NCBI GenBank assembly: GCA_903853805.1
Contig: CAINUN010000050.1
Location: forward strand, 1-64,000
Source: an uncultured Bacteroidota bacterium
GTDB lineage: Bacteria > Bacteroidota > Bacteroidia > Chitinophagales > Chitinophagaceae
DNA length: 64,000 nt
Direction: 5' to 3'
The translations under genes were made by a program, and so were the position numbers. The notes under the pieces are model-generated. The model worked only from the letters and a program-made list of their open reading frames with translations, made no database searches and had not been told where the DNA came from. Below are positions 1-64,000 of this stretch, one piece after another (within the stretch, counting starts at the first letter, position 1; each line of letters starts with the position of its first letter).

Positions 1-212
1 CTCTCCACACCATTTGCATAATCATTCACAGTTGTAAAAGGGATAGTTACTGTTCCACCTGTTGCAGAACCATTACCAGTGAAAGTGATTTCAAGAGCAT
101 TTGATAAAGCCAATTGAACGGTTTGTGAAGCGGTTCCAGAAGCATTTGATTGTGCGAAAGAAGCTGATGCGAAACCAAGGATTGCTGTAGCAGCGATGAT
201 AATTTTTTTCAT
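1..212 (-). CDS. secreted protein with signal peptide, C-terminally truncated by window edge
   Basis: Reverse strand reads MKKIIIAATAILGFASASFAQSNASGTASQTVQLALSNALEITFTGNG...; classic signal peptide ending in FAQ. Confidence 0.65.
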   Translation of the reverse strand, partial: MKKIIIAATAILGFASASFAQSNASGTASQTVQLALSNALEITFTGNGSATGGTVTIPFTTVNDYANGVE

Positions 213-445
213 TTTGTTTGTTTTTGTTTGTTTGTTTAAAAATTGTTTTTGTTTGTTAGCCGTGGCATTTCGCGTAAGCCGTTTCTGTTTGTTTTGATGA
301 TGCAAAGATGCGGTGGGGTTTCACTTCCTGCAACACAATTCAAGGGCTTAACACGGGTTTTGTAAGCGCGTAACAAGTCGTTAAGAAATGGGATTAGCTC
401 TTTTTGTCTCTTTTTCATTGGAGAAACCAACCTATTTTTGCCTCT

Positions 446-1903
446 ATGACTCTGCAAGCGCCTACACACATCAGCAATTACATTGGTGGAAATTTTCAAG
501 CTCCTTTGAGTGGAAAATATATAGATAACATCAATCCTGCTACAGGTGAGGTGTATGGACAAATTCCAGACAGTAATGAACAAGATGTACAGGCTGCATA
601 TGAAGCGGCTGCAGCGGCTTTTCCTGCTTGGAGTAAAACTTCCGCAGAAGAAAGGTTTAAGGTATTGAACAGAATTGCTGAGTTGATTGATGCTAATCTT
701 GATTCGCTTGCACTTGCAGAAACCAATGATAATGGCAAACCACTTTGGTTGAGTATGAACGTGGATATTCCTCGCGCATCTTCCAACTTCCGTTTTTTTG
801 CAACTGGATTAATACACTTCAGCACTGACAGTCATCACATGGAAGACAAGGCAATCAATTACACCCTTCGTCAACCTATTGGTGTAGTGGGTTGCATCTC
901 TCCTTGGAATCTTCCCCTTTATTTATTCACCTGGAAAATAGCGCCTGCATTGGCAACTGGAAACTGTGTGGTTGCTAAACCAAGTGAAGTGACGCCAATG
1001 ACCAGTTATTTACTCTCTGTTATTTGCAAAGAAGCTGGCTTGCCCGACGGTGTGTTGAATATTATTCATGGTGCAGGTCCAAATTGTGGCAGTGCGATAG
1101 TGAAACATCCGAATATCAAAGCTATTTCATTTACAGGAAGCACGCGTGCAGGAAAGGATATTGCATCGATTGCTGCTCCTATGTTCAAAAAAATTTCGTT
1201 GGAACTTGGTGGTAAAAACCCAAACATTATTTTCGATGATTGTAATTGGGAGAAGATGATGCGCACAACGGTGCAAAGTTCTTTTGCTAATCAAGGACAA
1301 ATTTGTCTTTGTGGTAGCCGAATTTTGATTCAAGAAACTATCTATGAAAAATTCAAGGAAGAATTTATTGCTAAAGTGAAAAAACTAACCGTTGGTGACC
1401 CGCTCAATGAAGCATCGAAACAAGGTGCCGTGGTTAGTAAATTGCACTTTGATAAGGTGATGAGTTGTATTGAATTGGCAAAGCAGGAAGGGGGGAGAAT
1501 TTTATTGGGTGGCAATGCCATACATCCTGAAGAAAGATGTGTGAATGGCTATTTTATTGAACCAACAATCATTGAAGGTCTTGGGGCAAATTGCCGTACT
1601 AACATGGAAGAAATTTTTGGACCTGTCGTAACACTTCAGTCATTTAAAACAGAGGAAGAAGCACTTGCTCTTGCCAATGCTTCTGATTATGGATTGAGCG
1701 CAACTATATGGACACAAGACATCACACGCGCCAATAGAATAGCCGCCAAAGTTTATAGCGGAATTATTTGGGTGAACTGTTGGTTGTTGCGCGATTTGCG
1801 CACACCATTTGGTGGCTTTAAAAATTCAGGAGTCGGTCGTGAAGGTGGCTGGGAAGCAATGCGTTTTTTTACTGAGCCCAAGAATGTGTGCATTGAATTA
1901 TAA
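446..1903 (+). CDS. aldehyde dehydrogenase (2-aminomuconic/2-hydroxymuconic semialdehyde dehydrogenase-like)
   Basis: ORF with ALDH motifs ISPWNLPLYL, FTGSTRAGKDI, LELGGKNP, NQGQICLCGSR, EEIFGPVV; ATG at 446 preferred over ORF start 404. Confidence 0.85.
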   Translation: MTLQAPTHISNYIGGNFQAPLSGKYIDNINPATGEVYGQIPDSNEQDVQAAYEAAAAAFPAWSKTSAEERFKVLNRIAELIDANLDSLALAETNDNGKPLWLSMNVDIPRASSNFRFFATGLIHFSTDSHHMEDKAINYTLRQPIGVVGCISPWNLPLYLFTWKIAPALATGNCVVAKPSEVTPMTSYLLSVICKEAGLPDGVLNIIHGAGPNCGSAIVKHPNIKAISFTGSTRAGKDIASIAAPMFKKISLELGGKNPNIIFDDCNWEKMMRTTVQSSFANQGQICLCGSRILIQETIYEKFKEEFIAKVKKLTVGDPLNEASKQGAVVSKLHFDKVMSCIELAKQEGGRILLGGNAIHPEERCVNGYFIEPTIIEGLGANCRTNMEEIFGPVVTLQSFKTEEEALALANASDYGLSATIWTQDITRANRIAAKVYSGIIWVNCWLLRDLRTPFGGFKNSGVGREGGWEAMRFFTEPKNVCIEL

Positions 1904-1907
1904 GGCT

Positions 1908-2642
1908 TCAATGAAGTATTGTTTGCAGCACGCGCAATGATTTAATCTCTCCAAGATGCTGACAATAATGATGTAAAAACGCTAGGTACCACTCTAATAA
2001 TTGAAGCCTTGTTTGTGAATTCAATTCAACTTTGTGTAGCTCTTGAAATGAGTTTATTATTAAAACCTCACTCAATTGTTTTGCTGTTACTTGGTTTACT
2101 AATGGTTCTGACGCAGGCAATTGTGCTGAAAAACCACCTTCTTGAATATTTAGATGCGGCGTTTCTTCTGTATAATTTCCTTTGATTTCATAACCTAACA
2201 TTTTACTGCAATTAGCAATAAAATAAATCGGTAAGTTGGCAATTTCATTCACATTTGATTGGTCCAACTGGATAAAATATTGTTGACAAAAGGCAAACAT
2301 TTCAGGTATAGGTGCCTGTTGGGGCAAAATGCGTAACAAAAATTCAATTGAGAATAGCGCTACACTATTGATAATGACTTGTTCTTGTACCTGTTGGTAA
2401 ATGTAAGTTGCCTGATATTCTCTTAGGTACTGCAGATTTTGATTAGGATTGTGATAGACAACTAGGTCAATTAATGAAGCTGGCTGTAAAAAAGCAGTTT
2501 TATTCTGCTTTGATTTTTGTGAACGGACCCCTTTTATGATGTATGATTGAACCCCGAAATTATTCGTAAAAATTGTAGTGATTAAACTTGTTTCTCCATA
2601 TTTAATGGACCGAAGAACGATACCTTGTGTTTGTTGCAACAT
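1908..2642 (-). CDS. recO: DNA repair protein RecO
   Basis: N-term MLQQTQGIVLRSIKYGETSLITTIFT typical of RecO OB fold. Confidence 0.88.
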   Translation of the reverse strand: MLQQTQGIVLRSIKYGETSLITTIFTNNFGVQSYIIKGVRSQKSKQNKTAFLQPASLIDLVVYHNPNQNLQYLREYQATYIYQQVQEQVIINSVALFSIEFLLRILPQQAPIPEMFAFCQQYFIQLDQSNVNEIANLPIYFIANCSKMLGYEIKGNYTEETPHLNIQEGGFSAQLPASEPLVNQVTAKQLSEVLIINSFQELHKVELNSQTRLQLLEWYLAFLHHYCQHLGEIKSLRVLQTILH

Positions 2643-2647
2643 AATTC

Positions 2648-4900
2648 TTATTCCATAAAAACAAGCTTGCCGGCAAAGGTTTCAGAACCATCTTTATTGG
2701 TAACAAAAATGAGGTAAACACCACTTTGTGGGCGATGCCCAGTATAATCTTTACCATTCCAAACTGCTTGCCCACCTAATGCCTGTGTTCTGTAAATCAA
2801 TTGCCCTGTAACGTCTGTGATTTTCACATCACCATTCGAAACCAATCCTTTGATTGCTATTGTGCCACCATAACCAGATGGAATTGGGCTAGGATAAGTA
2901 GTCACATTACTATTGGTCTCACCACCTTCAGTTGCCGTACTTCGAAATGAAACAAGCCCTTGGGAAGTACCAATAAATACTTCACCCGTGACAGGATCAA
3001 TCGCAATTTTTTGAATCAAGTTAGTAGGAAGAGGACTGTTATCGACTGTAAATCTGTAAATGATTTTATCGCCGGTAGCGCTAATGAGCCAAACACCATT
3101 GGCTGTGCCAACCCATTTTCTATTTGCACCATCAACGGCTAATGCTTTTACATTTTCATTTTGAAAAAGATAACCAGCAAATTGATCGTATTGAACAATA
3201 GGTCTATCAATTTGACAGCTACCTTCAATCATTTGTCCTGGACAATTGATGACACCAATTCCATCTGAAGTTCCAAACCAAATTGCTCCATCTTTATCTT
3301 TTACAAGACAATTCACGGAGCTACTAATAGATGATGTTGTGACTCTTAAGTAGGCATCGTCATTGGTGTTTTCGGTAGTATAATTGTCATTATAAACAGC
3401 CAAACCAGTTCCAGGAATGATGTACCATTTTTGGTTATAATCATCTACTATTGGAAAGCCTGCATATTGTCCATTTGCGGCCCCAGCAAATTTCATAAAA
3501 TTGCCTGTCTGTGTTTTTACATACAATTCATGTGGAGCGCCTGAAATAGTAAACCATAAATTACCATTGTAATCAAAAGTAAGTCCTGACACACGGTAAG
3601 AAGTTGTATCTCCATTAGTGGGCTCCATCACACCATTGTACTTTATGAGATCATAACCAGCTCCATCAGCATGCAATTTTAAGATGCCATTTCTGAACGA
3701 ACCTACATACAAACTGCCGTCGTATGGATCTTTGGCTAAAGAAGAAAAATCGGTCAAATCGTGAAGACCCCAATCAGTGCTTTCGTTGTATATCTTCCAC
3801 TTATCGTTTTGGTAATGGGAAAATCCTTTTAAATTGAACAGGTAGGTCCAATTATCATTGAATCCGCCATGAGCAACCCAAACATCTCCATTAAAAGGAA
3901 GGATATCAAAAGAACTATAAGTGGCTGGACCTTCAGGATGAATGCCATCATTGGTACTGTTTCCATTCCGTTTTCCTAAACCAGAAAAAGCATCTGAAAT
4001 CCAGATATTATCATCTGCTGTTTTCATCGTTCTTACTGGCTTCCCTTTAGTTGAAAATGAGTCCACCATTTGGTAATCGCTATTCAAAACATGAACAACT
4101 CCATTAAACTGTGCGTCACGGTATTCGTTTATAAAGATTTTCGAATCTATCGAATCTATCCTTGTGATCGTCCAAGGGCTTGAATAAACTAAAGCAAGTG
4201 TATCGTTAAGGAGTGTAAAGAGGCTATCCTTGGTATTGATAAGGGTTTTGTTGTTTGCAGTTGTGATGTAAGTGAAATTGTTTTTCGATGTGAGTTTTTG
4301 CCAAGAAGAAAAAGCCTGAAGGTTTGGATTATTTTTGTTGGCTTTAAAGACTCCTTTATCTGTTATTGCAAATAAATAGCCAAGAGCTTCTGTCATCGAA
4401 AAGATTTCAATGTTCTGATTATTGCTTATGAAAGAATAGGTTTCTTTTACTTCCTTTTTTATAAGGTTAATAACTACAATGCCAAAACTTGTAGAGAGGT
4501 AAGCCATGCCATCTTTTACAAACAAGTTATTTACTCTTTTCAGGCCTGTTATGCTTTTCAGCTTGATGTCGGGTAAATTGAAAAAGGTTTCGTTTTTAAA
4601 AAAGTCAATATTACAGTTGTTGTAAACCAAAATTGTGTATCCTGAAACGGGATCGTAATCCACAAGATTCATCCCAACATCCGACATCCCTTCTACTTTA
4701 CTATATGCAGCTGTTTCATTTGTTGCAAGATTATAGGCATAAAAACTTTGGTCGGATATCGCAAAAAGGGAAGTGCCATTTGTAGCAGCACTAATTGCAT
4801 TGTTGTATGGAAGAAACGAACGCCAAAAACCGATTGGTTTTATTTGGGCTTGAGCGATAGATGTTAACAGTAAGAAGACTAAAACAACTTTTGATTTCAT
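2648..4900 (-). CDS. porZ: PorZ-like type IX secretion beta-propeller protein with T9SS C-terminal sorting domain
   Basis: Signal peptide, two-component-regulator-like propeller repeats, C-term GVYLIFVTNKDGSETFAGKLVFME; adjacent to recO. Confidence 0.75.
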   Translation of the reverse strand: MKSKVVLVFLLLTSIAQAQIKPIGFWRSFLPYNNAISAATNGTSLFAISDQSFYAYNLATNETAAYSKVEGMSDVGMNLVDYDPVSGYTILVYNNCNIDFFKNETFFNLPDIKLKSITGLKRVNNLFVKDGMAYLSTSFGIVVINLIKKEVKETYSFISNNQNIEIFSMTEALGYLFAITDKGVFKANKNNPNLQAFSSWQKLTSKNNFTYITTANNKTLINTKDSLFTLLNDTLALVYSSPWTITRIDSIDSKIFINEYRDAQFNGVVHVLNSDYQMVDSFSTKGKPVRTMKTADDNIWISDAFSGLGKRNGNSTNDGIHPEGPATYSSFDILPFNGDVWVAHGGFNDNWTYLFNLKGFSHYQNDKWKIYNESTDWGLHDLTDFSSLAKDPYDGSLYVGSFRNGILKLHADGAGYDLIKYNGVMEPTNGDTTSYRVSGLTFDYNGNLWFTISGAPHELYVKTQTGNFMKFAGAANGQYAGFPIVDDYNQKWYIIPGTGLAVYNDNYTTENTNDDAYLRVTTSSISSSVNCLVKDKDGAIWFGTSDGIGVINCPGQMIEGSCQIDRPIVQYDQFAGYLFQNENVKALAVDGANRKWVGTANGVWLISATGDKIIYRFTVDNSPLPTNLIQKIAIDPVTGEVFIGTSQGLVSFRSTATEGGETNSNVTTYPSPIPSGYGGTIAIKGLVSNGDVKITDVTGQLIYRTQALGGQAVWNGKDYTGHRPQSGVYLIFVTNKDGSETFAGKLVFME

Positions 4901-4949
4901 AAAACTTAAGGTTGATAAAAGTAAGGATAATAACGCCCGAATGGACTCC

Positions 4950-5513
4950 TTATTGTTTCAAAAGAAATTCTATTGTTTTCGGAAAGAAAAAATGTTCTAG
5001 ATGATGAATTTTCTCTGCAAGGCTGTTAGCATCCTCCTGCTCTTCAACTTTGCATCTTGCCTGAACAATAATATCACCACTGTCATATATTTCGTTGACA
5101 AAGTGAATCGTGATGCCGCTTTCTTTTTTATCTGCTTTCAATACAGCATCGTGAACATGATGTCCGTACATTCCTTTGCCTCCAAATTCGGGTAAAAGTG
5201 CCGGATGTATATTGATGATTTTTAGAGGAAAAGCCTTCACTAAACCTTCTGGAATTTTCCATAAAAAACCAGCGAGCACTATTAATGATGGATTGAATGA
5301 TTGAATTTTTTGTGCAAATTCTTGAGAATGAAATAGTTCTTTATCGACTACAATAGATGGAATATTTTCTTTAGCAGCAATATCCAAAACGCCTGCATCT
5401 TTTTTGTTGGAAACAATTAAGGCTATGGAGGCAAAAGACTTTTCTTTTAAATAGTCGATGATGGCTGCGGCATTACTTCCTTTTCCAGAAGCAAAGATGA
5501 TGATGTTGTGCAT
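4950..5513 (-). CDS. purN: phosphoribosylglycinamide formyltransferase
   Basis: IIIFASGKGSNAAAIIDYLK, INIHPALLPEFGGKGMYGHHVHDAVL motifs. Confidence 0.92.
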   Translation of the reverse strand: MHNIIIFASGKGSNAAAIIDYLKEKSFASIALIVSNKKDAGVLDIAAKENIPSIVVDKELFHSQEFAQKIQSFNPSLIVLAGFLWKIPEGLVKAFPLKIINIHPALLPEFGGKGMYGHHVHDAVLKADKKESGITIHFVNEIYDSGDIIVQARCKVEEQEDANSLAEKIHHLEHFFFPKTIEFLLKQ

Positions 5514-5595
5514 GATATTTACGCGAACAGAATTGCTTGTAAAGGCAAAAATATTTTTTAAACAACAGGTTTCCCTAATTTTATTTCAGAAAATA

Positions 5596-5988
5596 ATGAG
5601 TAACAAGCAACTTAGAATTGACAAATACCTTTGGGCTATCCGTATTTTTAAAACACGGACCCAAGCCTCAGATGCTATTGATGCTGGAAAGGTCAAGCAA
5701 AACGGACAATCCGTTAAGCCTTCAAAAGCAGTAAATATTGGTGATCACTTCGACATCAAAACCCCTGCAAGAAAATGGACCATAGAAGTTACCGGACTTT
5801 TACAACAACGTATGGGCTATGAAGATGCTCTCAAAAACTATATTGACTTAACTACGGAAGAAGACAAACTATTGAATCAACAATTATCATCGAGTTTCTT
5901 CACAGGTAAACGCATGAGCAAAACAGGTCGTCCAACAAAAAAACAAAGACGCGACTTGAATACGTTTCATGAGGATGACGATAGTTGA
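5596..5988 (+). CDS. S4-domain RNA-binding protein (Hsp15-like heat shock protein)
   Basis: MSNKQLRIDKYLWAIRIFKTRTQASDAIDAGKVKQNGQSVKPSKAVNIGD; S4 domain. Confidence 0.85.
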   Translation: MSNKQLRIDKYLWAIRIFKTRTQASDAIDAGKVKQNGQSVKPSKAVNIGDHFDIKTPARKWTIEVTGLLQQRMGYEDALKNYIDLTTEEDKLLNQQLSSSFFTGKRMSKTGRPTKKQRRDLNTFHEDDDS

Positions 5989-6157
5989 ATACAAACATGT
6001 TTCAGCAAGAAATCCCTTCTAGTCCTTAAGATTATCTCGCGTGGAAACAATGAAAAGTCATCTTATCAACAATGCCTCATAAGTAAGAGGCAGCCTTCAA
6101 TAAAAAGAAACAACAGCCTTTTATACTCAAAACCCTTGGCTTCTGCCAAAGGATACT

Positions 6158-6910
6158 TTATGCATCCACCTTCGCTACAGCCATTGCATTGTATGCCCCA
6201 TTGTTCGATAAGTAATGTATGTTGTTTACTTCTTGGTAAAACGTAATGCCAACACATATGAACCAAGGGTTAGATTGCATATCAGACAAAATAAAGCCCA
6301 GTTTTAGCGGTGGTATTGTAGTGCTTGAAAAAGCCAAAAAATCGCTGTAGCAATTGTTTGCTGCATATTGCCCTTTCTCGAAATCAATGCTGGCAATTAC
6401 AAATACAAAACGAAAATGAGTGGCGCCATTCGGTGCTACTATCCTTTCTGAAGGAACAAATGCTGGCAATTCAATACCCGATATGCCTGTTGCTTTATCA
6501 GCAGTAATTGCAAACGGAACAAAAAGTATGCTTTCTAATGTGGTATTTTTATTGAAATTAAACCCCTCCATCAACTTGGCATTATCATAAAGAAGCCTTC
6601 TTTGACCTCTTGGATTCACCGCATCGGTCTTTACCATTTTTAACATTACTTGGACCAATCTTGAAAACATTCGAAAATCGGCAATGGTCAATGCTACAGA
6701 TTGAAAAGCCGTATGGAAAAGCTTTGCTGCTTTGACCGATTTCCCAAATTCCCGATTATTTTCTCTTGCTCTTTCAAAAGCAGGGTCGTTAGCAAAACGA
6801 TGGGCTGAAATACTTGATTTTCGTTTGATGAAATGACCCTCTTTCAATTTGTAGTAAGTGATGTTCCCTAACGTTCCTTCAATAGGAAGAATGCCTTTTT
6901 GCTTTGCCAT
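6158..6910 (-). CDS. hypothetical protein, 250 aa
   Basis: Long ORF with ATG start; MAKQKGILPIEGTLGNITYYKLKEGHFIKRK. Confidence 0.7.
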   Translation of the reverse strand: MAKQKGILPIEGTLGNITYYKLKEGHFIKRKSSISAHRFANDPAFERARENNREFGKSVKAAKLFHTAFQSVALTIADFRMFSRLVQVMLKMVKTDAVNPRGQRRLLYDNAKLMEGFNFNKNTTLESILFVPFAITADKATGISGIELPAFVPSERIVAPNGATHFRFVFVIASIDFEKGQYAANNCYSDFLAFSSTTIPPLKLGFILSDMQSNPWFICVGITFYQEVNNIHYLSNNGAYNAMAVAKVDA

Positions 6911-7323
6911 ATTGTTTTTTTAATTCTTTAGAATTGCACCCCATTTTTTTACTAATTATCAGATGAAATAATCAATGTTTGGAGTATTCATGACAAAGAA
7001 ACGATCCTTAAAAAGCCTAACGGGGTTACAGGGGTTACGTAATGTGCCTAAAACACCTTACAGGAAAGGGTTTCCATTTTCAATAATTTCCGAAATCATT
7101 TAATTTTAAGTTGTAACCCTTTATATTGTGATGAGCAAAACAGCATAAAGCTCTAAAAGTTTATTTGCATCATTATTTCATTACACTTTCCCTACACCAA
7201 GTACGGGGTAAGTACGGGGTAAGTATAGGGGAGCTATACCATTCATGGTTTTTGTTGCATGATTTAGTCCTAGTCATTTTACTATTGGTTGCATTGCAAA
7301 CGCGCACTTGGTGGTCTATACTA

Positions 7324-7370
7324 TAGCTAACCATAGTTACCATATAGACAAATCGTTCTATGTAAATTTG
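7324..7370 (+). promoter_or_regulatory. Palindrome site 1 (TAGCTA-ACCA-TAGTTA) + 23 bp + -7 box TAAATTTG, upstream of TPR kinase
   Basis: Read directly; palindrome 7324-7339, -7 box 7363-7370. Confidence 0.75.
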
Positions 7371-7408
7371 CCTTTGTTCAAACTATAGAAATTTACTTGT
7401 TTTATTTT

Positions 7409-9550
7409 ATGATTCGTATTAAGACTTTTATTGGTAAATATATCTACTTAGCTGTTTTTTTACTTTCTCTCTTCTTCATTAATTGCAATACCAAAACAAA
7501 ATCACTACAAATTAAGCCCTATGATAGTTTAGGGGTTGCCCTAGATTCTGGTTTTCGAATGTCGCAAAGAGGAGAAGAGACTGCATCTATTAACTATATC
7601 AAGAGTATTTTAAACAGAAAAAGACTAAACTATTTTGATCAATATTGGTTGTATAGCTTTATTGCCGATAATTATACTTATCGTATTAGAAATAACGATT
7701 CTGCAAAATACTATTGGCGTTTAATGCTTTCATTTATTGATGACAAAGAAATAAATGATACTATTAATCAAATGCGTGCTAATGTTTATAATGGGTTAGG
7801 GATAATTTATAATAGGGAGCAAAATTTCGACTCACCCATCATGTATTATGACAATGGGTTAGAGATATTAAAGGATTCTAAAGATTCGATATTTCATGCT
7901 ATTTACTTAAGGAGAATTGCAATGACTTATTATCAGCAAGAACTTTATGAAAAAGCAAGCTGTTTATTTATTGAATCTTTAATATGTTTACAACCCAGTA
8001 TAGCTAATTTAAAAGAGCAAAATATAAATAGGACTAAAGATAATAATTATTTTAGAGATACCTATATTGCTCAGGAAGTTATAGACAATATAGGTTTGTG
8101 CTATTACAATTTAAGAAATTATGACACCGCTATTTATTATTATCGAAAATGTATAGACTTTATTAATTGTTATGCACCCTTATTTCCAATAAATAAAGAA
8201 GGCTGGCAGGGAGCAAAAGGAGTTGTATTTGATAATATAGCAACTTCATTCGAAGCCATAAAAAAAGATGATTCTGCATTATATTATTACCAACAATCTT
8301 TGAGTATTTCAGATAGCCTTGTTGGCGATAACTTTGAAAACATGAGCACTAAAATTAAGTTATTTAATTTTTATGTCAAGAATAAAAATCTAGCCAAAGC
8401 AAAAATACTGTATAATGATATTGAATCCTTAGTAAAGAATAGCACACTCAGTCATCATGATAAATTGCGCCTACTCTTTGCAACATCTCAATATTATCAA
8501 TTGACGGGAGCTAAAGAATTGGCATACGATTATTTAATTCAATGGAAGCTAGAAAATGAAAAATATGAAATCGACCTGAATAAATCTGTAAACAATCAAT
8601 TGCTCGAAAATATCAATCAATATGAAAGTGATTTAAAGATAAAAGAACTAAAAATCAAAGCACTTAGTACAAATCAAAGGTTTATTTTCTTTTCAGGATT
8701 CATGCTCTTGATTATATTAATTTTCATTTGCTACTTTTATTTCAACCAAAGATTAATGAAGCAGCTTCAATCCCATATTGAAGCTAAAGAAATATTATTA
8801 TTACAATTAGAAAATGAAAAGAAAACACAAGAAGTTTTAGCAAATAAATTTGCGATAAAGAATCTAGAAAAAGATTTTTTAATAAGAAGTGTAGTGCATG
8901 ATTTATTAAACCCTCTTGCAGGTATTATGCTAAACATAGAAATTCATGAACTAAAGCAAAGCATATCTCAATCGCACGATGACTTATTAAATAAAATCAA
9001 GGGGATGGTAAGCAATATGATTATTATTTGTAACGATATGATTGATTTTAGTAGCAATAAAACTTTTAACTTAACCTTTGTAATAGATAATCTTATTAAG
9101 ACCGTCTCGGAAGCTGTAGAAAATATCAAACCAATTACTGAAAACAAAAAACAAACGGTAAATATACTTACTGAAAACAACAATGAAATTATTAGCTCAT
9201 ATGACTCTGAAAAAATAATAAGATTGCTGGTAAATTTATTAAACAATGCCAGTAAATTTAGCAAAGTAGGCGGGCAGATTGACATTCATATTTTTGATCA
9301 AAAAAATAAAGTAATAATTAAAGTATCCGATCATGGCGTTGGAATGCCAGTTTCAATATTAGATAAAATATTTTCACAACAAGAAGTAGTGGGGTCTCTT
9401 GGCACTTCAGGAGAAAAATCGAATGGGATTGGACTATATATATGCAAACAAATTGTTACTGCCCATAATGGAATAATTGAAGTGGACAGCAAGTTGGGTG
9501 AAGGCACTAGCTTTACCATCACACTGCCTAAGCACAAAACTATTGACTAG
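7409..9550 (+). CDS. TPR-repeat membrane sensor histidine kinase
   Basis: Signal/lipobox-like N-term, TPR-like helices, TM FIFFSGFMLLIILIFICYFYF, H-box VVHDLLNPLAGI, N/G boxes LLNNASKF, GVGMP, GIGLYICKQI. Confidence 0.9.
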   Translation: MIRIKTFIGKYIYLAVFLLSLFFINCNTKTKSLQIKPYDSLGVALDSGFRMSQRGEETASINYIKSILNRKRLNYFDQYWLYSFIADNYTYRIRNNDSAKYYWRLMLSFIDDKEINDTINQMRANVYNGLGIIYNREQNFDSPIMYYDNGLEILKDSKDSIFHAIYLRRIAMTYYQQELYEKASCLFIESLICLQPSIANLKEQNINRTKDNNYFRDTYIAQEVIDNIGLCYYNLRNYDTAIYYYRKCIDFINCYAPLFPINKEGWQGAKGVVFDNIATSFEAIKKDDSALYYYQQSLSISDSLVGDNFENMSTKIKLFNFYVKNKNLAKAKILYNDIESLVKNSTLSHHDKLRLLFATSQYYQLTGAKELAYDYLIQWKLENEKYEIDLNKSVNNQLLENINQYESDLKIKELKIKALSTNQRFIFFSGFMLLIILIFICYFYFNQRLMKQLQSHIEAKEILLLQLENEKKTQEVLANKFAIKNLEKDFLIRSVVHDLLNPLAGIMLNIEIHELKQSISQSHDDLLNKIKGMVSNMIIICNDMIDFSSNKTFNLTFVIDNLIKTVSEAVENIKPITENKKQTVNILTENNNEIISSYDSEKIIRLLVNLLNNASKFSKVGGQIDIHIFDQKNKVIIKVSDHGVGMPVSILDKIFSQQEVVGSLGTSGEKSNGIGLYICKQIVTAHNGIIEVDSKLGEGTSFTITLPKHKTID

Positions 9551-9592
9551 TATATTACCTTATATTCATTCACTACCATATTGAATGTGCAT

Positions 9593-9620
9593 AAAAAAAG
9601 CTCTTGAAAAATCAAGAGCT
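9593..9620 (-). terminator. intrinsic terminator
   Basis: 8-bp stem AGCTCTTG/CAAGAGCT followed by T7 on the minus strand. Confidence 0.8.
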
Positions 9621-9660
9621 AACCAAAAAAATCCGTTTAAATATTATGCCAGATAAACGT
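9593..9660 (-). ncRNA. candidate sRNA 1 (about 65-70 nt)
   Basis: From the site 2 promoter to intrinsic terminator AGCTCTTG-ATTTTT-CAAGAGCT-T7 (minus); contains CGTTTA...TAAACG hairpin; no ORF. Confidence 0.45.
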
Positions 9661-9664
9661 AGTG

Positions 9665-9711
9665 CAATAATAACTTGTACTAAGCCTCTAGAAAATAACT
9701 ATTGATAGTAA
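9665..9711 (-). promoter_or_regulatory. Palindrome site 2 (minus: TTACTA-TCAA-TAGTTA) + 23 bp + -7-like TATTATTG, upstream of candidate sRNA
   Basis: Palindrome 9696-9711, -7 box 9665-9672. Confidence 0.6.
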
Positions 9712-9713
9712 CA

Positions 9714-10796
9714 TTAGTGTTTACTAACGATAAAACTTATTATATTATCTTCCTCTTTTATAGTAAAGTCTAATTCCATTAATGCACATAGTTTTTTAAC
9801 AAGGTATAACCCTATTCCTAAACCAGACATAGCCGATTCGGCATGGAATTTCTTAAATTGTTTAATGTTTGCAACATTCAAATTCAGTGGGCTTTTTACC
9901 TGATTAATGAAAGACAACTCAAAGCCTTGCCCACTCTTTCTTAATGTAATAATTGGACTAGAATCCCCTACGTGAAACTGTATCATGTTATCAATCAACT
10001 CATCAATAATGAGTCGAAGATGTTCACTACTACAGGTACAATCATCCACTTCTTCAGCAATTAATTTTACATGATCTAAATAATGCGTATTATGCATGTT
10101 AAGCTCATCCATAGACTTCACTAGTATATCATGAATATTATTGGATTCTGAAGTGGTTATTTGAATTTCGTTGTTAATATCATTGGCAAGCAATGAATAG
10201 GTTAGTAATTTCTTGGTATTGCGCAACATTCGCTGCCCGGAAACATATATTGAATCAATAAGGACTTTTAATTCAACTAAATGTTCTTCTGGAATTGACA
10301 TTTCCAACATGAAACCGGCAGATAATATGCCATTTAAAGGGGTAAGAAATTCGTGGTTAAAATTATTATTGAGCATTTCAAGCCACTTTTTGCCTACTTC
10401 ATTATTAATAACATTGTTCTCTGTTTCCTTTTTGAGTAATCTAGAATTTACCGCATCTAAAATAGTAGCTATTGAAAACGGCTTGGTTATATAGTCATCT
10501 GCACCAAGATTCATTCCTTTTCTTACATCTTGCTTTTCTGCAAAAGCGGTCAAAAAAATAAACGGTGTTCTTATGTATTTAGGATAGGTTCTAGCAACAT
10601 TTAAAATCTCATATCCATCGATATCGGGTAAATTAATATCGCAAAGAATGAGATCATATTCATTTTCTCGGATGCAATCAAGTGCGGCTCTACCATCAGA
10701 AGCCAAGGTAGCATTGAAGTTGTTTAGTTTCAACATATCCACCAAGCTATTGCCTATATTATATTCGTCTTCAACAATTAGTAAGTTATAATTCAT
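9714..10796 (-). CDS. receiver-histidine kinase hybrid (N-terminal REC, C-terminal HisKA/HATPase)
   Basis: LLIVEDEYNIGNSLVDML...LILCDINLPDIDGYE; NHEFLTPLNGIL; GLGIGLYLVKKL. Confidence 0.88.
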   Translation of the reverse strand: MNYNLLIVEDEYNIGNSLVDMLKLNNFNATLASDGRAALDCIRENEYDLILCDINLPDIDGYEILNVARTYPKYIRTPFIFLTAFAEKQDVRKGMNLGADDYITKPFSIATILDAVNSRLLKKETENNVINNEVGKKWLEMLNNNFNHEFLTPLNGILSAGFMLEMSIPEEHLVELKVLIDSIYVSGQRMLRNTKKLLTYSLLANDINNEIQITTSESNNIHDILVKSMDELNMHNTHYLDHVKLIAEEVDDCTCSSEHLRLIIDELIDNMIQFHVGDSSPIITLRKSGQGFELSFINQVKSPLNLNVANIKQFKKFHAESAMSGLGIGLYLVKKLCALMELDFTIKEEDNIISFIVSKH

Positions 10797-10799
10797 AAT

Positions 10800-13199
10800 T
10801 TAATCGCAGCTAAGAAGTTTTTTGGAATTATTTATAAAAGGAATTTTTAAGGTGAATGTTGAGCCAATATTTATTTGGCTATCAATATGTATCAGCCCTC
10901 CATGTGCTTTAGTTATGTAATCAGTCAGCATAAGACCAATGCCTGTCCCTTGTATTCTAGCAGCATTACTACATCTAAAAAAACTAGTAAAAACTTGATT
11001 CATTTCATCCGGTGGTATGCCTATACCAAAGTCTTGAACTTCAATAATGACACAATCTTTATCTTTTTGCAAATTTAATATTGGGCTTGTTTTCCCTGAT
11101 GAGTACTTAAATGCATTATTGAGTATATTGATTATTGCATGTTTCAACATTCTTTTACAAAAATACACATCAATTTTTTCATCGCTTGTATGAACCGTTA
11201 GTTCTCTTCCATCTGAAAATGGACTAAATAAATCTGTTACAATTTCCTTGATATAGGCTACAATATTTCCCTGCTGAAATACAAAAGCCTCTACCCCCTC
11301 CTCTATCCTACCCACTACGGTAAGTTCTGTAAGCGTTTGGTTCATTCTTTGCACTTCTTTGATGATTCTATTGAGGTAAATATCATAATCATTGGTTGTT
11401 GAAGAAGCTTGTGCATCTCTTTTAAGAATTAACTGCAGCAATTCTGAATTTGTCATAATTGCTGCTAAAGGGGTTCTTAACTCATGGGAAGTAATTCGGA
11501 TGAATCGGGTTTTGAGTTCATTTAAATCCTTTTCTTTTTCGAATAAGTTTTCAAGGCTTTTTTCTCTCAAAACCATTTCCGTAATATCTTTATATTGCCA
11601 AAGATGCCCTAAATAGTTTTGCTCATGAAAAATTGGAATATAATCTCTTGAAAAAATACGCCCATCATTCATCTCTAATAGGTGACCAATATGTGTTGTT
11701 TTGTTTTTAAGATTAATTTCAATGTCTTCTATGAATTTATCGGGATTTTTAAATAGTGATTTTGACTGTTCAGACGCATTCTTACAATCCATACCAATTA
11801 ATGCAATTGGTTTTACAGGTATATTAAATATTCTACAAAACTCATCGTTTACAATAGCAATTTTCCTACTACTATCTTCCACCAAAATACCGGTTTGGAG
11901 ATTTTCAATTAATTTAGTAAGTCGGTTAGTGGTAGTTAATGCTTCTAATTCAAGGGTTCTTAGTACTGTAATATCAGAAATTGTCCCTACAATTTTAAGA
12001 GGAGTTCCACCGGCAGAAAATTCGAATGCTTTACCACGAGAAAGGATGTGTTTTTCATTGCCAAATTTGTCCCTAATTTGATAATCTTGTATGAAAACAG
12101 AGTTATTCTTAGTTAAACTAAAAAACTTTCGTGTACCCTCTTCAAAATCATGATGATCTACATTATTCTGAAAAGTTGTTTCATCAAAAACCTCACCATC
12201 ATCATATCCGAATATTTTTTTGTAGGCGTTGGAAAAGAAATACTCAATAGATAAATTTTTACCAGTCATTACTTTCCAAACCCCATCACCTGAAGCTTCA
12301 AAAGCATAATCTAGTAGTTTTTTACTCTCTAATAGTTCTTGTTCAATTTTCTTTCTTTCACTAATATCTTCCTCAATTGAAAAATACCGTATCACATTAC
12401 CATCTTCATCAAATATTGGTTGAATTTGAACTTTTGCCCAATGATGACTTCCATCTTTGTGGTAATTAATGACTTCAATGGTTCTGTTTTGTTTTCTTCT
12501 AATTGCATCTAGTACTTCATAATTAGATTGTTCTGTTGTTAAAGGACCAGATAAAAAATCATTAGGCACTTTACCTACAATTTCTTTTAGAGAATAACCA
12601 TATGTCTTTTCAAAACCTTTATTTACCCATTCAATTTCATTTTCTTTATTGGTAATTATCACTGCATTGGTAGTTTCTTCAGCAATGAGTGAAAGTTTTT
12701 CTAATTCTGATTTTTGTTTTTTATAGATTTCCAATACACTTAATATATCGTTTATTGACAACTTGTGTGTATGAATAAGATTTAAATAATCAAACGTTGG
12801 ATCTAGTGAACCTAACTGTTTATAGTCAATACCTGAAAGATGAAACTCCTCAATGGAATGAAACCATGGAAAACCAGCAAACAAATAAGTATTGCTAGAT
12901 TGATTATAGTAAATATTACCTCTCAGGATAAAATTTTCTTTTGACTTAAATTTAATTAAAAAATTAGCGTTTTTATTTTCATTAATTAATTCGATTAAAG
13001 GGATACCTTCTGAATAAGGTCTGATTATTTCGAATACATTGTGGAATTTTTTTCCATTAATTTGACCAATATTTTGACCAATGGAATTGCCATAAGATAC
13101 AATCTCAAGTTCTTGATTAAAGGAGAAGTAGAAAGGGAATAATTGCTCAAAAACATCAAAGTCAAGGTAATTAGTTTTCATAGGACGCGTATTTACCAT
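10800..13199 (-). CDS. cytosolic HNOBA-PAS-PAS sensor histidine kinase (putative H-NOX partner kinase)
   Basis: N-term LFPFYFSFNQELEIVSYGNSIGQ...LRGNIYYNQSSNTYLFAGFPWFHSIEEFHLSGIDYKQLGSLDPTFDYL resembles HNOBA of soluble guanylate cyclase; PAS repeats; H-box RITSHELRTPLAAI; no TM. Confidence 0.85.
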   Translation of the reverse strand: MVNTRPMKTNYLDFDVFEQLFPFYFSFNQELEIVSYGNSIGQNIGQINGKKFHNVFEIIRPYSEGIPLIELINENKNANFLIKFKSKENFILRGNIYYNQSSNTYLFAGFPWFHSIEEFHLSGIDYKQLGSLDPTFDYLNLIHTHKLSINDILSVLEIYKKQKSELEKLSLIAEETTNAVIITNKENEIEWVNKGFEKTYGYSLKEIVGKVPNDFLSGPLTTEQSNYEVLDAIRRKQNRTIEVINYHKDGSHHWAKVQIQPIFDEDGNVIRYFSIEEDISERKKIEQELLESKKLLDYAFEASGDGVWKVMTGKNLSIEYFFSNAYKKIFGYDDGEVFDETTFQNNVDHHDFEEGTRKFFSLTKNNSVFIQDYQIRDKFGNEKHILSRGKAFEFSAGGTPLKIVGTISDITVLRTLELEALTTTNRLTKLIENLQTGILVEDSSRKIAIVNDEFCRIFNIPVKPIALIGMDCKNASEQSKSLFKNPDKFIEDIEINLKNKTTHIGHLLEMNDGRIFSRDYIPIFHEQNYLGHLWQYKDITEMVLREKSLENLFEKEKDLNELKTRFIRITSHELRTPLAAIMTNSELLQLILKRDAQASSTTNDYDIYLNRIIKEVQRMNQTLTELTVVGRIEEGVEAFVFQQGNIVAYIKEIVTDLFSPFSDGRELTVHTSDEKIDVYFCKRMLKHAIINILNNAFKYSSGKTSPILNLQKDKDCVIIEVQDFGIGIPPDEMNQVFTSFFRCSNAARIQGTGIGLMLTDYITKAHGGLIHIDSQINIGSTFTLKIPFINNSKKLLSCD

Positions 13200-13735
13200 G
13201 ACAATTTAAATAGTTCGTGGTACTTTCCATTTTCAAAAGAGTTCATCTTTTCAATATTCATTTCAATTGAAAACCTTTTGCCAACACCTTTTAATAACCC
13301 TACCATAAACTCCATTAAGCCAGATCGAGTACTAATATAATGAAAAACCATCGCATTGTCTTCAATGTTGGTTACTTCAAAAATGGGTGGCGTCATTTTA
13401 GGATACATAAGAATGACCTTGTTGTGGAAATCAACTAGATTAATCAAGAAATCCTTTACATTATCCCCTAGGGTTTTCAACATCACGCCATAGTTTTTTT
13501 CTGCTGTATGCAAAACCCAAAATTCACCAAATGCATTTAAAAACTGATCTAATGGTGTCTGTGATAATTCGGCAGCATGAACCACTAAACTAAACGTTAA
13601 TTCATCGGAATAAGGTTCAGTATTTAAAAAGAAGTCAATGTCTGTATTGCTTTTTTTGAGCACTTTATTCCAGGTTTCAACACCATAGTTGGATGCAACA
13701 AATTCTTTGAGTGAATTATTAACAAGTCCGTACAT
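13193..13735 (-). CDS. H-NOX (heme NO/O2-binding) protein
   Basis: 180 aa, starts MYGLVNNSLKEFV; proximal His104 (LVDFHNKV); Y133-I-S135-T-R137 = YxSxR heme-propionate motif. Confidence 0.93.
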   Translation of the reverse strand: MYGLVNNSLKEFVASNYGVETWNKVLKKSNTDIDFFLNTEPYSDELTFSLVVHAAELSQTPLDQFLNAFGEFWVLHTAEKNYGVMLKTLGDNVKDFLINLVDFHNKVILMYPKMTPPIFEVTNIEDNAMVFHYISTRSGLMEFMVGLLKGVGKRFSIEMNIEKMNSFENGKYHELFKLSW

Positions 13736-13738
13736 GTA

Positions 13739-14107
13739 TTATGATGTTAAAGTTAGCAATTTAGGTAAATCAATAGGTTTGCTTAAGTATGCCTTTATCA
13801 ACCCAGTGTTAATCTCTCTATGTTTTTTTTCCATTTCAAAACTTATTTTATCAACTGTAGAAATAATAATCACTTCAGGTTTAAGATTTTTATAAGTTTC
13901 GTTATTTGATAACTCTTGCAAAAATTCGTAACCATTCATTACAGGCATATTCAAATCCAATAATACCAATGAAATATCTTGGTTTTCCATTAGTACATTA
14001 AGTGCAATTGCACCATTTTCAGCAATAAGGGTTTTATATCCATGTAGTTCTAAAAAACTTTTAAGAATAAAACAATTCAACCTCTCATCTTCTACAATTA
14101 AAATCAT
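13739..14107 (-). CDS. single-domain response regulator receiver (CheY-like)
   Basis: MILIVEDERLNCFILKSFL...LVLLDLNMPVMNGYEFLQEL...YLSKPIDLPKL. Confidence 0.9.
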   Translation of the reverse strand: MILIVEDERLNCFILKSFLELHGYKTLIAENGAIALNVLMENQDISLVLLDLNMPVMNGYEFLQELSNNETYKNLKPEVIIISTVDKISFEMEKKHREINTGLIKAYLSKPIDLPKLLTLTS

Positions 14108-14754
14108 ATGTTTTCATTAAATTTAAAATTAATCAAATCATACTTGTTGTTTATGTTTAACTTTTTATACGAATTTTTTATGTGTTGATTAACCGTATGA
14201 TAGGAGATATCCAATATTGAAGAAATTTCTTTGTAACTATATCCTTGTTGTAATAAATCAACCACTCTTTTTTCTCTTGCAGATAATAATTCCAGGCGAA
14301 TATTAAATAGGTTAAACTTCTTTTTGTTCAACACTTTCATTAACTTTTGAGTCAATTCAAAGGATAAATAGTGCCCTTTTTCATTTACAATTTCAATGGT
14401 GTCAATTAATGTCGACATACTAAAAGGTTTTAGTAAATAACCAACTGCACCATTTTCAATGGACTTCATCAAGATATTATCATTCTCATCTCCTGTCAAA
14501 ATTAACACCTTTGCACTTGGGAAATATTTCTGTATTTGGGAAATATTTTCAATACTTATTCCATCTCTTAAATGAACATCGAGTAGTATAATATCTACAG
14601 GGGAATTAATTGACCCCTCGGTGAGTTCAGCGTATCTTGAAATAGCAAATGAAACTACAATATTCTCTCTTGTTTTTAAGTAGTCGCAAATTGAATCCCT
14701 TAGAATGATGTTGTCTTCTAAGATACCAATGTGAATCAAATTATTTCTGGTCAT
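14104..14754 (-). CDS. NarL/LuxR-family response regulator (RR-A)
   Basis: REC domain (ILEDN, ILLDVHLRDG, YLLKPFS) plus GerE HTH LLSAREKRVVDLLQQGYSYKEISSILDISYHTVNQHIKNSYKKLNI. Confidence 0.92.
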   Translation of the reverse strand: MTRNNLIHIGILEDNIILRDSICDYLKTRENIVVSFAISRYAELTEGSINSPVDIILLDVHLRDGISIENISQIQKYFPSAKVLILTGDENDNILMKSIENGAVGYLLKPFSMSTLIDTIEIVNEKGHYLSFELTQKLMKVLNKKKFNLFNIRLELLSAREKRVVDLLQQGYSYKEISSILDISYHTVNQHIKNSYKKLNINNKYDLINFKFNENI

Positions 14755-14798
14755 TTGTTTTTGTTATTTATTGTATATACGACTTGATGCTATTAGTG

Positions 14799-14844
14799 CA
14801 AAATTATAGCTACCTACCTCCTAAAAAATAACTATTGTTAGTTA
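14799..14844 (-). promoter_or_regulatory. Palindrome site 3 (TAACTA-ACAA-TAGTTA on minus) + 22 bp + TAATTTTG, promoter of the RR-A/H-NOX operon
   Basis: Palindrome 14829-14844, -7 box 14799-14806, both perfect. Confidence 0.82.
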
Positions 14845-14998
14845 CTGCCCAACCAATAACATATGGGTAATTAGACCTTCTACATAAAGCTGATAATATA
14901 GGTCGTATAAACGTTGATAAATACCATGAGATTTTTAATCATTTATTGGATGTAAAACAATTTTCACTTCACATAAATCAAAACACAATACCAATAAA

Positions 14999-15045
14999 TA
15001 CCTTAGAATAGTTATTGTTCAGTATTATAAATGTACCAAAATTTG
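14999..15045 (+). promoter_or_regulatory. Palindrome site 4 (TACCTT-AGAA-TAGTTA) + 23 bp + -7-like AAAATTTG, upstream of RR-B
   Basis: Palindrome 14999-15014 (degenerate left arm), -7-like 15038-15045. Confidence 0.6.
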
Positions 15046-15055
15046 TAGAAAAAAT

Positions 15056-15730
15056 ATGAATCTGTCAGAAACCCAAAAGAAAATTAATATTGGTATCCTT
15101 GAAGATGACTATTCATTTAGAGAATCCCTCTCAAAATACTTAACATCAACTGAACGATTTGAAGTGAAATTTGGTCTTTTAAGTTTAACCGAATTATTAC
15201 TAAAAGGATATGATTCTCAGTTTGTAGATATCGTACTATTGGACCTACACCTTAAGGATGGATTATGTATTAATAACATAATAAGTATTCACAAAATATT
15301 CCCGTTTTCAAAAATAATAATACTAACGGGCGATGATGATGAAATGAATATATTAAATGCAATTGAAAATGGAGCGAATGGCTTTGTAAACAAACCATTA
15401 AGTATGAATAAATTGATTGAAATTATCATGAAGGTTTATGAATATACTGTATATTTTGAGACAGAACAAGTATACAATTTGGTAAAATTATTAAAAAGGA
15501 GAAAGTTAGAGTTTTTAAACAACACAGCTTTAAATTTAACATTAAAACAAAGACAGGTATTGAAGTTTCTTAGATTAGGTAAAAGCCAGAAGGAAATTGC
15601 AGAAGCAATGAACATTTCAAACGGGTCTGTCAATCAGCACATTAAAAATTTATACAGAAAGAATAATATAGATTCTAAGTCTAGTGTGATGGATTTATTG
15701 GATATCATTTCATTGCAGGAAGCGAGATAA
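15056..15730 (+). CDS. NarL/LuxR-family response regulator (RR-B), paralog of RR-A
   Basis: REC (ILEDD, VLLDLHLKDG, FVNKPLS) plus GerE HTH LTLKQRQVLKFLRLGKSQKEIAEAMNISNGSVNQHIKNLYRKNNI. Confidence 0.92.
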   Translation: MNLSETQKKINIGILEDDYSFRESLSKYLTSTERFEVKFGLLSLTELLLKGYDSQFVDIVLLDLHLKDGLCINNIISIHKIFPFSKIIILTGDDDEMNILNAIENGANGFVNKPLSMNKLIEIIMKVYEYTVYFETEQVYNLVKLLKRRKLEFLNNTALNLTLKQRQVLKFLRLGKSQKEIAEAMNISNGSVNQHIKNLYRKNNIDSKSSVMDLLDIISLQEAR

Positions 15731-15773
15731 CTAACAATAGTTATTTAATATAATCAATAATACAATAATTTTG
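15728..15773 (+). promoter_or_regulatory. Palindrome site 5 (TAACTA-ACAA-TAGTTA) + 22 bp + TAATTTTG
   Basis: Perfect palindrome 15728-15743 whose first 3 nt are the RR-B stop codon; -7 box 15766-15773. Confidence 0.8.
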
Positions 15774-15779
15774 CCCCTC

Positions 15780-15862
15780 ATGTTTAAAATTATTTAGGGC
15801 TTTATTCTTATTGCTTTAAATATTTTGTGAGAAAAAAAACTGCCCAATAGGGCAGTTTTTTT
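15780..15862 (+). ncRNA. candidate sRNA 2 (about 80 nt)
   Basis: Starts just after site 5 -7 box, ends at terminator AACTGCCC-AATA-GGGCAGTT-T5; no meaningful ORF. Confidence 0.55.
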
Positions 15863-15863
15863 C
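15837..15863 (+). terminator. intrinsic terminator
   Basis: AAAACTGCCC-AATA-GGGCAGTTTTTTT. Confidence 0.85.
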
Positions 15864-15880
15864 TATTGATAAACACAATA

Positions 15881-15926
15881 CCACTAATGATAGTTATTGT
15901 CTATAAAAAATATGGAAATATCTTTG
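15881..15926 (+). promoter_or_regulatory. Palindrome site 6 (CCACTA-ATGA-TAGTTA) + 22 bp + TATCTTTG
   Basis: Palindrome 15881-15896; -7 box 15919-15926; TTG at 15897-15899 gives TTG-N19-TAnnTTTG. Confidence 0.78.
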
Positions 15927-15932
15927 CAAATA

Positions 15933-16101
15933 GTAAATTCTATTTATAAGAAATAATCTTTAAAATAGCAGGTAATGAAAAATTATCCTGAAGTAGTAAC
16001 TGATAATATGCTCATAGGAACAATAAGTTACTGAAGGATTTCTTTAATGAATGGGGCCACGTTAAAGAGTAGAGGTCTTGTCTATACAAGACCTTTTTTT
16101 T
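15933..16101 (+). ncRNA. candidate structured sRNA 3 (about 165 nt)
   Basis: Four consecutive hairpins: CAGGTAAT/ATTATCCTG, AGTAACT/AGTTACT, TCTTTAA/TTAAAGA (GGGGCC-containing loop), terminator AGGTCTTG/CAAGACCT-T7. Confidence 0.6.
16073..16101 (+). terminator. intrinsic terminator
   Basis: AGGTCTTG-TCTATA-CAAGACCTTTTTTTT. Confidence 0.85.
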
Positions 16102-16189
16102 ATGTAAATAACTGTTGTCTTTTAATTTTTTAGGAAGAGCAAAATATTTTTCAGTTACTGCAAATGTTTTTAAAAAAAACTTTAGAAAA

Positions 16190-16246
16190 TACCTAATAAT
16201 AGGTATTGTTTTTGTTTTGATGTTTCAATCTTACCGGTTACCTTTG
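16190..16246 (+). promoter_or_regulatory. Palindrome site 7 (TACCTA-ATAA-TAGGTA) + 33 bp + TACCTTTG
   Basis: Perfect palindrome 16190-16205; TTG 16217-16219 N19 TACCTTTG 16239-16246. Confidence 0.72.
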
Positions 16247-16252
16247 CCTAAG

Positions 16253-16440
16253 TTTTTTGATGTTTTTAGAGTTTAGTGTAAATAAGAATCGTTGATGTCC
16301 ATCTTCATTTCTTCTTTACCCAATTGATTTACACTAATTCCTTTCAATTGATTTAATAAATTGATTTAAAAACATTTATTCCTTTTTCTCCATTCTCTCC
16401 TTATATAATCTGGGGGCTTTTCCAAGCCCCCTTTGCTTTT
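16253..16440 (+). ncRNA. candidate sRNA 4 (about 185 nt)
   Basis: From site 7 promoter to terminator GGGGGCTT-TTCC-AAGCCCCC followed by TTTGCTTTTTT; carries three AATTGATTTA repeats; only tiny sORFs. Confidence 0.5.
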
Positions 16441-16442
16441 TT
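16412..16442 (+). terminator. intrinsic terminator
   Basis: GGGGGCTT/AAGCCCCC 8-bp stem with T-rich tail. Confidence 0.82.
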
Positions 16443-16557
16443 AATCATCAATAGATTTATAACTTTTCAGCTAAAAGGCTATCCTACTGATAGACACCGG
16501 TTGAGGATATTCTAACAAAAAATTGCCTCAATATTTTTTCTATAGTAAGGCTGTCAA

Positions 16558-19500
16558 TTAATTCCTAAACGTAAATAGCAAATTATTGATCTCAGCAATC
16601 GAAAATGGTTTGCCTATAGAATATTTTACTCCATGTTCTTGTTTTTCTTGTTCGTTTATTTGCCAACCGCTTACCACACAAACAGGAATAGTACCTTTAT
16701 ATTTTTCTTTGATTGCATCTGCCAATTGCCAACCACTCATTTCTGGCATGCCTATATCGGTCAATACTATATCATAAGTATTTTGCTCGAGGAACTCCAA
16801 GGCTTGTTGCCCACTATTGGCAGTATCACATTGATGTCCAATTATGTTTATCAACTCAATGATGCTTGTTCTAATAATATCATCATCTTCTACCCATAAA
16901 ATATTGAGTTTTGCTTCTTTTTTGTGTAGTTGTTCTTTAGTTATCATTTCTTCTAATTTTTCCTGTTGTTTGTTGTAGGGGAGTGTCATTTCAATTGTGG
17001 TGCCGCTACCTATTTCTGATGAAACTACATAGATATCGCCGCCATAACTTTTCACTATAGAATAAACACCACTCATGCCTAGCCCTCTACCCGCTTCAAA
17101 TCCTTTTGTGGAATAGAACGGTTGGAATATTTTGGATTTGGTCTCTTCATTCATGCCTATTCCTGTGTCTGTGAAGGTTATTATTGCTTTCCTTCCTTTT
17201 GAGTGGGTAGCAATAGTCAAATTTCCACCCTCGGGCATTGCTTCTAAGCTGTTTTTTATAATGTTGTGAATAGCCGTTTTTATTTCACCCTCATTGCATT
17301 GAACATAAAGACTTTTAGAAAATGCAGTGTCTATATGAATATGCTTTCCTTCTTTTTCCAATTTATCTTTCCATATTGGACGTAGCTGAAGGATTACTTC
17401 ACTGATAATGGGATTGACATTTATTAATTGGTGATTATCTGTCCCTTGTTTGTTGTCTCCAAATCGCTGCATCAATTTTACTCTGCTCGACACATCTGCT
17501 AACAGGGTTTCAATGATTTTTAAATAACCTATGGTTGCCTCCGCTAAATTTCCCTTGAATTTGATGATTTCAATATAGCCGAGCATTGCCTGTAGCGAGT
17601 TATTAAAATCATGGGCTACGGAAGCAGCCATTTCGCCAACCGCCATTAACCTTTGACTTTCAATTGCCGCCTTTTCAGCCTTTTTACGATCTGTAATATC
17701 TCGTATAATGTACAAAAGCACGTTTTTGCCTTCTAATTCAAAATATCTACCACTTAATTCTACATTCATCTCTTTGCCTTCTTTGGTTAAATGAATGGAC
17801 TCAAACGTCACCTTCCTTTTTTCTATTAACTCTTTCAATGCAGGGAGGTCTTTATTAATAAAAGTAACAGGATCTACAAGGTCGCTTGGATGCATATTGA
17901 AGAATTCTGCCCTTGTGTACCCATATTTTTCGCAGGCTATTTCATTCACATCGATAAGTATACTAAAATTGCCATCCTTGTCTAATTGACGAACAAACAT
18001 TGGGTCGTTGCCTAGATTGAAAATATCTTTGAATTTCTCTTCATTTTTCTCTGCGGCTTCTTTGGCATGGCGTAATTCGGAGGTTCTAATTTCTACTTGC
18101 TTTGCAAGATCTTCTTTTGCTTGTAGAATTACTTGTTCCGCAATTTTTCTGTCGGTAACGTCTAAGCTAATGCCACCCAACAGGGGTTCTTTTCCTTGTC
18201 GGTCTATTCTAAACTTTTGGGTTTCGTATATATGGTGTTCTCCATTGACATCAGGAACCGATTCTTCAATTCTTAAATAGCCCTTTGCTAATGAATTCTT
18301 ATCATCAATGGTTATTTGTTGCCCAAATTCATTGGGGAATAAATCTACCATTGCTTTTCCAAGCCAATCTTTAGCCCCTAAGACTTCGATCATGTATTTG
18401 TTGGTAAAAATGAGGCGTCCTTCATGGTCTTTTAAAAATGCCACACCAGGCAAGTAATCCATAAATTGTGAAAACATGGATTCGCTTTCTGCTAAGGCAG
18501 CGGTTTGTATTACTATTTCGTTTTCTGCTTCTTTGCGTTGGCTAATATCTCGAATGATGGAAAGCACTTCATGCTCGGAAATAGCTATAAATCTGTTTTC
18601 GAAATGACAGTCTTTCCCTTGAATATCTAGTTGATACTCGAAGGATACGACTTCATTGGAAGCAATCGCTTTTTCAATAGCTTCCAATGATTGGGCTACA
18701 ACATTGGGCGGAAGTATTTGATGGATGTTTTTGCCCGTAAGCGTTTCTTTAGGGGCAATCAGTAATGATTCGTCTGTGCTAAGGCAATCTAAATAAGTAC
18801 CATCTCTGTGGATACGCAACATTAAATCGGGCAAGGCTTGAATGATGGCGCGGTTTTCGGCTTCGTTTTTTCGGCTTGCTTCTTCTAGTGCTTTTCGTTC
18901 GGAAATGTCATCAAATATGGCTACAAAAAATCCTTTTTTAGGACAATAACATGAAACGTGAAAATGCCTTTTAAAGGTGTTGGAAAAATAATCCATGGTA
19001 AATGGTTCGCCCGTTAAAGCAACATTGCCATACTTTCTTATCATGTTGATGTCGGCATTGGGCAATATTTGCTTAATGGTTTTACCACGAACTTCTTCAA
19101 TATCATAGCCGGTGAATTGCTTCATGTTTTTATTGCCGTCTATGAAATTAAAGTCAATCGGTTGGTTGTTTTCATCGACAAATACCTCACTGAGTTGAAA
19201 ACCAGAAATCATGTTTTCGAATAGGTAGTGGTATTTTGATTCGCTTTCAATAATATTTTTTCGAGCAAATTTTATTTCGGTATTGTCGATAGAGACAACT
19301 ACTACCCCAACAATTGACCCATCGTTGTCTTTTATGGGACTCAATGAATTTTCAACAAAATGGATTCCGTCAGTAGAATAAAAATGACTTTCTACTATAA
19401 ATTCTTCTCCCAGAAAACATTTGTCGTAATTGGTTTTCCAGAAGTCAAGAAAATCTTGTGGATATTCGTTTGTAAGGACATTTTGTCCTAATTGCATTGC

Positions 19501-19635
19501 ATTTACGCCAGAAGCAATCAATGTATTTTGGTAAGTTTCGTTAGCAAACAATAGACAATATTGACGATCGATAGCCCAAATGATGCCTTTGGTATGTAGC
19601 AATATTTGCTTTAAAACTTCTATTTGACTTGTCAT
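16558..19635 (-). CDS. multi-PAS hybrid sensor histidine kinase/response regulator
   Basis: Repeated PAS/PAC (ITDRKKAE), VAHDFNNSLQAMLGYIEI H-box, GRGLGMSGVYSIVKSYGG, C-terminal receiver LWVEDDDIIRTSI...VLTDIGMPEMSGW. Confidence 0.92.
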   Translation of the reverse strand: MTSQIEVLKQILLHTKGIIWAIDRQYCLLFANETYQNTLIASGVNAMQLGQNVLTNEYPQDFLDFWKTNYDKCFLGEEFIVESHFYSTDGIHFVENSLSPIKDNDGSIVGVVVVSIDNTEIKFARKNIIESESKYHYLFENMISGFQLSEVFVDENNQPIDFNFIDGNKNMKQFTGYDIEEVRGKTIKQILPNADINMIRKYGNVALTGEPFTMDYFSNTFKRHFHVSCYCPKKGFFVAIFDDISERKALEEASRKNEAENRAIIQALPDLMLRIHRDGTYLDCLSTDESLLIAPKETLTGKNIHQILPPNVVAQSLEAIEKAIASNEVVSFEYQLDIQGKDCHFENRFIAISEHEVLSIIRDISQRKEAENEIVIQTAALAESESMFSQFMDYLPGVAFLKDHEGRLIFTNKYMIEVLGAKDWLGKAMVDLFPNEFGQQITIDDKNSLAKGYLRIEESVPDVNGEHHIYETQKFRIDRQGKEPLLGGISLDVTDRKIAEQVILQAKEDLAKQVEIRTSELRHAKEAAEKNEEKFKDIFNLGNDPMFVRQLDKDGNFSILIDVNEIACEKYGYTRAEFFNMHPSDLVDPVTFINKDLPALKELIEKRKVTFESIHLTKEGKEMNVELSGRYFELEGKNVLLYIIRDITDRKKAEKAAIESQRLMAVGEMAASVAHDFNNSLQAMLGYIEIIKFKGNLAEATIGYLKIIETLLADVSSRVKLMQRFGDNKQGTDNHQLINVNPIISEVILQLRPIWKDKLEKEGKHIHIDTAFSKSLYVQCNEGEIKTAIHNIIKNSLEAMPEGGNLTIATHSKGRKAIITFTDTGIGMNEETKSKIFQPFYSTKGFEAGRGLGMSGVYSIVKSYGGDIYVVSSEIGSGTTIEMTLPYNKQQEKLEEMITKEQLHKKEAKLNILWVEDDDIIRTSIIELINIIGHQCDTANSGQQALEFLEQNTYDIVLTDIGMPEMSGWQLADAIKEKYKGTIPVCVVSGWQINEQEKQEHGVKYSIGKPFSIAEINNLLFTFRN

Positions 19636-19710
19636 AATATTATCACTTATTCAGGTTTGCAAATGAGCGCCTTTGTTGAGCGTAATGTTTAAAATGCTTT
19701 TTTATGGCTG

Positions 19711-19756
19711 CAATTTCTTAAAAATTATACCCTTTAAAAACACCTATAGTTAGTCA
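19711..19756 (-). promoter_or_regulatory. Palindrome site 8 (degenerate: TGACTA-ACTA-TAGGTG on minus), upstream of PAS kinase 16558..19635
   Basis: 19741-19756; -7-like AGAAATTG only weakly matches. Confidence 0.4.
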
Positions 19757-19894
19757 TCATCATTTAACAAGTTCATTGAAAAAGAGAAACTTAGGATGTT
19801 ACCTTTTTATCCTAGCGTTCTTCTAAAATGCAGGAGCCGTTTTTGATTTTTTTTACCCTGGTAAAAGAACAAAAACCGACTATTCCCACTTCAT

Positions 19895-20107
19895 TTCAAC
19901 GATTTTGCACTACTTAAGTCTAACTTTTTAGTGGTTTTGTGCAATGTTGCACTTCTGAAGTCTAACATATTAGTAACTTTGTGCGATGTTGCTCTTCCGA
20001 AGTCTAACATATTAGTAAAATTGTGTACTATTACACTTCCACAGTCTAACATTTTAGCAACTTGGTGCAAAATTGCACTGCTGAAGTCTAATCTTTTACA
20101 AACCAAG
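19895..20107. repeat. tandem array A, 42-bp unit, about 5 copies
   Basis: AAGTCTAAC-like start at 19916, 19958, 20000, 20042, 20084 (exact 42-bp steps); each unit has CTAA-N4-TTAG and GTGCA-N4-TGCAC-type dyads. Confidence 0.9.
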
Positions 20108-20145
20108 TTTACCATGAACATCAGAAGAAAAACAAGACCCGTTTT

Positions 20146-23100
20146 TTATTTATTTTTAAAGGTGAATAACAATTTATTGAGTGCTGCAATCGTAAAAGGT
20201 TTGTCTAAAGAATAGGCAACTCCATGTTCTTTTTTTTCTTCTTCGGTAACTTGCCAACCGCTGACTACACAAACAGGCATTGTGCCTTTAAATTTTTCTT
20301 TGATAGCATCTGCCAATTGCCAGCCCGTCATTTCGGTCATGCCTATGTCGGTCAATACAATATCATAGGTGTTTTTGTCAAGATATTCCAACGCAAGCTT
20401 TCCACTACTTGCAGTATCGCATTGATGACCAACTAATTGGATGATCTGTGAAATACTTTCTCTGATAATATCATCATCTTCCACCCATAAAACATGGAGT
20501 TTTTCATTCTTCTTGGCGGATTGTTCTTTTTGCGTAGTTGCTACTGATATTTCCTGTTGCTTTTTGAAAGGGAAATCAATTTCAATAGTAGTTCCTTGCC
20601 CAATTTCGGAGGAAACCACCTGAATATTACCACCAAAACTTTTCACCACACTATATACTCCACTCATGCCAAGCCCTCTGCCGGCTTCAAACCCTTTGGT
20701 GGAAAAGAACGGTTGAAAAATTTTTGATTTTGCCTCTTCATTCATTCCTATGCCAGTGTCAGTAAATGTTATCAATGCTTTTTGTCCTTTAATTTTTGTT
20801 TTGATGGACAAATTGCCACCATGAGGCATGGCTTCAATACTGTTCTTTAAGATATTGTGGATGGCTGTTTTTATTTCCCCTTCATTGCAATTAATGGGGA
20901 GGCTATCGCAAAAGGAGGTGTTGATATGAATGATATGTCCTTCTTTTTCTAAGCGGTCTTTCCACATTGGCCGAAGCTGTAGGACAACTTCGCTGATAAT
21001 GGGATTGAGATTAACAAGTTTATGGTCAATTACATTTTGTTTGCTATCGCCAAAACGCTGTAATAATTTCACCCTGCTCGATACATCGGTGACAAGCGTT
21101 TCAATGGTATTGATATAACCAAGGGCAGAGTCGGACAAGTTTTCTTTGAATTTGATGATTTCAATATTTCCTTTCATAGCCTGAAGTGTGTTGTTGAAAT
21201 CGTGGGCTATGGAAGAGGTCATTTCGCCTACTGCCGAGAGTCTTTGGTTTTCGATAATTGATTTTTCTGCCTGCTTCCGTTCTGTAATATCTTGAGAGAT
21301 GGAAATGCCGGCAAATATTTCTTTATTGAGATTGTAGATGGGCAGCACTTGCTGAAAAAAGGCCCTGTTATCGAACTGCCATTCAAAGCTATTTTTCTTT
21401 CCTTGAAGTGCAGACAAATAGTAGGGTTCTAATAGGTCAACAACCTCTTGGGGCAATGTTTCTGGTAGTTCTTTGCCTATTAATGCCGCCTTATTAAAGC
21501 CATTTTTGTCGATGTCTTCTCCACCAACTATCTGGAATCTTAAATTTTTGTCGAAAAGAAAAAAAGATGTGTTTGGGATAGATTCTATCAACAAACTATA
21601 TAATTGTTCACTTTCCTCTGCTTTGTTTTTGGCAATCATTAAATCGGCAGTGCGTTCTTCTACTAAAACGGAAAGGTCTTCTTTGGCTTTAAGAATTACG
21701 TTTTCTGCTTGTTTTCTTTCGGTAATATCTAATCCAATGCCTCCCAAAAGCGGTTCCTTCCCTGGTCGGTTGATGGTGAACTTTTGCAATTCAAAGTGAT
21801 GAACTACTCCATCAAGTTGGGGTACGGATTCTTCAAATTTATTATAGCTATTCGAAATTGCTTTCAAATCTCCTTTTGTCATTCTTTCGCCCAATTCATT
21901 AGGGTAAATCTCTGCCATTGTTTTGCCAACCCAACTATAGGCACCAAACGTTTCATTCATGTATTTGTTCACATAAAGCACGCGTCCTTCATGGTCTTTT
22001 ATGAATACGGTTGCGGGCAAATAATCCATAAACAACGAAAAACGCCATTCTATTTCACTCAAGGCAGCCTCTATTTGTTTGCGCTCGGTGATGTCGTTTA
22101 AGGAAGTCACACGCACATCCTTGTTCTTATACCGCATCATCCTGCCTTGCAACACACAAGGGAAAGTAGTGCCATCTTTTCTTAAAGCAGTGGCTTCGTA
22201 TGGTTTTTCGATACCCGACAGCATATTGTCCATCACCATTTGTCGGTCTTCGGGCACAATCCAATCGGTGCCATAACGGGTCAAGGCTTCTTCCGTTGTA
22301 TAGCCAAACATTTTTTCAGCAGCAAGGTTTTGTTCAATACATACCCCTTTTTCTGAGAAAAATATGGCTTCGAAAGAGGCTTCCGACAAGCCCCTGTATT
22401 TTTCTTGGCTTTCTCTAAAGTCTTCTTCTATCTTTTTACGATCAGTAATGTCTATTTTAACGGCTATAAAGCTGACAATATTGCCTTCCGAATCTAAAAC
22501 AGGGGTAATGATTTCCTCTTCGTAGTATAAAGTGCCATCTTTCCTTCGGTTTATCAATTCGCCCTTCCAAACCTTTTTTTCGAGTATTGTACTCCAAAAT
22601 GTTTTATAAAAATCAGCATCCTGCATCCCCGATTTTATCAGTTCACCCGGTCTCTTGCCAATAAATTCGTCAAAAGTGTATCCTGTAAGATGCGTAAAAG
22701 CTGAATTTGCCCATTGAATATAGCCGTCAATATTGGTAATAATGATGGCGTTTGCAAATGATTCAAAGGCGGCAGTTTGCAGTTTAATAGTGTTTTCCGC
22801 TTCTTTTCGCTCCGTAATATCTCGAATCATAGACAGTACTTCATGCTCCGAAATAGCAGTAATTCTATTTTCAAAATATCTATTCTGGTTTTGAACAGGA
22901 AGCATGTATTCAAAATGCTCTACCTCGCCACTTGTAAAAGCAAGCTCAAGGACCTGAAGTGATTTTTGGGCAAGAACCGGTGGCAACACCTCGTTTATTT
23001 TTTTGCCAATAAAAGCTTCTTTAGGCACAAAAAGAGAGGCTTCATTCGTGCTGATGAGATTTAAAAAGGTGCCGTCCTTATGAATGCGGAACATTAAATC

Positions 23101-24495
23101 GGGCACAGCTTGAATGATGGCACGGTTGTCGGCTTCGCTTTTTTGGAGTGCCTTCTTTGCTTCCTTTTCTTTGGTAATGTCAAGGGCTATGCCGATGTAT
23201 CCTTGCGACTTGCCCTCTGTTTTTTTAATAGAAGATAAGGTAAGATTAACAGGGAATTGTCGCCCATTTTTATGAACAAACGTCCATTCTTTAGTATTGA
23301 CTTTAGCACTATGCAATGCTTGTTGAATAGATTGAAAATCAATAGGAGCATTTCCTTCGTTTTCTAAGTCGATTTCCTTTACTCGACTTTCAAGTTCTTC
23401 AGGAAGATGAAAAATAGAGGGTCTCAGTTTACCAATCACTTCTTCGGCTTTATAGCCAAGCATTTCTTCGGCTGCCTTGTTGAAATGCTCAATGATGCCA
23501 TCAGCTGATGTGGATATGATAGCTAGGCCTGCATGTTGCAAAATAGCCTCTTGCATTATCATTGACTTACGCAGCTCTTCAGTTCTTTCTTCAACGCGCT
23601 TTTCTAGATTCTGGTTGGCTTCTTTCAGCAAATTGAGCGTTTCTTTTATGGCATTGTCTGCCATTTTTCTCTCTGAAATATCACGAATGATGCCTGTTAT
23701 TTTTTGTGGAACGCCTTTATCATCATAGATAAGGGCTGAAGAAACGGCAGCAGCAACAACAGAACCATCTTTGTTTGACAATGACAACTCATAATCCCTA
23801 AAACTTGATTCTTCAATTAGTTTTGCAATAGAACTTTCTCGATCACTTGGTTGCGTATAAAACGATGCCATAGATAGCCCTATGACATCTTCCCTTTTGT
23901 ATTGTCCTTTAGTAAAAAATTCAATAGAGGGACTCACTTCAAGTAAAATCCCATCAAAACTAGCCTCATAGTAAACATCTTGAATGCTTTCAAAAATACT
24001 GCGGTATTTTTCTTCGCTTTCTTTTAAGGCTATCTCTGTTTTTTTACGTTCCGAAATGTCAAAACAATGCCCGATATACCCAATAAATTCAGCTGTGCTG
24101 CTATAATTTGGCGTACCAATATCAAGTAGCCACCTATATTCACCACTAGCATGACGTAAACGGTATTCCATTTCAAATGGTTCGCGTTTATCGAATGAAG
24201 TAATATAGATATCAAGGCATTTATCAAAATCATCGGGATGAACACCTTCTGCCCAACCGTTGCCCACCTCTTGTTCTAAGGTTCTACCTGTAAATTGCAA
24301 CCAATTGTTGTTAAAATAGGTACACAGTTTATCAGTATCCGAAATCCAAATTAAGGCAGTACCCGCTTCAATTAAATGTTGGTATTGAACCTCAGATTCT
24401 TTCAGTTTACGTTCAGCAAGTGAGCGCGCATTTTCGGATTGTTCAAGCTTTGTTTTTAATGCTTGAAGTTCTTGTAAAACATCCTCATTGTTCAT
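20146..24495 (-). CDS. multi-PAS hybrid sensor histidine kinase/response regulator, 1449 aa, paralog of 16558..19635
   Basis: Many PAS/PAC repeats (DITERKQ), IAHDFNNTLQAMKGNIEIIKF, C-terminal receiver LWVEDDDIIRESI...VLTDIGMTEMTGW. Confidence 0.92.
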   Translation of the reverse strand: MNNEDVLQELQALKTKLEQSENARSLAERKLKESEVQYQHLIEAGTALIWISDTDKLCTYFNNNWLQFTGRTLEQEVGNGWAEGVHPDDFDKCLDIYITSFDKREPFEMEYRLRHASGEYRWLLDIGTPNYSSTAEFIGYIGHCFDISERKKTEIALKESEEKYRSIFESIQDVYYEASFDGILLEVSPSIEFFTKGQYKREDVIGLSMASFYTQPSDRESSIAKLIEESSFRDYELSLSNKDGSVVAAAVSSALIYDDKGVPQKITGIIRDISERKMADNAIKETLNLLKEANQNLEKRVEERTEELRKSMIMQEAILQHAGLAIISTSADGIIEHFNKAAEEMLGYKAEEVIGKLRPSIFHLPEELESRVKEIDLENEGNAPIDFQSIQQALHSAKVNTKEWTFVHKNGRQFPVNLTLSSIKKTEGKSQGYIGIALDITKEKEAKKALQKSEADNRAIIQAVPDLMFRIHKDGTFLNLISTNEASLFVPKEAFIGKKINEVLPPVLAQKSLQVLELAFTSGEVEHFEYMLPVQNQNRYFENRITAISEHEVLSMIRDITERKEAENTIKLQTAAFESFANAIIITNIDGYIQWANSAFTHLTGYTFDEFIGKRPGELIKSGMQDADFYKTFWSTILEKKVWKGELINRRKDGTLYYEEEIITPVLDSEGNIVSFIAVKIDITDRKKIEEDFRESQEKYRGLSEASFEAIFFSEKGVCIEQNLAAEKMFGYTTEEALTRYGTDWIVPEDRQMVMDNMLSGIEKPYEATALRKDGTTFPCVLQGRMMRYKNKDVRVTSLNDITERKQIEAALSEIEWRFSLFMDYLPATVFIKDHEGRVLYVNKYMNETFGAYSWVGKTMAEIYPNELGERMTKGDLKAISNSYNKFEESVPQLDGVVHHFELQKFTINRPGKEPLLGGIGLDITERKQAENVILKAKEDLSVLVEERTADLMIAKNKAEESEQLYSLLIESIPNTSFFLFDKNLRFQIVGGEDIDKNGFNKAALIGKELPETLPQEVVDLLEPYYLSALQGKKNSFEWQFDNRAFFQQVLPIYNLNKEIFAGISISQDITERKQAEKSIIENQRLSAVGEMTSSIAHDFNNTLQAMKGNIEIIKFKENLSDSALGYINTIETLVTDVSSRVKLLQRFGDSKQNVIDHKLVNLNPIISEVVLQLRPMWKDRLEKEGHIIHINTSFCDSLPINCNEGEIKTAIHNILKNSIEAMPHGGNLSIKTKIKGQKALITFTDTGIGMNEEAKSKIFQPFFSTKGFEAGRGLGMSGVYSVVKSFGGNIQVVSSEIGQGTTIEIDFPFKKQQEISVATTQKEQSAKKNEKLHVLWVEDDDIIRESISQIIQLVGHQCDTASSGKLALEYLDKNTYDIVLTDIGMTEMTGWQLADAIKEKFKGTMPVCVVSGWQVTEEEKKEHGVAYSLDKPFTIAALNKLLFTFKNK

Positions 24496-24629
24496 AATGC
24501 GCGTATTGCTATTGAAGTAAATGATTTATCTGTTGAATTGCCTACTCATACAAAACATTGCCTGACTATATGTTTAAATGCTTTCAAGCCAATCATAATT
24601 TGGAACGTACAATTTACACTAAATCATTA

Positions 24630-24676
24630 CAAAAATAACAGGCATTATTATGCCATAAAATAACTATGGTTAGTTA
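24630..24676 (-). promoter_or_regulatory. Palindrome site 9 (TAACTA-ACCA-TAGTTA on minus) + 23 bp + TATTTTTG, upstream of the 1449-aa PAS kinase
   Basis: Perfect palindrome 24661-24676; -7 box 24630-24637. Confidence 0.8.
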
Positions 24677-24748
24677 TTGTACTTTTAAGAATAGTGGGTA
24701 ATTATACGTGTTTTTATGATTTGAATTATTAATCTAGCAATTTGTTAA

Positions 24749-24764
24749 TAACTATGATTAGTTA
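24749..24764. promoter_or_regulatory. Palindrome site 10 (TAACTA-TGAT-TAGTTA), between the divergent PAS kinase and SWIM gene
   Basis: Perfect arms; no -7 box at standard spacing on either strand. Confidence 0.6.
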
Positions 24765-24825
24765 CCACCAATATTGGATTGTTTCTTTTCTTTATTTTGC
24801 CGTTAACCTTTAATAAACGTTGAGA

Positions 24826-25230
24826 ATGCAAATGAGAAAATTCACCTTTAATTGTTATGATGGAGTTTCTGGAAATGTGAATTATGTTGAATTTAAAGAG
24901 AATGGCTCCCTCTATTTTTACTCCTGCACATGTAGTATTTCTTCTTATAAAAAATGCAAACACGTTAGGAGTATATTAGCAGGAGAAGAGAAATATCTTA
25001 ATCAAACAGGCATTGCCAACCAACAAGAATTGATTGAGCGTTTAAAAACTTTCCATGCAGGCATTAACACTATTAATAATGTTAGAGCATCGAAGGGGTT
25101 GCCCCCTATTTGTACTAAATGTAAAACAGAAACAAATGAAGCACGGCAAAATTTTTCTTTTTTATTAATGCTTACGCGCAGCTTTATAAAAAAATATAAA
25201 TGCATCAATTGCGGACATGATCATCTATAA
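24826..25230 (+). CDS. small SWIM zinc-finger + zinc-ribbon protein
   Basis: YSCTCSISSYKKCKH = CxCx7CxH SWIM motif; C-terminal CTKC...CINCGHDH zinc ribbon; ATG 24826 preferred over TTG 24820. Confidence 0.65.
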   Translation: MQMRKFTFNCYDGVSGNVNYVEFKENGSLYFYSCTCSISSYKKCKHVRSILAGEEKYLNQTGIANQQELIERLKTFHAGINTINNVRASKGLPPICTKCKTETNEARQNFSFLLMLTRSFIKKYKCINCGHDHL

Positions 25231-25568
25231 TTTATTCATTACTAACAATACTATTAATAGCAACGCCTAATAGATGGGTGTTTTTCATTAAAAAACCATT
25301 GGATCTATTACACATATCTCATCCCTCATGAAAATTGCAAAATCTTCCTACTAGCGAGTACGCCATACAAAAAGCAACTAAGCCTCTCTTGTGGAAGAAG
25401 GACTGAACTTAAAACAGTTATGGATTGAAAACGGTTGGTAATGAACATTAATGCTTTTTAAAAAGCTGTTCATAGAGCGGAAAAGTAGGAGCAAAAAAGT
25501 CTCCCAACAAAGAAACCTTGTCACGATTTGACTAAGTGTTATGAAGAAGATGATTCTTTTGCCAACAA

Positions 25569-26624
25569 TTAATAAACGTTTACAAAACCACCTGGTAAAA
25601 CTAAAGCCCAGTTTACACCAAGGTCTTCGCTACGATAAAGCCCTTTATTGGTAGCTGCATAGACAAGTTGTTTGCTAACACCGTTTTTAAAAATATCTTC
25701 TTTCCCAACGATGGAATAAACAACTGTATAGTCATCAAGTCCTGCGTTTGATGCAACAAATTTACTGCCGTCCCAACGGTAAACACCCATAGAATCGGTG
25801 CCCACTAAAATAGTTTTATCAAAAGGAGCATAGGTGCAATGAAGAATATGTTTTACAGGCAGCCCTGGCATTGGATTCCAATTAGCCCCATTATCATTAC
25901 TTGAGTAGATGCTGTCATTTCCAACAAGGTCTGTCAACAACAATGTATTGCCGTTATGACCAAGATAAAACAAGTGTCCACTAGTTGGCGGCAGACCTGC
26001 AACTGTTTTTACTTGCTCCCATTTATCGCCCTTAGCATTTCTGTAGTAAATTGAATCGTTTGAAGCATTGTGAGCATATACAGGTCCAGATTGTTGGTTG
26101 GTAAACGAGGTGATGGTTGTATTATTAATGTCAGCTTCATAATTGTTATCAACAATCCAAGTTTTCCCATTGTCGTCACTATAAGCAATACCCTTAGGGT
26201 CTTTAGTAATGACATATGCTCTGTTGTGCGCAGCAGAATACAATATTCCTTGTTGCCAAGGAATGTATTTGCTCAATCCTAAATAAAAGCTATTGATATT
26301 GGTGTAAACAGGGTTGAAATTTTTACCATTATCATCACTCATGTGTACATTCCCTTTCACCATGATAATGTTCATGCCAGAAGTTAACAACGCTCGAGTT
26401 TTAAAGCCATCAGCAGGGAAAATAGTTTTAAAATTTGCTCCATCGTTTGTGTTCAACAAAGCACCTTGTTCTGTACCAACGTACAGACTATATGGTTTTT
26501 GGACTATTGAGTTATTGTCAATACCATTCGATTTCTTACACGCCTGAAAAGCAATGGTCAAAATCGCCAATACTCCAAGAGAATAAATCAGGTTAGCCTT
26601 ACGCATCGAAAAAAATTTCTTCAA
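25569..26624 (-). CDS. lipoprotein with BNR/sortilin-like beta-propeller repeats
   Basis: Lipobox LTIAFQACKK; repeats SDDNGKTW, SSNDNGANW, SEDLGVNW. Confidence 0.7.
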   Translation of the reverse strand: MKKFFSMRKANLIYSLGVLAILTIAFQACKKSNGIDNNSIVQKPYSLYVGTEQGALLNTNDGANFKTIFPADGFKTRALLTSGMNIIMVKGNVHMSDDNGKNFNPVYTNINSFYLGLSKYIPWQQGILYSAAHNRAYVITKDPKGIAYSDDNGKTWIVDNNYEADINNTTITSFTNQQSGPVYAHNASNDSIYYRNAKGDKWEQVKTVAGLPPTSGHLFYLGHNGNTLLLTDLVGNDSIYSSNDNGANWNPMPGLPVKHILHCTYAPFDKTILVGTDSMGVYRWDGSKFVASNAGLDDYTVVYSIVGKEDIFKNGVSKQLVYAATNKGLYRSEDLGVNWALVLPGGFVNVY

Positions 26625-26719
26625 TTTTACAAAAAAGTTAGGAATAAGTCAGGAAAGATACTACAAAGACAGAATACAACCCACATTTCGTTTGAATTTT
26701 TCTGGTTTTTCTAAAAAAA

Positions 26720-28198
26720 TCATTTTAGGTATTCCTCGATTTGCTGTTCTAAAAACTGTTCCGCAATCATCAAATCTGTATGTAATAATCGGTCGCTTTC
26801 CATGAATGACACTTGTTGGCGTAATGCTGACCATACTTTTTCAATGCTTGGTGAAGACAAGGTTGGATGGCGCATATCTAAAGCCTGTGCAGCTGTAAGC
26901 AACTCAATTGCCAAAACGCGTTGTACATTTTGAATCACTTTTCTAAGTTTAGTAGCTGCGTTTGCACCCATGCTCACATGGTCTTCTTGTCCGTTGCTGC
27001 TCACAATGCTGTCCACACTTGCTGGGGTGCAATATTGTTTGGTTTGACTAACAATTGAAGCCGCAGTGTATTGTGCAATCATAAAACCGCTGTTCAACCC
27101 TGCATTGGGTGCTAAGAATGGTGGCAGATTTCTTTGTCCGCTAATAAGTAAGTAAGTTCTTCTTTCCGAAATGTTACCCAATTCAGCCAAAGCAATAGCT
27201 AAGAAATCTAGATTGAGCGCCAAAGGTTGACCATGAAAATTGCCTCCGCTTACAATGGCATCTTCATCATGAAAGACAATGGGGTTGTCGGTCACAGAAT
27301 TGATTTCAATTTCCACAACATTTTTCACGTGAGCTGTTGTGTCTTTGGTGGCACCGTGCACTTGTGGTATGCATCTAAAAGAGTAAGGGTCTTGCACTTG
27401 TTGCTTAGGTAAATCTTGCAAGGTGCTTCCCTTCAACCATTCCAACATTTGTTGTGCAGTATCAATTTGTCCTTTGTGGGGTCGAAGTCGATGAATAGAA
27501 TGACGATAGGGTTCTTTTTTGGCCAAAAAAGCATCGGCACTCATAGCTGCAATAAAGTCGGCCCATTTTTGAAGGCGCATGGCTGCCATCAAACTCCACG
27601 TAGCATAGCTGCTCATAAATTGAGTGCCATTCAACAACGCCAATCCTTCTTTTGCTGCAAGGGGAATTGGTGGCAAAGCCAATTCTTTCAATACATCAAT
27701 AGCCTTTCTTTTTATCCCTTTGTAACGCACCCAACCTTTACCAAAAATAGGCAAGCTTAAATGTGCCAACGGTGCCAAATCGCCGGAAGCACCCAATGAC
27801 CCTTGCTCGAAAACGACAGGAGAAATGCCCAAGTTGTAAAAATCAATGAGGCGCTGAACAACTTCTTTTCTCACACCGCTATAGCCTTGGCTCAATCCCA
27901 ATACTTTCAACAAAAGCATTAAACGAACAATTTCCTCAGGCACTTCATCACCCATGCCGCAAGCATGACTGCATACTAGGTTTTCTTGAAGTTGTGCCAG
28001 TTCATCATCAGCAATGCGCACATTGCATAAAGAACCAAAGCCGGTATTGATGCCATAATAAGTATTGCCGCCTTCCAAAATTTTATCGAGATAAGCGCGG
28101 TTGGTGTCTATTCTTGAAATGGCTTCGTCAGAAAGTACTAGTTTTTGATTGTAATATTTTGATAGCTCTTCAATTGAAAGGTGGTCTGGCAACAACAT
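26720..28198 (-). CDS. hutH: histidine ammonia-lyase
   Basis: GINTGFGSLCNVRI, MIO signature GSLGASGDLAPLAHLSL; start at internal Met (28198) preferred. Confidence 0.93.
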   Translation of the reverse strand: MLLPDHLSIEELSKYYNQKLVLSDEAISRIDTNRAYLDKILEGGNTYYGINTGFGSLCNVRIADDELAQLQENLVCSHACGMGDEVPEEIVRLMLLLKVLGLSQGYSGVRKEVVQRLIDFYNLGISPVVFEQGSLGASGDLAPLAHLSLPIFGKGWVRYKGIKRKAIDVLKELALPPIPLAAKEGLALLNGTQFMSSYATWSLMAAMRLQKWADFIAAMSADAFLAKKEPYRHSIHRLRPHKGQIDTAQQMLEWLKGSTLQDLPKQQVQDPYSFRCIPQVHGATKDTTAHVKNVVEIEINSVTDNPIVFHDEDAIVSGGNFHGQPLALNLDFLAIALAELGNISERRTYLLISGQRNLPPFLAPNAGLNSGFMIAQYTAASIVSQTKQYCTPASVDSIVSSNGQEDHVSMGANAATKLRKVIQNVQRVLAIELLTAAQALDMRHPTLSSPSIEKVWSALRQQVSFMESDRLLHTDLMIAEQFLEQQIEEYLK

Positions 28199-28416
28199 GT
28201 GGAATAGAATCTTTGGGCGCAAAAGTAGTGAAAGAGGCAATGTTGCATACTAGAAAATATTAACCGACCGTTTGTAAATAATACGGCACAAATAGATTGC
28301 TATTGTAAAACTTCTATTTCGACTTGCTAGGTAAATCCAAATAATCTTCATTAAGGATAATCTTTAACAAATAATCCATCCCTCGGCTATTATATTTGCG
28401 CCACTAATTTTAAGAT

Positions 28417-29133
28417 ATGCATAAGCACCTGCTCGTTTTCGCCGTTATTTTGTTTCTGTTTCAAACAAGCAGTAAGGCACAAAATGTTGACCTTTTACCT
28501 AAGAAAAAAACGAGTATTTCAAAACCATCTCGAGATTTTCTAATGGTGCAACTTACTTACGATAATTGGGCAAATAAACCTGATAGCATTCAAACAACTG
28601 GACTTGGTCGCGGTCTAGGAATTTACTTATGCTATGATTGGCCTATAAACAACTCTAACTTCAGTTTTGCATCAGGTGTTGGGATTGGCTCTTCCAATAT
28701 TTTTCTCAAAAACCAAGTTGTTAGCTTTGAAGATACTGGTGCAATTGCATCACAAGCTATTTTTGGAGATGACACTGCTGCAGGGTATAAAAAGTACAAA
28801 CTTGCAACCGCTTATTTTGAGGCACCTTTTGAATTGCGTTATTTTTCAAACAAAGAAAACAGAAACTCTGGTTTTAAAGCTGCAATTGGCTTAAGGGTAG
28901 GTACCTTATTGAGCGCACATACTAAAGGTGTTTATACAATAGATGGGAATAAAACAATTGACAAGGTTGAGTCAAAACGTTATTTAGAAAAATGGCGCTT
29001 TGCTGCAACTTTCCGGGTTGGCTACGGCAATTTTAGTTTGATGGGAACATACAATCTCAATAGCTTATTTAAGGCTACAAACGGGCCACAAGTAACCCCC
29101 TATTCTATTGGCATTTGCATTTCTGGACTCTAA
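28417..29133 (+). CDS. outer-membrane beta-barrel protein (PorT-like)
   Basis: Signal peptide ...SSKAQN; alternating aromatic/glycine beta strands, ends ...YSIGICISGL. Confidence 0.65.
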   Translation: MHKHLLVFAVILFLFQTSSKAQNVDLLPKKKTSISKPSRDFLMVQLTYDNWANKPDSIQTTGLGRGLGIYLCYDWPINNSNFSFASGVGIGSSNIFLKNQVVSFEDTGAIASQAIFGDDTAAGYKKYKLATAYFEAPFELRYFSNKENRNSGFKAAIGLRVGTLLSAHTKGVYTIDGNKTIDKVESKRYLEKWRFAATFRVGYGNFSLMGTYNLNSLFKATNGPQVTPYSIGICISGL

Positions 29134-29157
29134 GTTTTAGTTAATAATACATCACAA

Positions 29158-29185
29158 CAAAAAAGCGGCTACCGCCGCTTTTTTG
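29158..29185 (+). terminator. intrinsic terminator after beta-barrel gene
   Basis: AAAAAGCGGC-TACC-GCCGCTTTTTT. Confidence 0.8.
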
Positions 29186-29214
29186 TTGTTTATGGAAACA
29201 GTATTTTCGCAACA

Positions 29215-29781
29215 ATGGCACACTATCTAAATAATTTTCAACAAAAATTCATTCCGACAATAATGTGTTTACTCATTGTTGTTCTTGTGACTTCTTGTCA
29301 TCATACAAAACATCTTTCAACAAGACCAACTAGCAGTAACCCTCACCTTACCTATGCAGAACTGCGTTCAAAATATGCTGCCATCATGCAAACCGAACCT
29401 GAGCATCTTCAAAATCTTAAGCTCTACTATTTCATCAATAAATGGTATGGTGTGGTATATCGCGGTGCAAGAAATGAAATTGACGGAACAGATTGCTCCG
29501 GTTTTGTGAATATTCTTTTCAAAGAGGTTTATGGCAAAAAACTAGACCGAGAGGCAAACCTAATTTTCAAAAATAATTGTCAATCTAAAACAACAAACAA
29601 CCTACGAGAGGGAGATTTGTTGTTTTTCAAAACACAGCATGACTATATTGACCATGTAGGCGTTTATCTCCACAACAATCATTTTATTCATGCTTCTTCT
29701 AGACTTGGTGTAGTGATTGATGACCTCAATGAAACATACTATAAAAAGTCGTTTTTCAAAGCTGGGTCTTTGAAATATTGA
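29215..29781 (+). CDS. NlpC/P60-family lipoprotein peptidase
   Basis: Lipobox LVTSC; GTDCSGFVNILFKEV, IDHVGVYLHNNHFIHAS catalytic motifs. Confidence 0.9.
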   Translation: MAHYLNNFQQKFIPTIMCLLIVVLVTSCHHTKHLSTRPTSSNPHLTYAELRSKYAAIMQTEPEHLQNLKLYYFINKWYGVVYRGARNEIDGTDCSGFVNILFKEVYGKKLDREANLIFKNNCQSKTTNNLREGDLLFFKTQHDYIDHVGVYLHNNHFIHASSRLGVVIDDLNETYYKKSFFKAGSLKY

Positions 29782-30982
29782 TTTGAATGCGCATGAATTC
29801 GTCTAAGCTTTTCATGATTGAACCTTCATTGTATTTTTCTTGCACCAATTTTTTCCCGTTTTCAGCTATAATGGTTGCTTGTGTTTTGTCTTTTAATGCC
29901 AAGACAATTTGATTCCTAAATTCACTAGCAGTATTTGCCTGTAAAAAATGAATTCCTGATTTTGCTTCATCAATTCCTTGCATAGAAATGCTTGTAGCAA
30001 TAATGAGTTTTCCCATAGCCATTGCCTCCAATACTTTTACCCTAATTCCACCCCCAGTATGTAATGGAACTATCAGCATTTTTTTATCGGCGATAAATGA
30101 GGCTGCGTCCAACACTTCACCAACACAATGCACCCCATTACCGTGGTATTTGTGAAAGGAATACGGCATATTTCTTCCAGCAAAAAAGAATTGAAACTCG
30201 GGCAGTTCTTCATGTAGTGTAGGCCAAACTTCATTCAAAAACCAAGTGATGGCTTCTGCATTTGGCACCCAATCCATAGCGCCAAGATGATAGCCATGCC
30301 ATGCCTCATTATCGTTTTGAATAGGACGCTCTTTTACACAAATACCATAAGGCACAACTATTTGGTTGACTAAGTGAATGTTGTCTTTCACACAATCGGC
30401 GTCTTTTTGTGTAATGGGAATAAGCACATCCGCTATTTGCCAAGCCTCTAATTCAAACTTTTTGATTCGATGAGCAAGGTTTTGTAAGTAAATTTTCTTT
30501 AGCCCTGCTTTCATTTCGTGAGCAAGGCTTTCCCAAATTTGATGTTCAATGTTGTGCAATCGAATGGCAATGCTACAAGTAGTTATGTTTCGAATGGAAT
30601 TGATATAAGTTGATAGAAAAATACTCTCCAATTGAACCACAACTGGTTGAAATTCTTGAATGATTTCTGTTAACCTGTTTTCAAACTGTTTAGAAAAAAA
30701 ACGTTCAGCATGATTGGGTTTTTTGCTCAGAAAAAAATTGATCAATACACCAACCGCCTTTATGTCTGTGTTGATTTCAAAGGATTCAAAGTCTATTTCA
30801 TGGAAAAGTGAAGGCAAGGTTTCTTTTGTAATAAAATGCCTGGTAGTATTCATTGAAAAGAGGTAAACCCTCCAACCAGCTTCATGATAGCCTTTCACCA
30901 TACTATATGTGGCAAGATTGCCACCATCGTTCAATGGAAAAGGAACTCTGTTGGTAATGATTAATATTGAAGGTTGAGACAT
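29756..30982 (-). CDS. glycosyltransferase (GT4-like)
   Basis: FPLNDGGNLATYSMVKGYHEAG; C-terminal VPLHTGGGIRVKVLEAMAMGKLIIAT. Confidence 0.88.
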   Translation of the reverse strand: MSQPSILIITNRVPFPLNDGGNLATYSMVKGYHEAGWRVYLFSMNTTRHFITKETLPSLFHEIDFESFEINTDIKAVGVLINFFLSKKPNHAERFFSKQFENRLTEIIQEFQPVVVQLESIFLSTYINSIRNITTCSIAIRLHNIEHQIWESLAHEMKAGLKKIYLQNLAHRIKKFELEAWQIADVLIPITQKDADCVKDNIHLVNQIVVPYGICVKERPIQNDNEAWHGYHLGAMDWVPNAEAITWFLNEVWPTLHEELPEFQFFFAGRNMPYSFHKYHGNGVHCVGEVLDAASFIADKKMLIVPLHTGGGIRVKVLEAMAMGKLIIATSISMQGIDEAKSGIHFLQANTASEFRNQIVLALKDKTQATIIAENGKKLVQEKYNEGSIMKSLDEFMRIQINISKTQL

Positions 30983-31037
30983 TTTTGCAAAAATAGAAAG
31001 GCTAATGGTAAACGTTTATTTTTACCACAGAAAATAA

Positions 31038-32128
31038 ATGGGTAAGAAAAGAATTATTTGCACGGTCACCAACGACTTGAATTACGATCAACGGATGATT
31101 CGCATTTGCACATCGCTTGTCAATGCAGGATATGAAGTTACGTTGATTGGTTTCAAAAGAAAAAACAGCAAGCCAATTATTGAAAGATCATTCAAGCAAG
31201 TGCGACTGCCCATCATTGCCGAACAAGGAAAACTGCTTTATATTGACTACTGGTTGAAACTTTTTTGCTACCTACTTTTTTTTGTAAAGCAACTATTTTG
31301 TGCGCTATTGACCTCGACACAATCATGCCTGTTTATTATGCCAGCAAAATTCGAGGGAAGCAAAGAGTTTATGATGCTCATGAATTGTTTACGGAATTAC
31401 AAGAAGTAGTGACGCGCCCAAGCGTTTACAAAATGTGGCGCTGGATTGAACAGCATACGGTTCCCAATTTTCCGGTTGGTTATACAGTTGGCGCTTATAT
31501 CGCTGAAGTTTTTCATGAACGTTATGGCGTCAATTACAAACTTGTTCGCAATATGACTGTTTTGAAGCCTCTCAACATTCCTGAGAAAAAGGAAAAGTAT
31601 ATTCTTTACCAAGGCGCAGTAAATGTTGGTAGGTGTTTTGAGTTTTTAATTCCTGCAATGAAGCATGTAAATGCGCAACTCATTATTTGTGGCGAAGGCA
31701 ATTTTTTTAAAGAAGCAAAAGCAATTGCAGTACTACATCAACTTGAAAACAAAGTGATTTTCAAAGGCTATATACCTCCTGAAGATTTGAAACAATACAC
31801 ACTCAATGCTTACATTGGCATCACGCTTTTTGAAGCTGTTGCCTTTAGTAATAAAATGTCTTTAGCTAACCGTTTTTTCGATTACCTCCATTCAGGTGTT
31901 CCACAACTTTGTGTACAATATCCTGAGTATGAAAAAATCAATAACGAATTTGAGGTAGCACATTTAATAGACGAACCTACTCCTGAAAAGATTGCAACTG
32001 GTTTGAATTTCCTTATAGAAAATGAAAATCACTACCAACATCTTCAAAAAGAATGTTTGAAAGCAAGAGAAAGATATTGCTGGCAAGAAGAAGAAAAAAC
32101 ACTTGTTAAGGTCTATGAACAATTCTGA
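31038..32128 (+). pseudogene. GT4-like glycosyltransferase split by a -1 frame discontinuity at a T8 tract (ORFs 31038..31409 and 31265..32128)
   Basis: First ORF gives the N-terminal GT domain (ICTVTNDLNYDQRMIRI...); second frame continues (CAIDLDTIMPVYYASKIRGKQRVYDAHELFTE...). One extra T at about 31276-31283 restores a single ORF. Confidence 0.8.
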
Positions 32129-33263
32129 CCCACTTCAACTGCATATTGTCGCATTCGATATTCCTTTTCCACCCAATTATGGTGGTGCGATTGATGTTTT
32201 TCATAAAGTTCGTTGCTTATCGGAAGCGGGTGTTACAATTTATTTGCATTGTCCTCAATACGGCGATAGAATTCCGAGTAAAGAATTGGAAGCTCTGTGT
32301 AAGCAAGTTTGGTATTACCCGCGACATACAGGATTGAAAGGCATCTCTTTGAAATACCCTTACATGGTTTATAGTCGTAGAAATAATGCGCTTTTAGAAA
32401 ACCTGATTTCGATTAATGCTCCAATTCTATTTGATGGGTTAAGTACGAGCTTTTATACTCATCATCCTGCCTTAAAAAACCGGTTTAAAATCCTTCGCAA
32501 TCAAAACATCGAGCAAGATTATTATTACCAATTGGCTAAAAGAGAAAAGTCATTGCTAAAAAAATGGTATTACTTGATTGAAGCACAATTGCTTAAGCGA
32601 TATGAAAATTCAATAATGGCTGTTGATGCATTTTTCACAGTAGCTATGCACGACCATGACTTTTTCAAGAATAAACATCCTGCTGCAACCCATGAATACA
32701 TCCCTTCTTTTCAACCTTATGATAAAATTAATAGCAAAGAGGGGAAAGGGGATTATTGCATTTACCATGGGAATCTAGCTCTTTCAGAAAACAGAGAAGC
32801 AACAATTTTCTTATTGAAAGAAGTTGTACCATTTATTAATATTCCTTTTGTGATTGCGGGAAGAAACCCTGATAAAGCAATTTTTTCTTTGGTATCCAAA
32901 TGTACCAATTGTCGTCTTGTTGCCAATCCCGATATGGATGAAATGAACGACCTCATTCACAATGCACACATTCATGTTTTACCTACTTTTCAAGACACAG
33001 GATTGAAGCTAAAATTGCTTCACGCTTTGTTTAATGGACGGCATGTTTTGGTGAATAATGAAATGTTGACTGGAACAGGATTAATGGCTGCATGCACTAT
33101 TGCCAATTCTGCAAAAGAAATGATTGGTTCCATTCAAAAATTGATGGAAAAACCTTTTAGCGACACGGAAATTGAGAAGCGAAAATCAATCCTTGAACAA
33201 CATTACAACAACAGTAAAAACGCTACTCAAATTATACAAGTACTTCGTGAGAAATCTCAGTAA
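32115..33263 (+). CDS. glycosyltransferase
   Basis: MNNSDPLQLHIVAFDIPFPPNYGGAIDVFHKVRCLSEAG; C-term DTGLKLKLLHALFNGRHVLVN. Confidence 0.85.
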   Translation: MNNSDPLQLHIVAFDIPFPPNYGGAIDVFHKVRCLSEAGVTIYLHCPQYGDRIPSKELEALCKQVWYYPRHTGLKGISLKYPYMVYSRRNNALLENLISINAPILFDGLSTSFYTHHPALKNRFKILRNQNIEQDYYYQLAKREKSLLKKWYYLIEAQLLKRYENSIMAVDAFFTVAMHDHDFFKNKHPAATHEYIPSFQPYDKINSKEGKGDYCIYHGNLALSENREATIFLLKEVVPFINIPFVIAGRNPDKAIFSLVSKCTNCRLVANPDMDEMNDLIHNAHIHVLPTFQDTGLKLKLLHALFNGRHVLVNNEMLTGTGLMAACTIANSAKEMIGSIQKLMEKPFSDTEIEKRKSILEQHYNNSKNATQIIQVLREKSQ

Positions 33264-33927
33264 GTATTCCGTTTTCAACTCGAACTACACGAGCAGGAAA
33301 TTTGCGAATAATGGTATAATCGTGTGTTGCCATCATGAAGGCTGTTTGATAATCGCGGCTAATATTGAACAACAGCTGCATGATTTCGTCAGTTGTTTCT
33401 GGGTCAAGGTTTCCCGTAGGTTCATCAGCTAAAATCAATTTTGGGTTATTAAGCATTGCACGCGCTATATCCACTCTTTGTTGTTCGCCGCCCGACATCT
33501 CATAAGGCATTTTAAAGCCTTTACTTTTCAAACCAACTTTAGTAAGCACATTATCAATCTTTTCTTTCATCAAATTCTTGTCTTTCCAGCCTGTTGCTTT
33601 CAAAACAAACTCAAGATTGTCATACACATTTCTATCAGTAAGTAAGCGGAAATCCTGAAACACAATACCAAGGTTTCTCCTTAGTTTAGGAATGGTTTGC
33701 CAAGTCAGTTTTTTCAAATCGAACCCAGCCACATTTCCTTCACCCTCTTTCAAATAAAGGTCGCCATAAAGCGTCTTTAACAAGCTCGATTTTCCTGTTC
33801 CTGTTTTTCCAATAAGGTAAACGAATTCTCCTTTCAACACTTCAAGATTTACCTTGGAAAGTATCAAACTTTTACCCTGATAAATATTGACATTTTTAAG
33901 AGAAATTGTAGATGTCGCGTCAGCCAT
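33232..33927 (-). CDS. ftsE: FtsE-like ABC transporter ATP-binding protein
   Basis: Walker A GKTGTGKSS, signature MSGGEQQRVDIARA, Walker B LILADEPTGNLD. Confidence 0.87.
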   Translation of the reverse strand: MADATSTISLKNVNIYQGKSLILSKVNLEVLKGEFVYLIGKTGTGKSSLLKTLYGDLYLKEGEGNVAGFDLKKLTWQTIPKLRRNLGIVFQDFRLLTDRNVYDNLEFVLKATGWKDKNLMKEKIDNVLTKVGLKSKGFKMPYEMSGGEQQRVDIARAMLNNPKLILADEPTGNLDPETTDEIMQLLFNISRDYQTAFMMATHDYTIIRKFPARVVRVENGILTEISHEVLV

Positions 33928-33966
33928 AAAGTAGCTTAGATTTAGAACAAAGATAGTTTTAAAAAG

Positions 33967-33996
33967 AAAAACACCCCGAAATGCTCGAGGTGTTTT
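33967..33996. terminator. probable intrinsic terminator
   Basis: AAAACACC...GGTGTTTT stem between the metalloprotease and ftsE. Confidence 0.6.
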
Positions 33997-34015
33997 AACA
34001 AAGAAAGTAACCCTA

Positions 34016-36337
34016 TTAATAAACCACCAATTTCTCAGTGTGTTTGCTTGTTTCAGAGGTTATTTGAACAATATACATTCCTTTAACAGCAATAGTATTT
34101 GCAGGAATTTCAATGCGGTTAGTTGAACCTACATTTAAAGCAGCCTCAGTTGAGAAAACCACTTTGCCCGTTAAGTCAGTCACTACAATTTGAGCCCTCT
34201 TGTCTTTTGTGTCTTTAATGATTACAAAACTACTACCCGTTGTAGGATTTGGCGCAATAGCAATGCCATCTGCATTATAGTTTGGAGTGCTGATGGCAGC
34301 AGTATAATTACTAAAGTGTATTCTATCTAAATAAAAGTTGTTACCGGTGCCTGTATAATTTGCATCGCCACCTACACGATAGCGGAAACGGAAAAATACT
34401 TTGTTGGAATTTTTAACCCCTGCTGGTAATGAAATAGATTGTGGCTGCCAATTCCAAAAACCTGTAGGTTTAAATTCCAATAACTGCGTTCCATTATTTG
34501 AAATTTCAGCACGACTGAATTTTTTCAAATTAGCCCATGTTTGACCACAATCAGAGGTATAGCTTATCTGCAAAGTATCTCCCATTTCTTTAGGTACCGT
34601 TGTTCTGAAAGCTCCAGCAGAAAAGAAGTTGAGGAAAACATTGCCAGTCATTTGAGTAAAATCAAATGCAGGAGTATAGAAATCATCATAATCACCTATT
34701 GGCGAATTGGTATAAAAACCTGGGTAAGTACGATTGTCATAATTTGAATACTTCATAGAAGCATGATCATATAATCCAATGCTATCATTAATCTCCCACT
34801 TATGATCGTTATTATAAAAGTTGAAAATCGGGTATTTTGATGTGTCTGCAGATGTGAAGTCTTGTAAATAAGTTTCTGCATTTACCGTACTTCCATCGGA
34901 AACATAAACCACTTTTTGACGATCAATTGTTGTGTTACCAGTATTATTACCAGTGACAGTAAGCGACACATCAACCCAACCAGGTTCAGTAAATGTTTTG
35001 TTGGGTACATTCACTATAGATGAGTTCGTTGTAGAAGTACCGTTTTTAAATGTCCATTGATAAGCAGTTATGGTATCATTCCAGCTACGGTTTTTAAAAT
35101 TAATACTAGGACTATTTACACAAACAAAGACATTGGCATTAAAACCCATGTCGCTATTTGAACTAAGATTGGTGTTATGATCTATTGAAAAGTCAGCAGT
35201 TGGAAGAATGTCAACTCTTGGTAACAAAGACCCAGTATATGCTAGGTTAGCATCGGTAATAAGACTGTCTCTTGCTGCTGTTGGCATTCTCAAGGTTGTT
35301 CTCATTCTTACTGCTTGTAAATAAGAAAACATTTTGGAGCAATAAGTATAGTCCATTACGTTTTGTGCATTTGTTGTATCAGGATAGTCAATGGTTACAG
35401 GGTTAGTAGAGGTTATTCCAAATAAATTAAGAGCTATACCTGGAGCATATGTCTTTGAATAACCCTTTGCACAAACCGTGTCATAAATTGCTGCCCAATT
35501 GCTACAACTACTTGGATTATGACCTTTTGTAGGTGGTGTATCGTCCACATCGTCATCTCCACAACTTACTTCGGGCTTATTGGTAGCGCCCCAAGGGTGA
35601 TCAAGATTTAAGGTGTGACCTAATTCATGTGCAAGAGTATTATCATAGTTGAAATTATACCCTCCTTGTGGCGTTCCTATTACACCATCTAACCAAGGCA
35701 AATTATTACCAGTAGATGGTTTATATGCATAAGCTGCTGCGCCTGCATGATCGTTATTAAAGCTTCTTATCAACCATACATTCATATATCTGCCAGGTGC
35801 CCAAACATCCAATTTTGCCTCATCACCACCGTCATAAGATAAATAAGACCTTCTGCGTGTAATGCCGTGTGTAGGATTTCCGTTAGGATCTTTAGTTGGT
35901 AATACAAAAGTAATACGAGCGTTGGCTTTATATCTTACTCCTGTTCCCGGAATAAAACTATTGTAAGGATTTATGAGCCCCAAAGTATCAGAAAACCTTG
36001 CATTGTACATGTCGTTGATTTCCTTCACCATGGTGTAAACCATTTCATCGGTGATATACTCAGCACCATAATCGTGAACAATATGAAACACTATAGGAAT
36101 GTAGAGCATGGCAGTGTCGTTTACCCCAACAACCGTAGTGGTTTTATTTAGCCCACCTTGACTATTGCTGATATAGGCTTCAATCCCAGCTTTCAATTCA
36201 GCTTCATCTATTTGAATCTTCGGAAAAGCCATCGCCTTTTGAGCTTGTACCTCATCGGTAAAACAATGTTTTTGTGCAGTAACACCGTTTGCAAAACAGA
36301 AAGCGGCAGCAACAAGTAAAAATGCTTTTTTCACCAT
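34016..36337 (-). CDS. M43 (pappalysin-like) zinc metalloprotease with PKD and T9SS type A sorting domains
   Basis: HELGHTLNLDHPWG (HExxHxxxxxH); PKD-like YQWTFKNGTSTTNSS; C-term KGMYIVQITSETSKHTEKLVVY. Confidence 0.9.
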   Translation of the reverse strand: MVKKAFLLVAAAFCFANGVTAQKHCFTDEVQAQKAMAFPKIQIDEAELKAGIEAYISNSQGGLNKTTTVVGVNDTAMLYIPIVFHIVHDYGAEYITDEMVYTMVKEINDMYNARFSDTLGLINPYNSFIPGTGVRYKANARITFVLPTKDPNGNPTHGITRRRSYLSYDGGDEAKLDVWAPGRYMNVWLIRSFNNDHAGAAAYAYKPSTGNNLPWLDGVIGTPQGGYNFNYDNTLAHELGHTLNLDHPWGATNKPEVSCGDDDVDDTPPTKGHNPSSCSNWAAIYDTVCAKGYSKTYAPGIALNLFGITSTNPVTIDYPDTTNAQNVMDYTYCSKMFSYLQAVRMRTTLRMPTAARDSLITDANLAYTGSLLPRVDILPTADFSIDHNTNLSSNSDMGFNANVFVCVNSPSINFKNRSWNDTITAYQWTFKNGTSTTNSSIVNVPNKTFTEPGWVDVSLTVTGNNTGNTTIDRQKVVYVSDGSTVNAETYLQDFTSADTSKYPIFNFYNNDHKWEINDSIGLYDHASMKYSNYDNRTYPGFYTNSPIGDYDDFYTPAFDFTQMTGNVFLNFFSAGAFRTTVPKEMGDTLQISYTSDCGQTWANLKKFSRAEISNNGTQLLEFKPTGFWNWQPQSISLPAGVKNSNKVFFRFRYRVGGDANYTGTGNNFYLDRIHFSNYTAAISTPNYNADGIAIAPNPTTGSSFVIIKDTKDKRAQIVVTDLTGKVVFSTEAALNVGSTNRIEIPANTIAVKGMYIVQITSETSKHTEKLVVY

Positions 36338-36454
36338 TTTATTTTTTATAAAAAATTTAATATTGAGAAGTGCCTTCAAAGATAGAAGTTCTTGTTAAAA
36401 AATTCCAAAGAAAATTGTCATAGCAACTTAATATTTCTGCATGAACTTGTTTCT

Positions 36455-36484
36455 AAAACAAAAAAGCCACCCTAAAAGGTGGCT
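36455..36484 (-). terminator. intrinsic terminator of tRNA unit
   Basis: AGCCACC-CTAAAA-GGTGGCT with T-run on the minus strand. Confidence 0.75.
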
Positions 36485-36492
36485 AATTTTTG

Positions 36493-36578
36493 TGCCCCAG
36501 GCGGGACTTGAACCCGCACTCGCATTGCTGCAAACAGGATTTTAAGTCCTGCGCGTCTACCAATTTCGCCACCAGGGC
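36493..36578 (-). tRNA. tRNA-Leu (anticodon TAA)
   Basis: Reverse complement GCCCTGGTGGCGAAATTGGTAGACGCGCAGGACTTAAAATCCTG...GCGGGTTCAAGTCCCGCCTGGGGCA folds as a cloverleaf with long variable arm. Confidence 0.95.
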
Positions 36579-36668
36579 AGCTTCTTAATGTTGAATGATG
36601 GCTATTGAATTTTGAATTCAAAAACCTCAAACAAAAAATTCCATCTTGGTAGGATGGAATCTCTTTTG

Positions 36669-36741
36669 AGCGGAAGACGAGACTCGAACCCGCGACCCTC
36701 ACCTTGGCAAGGTGATGCTCTACCAACTGAGCTACTTCCGC
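36669..36741 (-). tRNA. tRNA-Gly (anticodon GCC)
   Basis: Reverse complement GCGGAAGTAGCTCAGTTGGTAGAGCATCACCTTGCCAAGGTGAGGGTCGCGGGTTCGAGTCTCGTCTTCCGCT. Confidence 0.96.
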
Positions 36742-36867
36742 ATGTTTTAAAAGAACTTTTTCCCTTTTGGGATTGCAAAGATAGAAGCTCGATGCAATTT
36801 TGCAAATATTGCTTGAAATTTTTTTTCTCTTACCCAATTCATCATATCCATTAACTTAGTTGCCGCA

Positions 36868-37524
36868 ATGAATTTCGCTCATCTTACTGCACTTATCCGC
36901 AAAGACCTGACTATTGAATGGCGTCAAAAACACACGTTGTTTGGCGTGTTGCTTTATGTGGGTTGCACCGTGTTTGCCATTTACCTTATGAGTGGGCAGC
37001 CCGAAACCAAGGTTTGGAATGCTTTGTTTTGGATTACACAGCTTTTTGTAGCGGTTAATTCGGTGGCAAAGAGTTTTTTGCAAGAACATCACCATCGGTT
37101 TAGGTATTATTTTACGATGGTTCACCCTGTAAGTTTTTTCTTGGCAAAGATGATTTATAGTTGTGTGTTGTTGGTGATAATGAGTTTGGTCTGTCTGTTT
37201 CTTTTTGCAGGGATGCTGGGAATGCCGGTGCAACAAGTGGGTTTATTTATTGCCGTTTCGTCAGTGGGAAGCCTAAGCCTTGCAGCTGTGTTTACTTTTC
37301 TATCGGCAATTGCCTCACGCGCCAATCAAAATGCAGCGCTGATGGCTATTCTTGGTTTTCCATTGGCAACGCCAGTGTTGATGATGCTGAGCAATCTTGC
37401 ACTAAAAGCTATTGCCCCTGTTTACCAACCCGGATGGTGGCAGTTGGCAGGGGTATTGGTCTTATTAGATGTGTTGATTATTTTTTTGGGAGTGATTTTG
37501 TTTCCTTTTTTGTGGCAAGAATAA
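36868..37524 (+). CDS. ccmB: heme exporter CcmB-like ABC permease
   Basis: LIRKDLTIEWRQKHTLFGVLLYVG; multi-TM; followed by ccmC and a CcmD-like ORF. Confidence 0.85.
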   Translation: MNFAHLTALIRKDLTIEWRQKHTLFGVLLYVGCTVFAIYLMSGQPETKVWNALFWITQLFVAVNSVAKSFLQEHHHRFRYYFTMVHPVSFFLAKMIYSCVLLVIMSLVCLFLFAGMLGMPVQQVGLFIAVSSVGSLSLAAVFTFLSAIASRANQNAALMAILGFPLATPVLMMLSNLALKAIAPVYQPGWWQLAGVLVLLDVLIIFLGVILFPFLWQE

Positions 37525-37594
37525 GTTTCTAAACACAAAGCTGTTGGGAGAAAAATCATAATCTAACTACTTACACACTTTTTTAGACAGTACC

Positions 37595-37760
37595 AATCTC
37601 CGCATATACCAAATCGAGGAAAACAAGTGTTTTGATGCAATTGGCATATACCAACCCTATGGAAACAAGTGTTTTGATGTATTTGGCATATACCAACCCA
37701 AGGAAAACAAGTGTTTTGGTGTATTTGGCATATACCAACCACAAGAAAACAAATCATATA
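37595..37760. repeat. tandem array B, 42-bp unit, about 4 copies
   Basis: GCATATACC at 37602, 37644, 37686, 37728; dyads TTGGCATATACCAA and AAAACAAGTGTTTT with centres 21 bp apart. Confidence 0.92.
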
Positions 37761-37818
37761 ACTTAAAACACACATAACGCCTTTGCAAGCCAATCATTAT
37801 TTAAGGCAATTGGAATTT

Positions 37819-38544
37819 ATGATTTGGAATTTCATTGCCACTTTATCTTTTACCTTTGAAAAAATTTACTTGATTCCTATGCGCAATTGGTGGTGGAAAA
37901 TACTTTGTATTCTCTTATTGGGATATTCTATTATAGCTGGTTTCCTTGCGCCCGTGCCCGCCCTCAACATCATCAACGAAACGATACGTAACCTATATTT
38001 CCATGTGCCTATGTGGTTTACGATGATGATTTTATTTCTCATTTCATTCATCAATTCCATCAAATATTTGCGCAGCGGCAACCTCAAAGACGATATTTAT
38101 GCTTCTGATTTTACTAAAGTGGGCATTTTGTTTAGTGTGTTGGGCATGCTTACGGGCATGGAATGGGCAAAATTTACTTGGGGCGAAGCTTGGAGCAACG
38201 ACCCTAAGCAACTGGGAACTGCGCTGTGTATGCTCATTTATTTTGCTTATTTAATACTAAGAGGCGGCATGAAAGACGAGGACAAACGAGCCAAACTGAG
38301 TGCTGTGTACAACATTTTTGCCTTTGCGCTCATGTTTCCACTACTGTGGGTGCTACCAAGAATGGTCGATTCGCTTCATCCCGGCAATGGTGGCAATCCT
38401 GGTTTTAATACTTATGATCTCGATAGCGATATGCGCCGTGTTTTTTATCCTGCGGTAATTGGTTGGATATTGATGGGGGTATGGCTGTCGAACTTAAAAG
38501 TGAGGATTTCGCAACTAAAGATGGAGCAAGAAAATAATTTGTAG
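37819..38544 (+). CDS. ccmC: cytochrome c biogenesis protein CcmC/CcsA
   Basis: YFHVPMWFTM and GMEWAKFTWGEAWSNDPKQ (WWD-like domain). Confidence 0.9.
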   Translation: MIWNFIATLSFTFEKIYLIPMRNWWWKILCILLLGYSIIAGFLAPVPALNIINETIRNLYFHVPMWFTMMILFLISFINSIKYLRSGNLKDDIYASDFTKVGILFSVLGMLTGMEWAKFTWGEAWSNDPKQLGTALCMLIYFAYLILRGGMKDEDKRAKLSAVYNIFAFALMFPLLWVLPRMVDSLHPGNGGNPGFNTYDLDSDMRRVFYPAVIGWILMGVWLSNLKVRISQLKMEQENNL

Positions 38545-38570
38545 AAAAAAACGAAAAGCAATAACCGTTT

Positions 38571-38783
38571 ATGCAGAAACGAACAATAATGAGCGTCCTT
38601 TTTTTGCTGATAAATAGCATTCAATTGTTGGCGCAAAATACAAGTCCAGAAATGTCTGAAGGACTTAGAAAAGATGGCAAAATTTACGTTGTGGTTTTGG
38701 TATTAGCCACTATCTTTGCGGGAATTTTCGCGTTTCTAGTATATCTCGAACGGAAAATTTCAAAATTGGAAAACAATAAATAA
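38571..38783 (+). CDS. CcmD-like small membrane protein
   Basis: 70 aa, signal/TM plus ERKISKLENNK tail, immediately after ccmC. Confidence 0.7.
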   Translation: MQKRTIMSVLFLLINSIQLLAQNTSPEMSEGLRKDGKIYVVVLVLATIFAGIFAFLVYLERKISKLENNK

Positions 38784-38806
38784 TCTCTTTTTCAACAAAA
38801 AAATTT

Positions 38807-40234
38807 ATGTCTGAAACAGTTAAGCCCCAAGAACACTACAGCTTCTTTAAAGGCGTAGAACGCAACTTCGACAAGGCTTCGAAGTACACAAAATTTGAAT
38901 CTGGAATTTTGGAACAAATCAAAGCCTGTAACTCCATTTACAGCATGAAGTTTCCGGTGCGCATTGGCGACAAGGTTGAAGTAATTGAAGCATATCGCAT
39001 CCAACACTCTCATCACAAACTTCCTTGTAAAGGTGGTATTCGCTACAGCATGGATGTGAACCAAGATGAAGTGATGGCATTGGCGTCATTAATGACTTAT
39101 AAATGTGCTATCGTAAACGTTCCTTTTGGCGGCGGTAAAGGTGGCATCAAAATAAACCCTAAGAAATATACTACATACGAGTTGGAGAAAATCACACGTC
39201 GTTATACCTCTGAATTAGTGAAGAAAAACTTCATTGGTGCTGGTATTGACGTTCCTGCTCCAGATTACGGAACAGGTGCTCGCGAAATGAGCTGGATTGC
39301 AGATACTTATGCTTCTTTAAATCCTGGCGATGTAAACGCAATGGGTTGTGTAACTGGTAAACCAATCAGTCAAGGCGGTGTTCGTGGACGTACTGAAGCT
39401 ACAGGCTTAGGTGTTTATTATGGCATTCGCGAAGTAGTAAAAATAAAAGAAGATATGGACAGACTTGGTTTGTCTGTAGGAATTGTAGGTAAAAAAGTAA
39501 TTGTTCAAGGTCTTGGAAATGTTGGTTATCATGCTGCTAAATTCTTCTTTGAAAATGGCGCTATCATCGTAGGTCTTGCAGAATACGAAGGTGGTATCTA
39601 TAACGCAAATGGACTTGATTTGAATGCTGTGGTTGCTCATCGCAAATCAACAGGTTCAATTCTTGGTTTCCCTGGTGCAACTGAGTTTAAAGTAAGTGGT
39701 GAAACCATGGAGCAAGAATGTGATATTCTTATTCCTGCTGCTTTAGAAAATGTAATTAATGCTTCTAACGCTGACCGTATCAAAGCAAAAATCATTGGTG
39801 AAGGAGCTAACGGTCCGTTGACACCTGAAGCTGATGAAGTATTGAATGCAAAAGGAGTAATTGTTGTTCCTGATATGTATTTGAATGCAGGTGGTGTTAC
39901 GGTATCTTACTTCGAGTGGTTGAAGAATTTAAGTCACGTTCGTTTTGGACGTATGGAGCGTCGCTTCAGCGAAAACCAAAGTCAACACGTTTTGAAAACA
40001 GTTGAAGGACTTACTGGAAAAGCAGTGAGTGATGTTGAACGCCAACAAATTCTTCATGGACCTGATGAAGTAGATTTGGTTTACTCTGGTTTGGAAGACA
40101 CGATGATTGGTTCTTACCATGAAATTCGCGACACGATGCTTGAATTGAACATTCCTGATATGCGCACAGCTGCTTTCGTAGTTGCCATCAATAAAGTTGG
40201 TGTGGCTTACGAAGAACTTGGAATATTCCCATAG
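38807..40234 (+). CDS. Glu/Leu/Phe/Val dehydrogenase
   Basis: PCKGGIRYSMDVNQDEVMALASLMTYKCAIVNVPFGGGKGGI; GLGNVGYHAA; GEGANGPLTPEAD. Confidence 0.93.
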   Translation: MSETVKPQEHYSFFKGVERNFDKASKYTKFESGILEQIKACNSIYSMKFPVRIGDKVEVIEAYRIQHSHHKLPCKGGIRYSMDVNQDEVMALASLMTYKCAIVNVPFGGGKGGIKINPKKYTTYELEKITRRYTSELVKKNFIGAGIDVPAPDYGTGAREMSWIADTYASLNPGDVNAMGCVTGKPISQGGVRGRTEATGLGVYYGIREVVKIKEDMDRLGLSVGIVGKKVIVQGLGNVGYHAAKFFFENGAIIVGLAEYEGGIYNANGLDLNAVVAHRKSTGSILGFPGATEFKVSGETMEQECDILIPAALENVINASNADRIKAKIIGEGANGPLTPEADEVLNAKGVIVVPDMYLNAGGVTVSYFEWLKNLSHVRFGRMERRFSENQSQHVLKTVEGLTGKAVSDVERQQILHGPDEVDLVYSGLEDTMIGSYHEIRDTMLELNIPDMRTAAFVVAINKVGVAYEELGIFP

Positions 40235-40255
40235 TAGAAAGTCAAAAAAAAAGTC

Positions 40256-40288
40256 AAAAAAGGCTCGTCGAATGACGAGCCTTTTTTG
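40256..40288 (+). terminator. intrinsic terminator after dehydrogenase
   Basis: AGGCTCGTC-GAAT-GACGAGCCTTTTTT. Confidence 0.88.
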
Positions 40289-40298
40289 AGTAGGCATT

Positions 40299-40337
40299 AA
40301 CTAAAAGAGCTGCCCTATTCAGGCAGCTCTTTTAGTT
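40299..40337 (-). terminator. intrinsic terminator after ftsH
   Basis: 16-bp stem AACTAAAAGAGCTGCC/GGCAGCTCTTTTAGTT. Confidence 0.8.
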
Positions 40338-40353
40338 AACAATTTACAACATA

Positions 40354-42348
40354 TTAAGCTGTTGCCTCATTGCTTTCAGCTAAAGTTTCTACATCATGAA
40401 CACTTGGTTCTTCATAAGGTCTCGGCCCAATTAATCTTTCCAAATCATCTTTGAATAAAACTTCTTTTTTCAGTAATTCTTCTGCAATGATTTTTACAGC
40501 ATCTATTTTTTCTTCCAATAATGCTTTTACACGCTTGTAAGAGGTTTCAACAAGTTTACGTACTTCATGATCAATAATACGACCTGTTTCTTCGGAATAA
40601 GGTTTTTGGAAACCATTATCTGTCTGAGGATCGTAGAAAGAAATGTTGCCAATAATTTCGTTCATGCCATAGATAGAAACCATAGCATAAGCCAGCTTAG
40701 TAACACTCTGCAAATCACTCAGGGCGCCTGTGCTCACTTTTGCAAATATGATTTCTTCGACCGCACGACCACCAAGTGCCATACACATTCTGTCTTCCAA
40801 TTCTTCACGAATTGTCAAGTACTTTTCTTTAGGTAAATATTGAGCATAACCAAGGGCTGCATCGCCTCGTGGAACAATCGTAACTTTTACTAACGGATAA
40901 GCATGTTCTAAAAACCAACCCGAAACTGCATGCCCTGCTTCGTGATAAGCAATGACTTTCTTCTCTTCGGGAGAAATGATTTTGTTTTTCTTTTCTAAAC
41001 CGCCAATAACACGGTCAATAGCATCGTTGAAGTCGATCATGTCCACTTGTTCCTTGCCTTTACGAGCAGCAATTAATGCAGCTTCGTTACAAATATTAGC
41101 AATATCGGCACCTGCAAATCCAGGTGTTTGAAGTGCTATCTTTTTGATATTTAAGTCAACAGAGGTTTTGATAGGTTTAAGGTGAACTTCAAATATCTTC
41201 TCACGTCCTTTTAAATCAGGAATGTCAATAGAAATTTGGCGATCGAAACGACCTGGACGAAGCAAGGCTGTGTCCAAAACATCAGGGCGGTTAGTAGCTG
41301 CCAAAACAATAATGCCGCTATCACCACTAAATCCATCCATTTCAACCAATAATTGGTTCAATGTATTCTCGCGTTCATCATTGCTCATCATTACATTTTT
41401 CCCACGAGCACGGCCGATTGCATCAATTTCATCAATGAAAACAATGCATGGCGCTTTTTCTCTAGCTTGTTTAAAGACGTCTCTCACACGACTCGCACCA
41501 ACACCCACAAACAACTCCACAAAATCGGAACCCGACATAGAGAAGAACGGCACTTGTGCTTCGCCTGCGACTGCTTTTGCCAATAATGTTTTACCTGTTC
41601 CGGGAGGTCCTACTAATAAAGCCCCTTTAGGAATTTTACCACCAAGGGCTGTATATTTTTTAGGATTTTTAAGGAAATCAACGATTTCCATTACTTCAAC
41701 TTTGGCTTCATCCAATCCAGCTACGTCATTAAATGTAATGGTGACTTTCGTGCCTTTTTCAAAAAGCTGTGCTTTGGATTTTCCGATATTGAAAATGCCG
41801 CCGCCGCCGCCGCCGCCAGGTCCGCCGCCCATTTTGCGCATGAGCAGAAACCACATTGCTACCAGGAAAATAATAGGCAACAAAAAAGAACTAAGTAATT
41901 CTCTAATCCAATTACCCCTGTCTTCATAAGTCACATTGGGCTCAACTATTCCTGCTGGTATTTTATTTACTGCGGCGGAATAATCGTCTCTAAATTGAAC
42001 ATCCGAACCGACATGAAATGTGTAGGAGGGCGTTTTTTCAGTGCTACTAAGCCCTATAGGCGTTTTGCTTTCTGGCTTTTTTACAGCATCAGACTTGAGG
42101 AATACTTCTACCTCACTTTTATTGACAACATTTACATGTGCTACATTTCCTTTGTATAGATCTTCATCGCGAAATTCTTGAAAACTTTTCGTTTTTGTAG
42201 TAGATGTGAAATTGCCATTGTAAAACTGAAGAAATACAAGTGCCGCGAAAATTAGTCCATATACCCAATAGATATTGAAACGAGGTCCTTTTCGCACAGG
42301 TTTGTTGTTCTCTCCGTTTGGCAATATGGGTTTGTTATTATCTTCCAT
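40354..42348 (-). CDS. ftsH: ATP-dependent zinc metalloprotease FtsH
   Basis: [42 protein letters not shown]. Confidence 0.97.
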
Positions 42349-42391
42349 TTATAGTTTGAATGGTTCTTTTTATGAAAATTAAACGGCAATA

Positions 42392-42790
42392 TTAATCATT
42401 ATGCTCCATTTGAATGGCATCTCCCCATAGTCCTTCAAGGTTGTAGAAATGGCGTTGCTCAGGTTGAAAAACATGCACTACCACATTTGCAAAATCTACT
42501 ATAGTCCAATGATCACCAGCTTCAAAATGAAACGGCTTCTCGTCAATTTGTTTCGAAATTTCATCAACAATATTGTTGGCAATTGCTTTCACTTGTATAT
42601 GATTATTTCCTTCGCAAAGAATGAAATAATCAGCAACTGCTTCGTCAATCTTTCTTAGGTCGAGCGAAAGAATATTGTTCCCCTTTTTATCCTCAATAGC
42701 TTTAATGATAGTCTTAAAAAGTTTTGAATTTTTCGATAGACGGGTATCCGTTTTTTTCGGTGTGGGTAATGCGTTTAGAGTTTTTTCCAA
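42392..42790 (-). CDS. rsfS: ribosome silencing factor RsfS
   Basis: KGNNILSLDLRKIDEAVADYFILCEGNNHIQVKAIANNI; GDHWTIVDFANVVVHVFQPEQRHFYNLEGLWGDA. Confidence 0.94.
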   Translation of the reverse strand: MEKTLNALPTPKKTDTRLSKNSKLFKTIIKAIEDKKGNNILSLDLRKIDEAVADYFILCEGNNHIQVKAIANNIVDEISKQIDEKPFHFEAGDHWTIVDFANVVVHVFQPEQRHFYNLEGLWGDAIQMEHND

Positions 42791-42843
42791 ATGAATTGGT
42801 TGGTTTTAATTTGCTAATATCTTTACATCAAAAATAAGGAATC

Positions 42844-43587
42844 TTGGCTCACAATTTTCAAACTTGGCTCGATGCACCTGTTATAGAATTGCAAAGTATT
42901 GACAGCACCAACAACTATGCCATGCAACTTATTGATGCCGATAAGGCACAACTTGGTATGACAATTATTGCAAAAGAACAAACCTCTGGCAAAGGACAAA
43001 GAGGAAATCAGTGGATTAGTATTCCTGGTGAAAATCTTTTGATGAGTATGATTGTTGTTCCTGAAATGCCAATAGAAAAGCAATTTTTGTTCAGTGCCGC
43101 AATAGCAGTTGCAGTTAGTAATTGTGTTACAAATTTAGGAATTGATTGCTACATTAAATGGCCGAACGATCTTATTATCAACGACAGAAAGACAGGTGGC
43201 ATTTTGATAGAAAACATCATTCGTGGCAGTCTTTGGACTTATGCAGTTGTAGGAATTGGTATCAATATTTTACAAAATAGTTTTCCAGAATCATTGCCAT
43301 TTGCCACTTCTTTAAAAAGAGAAACAAAAATTGATTTTGACATAAAACAAATAGCCAATGCTATTCGTCAATCAATTATTAAAACAATTTATCTTCCTAA
43401 TGGTGAATGTTTTGACCTTTATAGAAAAAGATTGTATAAACACCAGCAGAAACAACAATTTTCATTAAAAGGAAATCAGTTTAATGCGACAATAATTGAC
43501 GTATTAACAACTGGACAAATTGTGGTAGAAAGAGAAGTGGGAAACCATATCAACTATAGACATGGAGAAATTGAATGGATATGGTAA
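42844..43587 (+). CDS. birA: biotin--[acetyl-CoA-carboxylase] ligase
   Basis: QSIDSTNNYAMQL, KEQTSGKGQRGNQWISIPGENLLMS, IKWPNDL; apparent TTG start, the first ATG lies inside the conserved core. Confidence 0.9.
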   Translation: MAHNFQTWLDAPVIELQSIDSTNNYAMQLIDADKAQLGMTIIAKEQTSGKGQRGNQWISIPGENLLMSMIVVPEMPIEKQFLFSAAIAVAVSNCVTNLGIDCYIKWPNDLIINDRKTGGILIENIIRGSLWTYAVVGIGINILQNSFPESLPFATSLKRETKIDFDIKQIANAIRQSIIKTIYLPNGECFDLYRKRLYKHQQKQQFSLKGNQFNATIIDVLTTGQIVVEREVGNHINYRHGEIEWIW

Positions 43588-43630
43588 TTCCATTTTATCG
43601 CGTATTATAGACATGTCTAGAGAAGATTTG

Positions 43631-43978
43631 TCAGAATGTTCCCTTCACATCCTTGTACCCCATTCCTTTTAGCCAAACAATGAGCCTCTCTTTATAGTCA
43701 CCTTGAATAATGATGAGTCCATCTTTGGCGCTGCCACCTGTTCCACATTTGGTTTTTAGTTGTTTGCCCAGTGCTTCAAGGTCGGAAATTGTTCCAATAA
43801 ATCCTTCAACTAGAGTCACCACTTTCCCTGCGCGATGTTTAGTGTCTAGCTTTACACGCAGTCTTTGCTTCTCGACAGGTAGGGTGTCTGCTTCTGCATT
43901 TTCTTCTTTGTAATTATTGAAAAAGTCGGAGTTAGTACTATAGGCTAAGCCATCGGGGCGTGCTTTATGTTTGCTCAT
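43631..43978 (-). CDS. translation initiation factor (SUI1/YciH family)
   Basis: RAGKVVTLVEGFIGTISDLEALGKQLKTKCGTGGSAKDGLIIIQGDYKERL. Confidence 0.9.
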   Translation of the reverse strand: MSKHKARPDGLAYSTNSDFFNNYKEENAEADTLPVEKQRLRVKLDTKHRAGKVVTLVEGFIGTISDLEALGKQLKTKCGTGGSAKDGLIIIQGDYKERLIVWLKGMGYKDVKGTF

Positions 43979-44001
43979 GGTTTTTCTTTTTTACTAAAAA
44001 T

Positions 44002-44472
44002 TTATTCTTCCATCCACTCTCTTCTTGCTTCTGCAAAACTTGTTGGGGTTTCAAATAAACGAACAAATTCTACTCGGGCTTTATTGGCATGCCCATGCAA
44101 TGCCTTTTCTATTTGTTGATACAACCACACCACAATATTTTCTGCGGTGGTGTTCATTTTAGGTAATGATTCGTTGAGGTATTGATGGTCTAGGCACGGC
44201 TCAATTTGCTGTTTCCAAATGCTTTTTATTTCATTGAAATCGATGGTCAATCCGAGGTGATTGGTAAAGCCACTAATGCCGAAAATGACTTTATAGGTGT
44301 GTCCATGCAGGTTGCAGCATTTGCCTTCGTAGGCATGTAAATGATGGGCGGCATCGAAGGTAAAATCCTTGCTCACCAACACGCGCTTATTGTGGTATTT
44401 CAAATCGCGTTCTAAAATGTCTTTGCCAAATTCCTGAACTTTCTTGGGAAGATGATAACCTTTGTCGCTCAT
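44002..44472 (-). CDS. queD: 6-carboxytetrahydropterin synthase (QueD family)
   Basis: FTFDAAHHLHAYEGKCCNLHGHTYKV; DFNEIK; CLDHQYLNE. Confidence 0.9.
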   Translation of the reverse strand: MSDKGYHLPKKVQEFGKDILERDLKYHNKRVLVSKDFTFDAAHHLHAYEGKCCNLHGHTYKVIFGISGFTNHLGLTIDFNEIKSIWKQQIEPCLDHQYLNESLPKMNTTAENIVVWLYQQIEKALHGHANKARVEFVRLFETPTSFAEARREWMEE

Positions 44473-45374
44473 GCAATCGCTTTATTTCTTTTTAATCCGA
44501 AGTTCACCAAAAAAACACCTGTGAAGATGAGTACAGAGGCTATAACCTTTACCATTGTCATGTGTTCGCCAGTGAACAGTACGGAAATAATGGCTGCAAA
44601 AATAGGTTGTAAATAGATGTAAGCGCCAGCTGTGGAAGGACTAATGTGGCGTAAAGCAAAAATATTCCACAAATAAGTGAAGAAGGTGACGCATATAACA
44701 ATGAATGCAACAGCCGAAAAATCTCTGGGATGAAACAAACTCCAATTGATGTGTAAGAACTGTGGCAAACCAAAAGGAATGACAAAACAAAAGCCAAACA
44801 AAAACACCCATCGAATGACAATTATTGGTCGGTAGCGATGCATCAATGGTTTGATCATGACCAAATAAATGGCGTAGGATGCAGCATTGAGAAAAACCAA
44901 TAAATCGCCTAAGGAAGAATTACCTGTAACAGTGATTTCTTTTCCGGCGCTCATCAACAAAAAAGCACCACTGATACCAAGCATTAAGCCAAGACTTTTT
45001 TCCCAACTTAGTTTTTCTTTCAGCACAAAATGGGCAATGATGGTAATGAGTAGCGGGGTGCTCATCATCACGAGAGAAGCATGAATAGGAAATGTGAGAT
45101 TGAGCCCGGCGAAGAACAACATTTGATTGAGTGCCACACCAAACAAGCCTCCTAAAACCAATATCTTCCAGTCTTTTTTGTCAATTTTTGTTTTGAAATT
45201 TTGTCCTCCAAAATAGCTTAGCCAAAACAATAGCGTAACCACACTCACCCGAATGAAGATGAAACCAAGTGGCTCTATCAATCTTGGCATCACAGTTTTG
45301 GCAACGGTAAAACCGGCACCATAAAAAAGATTGGCACCCAATAGTGCCAAATGGGCTTTTAATCGATTGTTCAT
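44469..45374 (-). CDS. EamA/DMT-family transporter
   Basis: Ten-TM hydrophobic pattern, LALLGANLFYGAGFTVAK; start at internal Met. Confidence 0.87.
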   Translation of the reverse strand: MNNRLKAHLALLGANLFYGAGFTVAKTVMPRLIEPLGFIFIRVSVVTLLFWLSYFGGQNFKTKIDKKDWKILVLGGLFGVALNQMLFFAGLNLTFPIHASLVMMSTPLLITIIAHFVLKEKLSWEKSLGLMLGISGAFLLMSAGKEITVTGNSSLGDLLVFLNAASYAIYLVMIKPLMHRYRPIIVIRWVFLFGFCFVIPFGLPQFLHINWSLFHPRDFSAVAFIVICVTFFTYLWNIFALRHISPSTAGAYIYLQPIFAAIISVLFTGEHMTMVKVIASVLIFTGVFLVNFGLKRNKAIA

Positions 45375-45393
45375 GAGCGGCAAAAGTAAGGAG

Positions 45394-46482
45394 CTACAAA
45401 GTAGAAAGCCATTTTTCAAGAACGGGAATGAATTGTTGGCATCGTAAATGGGCATCTATTTTTTTAAAAGGAAAATCTGCAACTGCATGCAACTCTTCTT
45501 TCAATTTAAAATTCTTTTGCGAAGCAGCATAAAAAATGCCCGATTGGTGTAAGTATTTTGCAAGATAAAGTTGCTCAGTTTGTGAGGGCGTAGGAATGAG
45601 TATTGCTTTTTTTTGAAGCGCTACAAAATCCATAATGCTAGTATAGCCACTTCTACAAATTACATAAGACGCTTCCTCTATTAGTGGTAAAAGATCTGTC
45701 GCTGAAAGTCGTTGGTAGTAATCTATATGCAGTGGAATATTTTCTCTTTTCACCGCATTGCTGCCTTCAACAAAAACCACTTTTCCTTCCAAGCCTTGAA
45801 CCTCTTGCCACAATAAATCAGATAGCTGAGCCCGTTGTGTTTCTTCGCCCGATAATAAAACCAACAAATGCTTTGTTGTTTCTTTTTCTCTTACCGAAAA
45901 ATGTGTGAGCCAACCAATGTATGCTGTGTTATTAGGCAATATTTTTGGATGCGCCAATTTGCCAGCAAGATTACTTTCTTCCTCAGCAACATCGGGCACC
46001 CAAACCGATGAAAAGCGTTGTAGCAATTGGTAATGAAGCGTTTGTAAAAAACGATTTATTGTTGCGCCAAAACCCGAGTCTATTTGCAACTGATGACAAA
46101 GAATGACGGAAGGAATGGTAGCATGATGCAAACCATATCGATTGTCGGAAATGATGCCATCAATTTTTTGGGTAACCACAAATTGTTTCAACCAGTTTTT
46201 TTCTTCTTTTATTGCCTTAAAAATCTTGGGCGTTTGCAACATAAGATGCGGTAAAAACATGTTTGCCTGTTTGCTATAATTCACTTCATATCCTTTCAAT
46301 TGAAAATAAGAAAGCTCAGGAAAACTTTGTAACACAAAGCTTCTTTGCCACTCATTGCCGGCAAATAAAACAGTGTGTCCTAACTGCAACAAATGACGAA
46401 TGAAGGGCAGGCAGCGCGTGGTATGACCCAAACCCCAATCGAGCGGAGCAACAAGAATTCGTTTGGGTGAAGGTGTATTCAA
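45394..46482 (-). CDS. glycosyltransferase, UDP-GlcNAc:undecaprenyl (MurG)-like fold
   Basis: RILVAPLDWGLGHTTRCLPFIRHLLQLGHTVLFAG; ICRSGYTSIMDFVALQKKAILIPTPSQTEQ. Confidence 0.8.
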   Translation of the reverse strand: MNTPSPKRILVAPLDWGLGHTTRCLPFIRHLLQLGHTVLFAGNEWQRSFVLQSFPELSYFQLKGYEVNYSKQANMFLPHLMLQTPKIFKAIKEEKNWLKQFVVTQKIDGIISDNRYGLHHATIPSVILCHQLQIDSGFGATINRFLQTLHYQLLQRFSSVWVPDVAEEESNLAGKLAHPKILPNNTAYIGWLTHFSVREKETTKHLLVLLSGEETQRAQLSDLLWQEVQGLEGKVVFVEGSNAVKRENIPLHIDYYQRLSATDLLPLIEEASYVICRSGYTSIMDFVALQKKAILIPTPSQTEQLYLAKYLHQSGIFYAASQKNFKLKEELHAVADFPFKKIDAHLRCQQFIPVLEKWLSTL

Positions 46483-46503
46483 GAAAGGTTATTTTTGGCG
46501 CCA

Positions 46504-46665
46504 ATGAAACAGATGAACAACAAATGTAGCAGATTCAAATTGACCCAAAAGTATTGGCTGTGGAGCCTCTTATTGGTGTTGCTGTTTCAGTCTTGTGCTC
46601 GCACGAAACCCTGCGGATGTGGCAGCGATTTAAACAAGGTATTTTATCATAAAAGAAGACACTAA
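46504..46665 (+). CDS. 53-aa putative small lipoprotein (not in ORF track)
   Basis: MKQMNNKCSRFKLTQKYWLWSLLLVLLFQSCARTKPCGCGSDLNKVFYHKRRH; TM followed by lipobox LFQSC. Confidence 0.55.
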   Translation: MKQMNNKCSRFKLTQKYWLWSLLLVLLFQSCARTKPCGCGSDLNKVFYHKRRH

Positions 46666-46760
46666 ACTTCATTCATCGTTTTTCTTTGAAATCATTCCTA
46701 ATTGATTTTTATCATTGAGCTAATAGCAAATGCAATTATTTTTGTCACAAACGAACCATA

Positions 46761-47486
46761 ATGGCAACCAAACTCTCTGTCAATATAAATAAGATTGCAA
46801 CTATTCGAAATAGTCGCGGAGGGAATAATCCGAATGTGTTGCAAGTTGCTATTGATTGCCAACGATTTGGAGCGGAGGGAATAACTGTTCATCCACGACC
46901 AGACGAGCGTCATATTCGTTATGCTGATGTGCGTGAAATCAAATCTATTATTACAACAGAATTCAACATTGAGGGGAATCCAATGGAAGACAAGTTCGTA
47001 GATTTAGTTCTTGAGGTGAAGCCGCATCAAGTTACGCTTGTTCCAGACTACCCTACACAACTTACTTCCAATCATGGTTGGGATACGATTGTGCAAGCAA
47101 AATATTTACAAGACATTATTTCAGTTTTTAAGAAAGACAGAATTAGGGTTTCTCTTTTTGTTGACCCCATAGAAAAAATGGTTTCCGCTGCTGCCGCTAC
47201 AGGAACTGACAGAGTGGAGCTTTATACAGAAGATTATGCTAGGCTTTTTCATCAAAACAAGTCTATGGCGATAAGAAACTATTTGTTGGCAGCACAAATT
47301 GCTAAAGAAAAGAACCTTGGCTTAAATGCGGGTCATGATTTGGACTTAAATAATTTGAAGTTTTTTGCCAATAACATTCCAAGTTTGTTGGAAGTTTCAA
47401 TTGGGCATGCCTTGATTAGTGATGCACTCTATTTTGGGTTAGAAAACACCATTCAGTTGTATAGACGTCAATTAATTGCTAGATAA
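46761..47486 (+). CDS. pdxJ: pyridoxine 5'-phosphate synthase
   Basis: LSVNINKIATIRNSRGGNNPNVLQVAIDCQRFGAEGITVHPRPDERHIR. Confidence 0.95.
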   Translation: MATKLSVNINKIATIRNSRGGNNPNVLQVAIDCQRFGAEGITVHPRPDERHIRYADVREIKSIITTEFNIEGNPMEDKFVDLVLEVKPHQVTLVPDYPTQLTSNHGWDTIVQAKYLQDIISVFKKDRIRVSLFVDPIEKMVSAAAATGTDRVELYTEDYARLFHQNKSMAIRNYLLAAQIAKEKNLGLNAGHDLDLNNLKFFANNIPSLLEVSIGHALISDALYFGLENTIQLYRRQLIAR

Positions 47487-47634
47487 TATCCGAGCCAAAC
47501 AAGGCAATTCCTTGTTCAGGCAAGATTATTAGGCGATTTTTATAAAAAGAGTTATTTTCGGAAAAACCAGCCACCTTGTTTTTTCGAGGTTAATTGCTTT
47601 TGATATTTGTATTGATTGATTCGATTTCGGAAAT

Positions 47635-50600
47635 TTGCAGCCCATGAAGAAAAGTTTACTCACAACCCTTTTATTTGTTTTGGGATTTATCCTCCCTGAA
47701 CAAGTATTTGCGCAGCTGACTGCAAACTTTTCAGCAATACCAATTAGCGGATGTTCGCCTATTTTGGTTCAATTCACAGACTCATCGACAGGCAATCCAA
47801 CAAATTGGAATTGGAATCTTGGTAATGGTACTCTTTCCAACATTCAAAACCCTTCTACCGTTTACATCACACCGGGCATTTATACAGTTACATTAACTGT
47901 TTCAAATGGGACAAGCTCTGATACAAAAACCATCACTAATTATATCAATGTAATTCCTTCGCCTGAGGTTTATTTTACAGCAAGCGATTCATCAGTTACT
48001 TGTCCGCCAAAGACTGTACAATTTACCAACCAGACCATTTTAGGAACTGGTGGAGCAGCTTCCTATTTTTGGGATTTTGGAGATGGGGCAACATCAACTG
48101 TTCAAAACCCAACACACACTTATACCAATGGTGGAAACTATACGGTTACTCTTGCCGTGACTAATAGTGCTGGTTGTATGAAGCTGAAAACTAAAACTAA
48201 TTACATTCAAGTCTCTACTCCCCCTGATGCCAATTTCACTTCTGCCAACAATATTTCCTGTGTGGTGCCAAGTAGCGTCAGTTTTACAAATACTACGTTA
48301 GGCGGCACAACATATGATTGGGATTTTGGCTCTCTACCTAACTCTACCGCAATAAATCCAACTCACCTATATAATGCTGCAGGCAATTATACGGTTACGC
48401 TTATTGCCACTAATGCTTATGGGTGTAAAGATACCGTGGTCAAACCCAATTTCGTGAGCTTAGGCCCTATCTCTGTGAATTTCAACAAGAGTGCATCCTC
48501 CGTTTGCAAGGGTGTTCCAATTATTTTTACAAATACTACTACACCTGGGGTTGGAAGTTGTACTTGGAATTTTGGAGACGGAACTACGCCTATTGCTACA
48601 TTAAATGCTACCCATGCTTATTCTACAGCAGGAACATTCACAGTAAAACTAGTAGTAATTAACAGCGGATGCAAAGACTCATCAATGCAAACAGTTACTG
48701 TTTTCCCTTCCCCTTCAGCAGCGTTTTCAGCAACCCCAACAGCAGGTTGTACGGTTCCACAAACGGTTTCGTTTTCCAATAGTTCTACTGGAGCTGTTTC
48801 TTATATGTGGAGTTTTGGAACTGGTGCAACATCAGCATTAGTTAACCCAAGTTATACTTACACAATCCTTGGTTCTTATAATGTAGCATTAATTGCAACG
48901 TCAAACAATAACTGTAAGGATACGCTAACTCAAAATGCCTACATTAATTTTATCATACCAACCGTAACTGTTTCTGCTAACAATGTAAATGGGTGTCTTC
49001 CCGACACCGTAACCTTCACAGCTATATCGAACCCATCTATTTCCAGTTATAATTGGAACATGGGAAATAGTACAGTAATTCCAGGCGGTTCTACTATTAC
49101 ATACATCTATACTACTCCTGGAACGTATAATGTTACGGCCGGTTATTCCACTACTCCAAGTTGCAACTTTACAACTACTGCATTGCCAATAAACGTGGGT
49201 ACACCACCTTCACCGTCATTTACAGCAACACCTAATCCTGCATGTCCGGGAACAACAATTACGTTTATCAACACTAGTAATGCCCCTTCTGGTACAACCT
49301 ATCTATGGAATTTTGGAGATGGCGGAACAGATTCTACAATAAACACTTCTTATATTTATTGGAATCAAGGAACCTACCCGGTTACCTTAACAGCAACCTA
49401 TCAAGGTTGTAGTGCAACTTATTCGTTAAATATAACCATCACCCCCCCCTATCAAGTTTTTTAATTATCCCAGGAAATTGTGCCAATAAAAAAAACATAT
49501 CAACAATAAATAATTCAACCCCTGGCTGCACTTATTTATGGGATTTTGGGGACGGTTCTACTTCAACATTAATTAACCCAACTCACACATATACTAACTT
49601 TGGAAATTACACTGTAGTACTGTATGTAACAAATCCAGTTACAGGATGCGTGGCGCATGCACATCAAGATTTACACTTGTATCAATTAATAGGGGACTTT
49701 ATTGCCTCCGACACTTCAATGTGCAATAGTAACATTGACACTTTTGCAGCATTATTAAACATCAACATCATTGGCGCTATTCAAAGTTATACTTGGCATT
49801 TTGGCGATGGCACTTCAGTTACAGAAACAGATTCTTTAACTACCCACCATTACCTTTCAAACGGAATTTTTACAGTGACTTTGGTGTTGACCGACACTTT
49901 GGGGTGTAAGGATACAATTACGAAGGTCAATTACATTCATATTGGGGGTCCAATTGTAAACTTTGTTGGGGTTCCTACTCCTGGTTGTTCTCCTTTAACC
50001 GTTTTGTTTACCGATCAAACTATTTCACCTGATGGTTTTGCAGCAAGAAACTGGAAATTTGGTGATGGTGTTTTTTCCAACTCTAACACTGTAAATGTTT
50101 CACATACATACAATACTGGACAATATTCTGTAAGACTTATAGTAACCGATACTAAAGGTTGCAAAGACACGCTAATAAAATCAAATTACATTATAGCAAC
50201 AAAACCGAACGCAAGTTTTAATTCTCCTGACACCATTATTTGTAAAGGTCAAATAGCCCATTTTTACAGTAATAATTCTGGAAATTATACTTATCTGTGG
50301 CTGTTTGGAGATGGCGGCAATGCAACAACATTAAACCCTACACACGTTTATAACGCTGCAGGCAATTATACAGTCAGTTTTATTCTAACTAATTCAAGTG
50401 GTTGTAAAGACACTATGACCAAAACAGCTTATGTTCATGTGTCTTCTGTCAACCCAGGATTTACTTTGAGTGACACCTTCTCTACCTGCCCTCCTTTAAC
50501 TGTGTTTTTCTTAGATACAACTTCTGGCTCAACGACTCATAATTGGGTATTTGGAAATGGAAATGCTTCTTCTATCATTAATCCTGGTGCTATTTATACT

Positions 50601-52877
50601 TTACCAGGAAACTACAATGTGAAACTTGTTACCTCAAACGGCATATGCACAGATTCTGCCTTCAGAAATATTCACATTTTAGGTCCAATAGGCACCTTTT
50701 CATATGCTCCTCTGACTGGCTGTTATCCATTGACTGTAACATTCACAGCTAATACATTAAACACGGTGAAGATAATTTGGGACATGAGCAATGGGTTTAC
50801 CGATACATCAACTACAAATCAAAGCCCTTATAACTTTAACTATAATTATACTTATAACCAAGTTGGCAATTTTGTTCCAGTGTTTGTCTTATCGAATGGA
50901 CAAAATTGTACGGTTCCTTATTTTGGGCAAGACACCATAAAAGTTGGACATCTTGATGCTGATTTTTATTTCACGCCTATTCCTCAGTGCGAAAAAACAA
51001 TAGTACAATTTACTGATTCAATAACTAATTCTACTCTTACTATTGCCTCTCACTACTGGACATTTGGTGATGGAAACTCAAGCACAATTCACAATCCAAC
51101 TCATCTTTATTCTGCCGCCGGAACATTTACGGTCAAACTAGTGCTCGTAGCATCGAATGGATGTGCAGATACTATAACAAAACAAATAACAGTTCTACCC
51201 TCTCCCAACTTGACCATAAGTAACAACCTCATTTTTTGTCAAGGTCAATTTACCTCCGCTCCATTACAAGTAAGTGGTGCATTAACTTATTCATGGTCTC
51301 CTGCTGCTACCCTTTCCTGTAGCACTTGTACAAATCCTTATGCATTCCCTACTTCAACAACAACATACACAGTGGTTGGTACTGCAGCAAATGGTTGTAC
51401 AGATACTGCGCAGGTAACAATAGGTATTGACACAATACCTCAAATTATTGTATCAAATTCTCAAACAATTTGCTCCAATGATACCATTCAACTAAGCGCT
51501 GTTGGTGCAGCAAATTTTTCTTGGTCACCCTCTGTTGGGCTTTCCTGTTCTCTTTGCCCTAATCCTATTGCAAACCCTCAAACAACAGTTACTTATACTG
51601 TAATTGGCACTAATCTTTCAGGATGTGCTGACACTGATCATGTAACATTGACTGTAATTCCAGCCCCTAATATCAATGCTGGTCCTGATATTACTATTTG
51701 CAAATACGGTCAGGCACAACTTCATGCCACTGGATTACCCAACTTAACGTGGAATCCTTCATCAACATTATCTTGTCCTAACTGCTCTAACCCAATTGCA
51801 ACTCCACTTTTTACAACACCTTATGTGGTTAGCGGAGTTGATAATGCAGGTTGTAACGATTCAGATACAGTAGTTGTGTTTGTTAACCCACTACCGATTA
51901 TAAGTATAGGAAACGACACGGTATTATGTGCTGGGAAATCTTTACAATTGAACGCTAGCGGTGCTGTAACATACATATGGTCTCCACCGTTTTTCATTTC
52001 ATGTGTGAATTGTCCTAATCCAATTATTCAGCCAAATGACACAACAACCTATACCGTTATTGGAGTAGATTCAAATGGTTGTAAAGACACTGCTTCCATC
52101 GCCATCAATATTATTCCAAAATATCCAATGTCTTTTGGTGTTGATGACAGTATCTGTATTGGTGATTCTGTAACTCTTTTTGCAATTGGAGGCACTTCTT
52201 ATTTGTGGTCGCCAGCTGCTACATTAAACAACGATACAAGTAGTAGCCCAATAGCAACACCTTTAGAAACTTCAACTTATCAAGTGATTATTACCCAAGG
52301 AACTTGTTTTACTGATACTGGCAATGTTACGATTTCTGTTTTCCCATGGCCAACTGTAAATGCAGGGCCTGACCAAACAATTATCGCAGGTAACTCCATT
52401 AACTTATTCGCTACTAGTACTAATACTATTAGTTACGTCTGGGAACCATCAACAACATTAAGTTGTGCAACCTGTCAAAGCCCTGTAGCCAATCCAACTG
52501 AAACGACAACCTACATTGTAACAGCATATAACGAGTTAGGTTGTGAAGCAACAGACGAGGTTACCATTTTTTTGATTTGCGATAATGGACAGTTATTCCT
52601 TGCAAATACTTTTACGCCAAATGGTGACGGGCATAATGACCGATTTTATCCTCAAGGAAAAGGAATGCTCAACATTCTTCAGTTCTCTATTTATAATCGT
52701 TGGGGTGAAAAAGTGTTTGAAGCAAATAATATTCAACCAAATAACGACTTAATTGGATGGGATGGTACTTATAAAGGAGAAACTCTTACTCCAGATGTCT
52801 ATGTTTATGTTGTAAAAGCTGTCTGTTATACAGGCGATATCATAGAAGTAAAAGGAGATATTTCGTTGATTAGATAG
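47635..52877 (+). pseudogene. giant PKD-repeat T9SS type B cell-surface protein, frame interrupted at a C8 tract (ORFs 47635..49464 and 49650..52877)
   Basis: PKD repeats (WDFGDG.....NPTHTY) continue through 49450-49650 in the second frame (YLWDFGDGSTSTLINPTHTYTNFGNYTV); C-terminal CHU_C domain TFTPNGDGHNDRFYPQG...YNRWGEKVFE. Confidence 0.85.
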
Positions 52878-52886
52878 AAGGAAAGC

Positions 52887-53951
52887 ATGAAATTGTATAA
52901 AGGATTCATCATACTAATTATTGTCTACACACAATGTCTAAATGTTGATGGGCAAGATTTGCATTTCTCACAATTTTATGAAAATGCCATGATGCGCAAT
53001 CCTGGTTTAACAGGAATATTTAGTGGTGATTATAGGATGGGGGTAAACTATCGTAACCAGTGGAGTACGATCTCTGCACCCTATCAAACTTATCTTGCTT
53101 CAGTGGAAACAAGAATAGGAATTAGTGACGAAACCTTTGACTGTATCAGTATGGGTATTAATATCACACAAGACAAAGCAGGCTCAATTGATTTTGTAAG
53201 TACACAAGTTTACCCAACATTTTGTTACAACAAATCTATGCAAGACCCTCACCACTCCTATTTGTCTTCAGGTATTGCAGCTGGAATGATCCAAAGAGCA
53301 ATTGACCCATCAAAGATGACATTCTCTTCACAGTATTTTGGAGGGACATATAACCCAGGGTTCCCATCGGGTGAATTGATGAACCAAACCAAGCTAACCT
53401 ATTTCGACATAGGTGCTGGCATAAGTTTTAATAGTTCTCTAGGTGATCAGGGTAAATATAATTATTACATTGGAGCTGCTGCCTTTCATCTAAACAAACC
53501 AAAGGCGGCGTTTGGTAATGAAGCTTTTGTAAGAATGGACGTGAGGTATAATGGAAATCTGGGGTTGAGTTGTCAATTAAACAATGAATTCGGACTTATT
53601 TCACACTTCAATTTTTCAATACAAGGAAAATATAGAGAAACCATTGGCGGCGCCTTACTCTGTTATAGAAATTATGACGAGGCAAAGCAACTCATGTTTG
53701 TTTTGTTTGGTGGTGTTTATTATAGATTGAATGATGCCATCATCCCTACTTTCAAACTCGATTACCTAAACTATACTTTTACCGTTTCATATGACATCAA
53801 TTCTTCCAGCTTAAAAAATGTAAGCAAGGCACAGGGTGGTGTAGAAATTTCAGTATATAAACGAGGCTTTCTTTATAGAAAACCATGGACTGAAGATAAA
53901 ACACATTGCCCCCGTTTTGAACAAATGATTCTCCCAAACTACGAGCAATAA
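52887..53951 (+). CDS. PorP/SprF-family T9SS membrane protein
   Basis: QDLHFSQFYENAMMRNPGLTGIFSGDYRMGVNYRNQWSTI. Confidence 0.95.
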   Translation: MKLYKGFIILIIVYTQCLNVDGQDLHFSQFYENAMMRNPGLTGIFSGDYRMGVNYRNQWSTISAPYQTYLASVETRIGISDETFDCISMGINITQDKAGSIDFVSTQVYPTFCYNKSMQDPHHSYLSSGIAAGMIQRAIDPSKMTFSSQYFGGTYNPGFPSGELMNQTKLTYFDIGAGISFNSSLGDQGKYNYYIGAAAFHLNKPKAAFGNEAFVRMDVRYNGNLGLSCQLNNEFGLISHFNFSIQGKYRETIGGALLCYRNYDEAKQLMFVLFGGVYYRLNDAIIPTFKLDYLNYTFTVSYDINSSSLKNVSKAQGGVEISVYKRGFLYRKPWTEDKTHCPRFEQMILPNYEQ

Positions 53952-53985
53952 AAAAGGCGCCCTAAAGCGCCTTCTTCGTTATGTT
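53952..53985. terminator. intrinsic terminator between convergent PorP/SprF and OmpR-type RR genes
   Basis: AAGGCGC-CCTAAA-GCGCCTT. Confidence 0.75.
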
Positions 53986-53994
53986 ATATGGATT

Positions 53995-54699
53995 TTACAA
54001 TGCAATTGGATTGCAATTAAATTTAAATCCAATTCCATGAATGGTTTGTAACTGAACGGTTGGGTCACTTTTAATGTACTTACGGATTTTGGTAACAAAC
54101 ACATCCATGCTGCGACCCAAAAAATAATCTTCTTTGCCCCAAACGCTTAGTAAAATATCGTCGCGCTTTAAAACCTTATTGGCATTCATACATAAATACC
54201 TAAACAAATCTGCTTCACGTTGAGTCAATTGAAATTCTTCTTTTTCGCCTTGCAATAAAAGATTGTCATAATTGAATGTGAGATTCCCAATCTTATAACC
54301 AGATGGATTTCCATCTTCCTTTTTCATTGTACGCTTCAAAAACACTTCAATGCGAAGAATCAATTCCTGCATGTTGAATGGCTTCGTGATATAGTCATCC
54401 GCTCCACTTTGGAATCCAGCAATCTTATCATCATCCATTGACTTGGAAGTGAGCATGAGAATCGGAATAGTTTCGTTCTTTTTACGAATTTGAGCAGCTA
54501 TAGACATGCCATCTTTCTTTGGCAACATAACATCCATCAACACCATGTCGAAATTGTGCTTCATGAATTGTTGAAATCCAGTTTCACCATCAGGGCAATT
54601 AATAACTTCGTAACCCTTATCCTGTAAGCTATCTTTAACAACAAAGCTTAATGTAGGGTCGTCTTCAATCAAAAGAATTTTAGCTTTCGGTTCAGCCAT
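53995..54699 (-). CDS. OmpR-family response regulator
   Basis: REC (ILLIEDDPTLS...MDVMLPKKDG...YITKPFN) and winged helix (LTQREADLFRYL...VTKIRKYI). Confidence 0.95.
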   Translation of the reverse strand: MAEPKAKILLIEDDPTLSFVVKDSLQDKGYEVINCPDGETGFQQFMKHNFDMVLMDVMLPKKDGMSIAAQIRKKNETIPILMLTSKSMDDDKIAGFQSGADDYITKPFNMQELILRIEVFLKRTMKKEDGNPSGYKIGNLTFNYDNLLLQGEKEEFQLTQREADLFRYLCMNANKVLKRDDILLSVWGKEDYFLGRSMDVFVTKIRKYIKSDPTVQLQTIHGIGFKFNCNPIAL

Positions 54700-54900
54700 A
54701 AAATAGAATTATGTCGTTTACAAACTATCGATGATGATGTAAAAATAAAGGCTTTTTATTAAACTCAAACCATTCTGATTAACATCAACTTTCATGTTGT
54801 TTTCGAAGTGTAAAGGTAGTTGGTATTGAAATCTGTATCCAAATTACTCATAACTATTGAACCAGCAAATTCTTTCCATTAAAAATAATGCATAAGGCTA

Positions 54901-55488
54901 TTATTTTTTAACTCTGTTTGGGTTTTCATTCATGAAATTTTCCCAACTGCTCCGCTTGCTTTTCCCAGAAATTCTCGTTGGTCCTTTTATTTTTGGAATC
55001 GGTGATTTCATTTCATAATGATGACAAAGTGCTACGGCTACAGCGTCTGTTGCATCCATAAATCGTGGGTCTTCTTCAAATTTCAGAATGTGTTGCAGCA
55101 TTTGCCACACTTGCTCTTTAGTAGCATTTCCTTTTCCAGTGATGCTTTGTTTCACTTTTCTTGGTGCATATTCGATTGCTGCAAGTCCGTTCATCATAGA
55201 AGCGGCAATAGCTACACCTTGTGCCCTTCCCAACTTCAACATGCTTTGTACATTCTTACCGAAAAAAGGAGCTTCGATGGCAACAGCTGTTGGCCTGTGC
55301 GTTTTAATCAGCGTTTCCATTTTTCTGAAAATCATTTCCAATCTTTCGGCATGGTCTTGTTTCTTTGCTAATTGCAACACGCCCATTTCCACCAATGAAA
55401 TAGTAGCTTTGTCAATGCTGATTAATCCATAGCCCATCACTAATGTGCCGGGGTCAATGCCAAGAATAATTTGGGGGGAAGTTTGCAA
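54901..55488 (-). CDS. ruvC: Holliday junction resolvase RuvC
   Basis: ILGIDPGTLVMGYGLI; AIEAPFFGKNVQSMLKLGRAQGVAI; DATDAVAVALCH. Confidence 0.95.
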   Translation of the reverse strand: MQTSPQIILGIDPGTLVMGYGLISIDKATISLVEMGVLQLAKKQDHAERLEMIFRKMETLIKTHRPTAVAIEAPFFGKNVQSMLKLGRAQGVAIAASMMNGLAAIEYAPRKVKQSITGKGNATKEQVWQMLQHILKFEEDPRFMDATDAVAVALCHHYEMKSPIPKIKGPTRISGKSKRSSWENFMNENPNRVKK

Positions 55489-55491
55489 AAA

Positions 55492-56445
55492 ATGATTTTG
55501 AACAAAAGTAATAAAATAGCGTTCAACTACTTAATAAGCATTGCACTTTCAGCACTGTTGTTTTGGGGTATTTGGGTTCAAATCAAACAACAACTTTCCG
55601 TTACTTCTTTTTCTTTTGATTCTCTGCGCCAACATACTCAATACTTATTCTTTGCTTTTTTGTTGATGCCGCTCAATATTTTTATTGAAAGCAAGAGGTG
55701 GCAATCAATTTCCGATAATGCACAAACAATTTCGTTCAAGGACGCAATGCAAAGTGTGTTTTGCGGCATTGCTTTTTCTGTCATCACGCCTAACAGAATC
55801 GGAGAATATCCAGGTCGAATTTATTTCTTAAAAAGAAAAAATGTCATTCGACTCATTGCCGTTTCAGTTATGGCAGTACTTGCGCAAATACTCGTATTCG
55901 TTGTTTTAGGAAGCATGGGAATATTGCGTTTTCACTGCTTGTTTTCAACTGTTCTTATCAAAGGGTTTAGTGTACTATTGATTGGCGTTTTTATTATGCT
56001 TCTTCTTTCCTTTTTCTTCTTTGAACAATGGATGAATCGATTGGCTCGTTTTCACATTTTTAAAAGATTGAAAACCTATACTTATCTCGTTCAAAAAATT
56101 TCTACAAAAGAACAAATGAAAGTGTTGCTGCTTTCATTTTTACGAGTACTCGTATTCTCCACACAGTTGGTTTTGTTGCTTTGGTGGAATGAAATCAACG
56201 TTACTTTTTTCGATGGATTACTGATGGCATTTGTCTTCTTTTTGTCCATCGCCGTTATACCTTCTTTTGCTTTTGCAGAATTAGGTATTAGGGGTAAAAT
56301 GAGTTTGTTTCTGTTTGCTCCTTTCTCTTCGAATGCTATTGGAATTGTAATGGCAATCTTTATGCTTTGGTGCATCAATCTTTTATTGCCAGCACTATTC
56401 GGTTATTTTATTTTGCTTAAAAACAAATTGTTGTTGAAGAAATGA
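55492..56445 (+). CDS. lysylphosphatidylglycerol synthase-like/flippase-like membrane protein
   Basis: Multi-TM; TPNRIGEYPGRIYFLKRKN; FAELGIRGKMSLF. Confidence 0.75.
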   Translation: MILNKSNKIAFNYLISIALSALLFWGIWVQIKQQLSVTSFSFDSLRQHTQYLFFAFLLMPLNIFIESKRWQSISDNAQTISFKDAMQSVFCGIAFSVITPNRIGEYPGRIYFLKRKNVIRLIAVSVMAVLAQILVFVVLGSMGILRFHCLFSTVLIKGFSVLLIGVFIMLLLSFFFFEQWMNRLARFHIFKRLKTYTYLVQKISTKEQMKVLLLSFLRVLVFSTQLVLLLWWNEINVTFFDGLLMAFVFFLSIAVIPSFAFAELGIRGKMSLFLFAPFSSNAIGIVMAIFMLWCINLLLPALFGYFILLKNKLLLKK

Positions 56446-57248
56446 AATCGTTGCTATCAAAATTTTCAACTGCTTTAATTGTATTGATTGTATTTGTAAC
56501 CACTACAAGTGCTCAAGAAGATTTTTGCAACACAAAGAACACATCCTTTCTCATTGGCGAAAAACTTTCTTACCGTGTTTACTACAATATGGCTATGATT
56601 TGGGTGTCTGCCGGTGAAGCACATTTTTATGTAAAAAACGAAAAACAAAATGGAAAATCTTTTTATCATTTTATTGGCGATGGCAATACTTTGAAAGCCT
56701 ATGAATGGTTCTACAAAGTGCAGGATGTGTATGAAAGTTATGTCGATGCAGAAACTATGTTGCCGCTTCGTGCAGTCAGAAATGTAAATGAAGGAAGCCA
56801 TAAAGTTAATAACGATGCCTTCTTTAATTATTCTGCATTAACAGCGACATCTAATGATGGTGTTTGTAAAATTCCTGTTTGCGTACAAGATGTTTTATCA
56901 GCCATTTTCTTTGCTCGTAATTTGGACTTTACCAAGTTTACGGTAGGTGCGAAAATCCCTTTCAACATGTACCTTGACAACAAGGTTTATCATTTGTTCA
57001 TCCGTTATTTGGGTAAAGAAAAAATCACCACACGTTTTGGCACTTTCAACGCTATAAAATTTAGTCCGTTACTCATCAATGGCACTTTGTTTACTGGTGG
57101 TGAAAAAATGACTGTTTGGGTAAGCGATGATGCTAACCATGTTCCAGTGCGTGTGGAAAGTCCCATTACTATTGGCAGCATTAAAGTGGATTTAGTGGCT
57201 TACGAAAATCTTCGTTATCCATTTCGTGCATTGCTCCGTCTTAATTGA
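56442..57248 (+). CDS. DUF3108-like secreted protein
   Basis: FLIGEKLSYRVYYNMAMIWVSAGEAHFYV; VYESYVDAETMLPLRAVRNVNEG. Confidence 0.75.
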   Translation: MKSLLSKFSTALIVLIVFVTTTSAQEDFCNTKNTSFLIGEKLSYRVYYNMAMIWVSAGEAHFYVKNEKQNGKSFYHFIGDGNTLKAYEWFYKVQDVYESYVDAETMLPLRAVRNVNEGSHKVNNDAFFNYSALTATSNDGVCKIPVCVQDVLSAIFFARNLDFTKFTVGAKIPFNMYLDNKVYHLFIRYLGKEKITTRFGTFNAIKFSPLLINGTLFTGGEKMTVWVSDDANHVPVRVESPITIGSIKVDLVAYENLRYPFRALLRLN

Positions 57249-57279
57249 ATAACTATTTTCGTCTTTCACAAATTTCTCA

Positions 57280-58560
57280 ATGCACTTACTCAAAGCCTTT
57301 TTCTTTTTCTTGATTTTACACCCATTCTTTCTTCATGCTCAAGATGAAAAACAATGGATGAAAAAACAGTTAGACATCATGGCCGGTTCTTCCATGAAAG
57401 GTCGCGGCTATGTGGGCAAAGGCGGTGAAAAAGCCGCTCATTATATCAATAATCTGTTCAAGAATTTTGGCTTGCAATCTTTTTATGAAGCAGGCGACTA
57501 TTTGCAAGAATATTCTTTTTCTGTAAACACTTTTCCCAACAAGGTTTTTCTAAGATTGCAACAAAAGAAACTGAAGCCGGGCGTTGATTTTATTGTACAT
57601 GCAGCAAGCCAAGGTTATAGTTGCAGCAACAAGAAAATCGAAACCCTAAATCTTAGAAACGTAAAAGACAGTATCGAATGGCATAGGCTCAAAAAAAACA
57701 TTAAACAAGACAAAGCTTATTTCCTTCAAGATGCCGACACGGTGGTGAAGTATGTGTATAATTCTTCACGAAAATTTGCTAAAGATTTACCCCAAGGTTT
57801 GTTTCTCATTCCGCAACATGGCAAGCTGACTTGGACGGTGGCAACCGAAACAATTCCTGCTACTATTTTTTATGTTGAAGACACGGTTTTGCCTCAACAC
57901 ATCAAAAAGGTTTCTGTAAAACTCGATGAGCAATTCATTCCTAATTTCAAGAACAACAATGTCATTGGGTATGTAAAGGGAACAGTATTTCCTGATAGTT
58001 TCCTAGTGTTTTCTGCCCACTTCGACCATCTTGGAAAAATGGGAAAGCACACCATTTTCCCGGGGGCAAACGACAATGCTAGCGGCACTTCTTTGATGCT
58101 GTATATGGCCAACTATTTTGCAGAGCACCCACAGAAATATTCCATTGCTTTTATGGCTTTTAGTGGTGAAGAAGCAGGTCTTTTAGGTTCTAAATTTTAT
58201 ACCAACAACCCCTTATTTCCACTCAAGAAAATTCGTTTCCTAATCAATCTCGACATGGCAGGCGAAGCCATCAATGGCATTACGGTGGTGAATGCTACTG
58301 AACAAAAAAAGGCTTTTCAAACCCTCAAGAATATCAACGAAGACTTCCACTTTCTTTCTAAAATAAATGAACGTGGACAAACCCAAAACAGCGACCATTT
58401 TCATTTTAGCGAAAAGGGGGTGCCTGCCATTTTTATTTATGCCAATGGCACCAAACCTTATTACCACGATGTGTTTGACCAAGCCAAGGAAGTGACTTTT
58501 GATGGGGTGGATGGGATGATTGATTTGCTGAAAGAATTTGTGGAACGATTGCAGCGGTGA
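57280..58560 (+). CDS. M28-family metallopeptidase
   Basis: FSAHFDHLG, PGANDNASGTSLMLYMA, FSGEEAGLLGS. Confidence 0.93.
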   Translation: MHLLKAFFFFLILHPFFLHAQDEKQWMKKQLDIMAGSSMKGRGYVGKGGEKAAHYINNLFKNFGLQSFYEAGDYLQEYSFSVNTFPNKVFLRLQQKKLKPGVDFIVHAASQGYSCSNKKIETLNLRNVKDSIEWHRLKKNIKQDKAYFLQDADTVVKYVYNSSRKFAKDLPQGLFLIPQHGKLTWTVATETIPATIFYVEDTVLPQHIKKVSVKLDEQFIPNFKNNNVIGYVKGTVFPDSFLVFSAHFDHLGKMGKHTIFPGANDNASGTSLMLYMANYFAEHPQKYSIAFMAFSGEEAGLLGSKFYTNNPLFPLKKIRFLINLDMAGEAINGITVVNATEQKKAFQTLKNINEDFHFLSKINERGQTQNSDHFHFSEKGVPAIFIYANGTKPYYHDVFDQAKEVTFDGVDGMIDLLKEFVERLQR

Positions 58561-58572
58561 GGGTTTCGTTTT

Positions 58573-58630
58573 TGATGATGAAGCAGATGCTTCGCCAAAC
58601 TGTTTTGACAAGCTACGAGGAATTGAGACC
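58573..58630 (+). repeat. REP-like element copy 1
   Basis: GATGATGAAGCAGATGCTTCGCCAAACTGTTTTGACAAGCTACGAGGAATTGAGAC. Confidence 0.75.
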
Positions 58631-58634
58631 ATCA

Positions 58635-58958
58635 TTATTTAATCACAACAGCACCTAATGGAAGTTTTTCCTGTGCTAAAAAGTCTTTTACCAACGGCGA
58701 CAATTTTGTGAGTTCATCATAGCTGTTAATAACCGCAGACAGGACAAAGACTGTTATAGAATATTTCTGAAAGTTTTGTTGGTGCTGAAGATTTTTGTCA
58801 AAGGTTAATAGTGCATCAAAGCTGTTCTCGATAAGCAACGACATAAGCTCTCCATTCTTTTTTCCTTCCCAGTTTTTATCCCGAACAGTATAAATTTGGT
58901 GCTCCGAAAAATCAAGTTTTAACCTTTTGGGTAAATTCTCATCAAGCAACAGCTTCAT
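58635..58958 (-). CDS. DUF5615 PIN-like toxin-type protein
   Basis: MKLLLDENLPKRLKLDF...WEGKKNGELMSLLIENSFDALLTFDKNLQHQQN. Confidence 0.85.
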   Translation of the reverse strand: MKLLLDENLPKRLKLDFSEHQIYTVRDKNWEGKKNGELMSLLIENSFDALLTFDKNLQHQQNFQKYSITVFVLSAVINSYDELTKLSPLVKDFLAQEKLPLGAVVIK

Positions 58959-59181
58959 AAAGTTGAGCTATGTTTTTGCTATTAAAAAGCTTGCTTGCAC
59001 AATCGAGCAAAGCAATTGCTTGTTCTGTTGTTACAGAAGGGAAATCTTCTAAAAACACATCGAGTGAAAGACCTGTTTCTAAATGATCGAATAAAGTTTC
59101 TACCGGAACGCGTGTACCCTTAAACACCACCTGACCACCAAGTGTTCCTTCATCCATTGAAATAATGTTGTCGAGTTTCAT
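58942..59181 (-). CDS. DUF433 antitoxin-type protein
   Basis: GTLGGQVVFKGTRVPVETLFDHLETGLSLDVFLEDFPSVTTEQA; overlaps the DUF5615 gene by 17 bp. Confidence 0.87.
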   Translation of the reverse strand: MKLDNIISMDEGTLGGQVVFKGTRVPVETLFDHLETGLSLDVFLEDFPSVTTEQAIALLDCASKLFNSKNIAQLYEAVA

Positions 59182-59202
59182 AGCTCAAAGTTATTGTTTT
59201 AT

Positions 59203-59262
59203 TGATGATGACGAAGCACATGCTTCGCCAAACTGTTAAAACAAGCTAAGAGGAACTGAGAA
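59203..59262 (+). repeat. REP-like element copy 2 (direct orientation)
   Basis: GATGATGACGAAGCACATGCTTCGCCAAACTGTTAAAACAAGCTAAGAGGAACTGAGA. Confidence 0.75.
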
Positions 59263-59285
59263 ACATCTGGAACAGCTAGCTTTCA

Positions 59286-60116
59286 TCATTTCGCTTTTTC
59301 AAATTCGTAAGCTATGTCGTCCGCTTCACCACCAGCGAAATCACCTTCACTTGAATTAGACACAACTTTATCTCCGTCTTTGTACACATTATGGACATTC
59401 CTAAGAATAAGTTTGCCCCCTATAAATGACCAGTTATATTGTTTGATAAAATGTCCGCTTTTGTCAAACAGATTAATTAAATCCATTTGTGGAACCATTT
59501 CCCAAAAATCAATTACTACTTCATATGTTGCTGCACTATCAATTCCGTATATTCCATAATAATCTGAAAAGTCGTCCTTTGAAATAAGGCTGTCGCTAAA
59601 GAGCACTGAATGACCAGAGGCAATATATTTATCTTTAAGAATATTATCAATGAAATATTTACTCAAACTTTTAATGTTTTTGTCTGCCCTTTTATAAATG
59701 TAGGTTGCTGGGTCAGCTTTTTGTTTCCAATATTTATTATTGTGATACTCTTTGATTTTTAGCTGAGAGAAATTATTTTCAAATGTCAACACATAGTATT
59801 GAACAGTGTCACCCGCCTGATATACATAGTTGCTAACTTTCTTTAAAGGAAGCTTGAAGTCCTCGTGATATCCTTTGAAATAACAACTGTCAGGTTGCTT
59901 GGTGTCAAAGGCTACTTCGTAAGCAAAACTCGCAAAAGTCCAAGCATATTTGAAAATACTTTTATAGAAAATTGTGGAGTCTATATATGCCGTGTAATGC
60001 CATATGCCTGTTGGAAAATCCGGGATAGAAGCATTGGTATTTACGGGTTGGTAAGTGGGTTTGACCGTCGCTTTTTGTCCGTCACCACCAAGGCAACTAG
60101 AGAAAAACATTATCAA
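59286..60116 (-). CDS. hypothetical lipoprotein-like protein
   Basis: N-term FFSSCLGGDGQK lipobox; 276 aa ORF. Confidence 0.65.
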   Translation of the reverse strand: MIMFFSSCLGGDGQKATVKPTYQPVNTNASIPDFPTGIWHYTAYIDSTIFYKSIFKYAWTFASFAYEVAFDTKQPDSCYFKGYHEDFKLPLKKVSNYVYQAGDTVQYYVLTFENNFSQLKIKEYHNNKYWKQKADPATYIYKRADKNIKSLSKYFIDNILKDKYIASGHSVLFSDSLISKDDFSDYYGIYGIDSAATYEVVIDFWEMVPQMDLINLFDKSGHFIKQYNWSFIGGKLILRNVHNVYKDGDKVVSNSSEGDFAGGEADDIAYEFEKAK

Positions 60117-60189
60117 AATTATTATTGTCAGTATTTGTCTCTAGGTTGTTTTATTGTTCGTTTCTTATCGGAATATTAAAAGTTGGTAG

Positions 60190-60240
60190 GTCGCTCAATA
60201 ATTACTACCAACCCAGTTTGGCGAAGATTGCATCTTCGTC
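60190..60240 (-). repeat. REP-like element copy 3 (inverted)
   Basis: Minus strand GACGAAGATGCAATCTTCGCCAAACTGGG shares palindrome plus CGCCAAACTG tail. Confidence 0.65.
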
Positions 60241-60286
60241 TTTCCTTCAATCTTCCAAAAATACCAATTTCCCTCTACTTCACATC

Positions 60287-60520
60287 CACTTCACTCCAAG
60301 TGATTCTAGTTTCACTTTTTCAATAACTAGTTTATCAATTTCAAGAACTCACTTCACTCCAAGTGATTCTAGTTTCACTTTTTCAAGAACTAGTTTATCA
60401 ATTTCAAGAACTCACTTCACTCCAAGTGATTCCAGTTTCACTTTGAGTGAAACCATAACTACAATTTCAAGAACTTACCTCACTTAAAGTGAGGTGAGTT
60501 TCACTTTGAGTGAAACTGAA
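60287..60520. repeat. tandem array C, 63-bp unit, about 4 copies
   Basis: CACTTCACTCC-like start at 60287, 60350, 60413, 60476; palindromes such as CCTCACTT-A-AAGTGAGG and GTTTCACT-TTG-AGTGAAAC with centres 21 bp apart. Confidence 0.92.
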
Positions 60521-60653
60521 GACAAAATGATAAAACGTTGTGGTCTTTTTTTAATAAAAACTCAGTGTTCTTTGTGCTTCCTTCGACTGCTTTGTGGTTA
60601 TCAATCAACATCTCTCCCATAGAATTCTTACTTTCGTTGCAATCATTTTTTCA

Positions 60654-62447
60654 ATGAAAGCAAGCAAACTTTTTTCAGGAATTATTTTTCTTTCCTTTTT
60701 CTTTTCGTTTTCAGCAAAAGCACAAACTGTTCAGCAATTTCTTGATCAATATACTCAGGAATATGTGAAGCTATATACCAATTCATCGTTGGCACAATGG
60801 CGCGCCAATATTGAAATAAAGGAAGGCGACACCACCAATAGTTTCATGGCGCAAAAAACGGATGAGGCAATGGCGGAGTTCACGGGCAGCAAGACTAATA
60901 TTGAGCAGGCAAGAAAGTTTTTGAAAGAAAAAACACTCACCGAAAAACAAAGAAAGCAACTCGAAATCATTCTTTACAACGCTGCCAACAATCCGCAAAC
61001 AGTTGCCAATATTGTAAAAATGCGCATCAAAGCAGAGAACGAACAAACCCAAAAGCTCTATGGCTTTCAATATATGTATGATGGCAAAAAAGTGAGCACC
61101 AACGATTTGGATGATGTTTTGAAAAAAGAAACCGACCTCCATAAACGCCAAGCTGCTTGGGAAGCGAGCAAAGAAGTGGGGAAGAGTTTAAAACCTGGTT
61201 TGCTTATGCTGCGCGATTTAAGAAACAATACGGTGATGGCTTTGGGTTACCACGATTTCTTCACCTATCAGGTGTCGGACTACAACATGAAGACCGATGA
61301 GATGATGAAAACTATGGATAAACTCATACAACAGCTTTATCCGCTTTACCGTGAATTGCATACATGGATGCGCTATGAAATGGCGAAGAAATACGGTGTG
61401 AAAGAAGTACCAGATTATTTACCGGCTCATTGGTTGCCCAATCGTTGGGGGCAAGATTGGAGTTCAGCGGTGAATGTCACAGGGCTTAATTTGGATAGCG
61501 TTTTAGGAACAAAATCTGCTTCTTGGGTTGTTCATGAAGGCGAGCGTTTATACACAAGCATCGGTTATCCTTCCCTTCCCGAAAACTTTTGGCAAAACTC
61601 AAGCCTTTATCCTTATCCGGCAGATAGCAATGTGAAGAAAAACAACCATGCTTCTGCTTGGCACATTGACCTAAATAAAAATGTCCGTAGCCTCATGAGC
61701 GTGGAACCCAACGCAGAGTGGTATGAAACTGCCAATCATGAACTAGGGCATATTTACTATTACCTTACTTATTCAAACGATAATGTTCCGCCTTTGTTAC
61801 GTGCTGGTGCTAATCGTGCTTACCATGAAGCCCTTGGTTCTATGATGGGTTTGGCTGCCATGCAAAAACCCTATTTAGTAGGAAGAGGATTAATCAATGC
61901 CAACACCAAAACAGATGAAATGCAATCTTTACTGAAAGAAGCATTGAATACGGTAGTCTTCATGTATTTCTCTTGCGGAACCATGAGCAATTTTGAAAAA
62001 GCACTTTATGTAGATAATCTTCCTGAAAATGAATTTAATAGAAAATGGTGGGACTTAGCTAGGAAATATCAAGGAATTGTTCCGCCAACCAACCGTGGAG
62101 AAGAATATGCGGATGCAGCTACCAAAACGCATATTAACGACGACCCTGCGCAATATTATGATTATGCACTTTCTTATGTGATTCTTTACCAATTACACAA
62201 TCACATTGCTAAGAAAATCCTTCATCAAGACCCAAGAGCCACCAATTATTATGGAAACAAAGAAATAGGGAAATTCATTAAAACAATCATGCAGCCAGGC
62301 GCTTCTGTTGATTGGCGAAAAGTGTTGAAACAAAGCACCGGTGAAGAATTGAACGCTAATGCTATGCTTGAGTATTTTCAACCTTTAATGAATTGGTTGA
62401 AAAAAGAAAATCAAGGAAGGAAGTATTCATTGCCTATGAAAATGTAA
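60654..62447 (+). CDS. M2-family (ACE-like) metallopeptidase
   Basis: Signal peptide then TANHELGHIYYYL (HExxH) and NRAYHEALGSMMGLA; ATG 60654 preferred. Confidence 0.9.
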   Translation: MKASKLFSGIIFLSFFFSFSAKAQTVQQFLDQYTQEYVKLYTNSSLAQWRANIEIKEGDTTNSFMAQKTDEAMAEFTGSKTNIEQARKFLKEKTLTEKQRKQLEIILYNAANNPQTVANIVKMRIKAENEQTQKLYGFQYMYDGKKVSTNDLDDVLKKETDLHKRQAAWEASKEVGKSLKPGLLMLRDLRNNTVMALGYHDFFTYQVSDYNMKTDEMMKTMDKLIQQLYPLYRELHTWMRYEMAKKYGVKEVPDYLPAHWLPNRWGQDWSSAVNVTGLNLDSVLGTKSASWVVHEGERLYTSIGYPSLPENFWQNSSLYPYPADSNVKKNNHASAWHIDLNKNVRSLMSVEPNAEWYETANHELGHIYYYLTYSNDNVPPLLRAGANRAYHEALGSMMGLAAMQKPYLVGRGLINANTKTDEMQSLLKEALNTVVFMYFSCGTMSNFEKALYVDNLPENEFNRKWWDLARKYQGIVPPTNRGEEYADAATKTHINDDPAQYYDYALSYVILYQLHNHIAKKILHQDPRATNYYGNKEIGKFIKTIMQPGASVDWRKVLKQSTGEELNANAMLEYFQPLMNWLKKENQGRKYSLPMKM

Positions 62448-62460
62448 GAACTGTTAAGCC

Positions 62461-63537
62461 ATGATGATATTTTATTGGTTGCAGTATCTTTTTGTGTTTT
62501 TTCTATCATCGTTATCAACTTTCAAGCGGAAAGCGATGTGTTTTTCATTTGCATCCCTTTGGATTTTTCTGGTATTTTTTGCTGCTTCAAGGTCTTCAAA
62601 AGTAGATTTAGATTACCAAGCATATGTCAATTATTTTGTCAAGTTCATGTCGGGGTTTAATTACTTTACTTCAAACAGAGTAATTTTTTATGAGCCTTGT
62701 TTCTATTTTATTCCCATAATTGGCAAAACGCTTTTCAATCCGCCTTACGATCTTTATGCATGTTTTACAATTTTTGCCTGCCTTGGCGTTTATTTCAAAC
62801 TTAAATCATTTCAACTTTCCAACTCTTTCTTTCTTACAATGCTCTTATATGGCAGCTCTTATTTCATCCTTCATGAAATGACTCAAATAAGAGTTGGCAT
62901 CGCAACCGGAATCTTATTACTTAGCATAAAACCATGTTATAACCGTAATTTAAAATCATTTATTCTACACATTCTTTCCGCGTGTTTTTTTCATTATTCA
63001 AGCATTGTATTTTTCCCCCTTTATTTTCTAAAAACAAAATCACTCAACAAGACTTTTTGGTTGTTTATGATTGGTCTTGGGTATTTTTTGGCAATTATAA
63101 ACATTGATATTCTTAAGCTTACACACCTTTCATCTTATTTTGTAAAAGTAGAATTGTACACTAAAGCTGCTGAAGCTCATGAAACACACTATACCATCAA
63201 CATTTATAACTTTGGAATTTTCATCAGTATTATTATGTCAATTGTAATGATATTGAAACATGAAATGCTCTCCAAGTTCAACCCTTATATCAATTTGATT
63301 TTGAAAATAAATGTGCTCTCTATTTTTGCATTTACAGCGCTTTCCTTTTTACCTGTTTTTGCCGGAAGATTATCAGAGTTATTTGCCATAGTACAAATGT
63401 TGATGTACCCAACATTGATTTATGTTTTCAGAGAAAAGTTTGTGGGGTATGCCATTGTGATAGTTATATCTTTTCTCAATTTCTGGAACTTTTTCTATCA
63501 TAGTAAACTTGTGTTTCCATATAGTGTTTGGTGGTAA
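62461..63537 (+). CDS. EpsG-like polysaccharide polymerase (Wzy-type)
   Basis: Multi-TM; DLDYQAYVNYF; FILHEMTQIRVGIATGILLLSI. Confidence 0.8.
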   Translation: MMIFYWLQYLFVFFLSSLSTFKRKAMCFSFASLWIFLVFFAASRSSKVDLDYQAYVNYFVKFMSGFNYFTSNRVIFYEPCFYFIPIIGKTLFNPPYDLYACFTIFACLGVYFKLKSFQLSNSFFLTMLLYGSSYFILHEMTQIRVGIATGILLLSIKPCYNRNLKSFILHILSACFFHYSSIVFFPLYFLKTKSLNKTFWLFMIGLGYFLAIINIDILKLTHLSSYFVKVELYTKAAEAHETHYTINIYNFGIFISIIMSIVMILKHEMLSKFNPYINLILKINVLSIFAFTALSFLPVFAGRLSELFAIVQMLMYPTLIYVFREKFVGYAIVIVISFLNFWNFFYHSKLVFPYSVWW

Positions 63538-63547
63538 AAAAGGATAA

Positions 63548-64000
63548 ATGAATAAGGTTTCAATTGTAATACTAAATTATAACGGCGCTAACGACACAAT
63601 TCAATGTGTAGAGCATCTTTTGCTATTGAACTATAAACATTTTGAACTCGTAATCGTTGATAATGCTTCAACTGATAATTCTCAAACTGAAATAAATAAT
63701 TGGCTGGGGCAAAACAGTATCTCATCAGAAATAATTACCAACGGTACAAAATATAAGCTTAGATCAAAAAACGCTATATGTGCATGTTTAATTAGTTCTA
63801 CTGAAAACAAAGGATTTGCAGGAGGAAATAATATAGGAATCAAATATTCACTCGAGCAAGAGGGTCTAGATTACGTGTGGTTATTAAACAATGATACAAT
63901 TGCAGACACAGATGCTCTTTTAGAATTGGTTTTACTAATTAAGAAAAAAGAAAATTGCGGTATCTGTGGCTCTATAATGCTTGAATTCGATAATGATGAA
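63548..64000 (+). CDS. family 2 glycosyltransferase, truncated by window edge
   Basis: MNKVSIVILNYNGANDTIQCVEHLL...LVIVDNASTDNSQTE...NKGFAGGNNIGIKY...WLLNNDT. Confidence 0.92.
   Translation, partial: MNKVSIVILNYNGANDTIQCVEHLLLLNYKHFELVIVDNASTDNSQTEINNWLGQNSISSEIITNGTKYKLRSKNAICACLISSTENKGFAGGNNIGIKYSLEQEGLDYVWLLNNDTIADTDALLELVLLIKKKENCGICGSIMLEFDNDE

What the first reader, a model, noticed from the sequence alone, without database searches (positions are those of the whole stretch)
15933..16101. sRNA 3 reads as a four-hairpin structured RNA with a G-rich loop
Seen directly: ordered complementary segments CAGGTAAT/ATTATCCTG (15969-15990), AGTAACT/AGTTACT (15995-16032), TCTTTAA/TTAAAGA (16041-16068) with loop TGAATGGGGCCACG, then terminator stem AGGTCTTG/CAAGACCT. 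It also contains a 19-codon ORF (15975-16034, MKNYPEVVTDNMLIGTISY), so a dual-function RNA or a small peptide signal is possible. Structure and function are inference.
Basis: partly seen in the sequence, partly recalled or inferred. Interest (0 to 1): 0.7.

Follow-up and report, generated by a model that had tools for sequence, protein, structure and literature searches.

The report
Small RNA gene in NO-sensor regulon
This is probably a short stand-alone regulatory RNA gene whose promoter carries the same operator as the neighbouring nitric-oxide-sensor (H-NOX) signalling genes; the four-hairpin shape and the 19-residue peptide proposed for it are not supported beyond chance.

Summary
Without it the RNA folds no better than 8-9% of shuffles. 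The 'G-rich-loop' hairpin holds only about 8% of the predicted ensemble, because the 5' end pairs with that segment instead. A 19-codon ORF appears in 18% of shuffles and has no coding signal. No homolog was found in Rfam, plasmids, phages or several hundred related genomes, so covariation cannot be tested.

What is well supported is the promoter. A palindrome, TAACTA-N4-TAGTTA, lies 22-23 nt upstream of a Bacteroidota -7 box (TAnnTTTG). The half-operator-plus-promoter pattern occurs six times in the 3.5-Mb genome, five of them within 17.3 kb of the window: upstream of the H-NOX operon (headed by a NarL/FixJ-type response regulator), two sensor kinases, a second small transcript ('sRNA2') and this RNA. 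Its operator is centred near -42, the class-II activator position.

Best explanation: an intergenic small RNA co-regulated with an H-NOX signalling island, probably acting by base pairing. Hfq and CsrA were not detected. Signal, sign of regulation and targets are inferred. It works like response-regulator-driven sRNAs (GacA-Rsm, LuxO-Qrr) but is a member of neither.

The parts
15881..15896 (+). operator of sRNA3: CCACTA-ATGA-TAGTTA, downstream half-site perfect, upstream half-site 2 mismatches to TAACTA
   Evidence: centre about -42.5 from the predicted start
15897..15926 (+). promoter of sRNA3: TTG (15897-15899), 19 nt, TATCTTTG (15919-15926; Bacteroidota -7 box TAnnTTTG)
   Evidence: sequence; pattern search; consensus and its -12 to -5 position from PMC9723704
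15931..16101 (+). sRNA3, about 170 nt; predicted start 15931-15933, end in the T-run at about 16094-16101
   Evidence: promoter plus terminator geometry; no transcript data
16071..16101 (+). intrinsic terminator of sRNA3 (11-bp stem, loop of 4, T-run)
15975..16034 (+). 19-codon ORF, probably chance
15728..15773 (+). perfect operator TAACTA-ACAA-TAGTTA plus promoter (TAATTTTG 15766-15773) of the neighbouring transcript 'sRNA2'
   Evidence: 45-nt promoter repeat shared with sRNA3, 71% identical (D1)
15778..15867 (+). sRNA2, predicted; ends in terminator CTGCCC-AATA-GGGCAG plus T-run
   Evidence: z -5.8 with terminator, -2.2 without
14799..14844 (-). perfect operator plus promoter (TAATTTTG) of the H-NOX operon, which starts with the response regulator 14104-14754
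14104..14754 (-). NarL/FixJ-type response regulator (receiver plus GerE HTH), first gene of the H-NOX operon
9714..14107 (-). rest of the operon: receiver 13739-14107, H-NOX 13193-13735, HNOBA-PAS-histidine kinase 10800-13199, receiver-HisKA-HATPase 9714-10796
14999..15045 (+). degenerate operator TACCTT-AGAA-TAGTTA plus TTG and AAAATTTG (5 of 6), promoter of response regulator 15056
15056..15730 (+). second NarL/FixJ-type response regulator (41% identical to the first)
7324..7370 (+). operator (1 mismatch) plus promoter TAAATTTG of the TPR-histidine kinase (ORF listed as 7397-9550, likely ATG 7410)
24630..24676 (-). perfect operator plus promoter TATTTTTG of the multi-PAS hybrid kinase 20146-24495
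24749..24764 (.). perfect operator, promoter not assigned

Best explanation
15931-16101 is an intergenic small RNA gene. It is transcribed from a sigma-A promoter whose operator TAACTA-N4-TAGTTA abuts the -33 position, so that a NarL/FixJ-type response regulator (14104-14754 and/or its paralog 15056-15730) bound there would contact RNA polymerase as a class-II activator. The regulator gene heads the operon that encodes an H-NOX nitric-oxide sensor and its HNOBA-type kinase, so RNA output probably follows NO (or another kinase input) through phosphorylation of the regulator. The same operator lies upstream of the H-NOX operon, the second regulator, two further kinases and a sibling transcript (sRNA2), forming an autoregulated island. 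The RNA most likely acts by antisense pairing with mRNAs, without Hfq or CsrA. Shown by sequence: operator/promoter architecture, its rarity in the genome, terminator, operon content. Inferred: transcription, which regulator binds, activation rather than repression, NO as the signal, base pairing, targets.
For: Exact palindrome at five places in 3.5 Mb, four in this window, the fifth just upstream of a stand-alone receiver protein. TAGTTA-N(21-24)-TANNTTTG: six places genome-wide, five in the window, all five intergenic and pointing at a gene or an sRNA candidate, spacings 22-23; the 7334 site was not used to derive the pattern. Scored over 18 informative positions at spacing 22-23, the window has four sites at 17-18 and sRNA3's at 16; thirty shuffled windows gave one hit of 16 in total and none higher. 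The strict composite was found in one other of 399 family genomes. Terminator beyond chance. -7 consensus at -12 to -5 as in F. psychrophilum (PMC9723704). H-NOX aligns to Nostoc Alr2278 over 179 residues with the heme-ligand His and the YxSxR motif kept. Both regulators keep the phospho-acceptor Asp and share VNQHIKN in the recognition-helix region. CsrA and Hfq not detected, with working positive controls.
Against: No RNA-seq or TSS data. The upstream half-site of sRNA3 has two mismatches, so binding could be weaker. The operator motif was derived largely from this window. No homolog, so no conservation test of RNA or operator. Target search within the window gave nothing beyond shuffles. 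Class-II position is geometry only; a repressor could also sit there.
Confidence: 0.6

Rival explanations
1. The RNA is a short mRNA for the 19-residue peptide (or a dual-function RNA).
For: ATG at 15975 with an A-rich start (AGCAGGTAATGAAAAA); one distant alignment (L137) shares the start-codon stretch of a longer ORF.
Against: ORF this long in 17.7% of shuffles; codon score -1.5 bits; the ATG lies at the top of hairpin 1; no homolog with the frame.
Confidence: 0.08
2. A protein-binding decoy of the Rsm/CsrA-titrating kind, with GGA in loops.
For: GGA occurs in the loop of stem 2 (TAGGAAC) and between stems 2 and 3 (AAGGAT); Rsm RNAs are driven by a NarL/FixJ-type regulator (general knowledge).
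Against: No CsrA detected in this genome, while the search finds it in E. coli, B. subtilis and T. maritima; only two GGA.
Confidence: 0.04
3. Transcribed but without function of the RNA itself: a duplicated promoter/operator (the 45-nt repeat shared with sRNA2) firing into spacer DNA that ends at a terminator, or a site that mainly titrates the regulator.
For: 45-nt promoter repeat, 71% identical; no homolog of the transcribed part; folding beyond the terminator not significant.
Against: A dedicated strong terminator follows within 170 nt; two promoter-terminator units stand in tandem.
Confidence: 0.23
4. Not a gene: chance promoter-like and terminator-like matches in A/T-rich spacer.
For: No expression data; no conservation.
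Against: Operator-promoter composite is almost absent from shuffled windows and from the rest of the genome; terminator z -5.2.
Confidence: 0.05

Closest known systems
GacA/UvrY-activated Rsm/Csr small RNAs (RsmX, RsmY, RsmZ)
   Same: A NarL/FixJ-type response regulator with a palindromic operator drives stand-alone small RNAs that end in intrinsic terminators (palindromic upstream activating sequence mentioned in PMC2375449; the rest from general knowledge).
   Different: Operator abuts the -33 element and is shared with the regulator's own operon; no CsrA detected; only two GGA motifs; no sequence match in Rfam.
H-NOX-HqsK-LuxU-LuxO-Qrr circuit of Vibrio
   Same: H-NOX signalling feeds a response regulator that controls small RNAs (PMC6759604).
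   Different: Qrr RNAs work with Hfq and are driven by LuxO; here the regulator is NarL/FixJ-type, the promoter is of the sigma-A TAnnTTTG kind, and no Hfq is detected.
Bacteroidota intergenic sRNAs such as GibS (B. thetaiotaomicron) and Rfp18 (F. psychrophilum)
   Same: Free-standing, A/T-rich, TSS plus intrinsic terminator, no Hfq; GibS pairs with translation start regions (PMC7366714; PMC9723704).
   Different: Those are conserved within their genera; this RNA has no homolog found even in its own genus.

Membership tests
Intergenic Bacteroidota sRNA | Own promoter with the -7 box TAnnTTTG | tested here: met
   TATCTTTG 15919-15926
Intergenic Bacteroidota sRNA | Intrinsic terminator | tested here: met
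Intergenic Bacteroidota sRNA | No long ORF | tested here: met
   longest ATG ORF 19 codons, expected by chance
Intergenic Bacteroidota sRNA | Detected transcript | not testable with these tools
   no RNA data held
Described Rfam family | Score at or above the gathering cut-off | tested here: not met
Rsm/Csr decoy RNA | CsrA/RsmA partner in the genome | tested here: not met
Qrr-type RNA | Hfq partner in the genome | tested here: not met
Response-regulator-controlled promoter | Operator shared with the regulator's own operon at the same spacing from the promoter | tested here: met
Response-regulator-controlled promoter | Regulator binds the site | not testable with these tools
   needs EMSA or footprinting
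Conserved structured RNA | Covarying stems in homologs | tested here: inconclusive
   no homolog found

The most novel reading that the evidence does not exclude
An H-NOX nitric-oxide sensor operon in a Bacteroidota species controls, through a NarL/FixJ-type regulator and a dedicated operator, a tandem pair of new small RNAs that act without Hfq or CsrA: an independently evolved NO-to-sRNA circuit.
Probability: 0.35. Interest if true: 0.6.

Novelty: new member of a known kind. Interest (0 to 1): 0.42.

Why it matters
Little literature on H-NOX outputs in Bacteroidota turned up in the open library searched. A shared operator that can be read off the sequence gives a concrete, testable regulon: its own operon, further kinases and two small RNAs. 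If the RNAs are NO-responsive, this would be a second, unrelated wiring of H-NOX to small RNAs beside the Vibrio LuxO-Qrr circuit.

Tried and rejected
Homology: blastn of the RNA against 100 relatives and 399 genomes of the order, plasmids and phages, own genome for paralogs. Only short A/T-rich or in-gene matches; the best ones (L134-L138) were read in context and lie mostly in or at the edge of open reading frames, without a matching promoter-terminator unit. Rfam at the gathering threshold and permissively: no match to the RNA; the sub-threshold sRNA/leader hits cluster on the sRNA2 terminator. Peptide: rejected on ORF length and codon statistics. CsrA decoy and Hfq-dependent sRNA: rejected for lack of the partner. 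Sigma-70 TTGACA/TATAAT promoters: at chance level. Search for the same kind of operator-promoter next to regulator homologs of about 40% identity: no convincing one. In-window targets by duplex energy (33 start regions, sRNA2, a downstream transcript): best 7% of shuffles, nothing to report. The genome-contig search with regulator 15056 gave only distant relatives.

Full report
OBSERVATION. Tested against dinucleotide shuffles, the terminator (16071-16101) is far beyond chance (z -5.2), while the RNA without it is not (z -1.4, 8.7% of shuffles as good). The partition function shows hairpins 1 and 2 well formed but hairpin 3, the 'G-rich loop', at only about 8%: in the full-length RNA the 5' segment 15939-15955 pairs with 16036-16060 (mean probability about 0.77) and covers the first two or three Gs. 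The 'G-rich loop' is therefore a minority conformer in silico. The 19-codon ORF exists, but an ORF of that length appears in 18% of shuffles and has no codon signal.

WHAT IT IS. Immediately upstream lies a canonical Bacteroidota promoter, TATCTTTG (15919-15926), matching the -7 consensus TAnnTTTG placed at -12 to -5 in F. psychrophilum (PMC9723704), with TTG 19 nt further upstream. Directly abutting that TTG is CCACTA-ATGA-TAGTTA. The same element in perfect form, TAACTA-N4-TAGTTA, is found at 14829, 15728, 24661 and 24749 of the window and at only one other exact site in the 3.5-Mb genome, upstream of a stand-alone receiver protein. The composite TAGTTA-N(21-24)-TANNTTTG has six matches genome-wide. 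Five lie at window 7334-24666, each intergenic: upstream of a TPR-histidine kinase, the H-NOX operon, sRNA2, sRNA3 and a multi-PAS hybrid kinase. A weaker relative (-7 box 5 of 6) precedes regulator 15056. Scoring box and -7 box together, sRNA3's site reaches 16 of 18; thirty shuffled windows gave a single hit at that level. The motif was derived mainly from sites in the window, so the within-window count is partly circular; the genome-wide rarity and the 7334 site (not used to derive it) are independent. Across 399 genomes of the family the strict composite was found in one other genome only, so this is a lineage-specific wiring.

CONTEXT. The operon behind the 14799-14844 promoter reads: NarL/FixJ-type regulator (14104-14754), receiver (13739-14107), H-NOX (13193-13735), HNOBA-PAS-kinase (10800-13199), receiver-kinase (9714-10796), overlapping or within a few bases of each other. 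The H-NOX protein aligns end to end with Nostoc Alr2278 and keeps the heme-ligand His and YxSxR. A second regulator, 41% identical to the first, is 15056-15730; its stop codon overlaps the perfect operator of sRNA2. Both regulators keep the phospho-acceptor Asp and share VNQHIKN in the recognition-helix region, so either or both could bind the box. H-NOX occurs in 37 of 399 family genomes and was not found in the other six genus members searched.

HOW IT MOST LIKELY WORKS. With the start at about 15931, the operator is centred at about -42, the class-II activator position (general knowledge of NarL/FixJ and CRP-type activation). Signal to the H-NOX/HNOBA kinase, phosphorylated regulator, box, RNA polymerase, sRNA2 and sRNA3 plus amplification of the signalling genes themselves: this chain is inferred from arrangement; no step has been measured. 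The RNA most likely acts by antisense pairing as GibS does (PMC7366714); CsrA and Hfq were not detected. No target is proposed: the in-window scan was null.

KNOWN RELATIVES. By mode of action the closest are regulator-driven sRNAs: GacA-Rsm (PMC2375449), and the Vibrio H-NOX-HqsK-LuxO-Qrr chain (PMC6759604). It belongs to neither: the partner proteins are not detected and there is no sequence family. It fits the general class of Bacteroidota intergenic sRNAs on every feature testable here; transcription itself is untested.

LIMITS. One genome, no transcript data, no homologs; covariation is therefore untestable. Searches sampled related genomes, not all.

Noticed in passing
window 15728-15867 (+): Second small transcript ('sRNA2') with a perfect operator and promoter and a strong terminator; better folded than sRNA3 even without the terminator (z -2.2).
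   Followed up: partly
window 16190-16440 (+): Another palindrome TACCTA-ATAA-TAGGTA followed by TTG, a TACCTTTG box 33 nt downstream of it (11 nt further than the others, about one helical turn) and a terminator GGGGGCTTTTCCAAGCCCCC at 16412-16431: possible further small transcript.
   Followed up: partly
window 9696-9711 (-): One-mismatch operator with a near-consensus -7 box (TATTATTG) between two convergent kinase genes, pointing into the 3' end of the TPR-kinase: possible antisense RNA.
   Followed up: no
L032 1501-1998 (own genome C35:43518): The only perfect operator outside the window lies about 60 nt upstream of a 140-residue stand-alone receiver protein.
   Followed up: partly
window 24749-24764 and the gene after it: Perfect operator upstream of a possible reading frame starting near 24828, without a promoter at the usual spacing.
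   Followed up: no
own genome C16:148421-148960: Second H-NOX gene in the genome, 43% identical to the one in the window.
   Followed up: no
window 19891-20215: Repetitive short ORFs on both strands (repeats of the kind KMLDFGSA...), between two PAS kinases.
   Followed up: no
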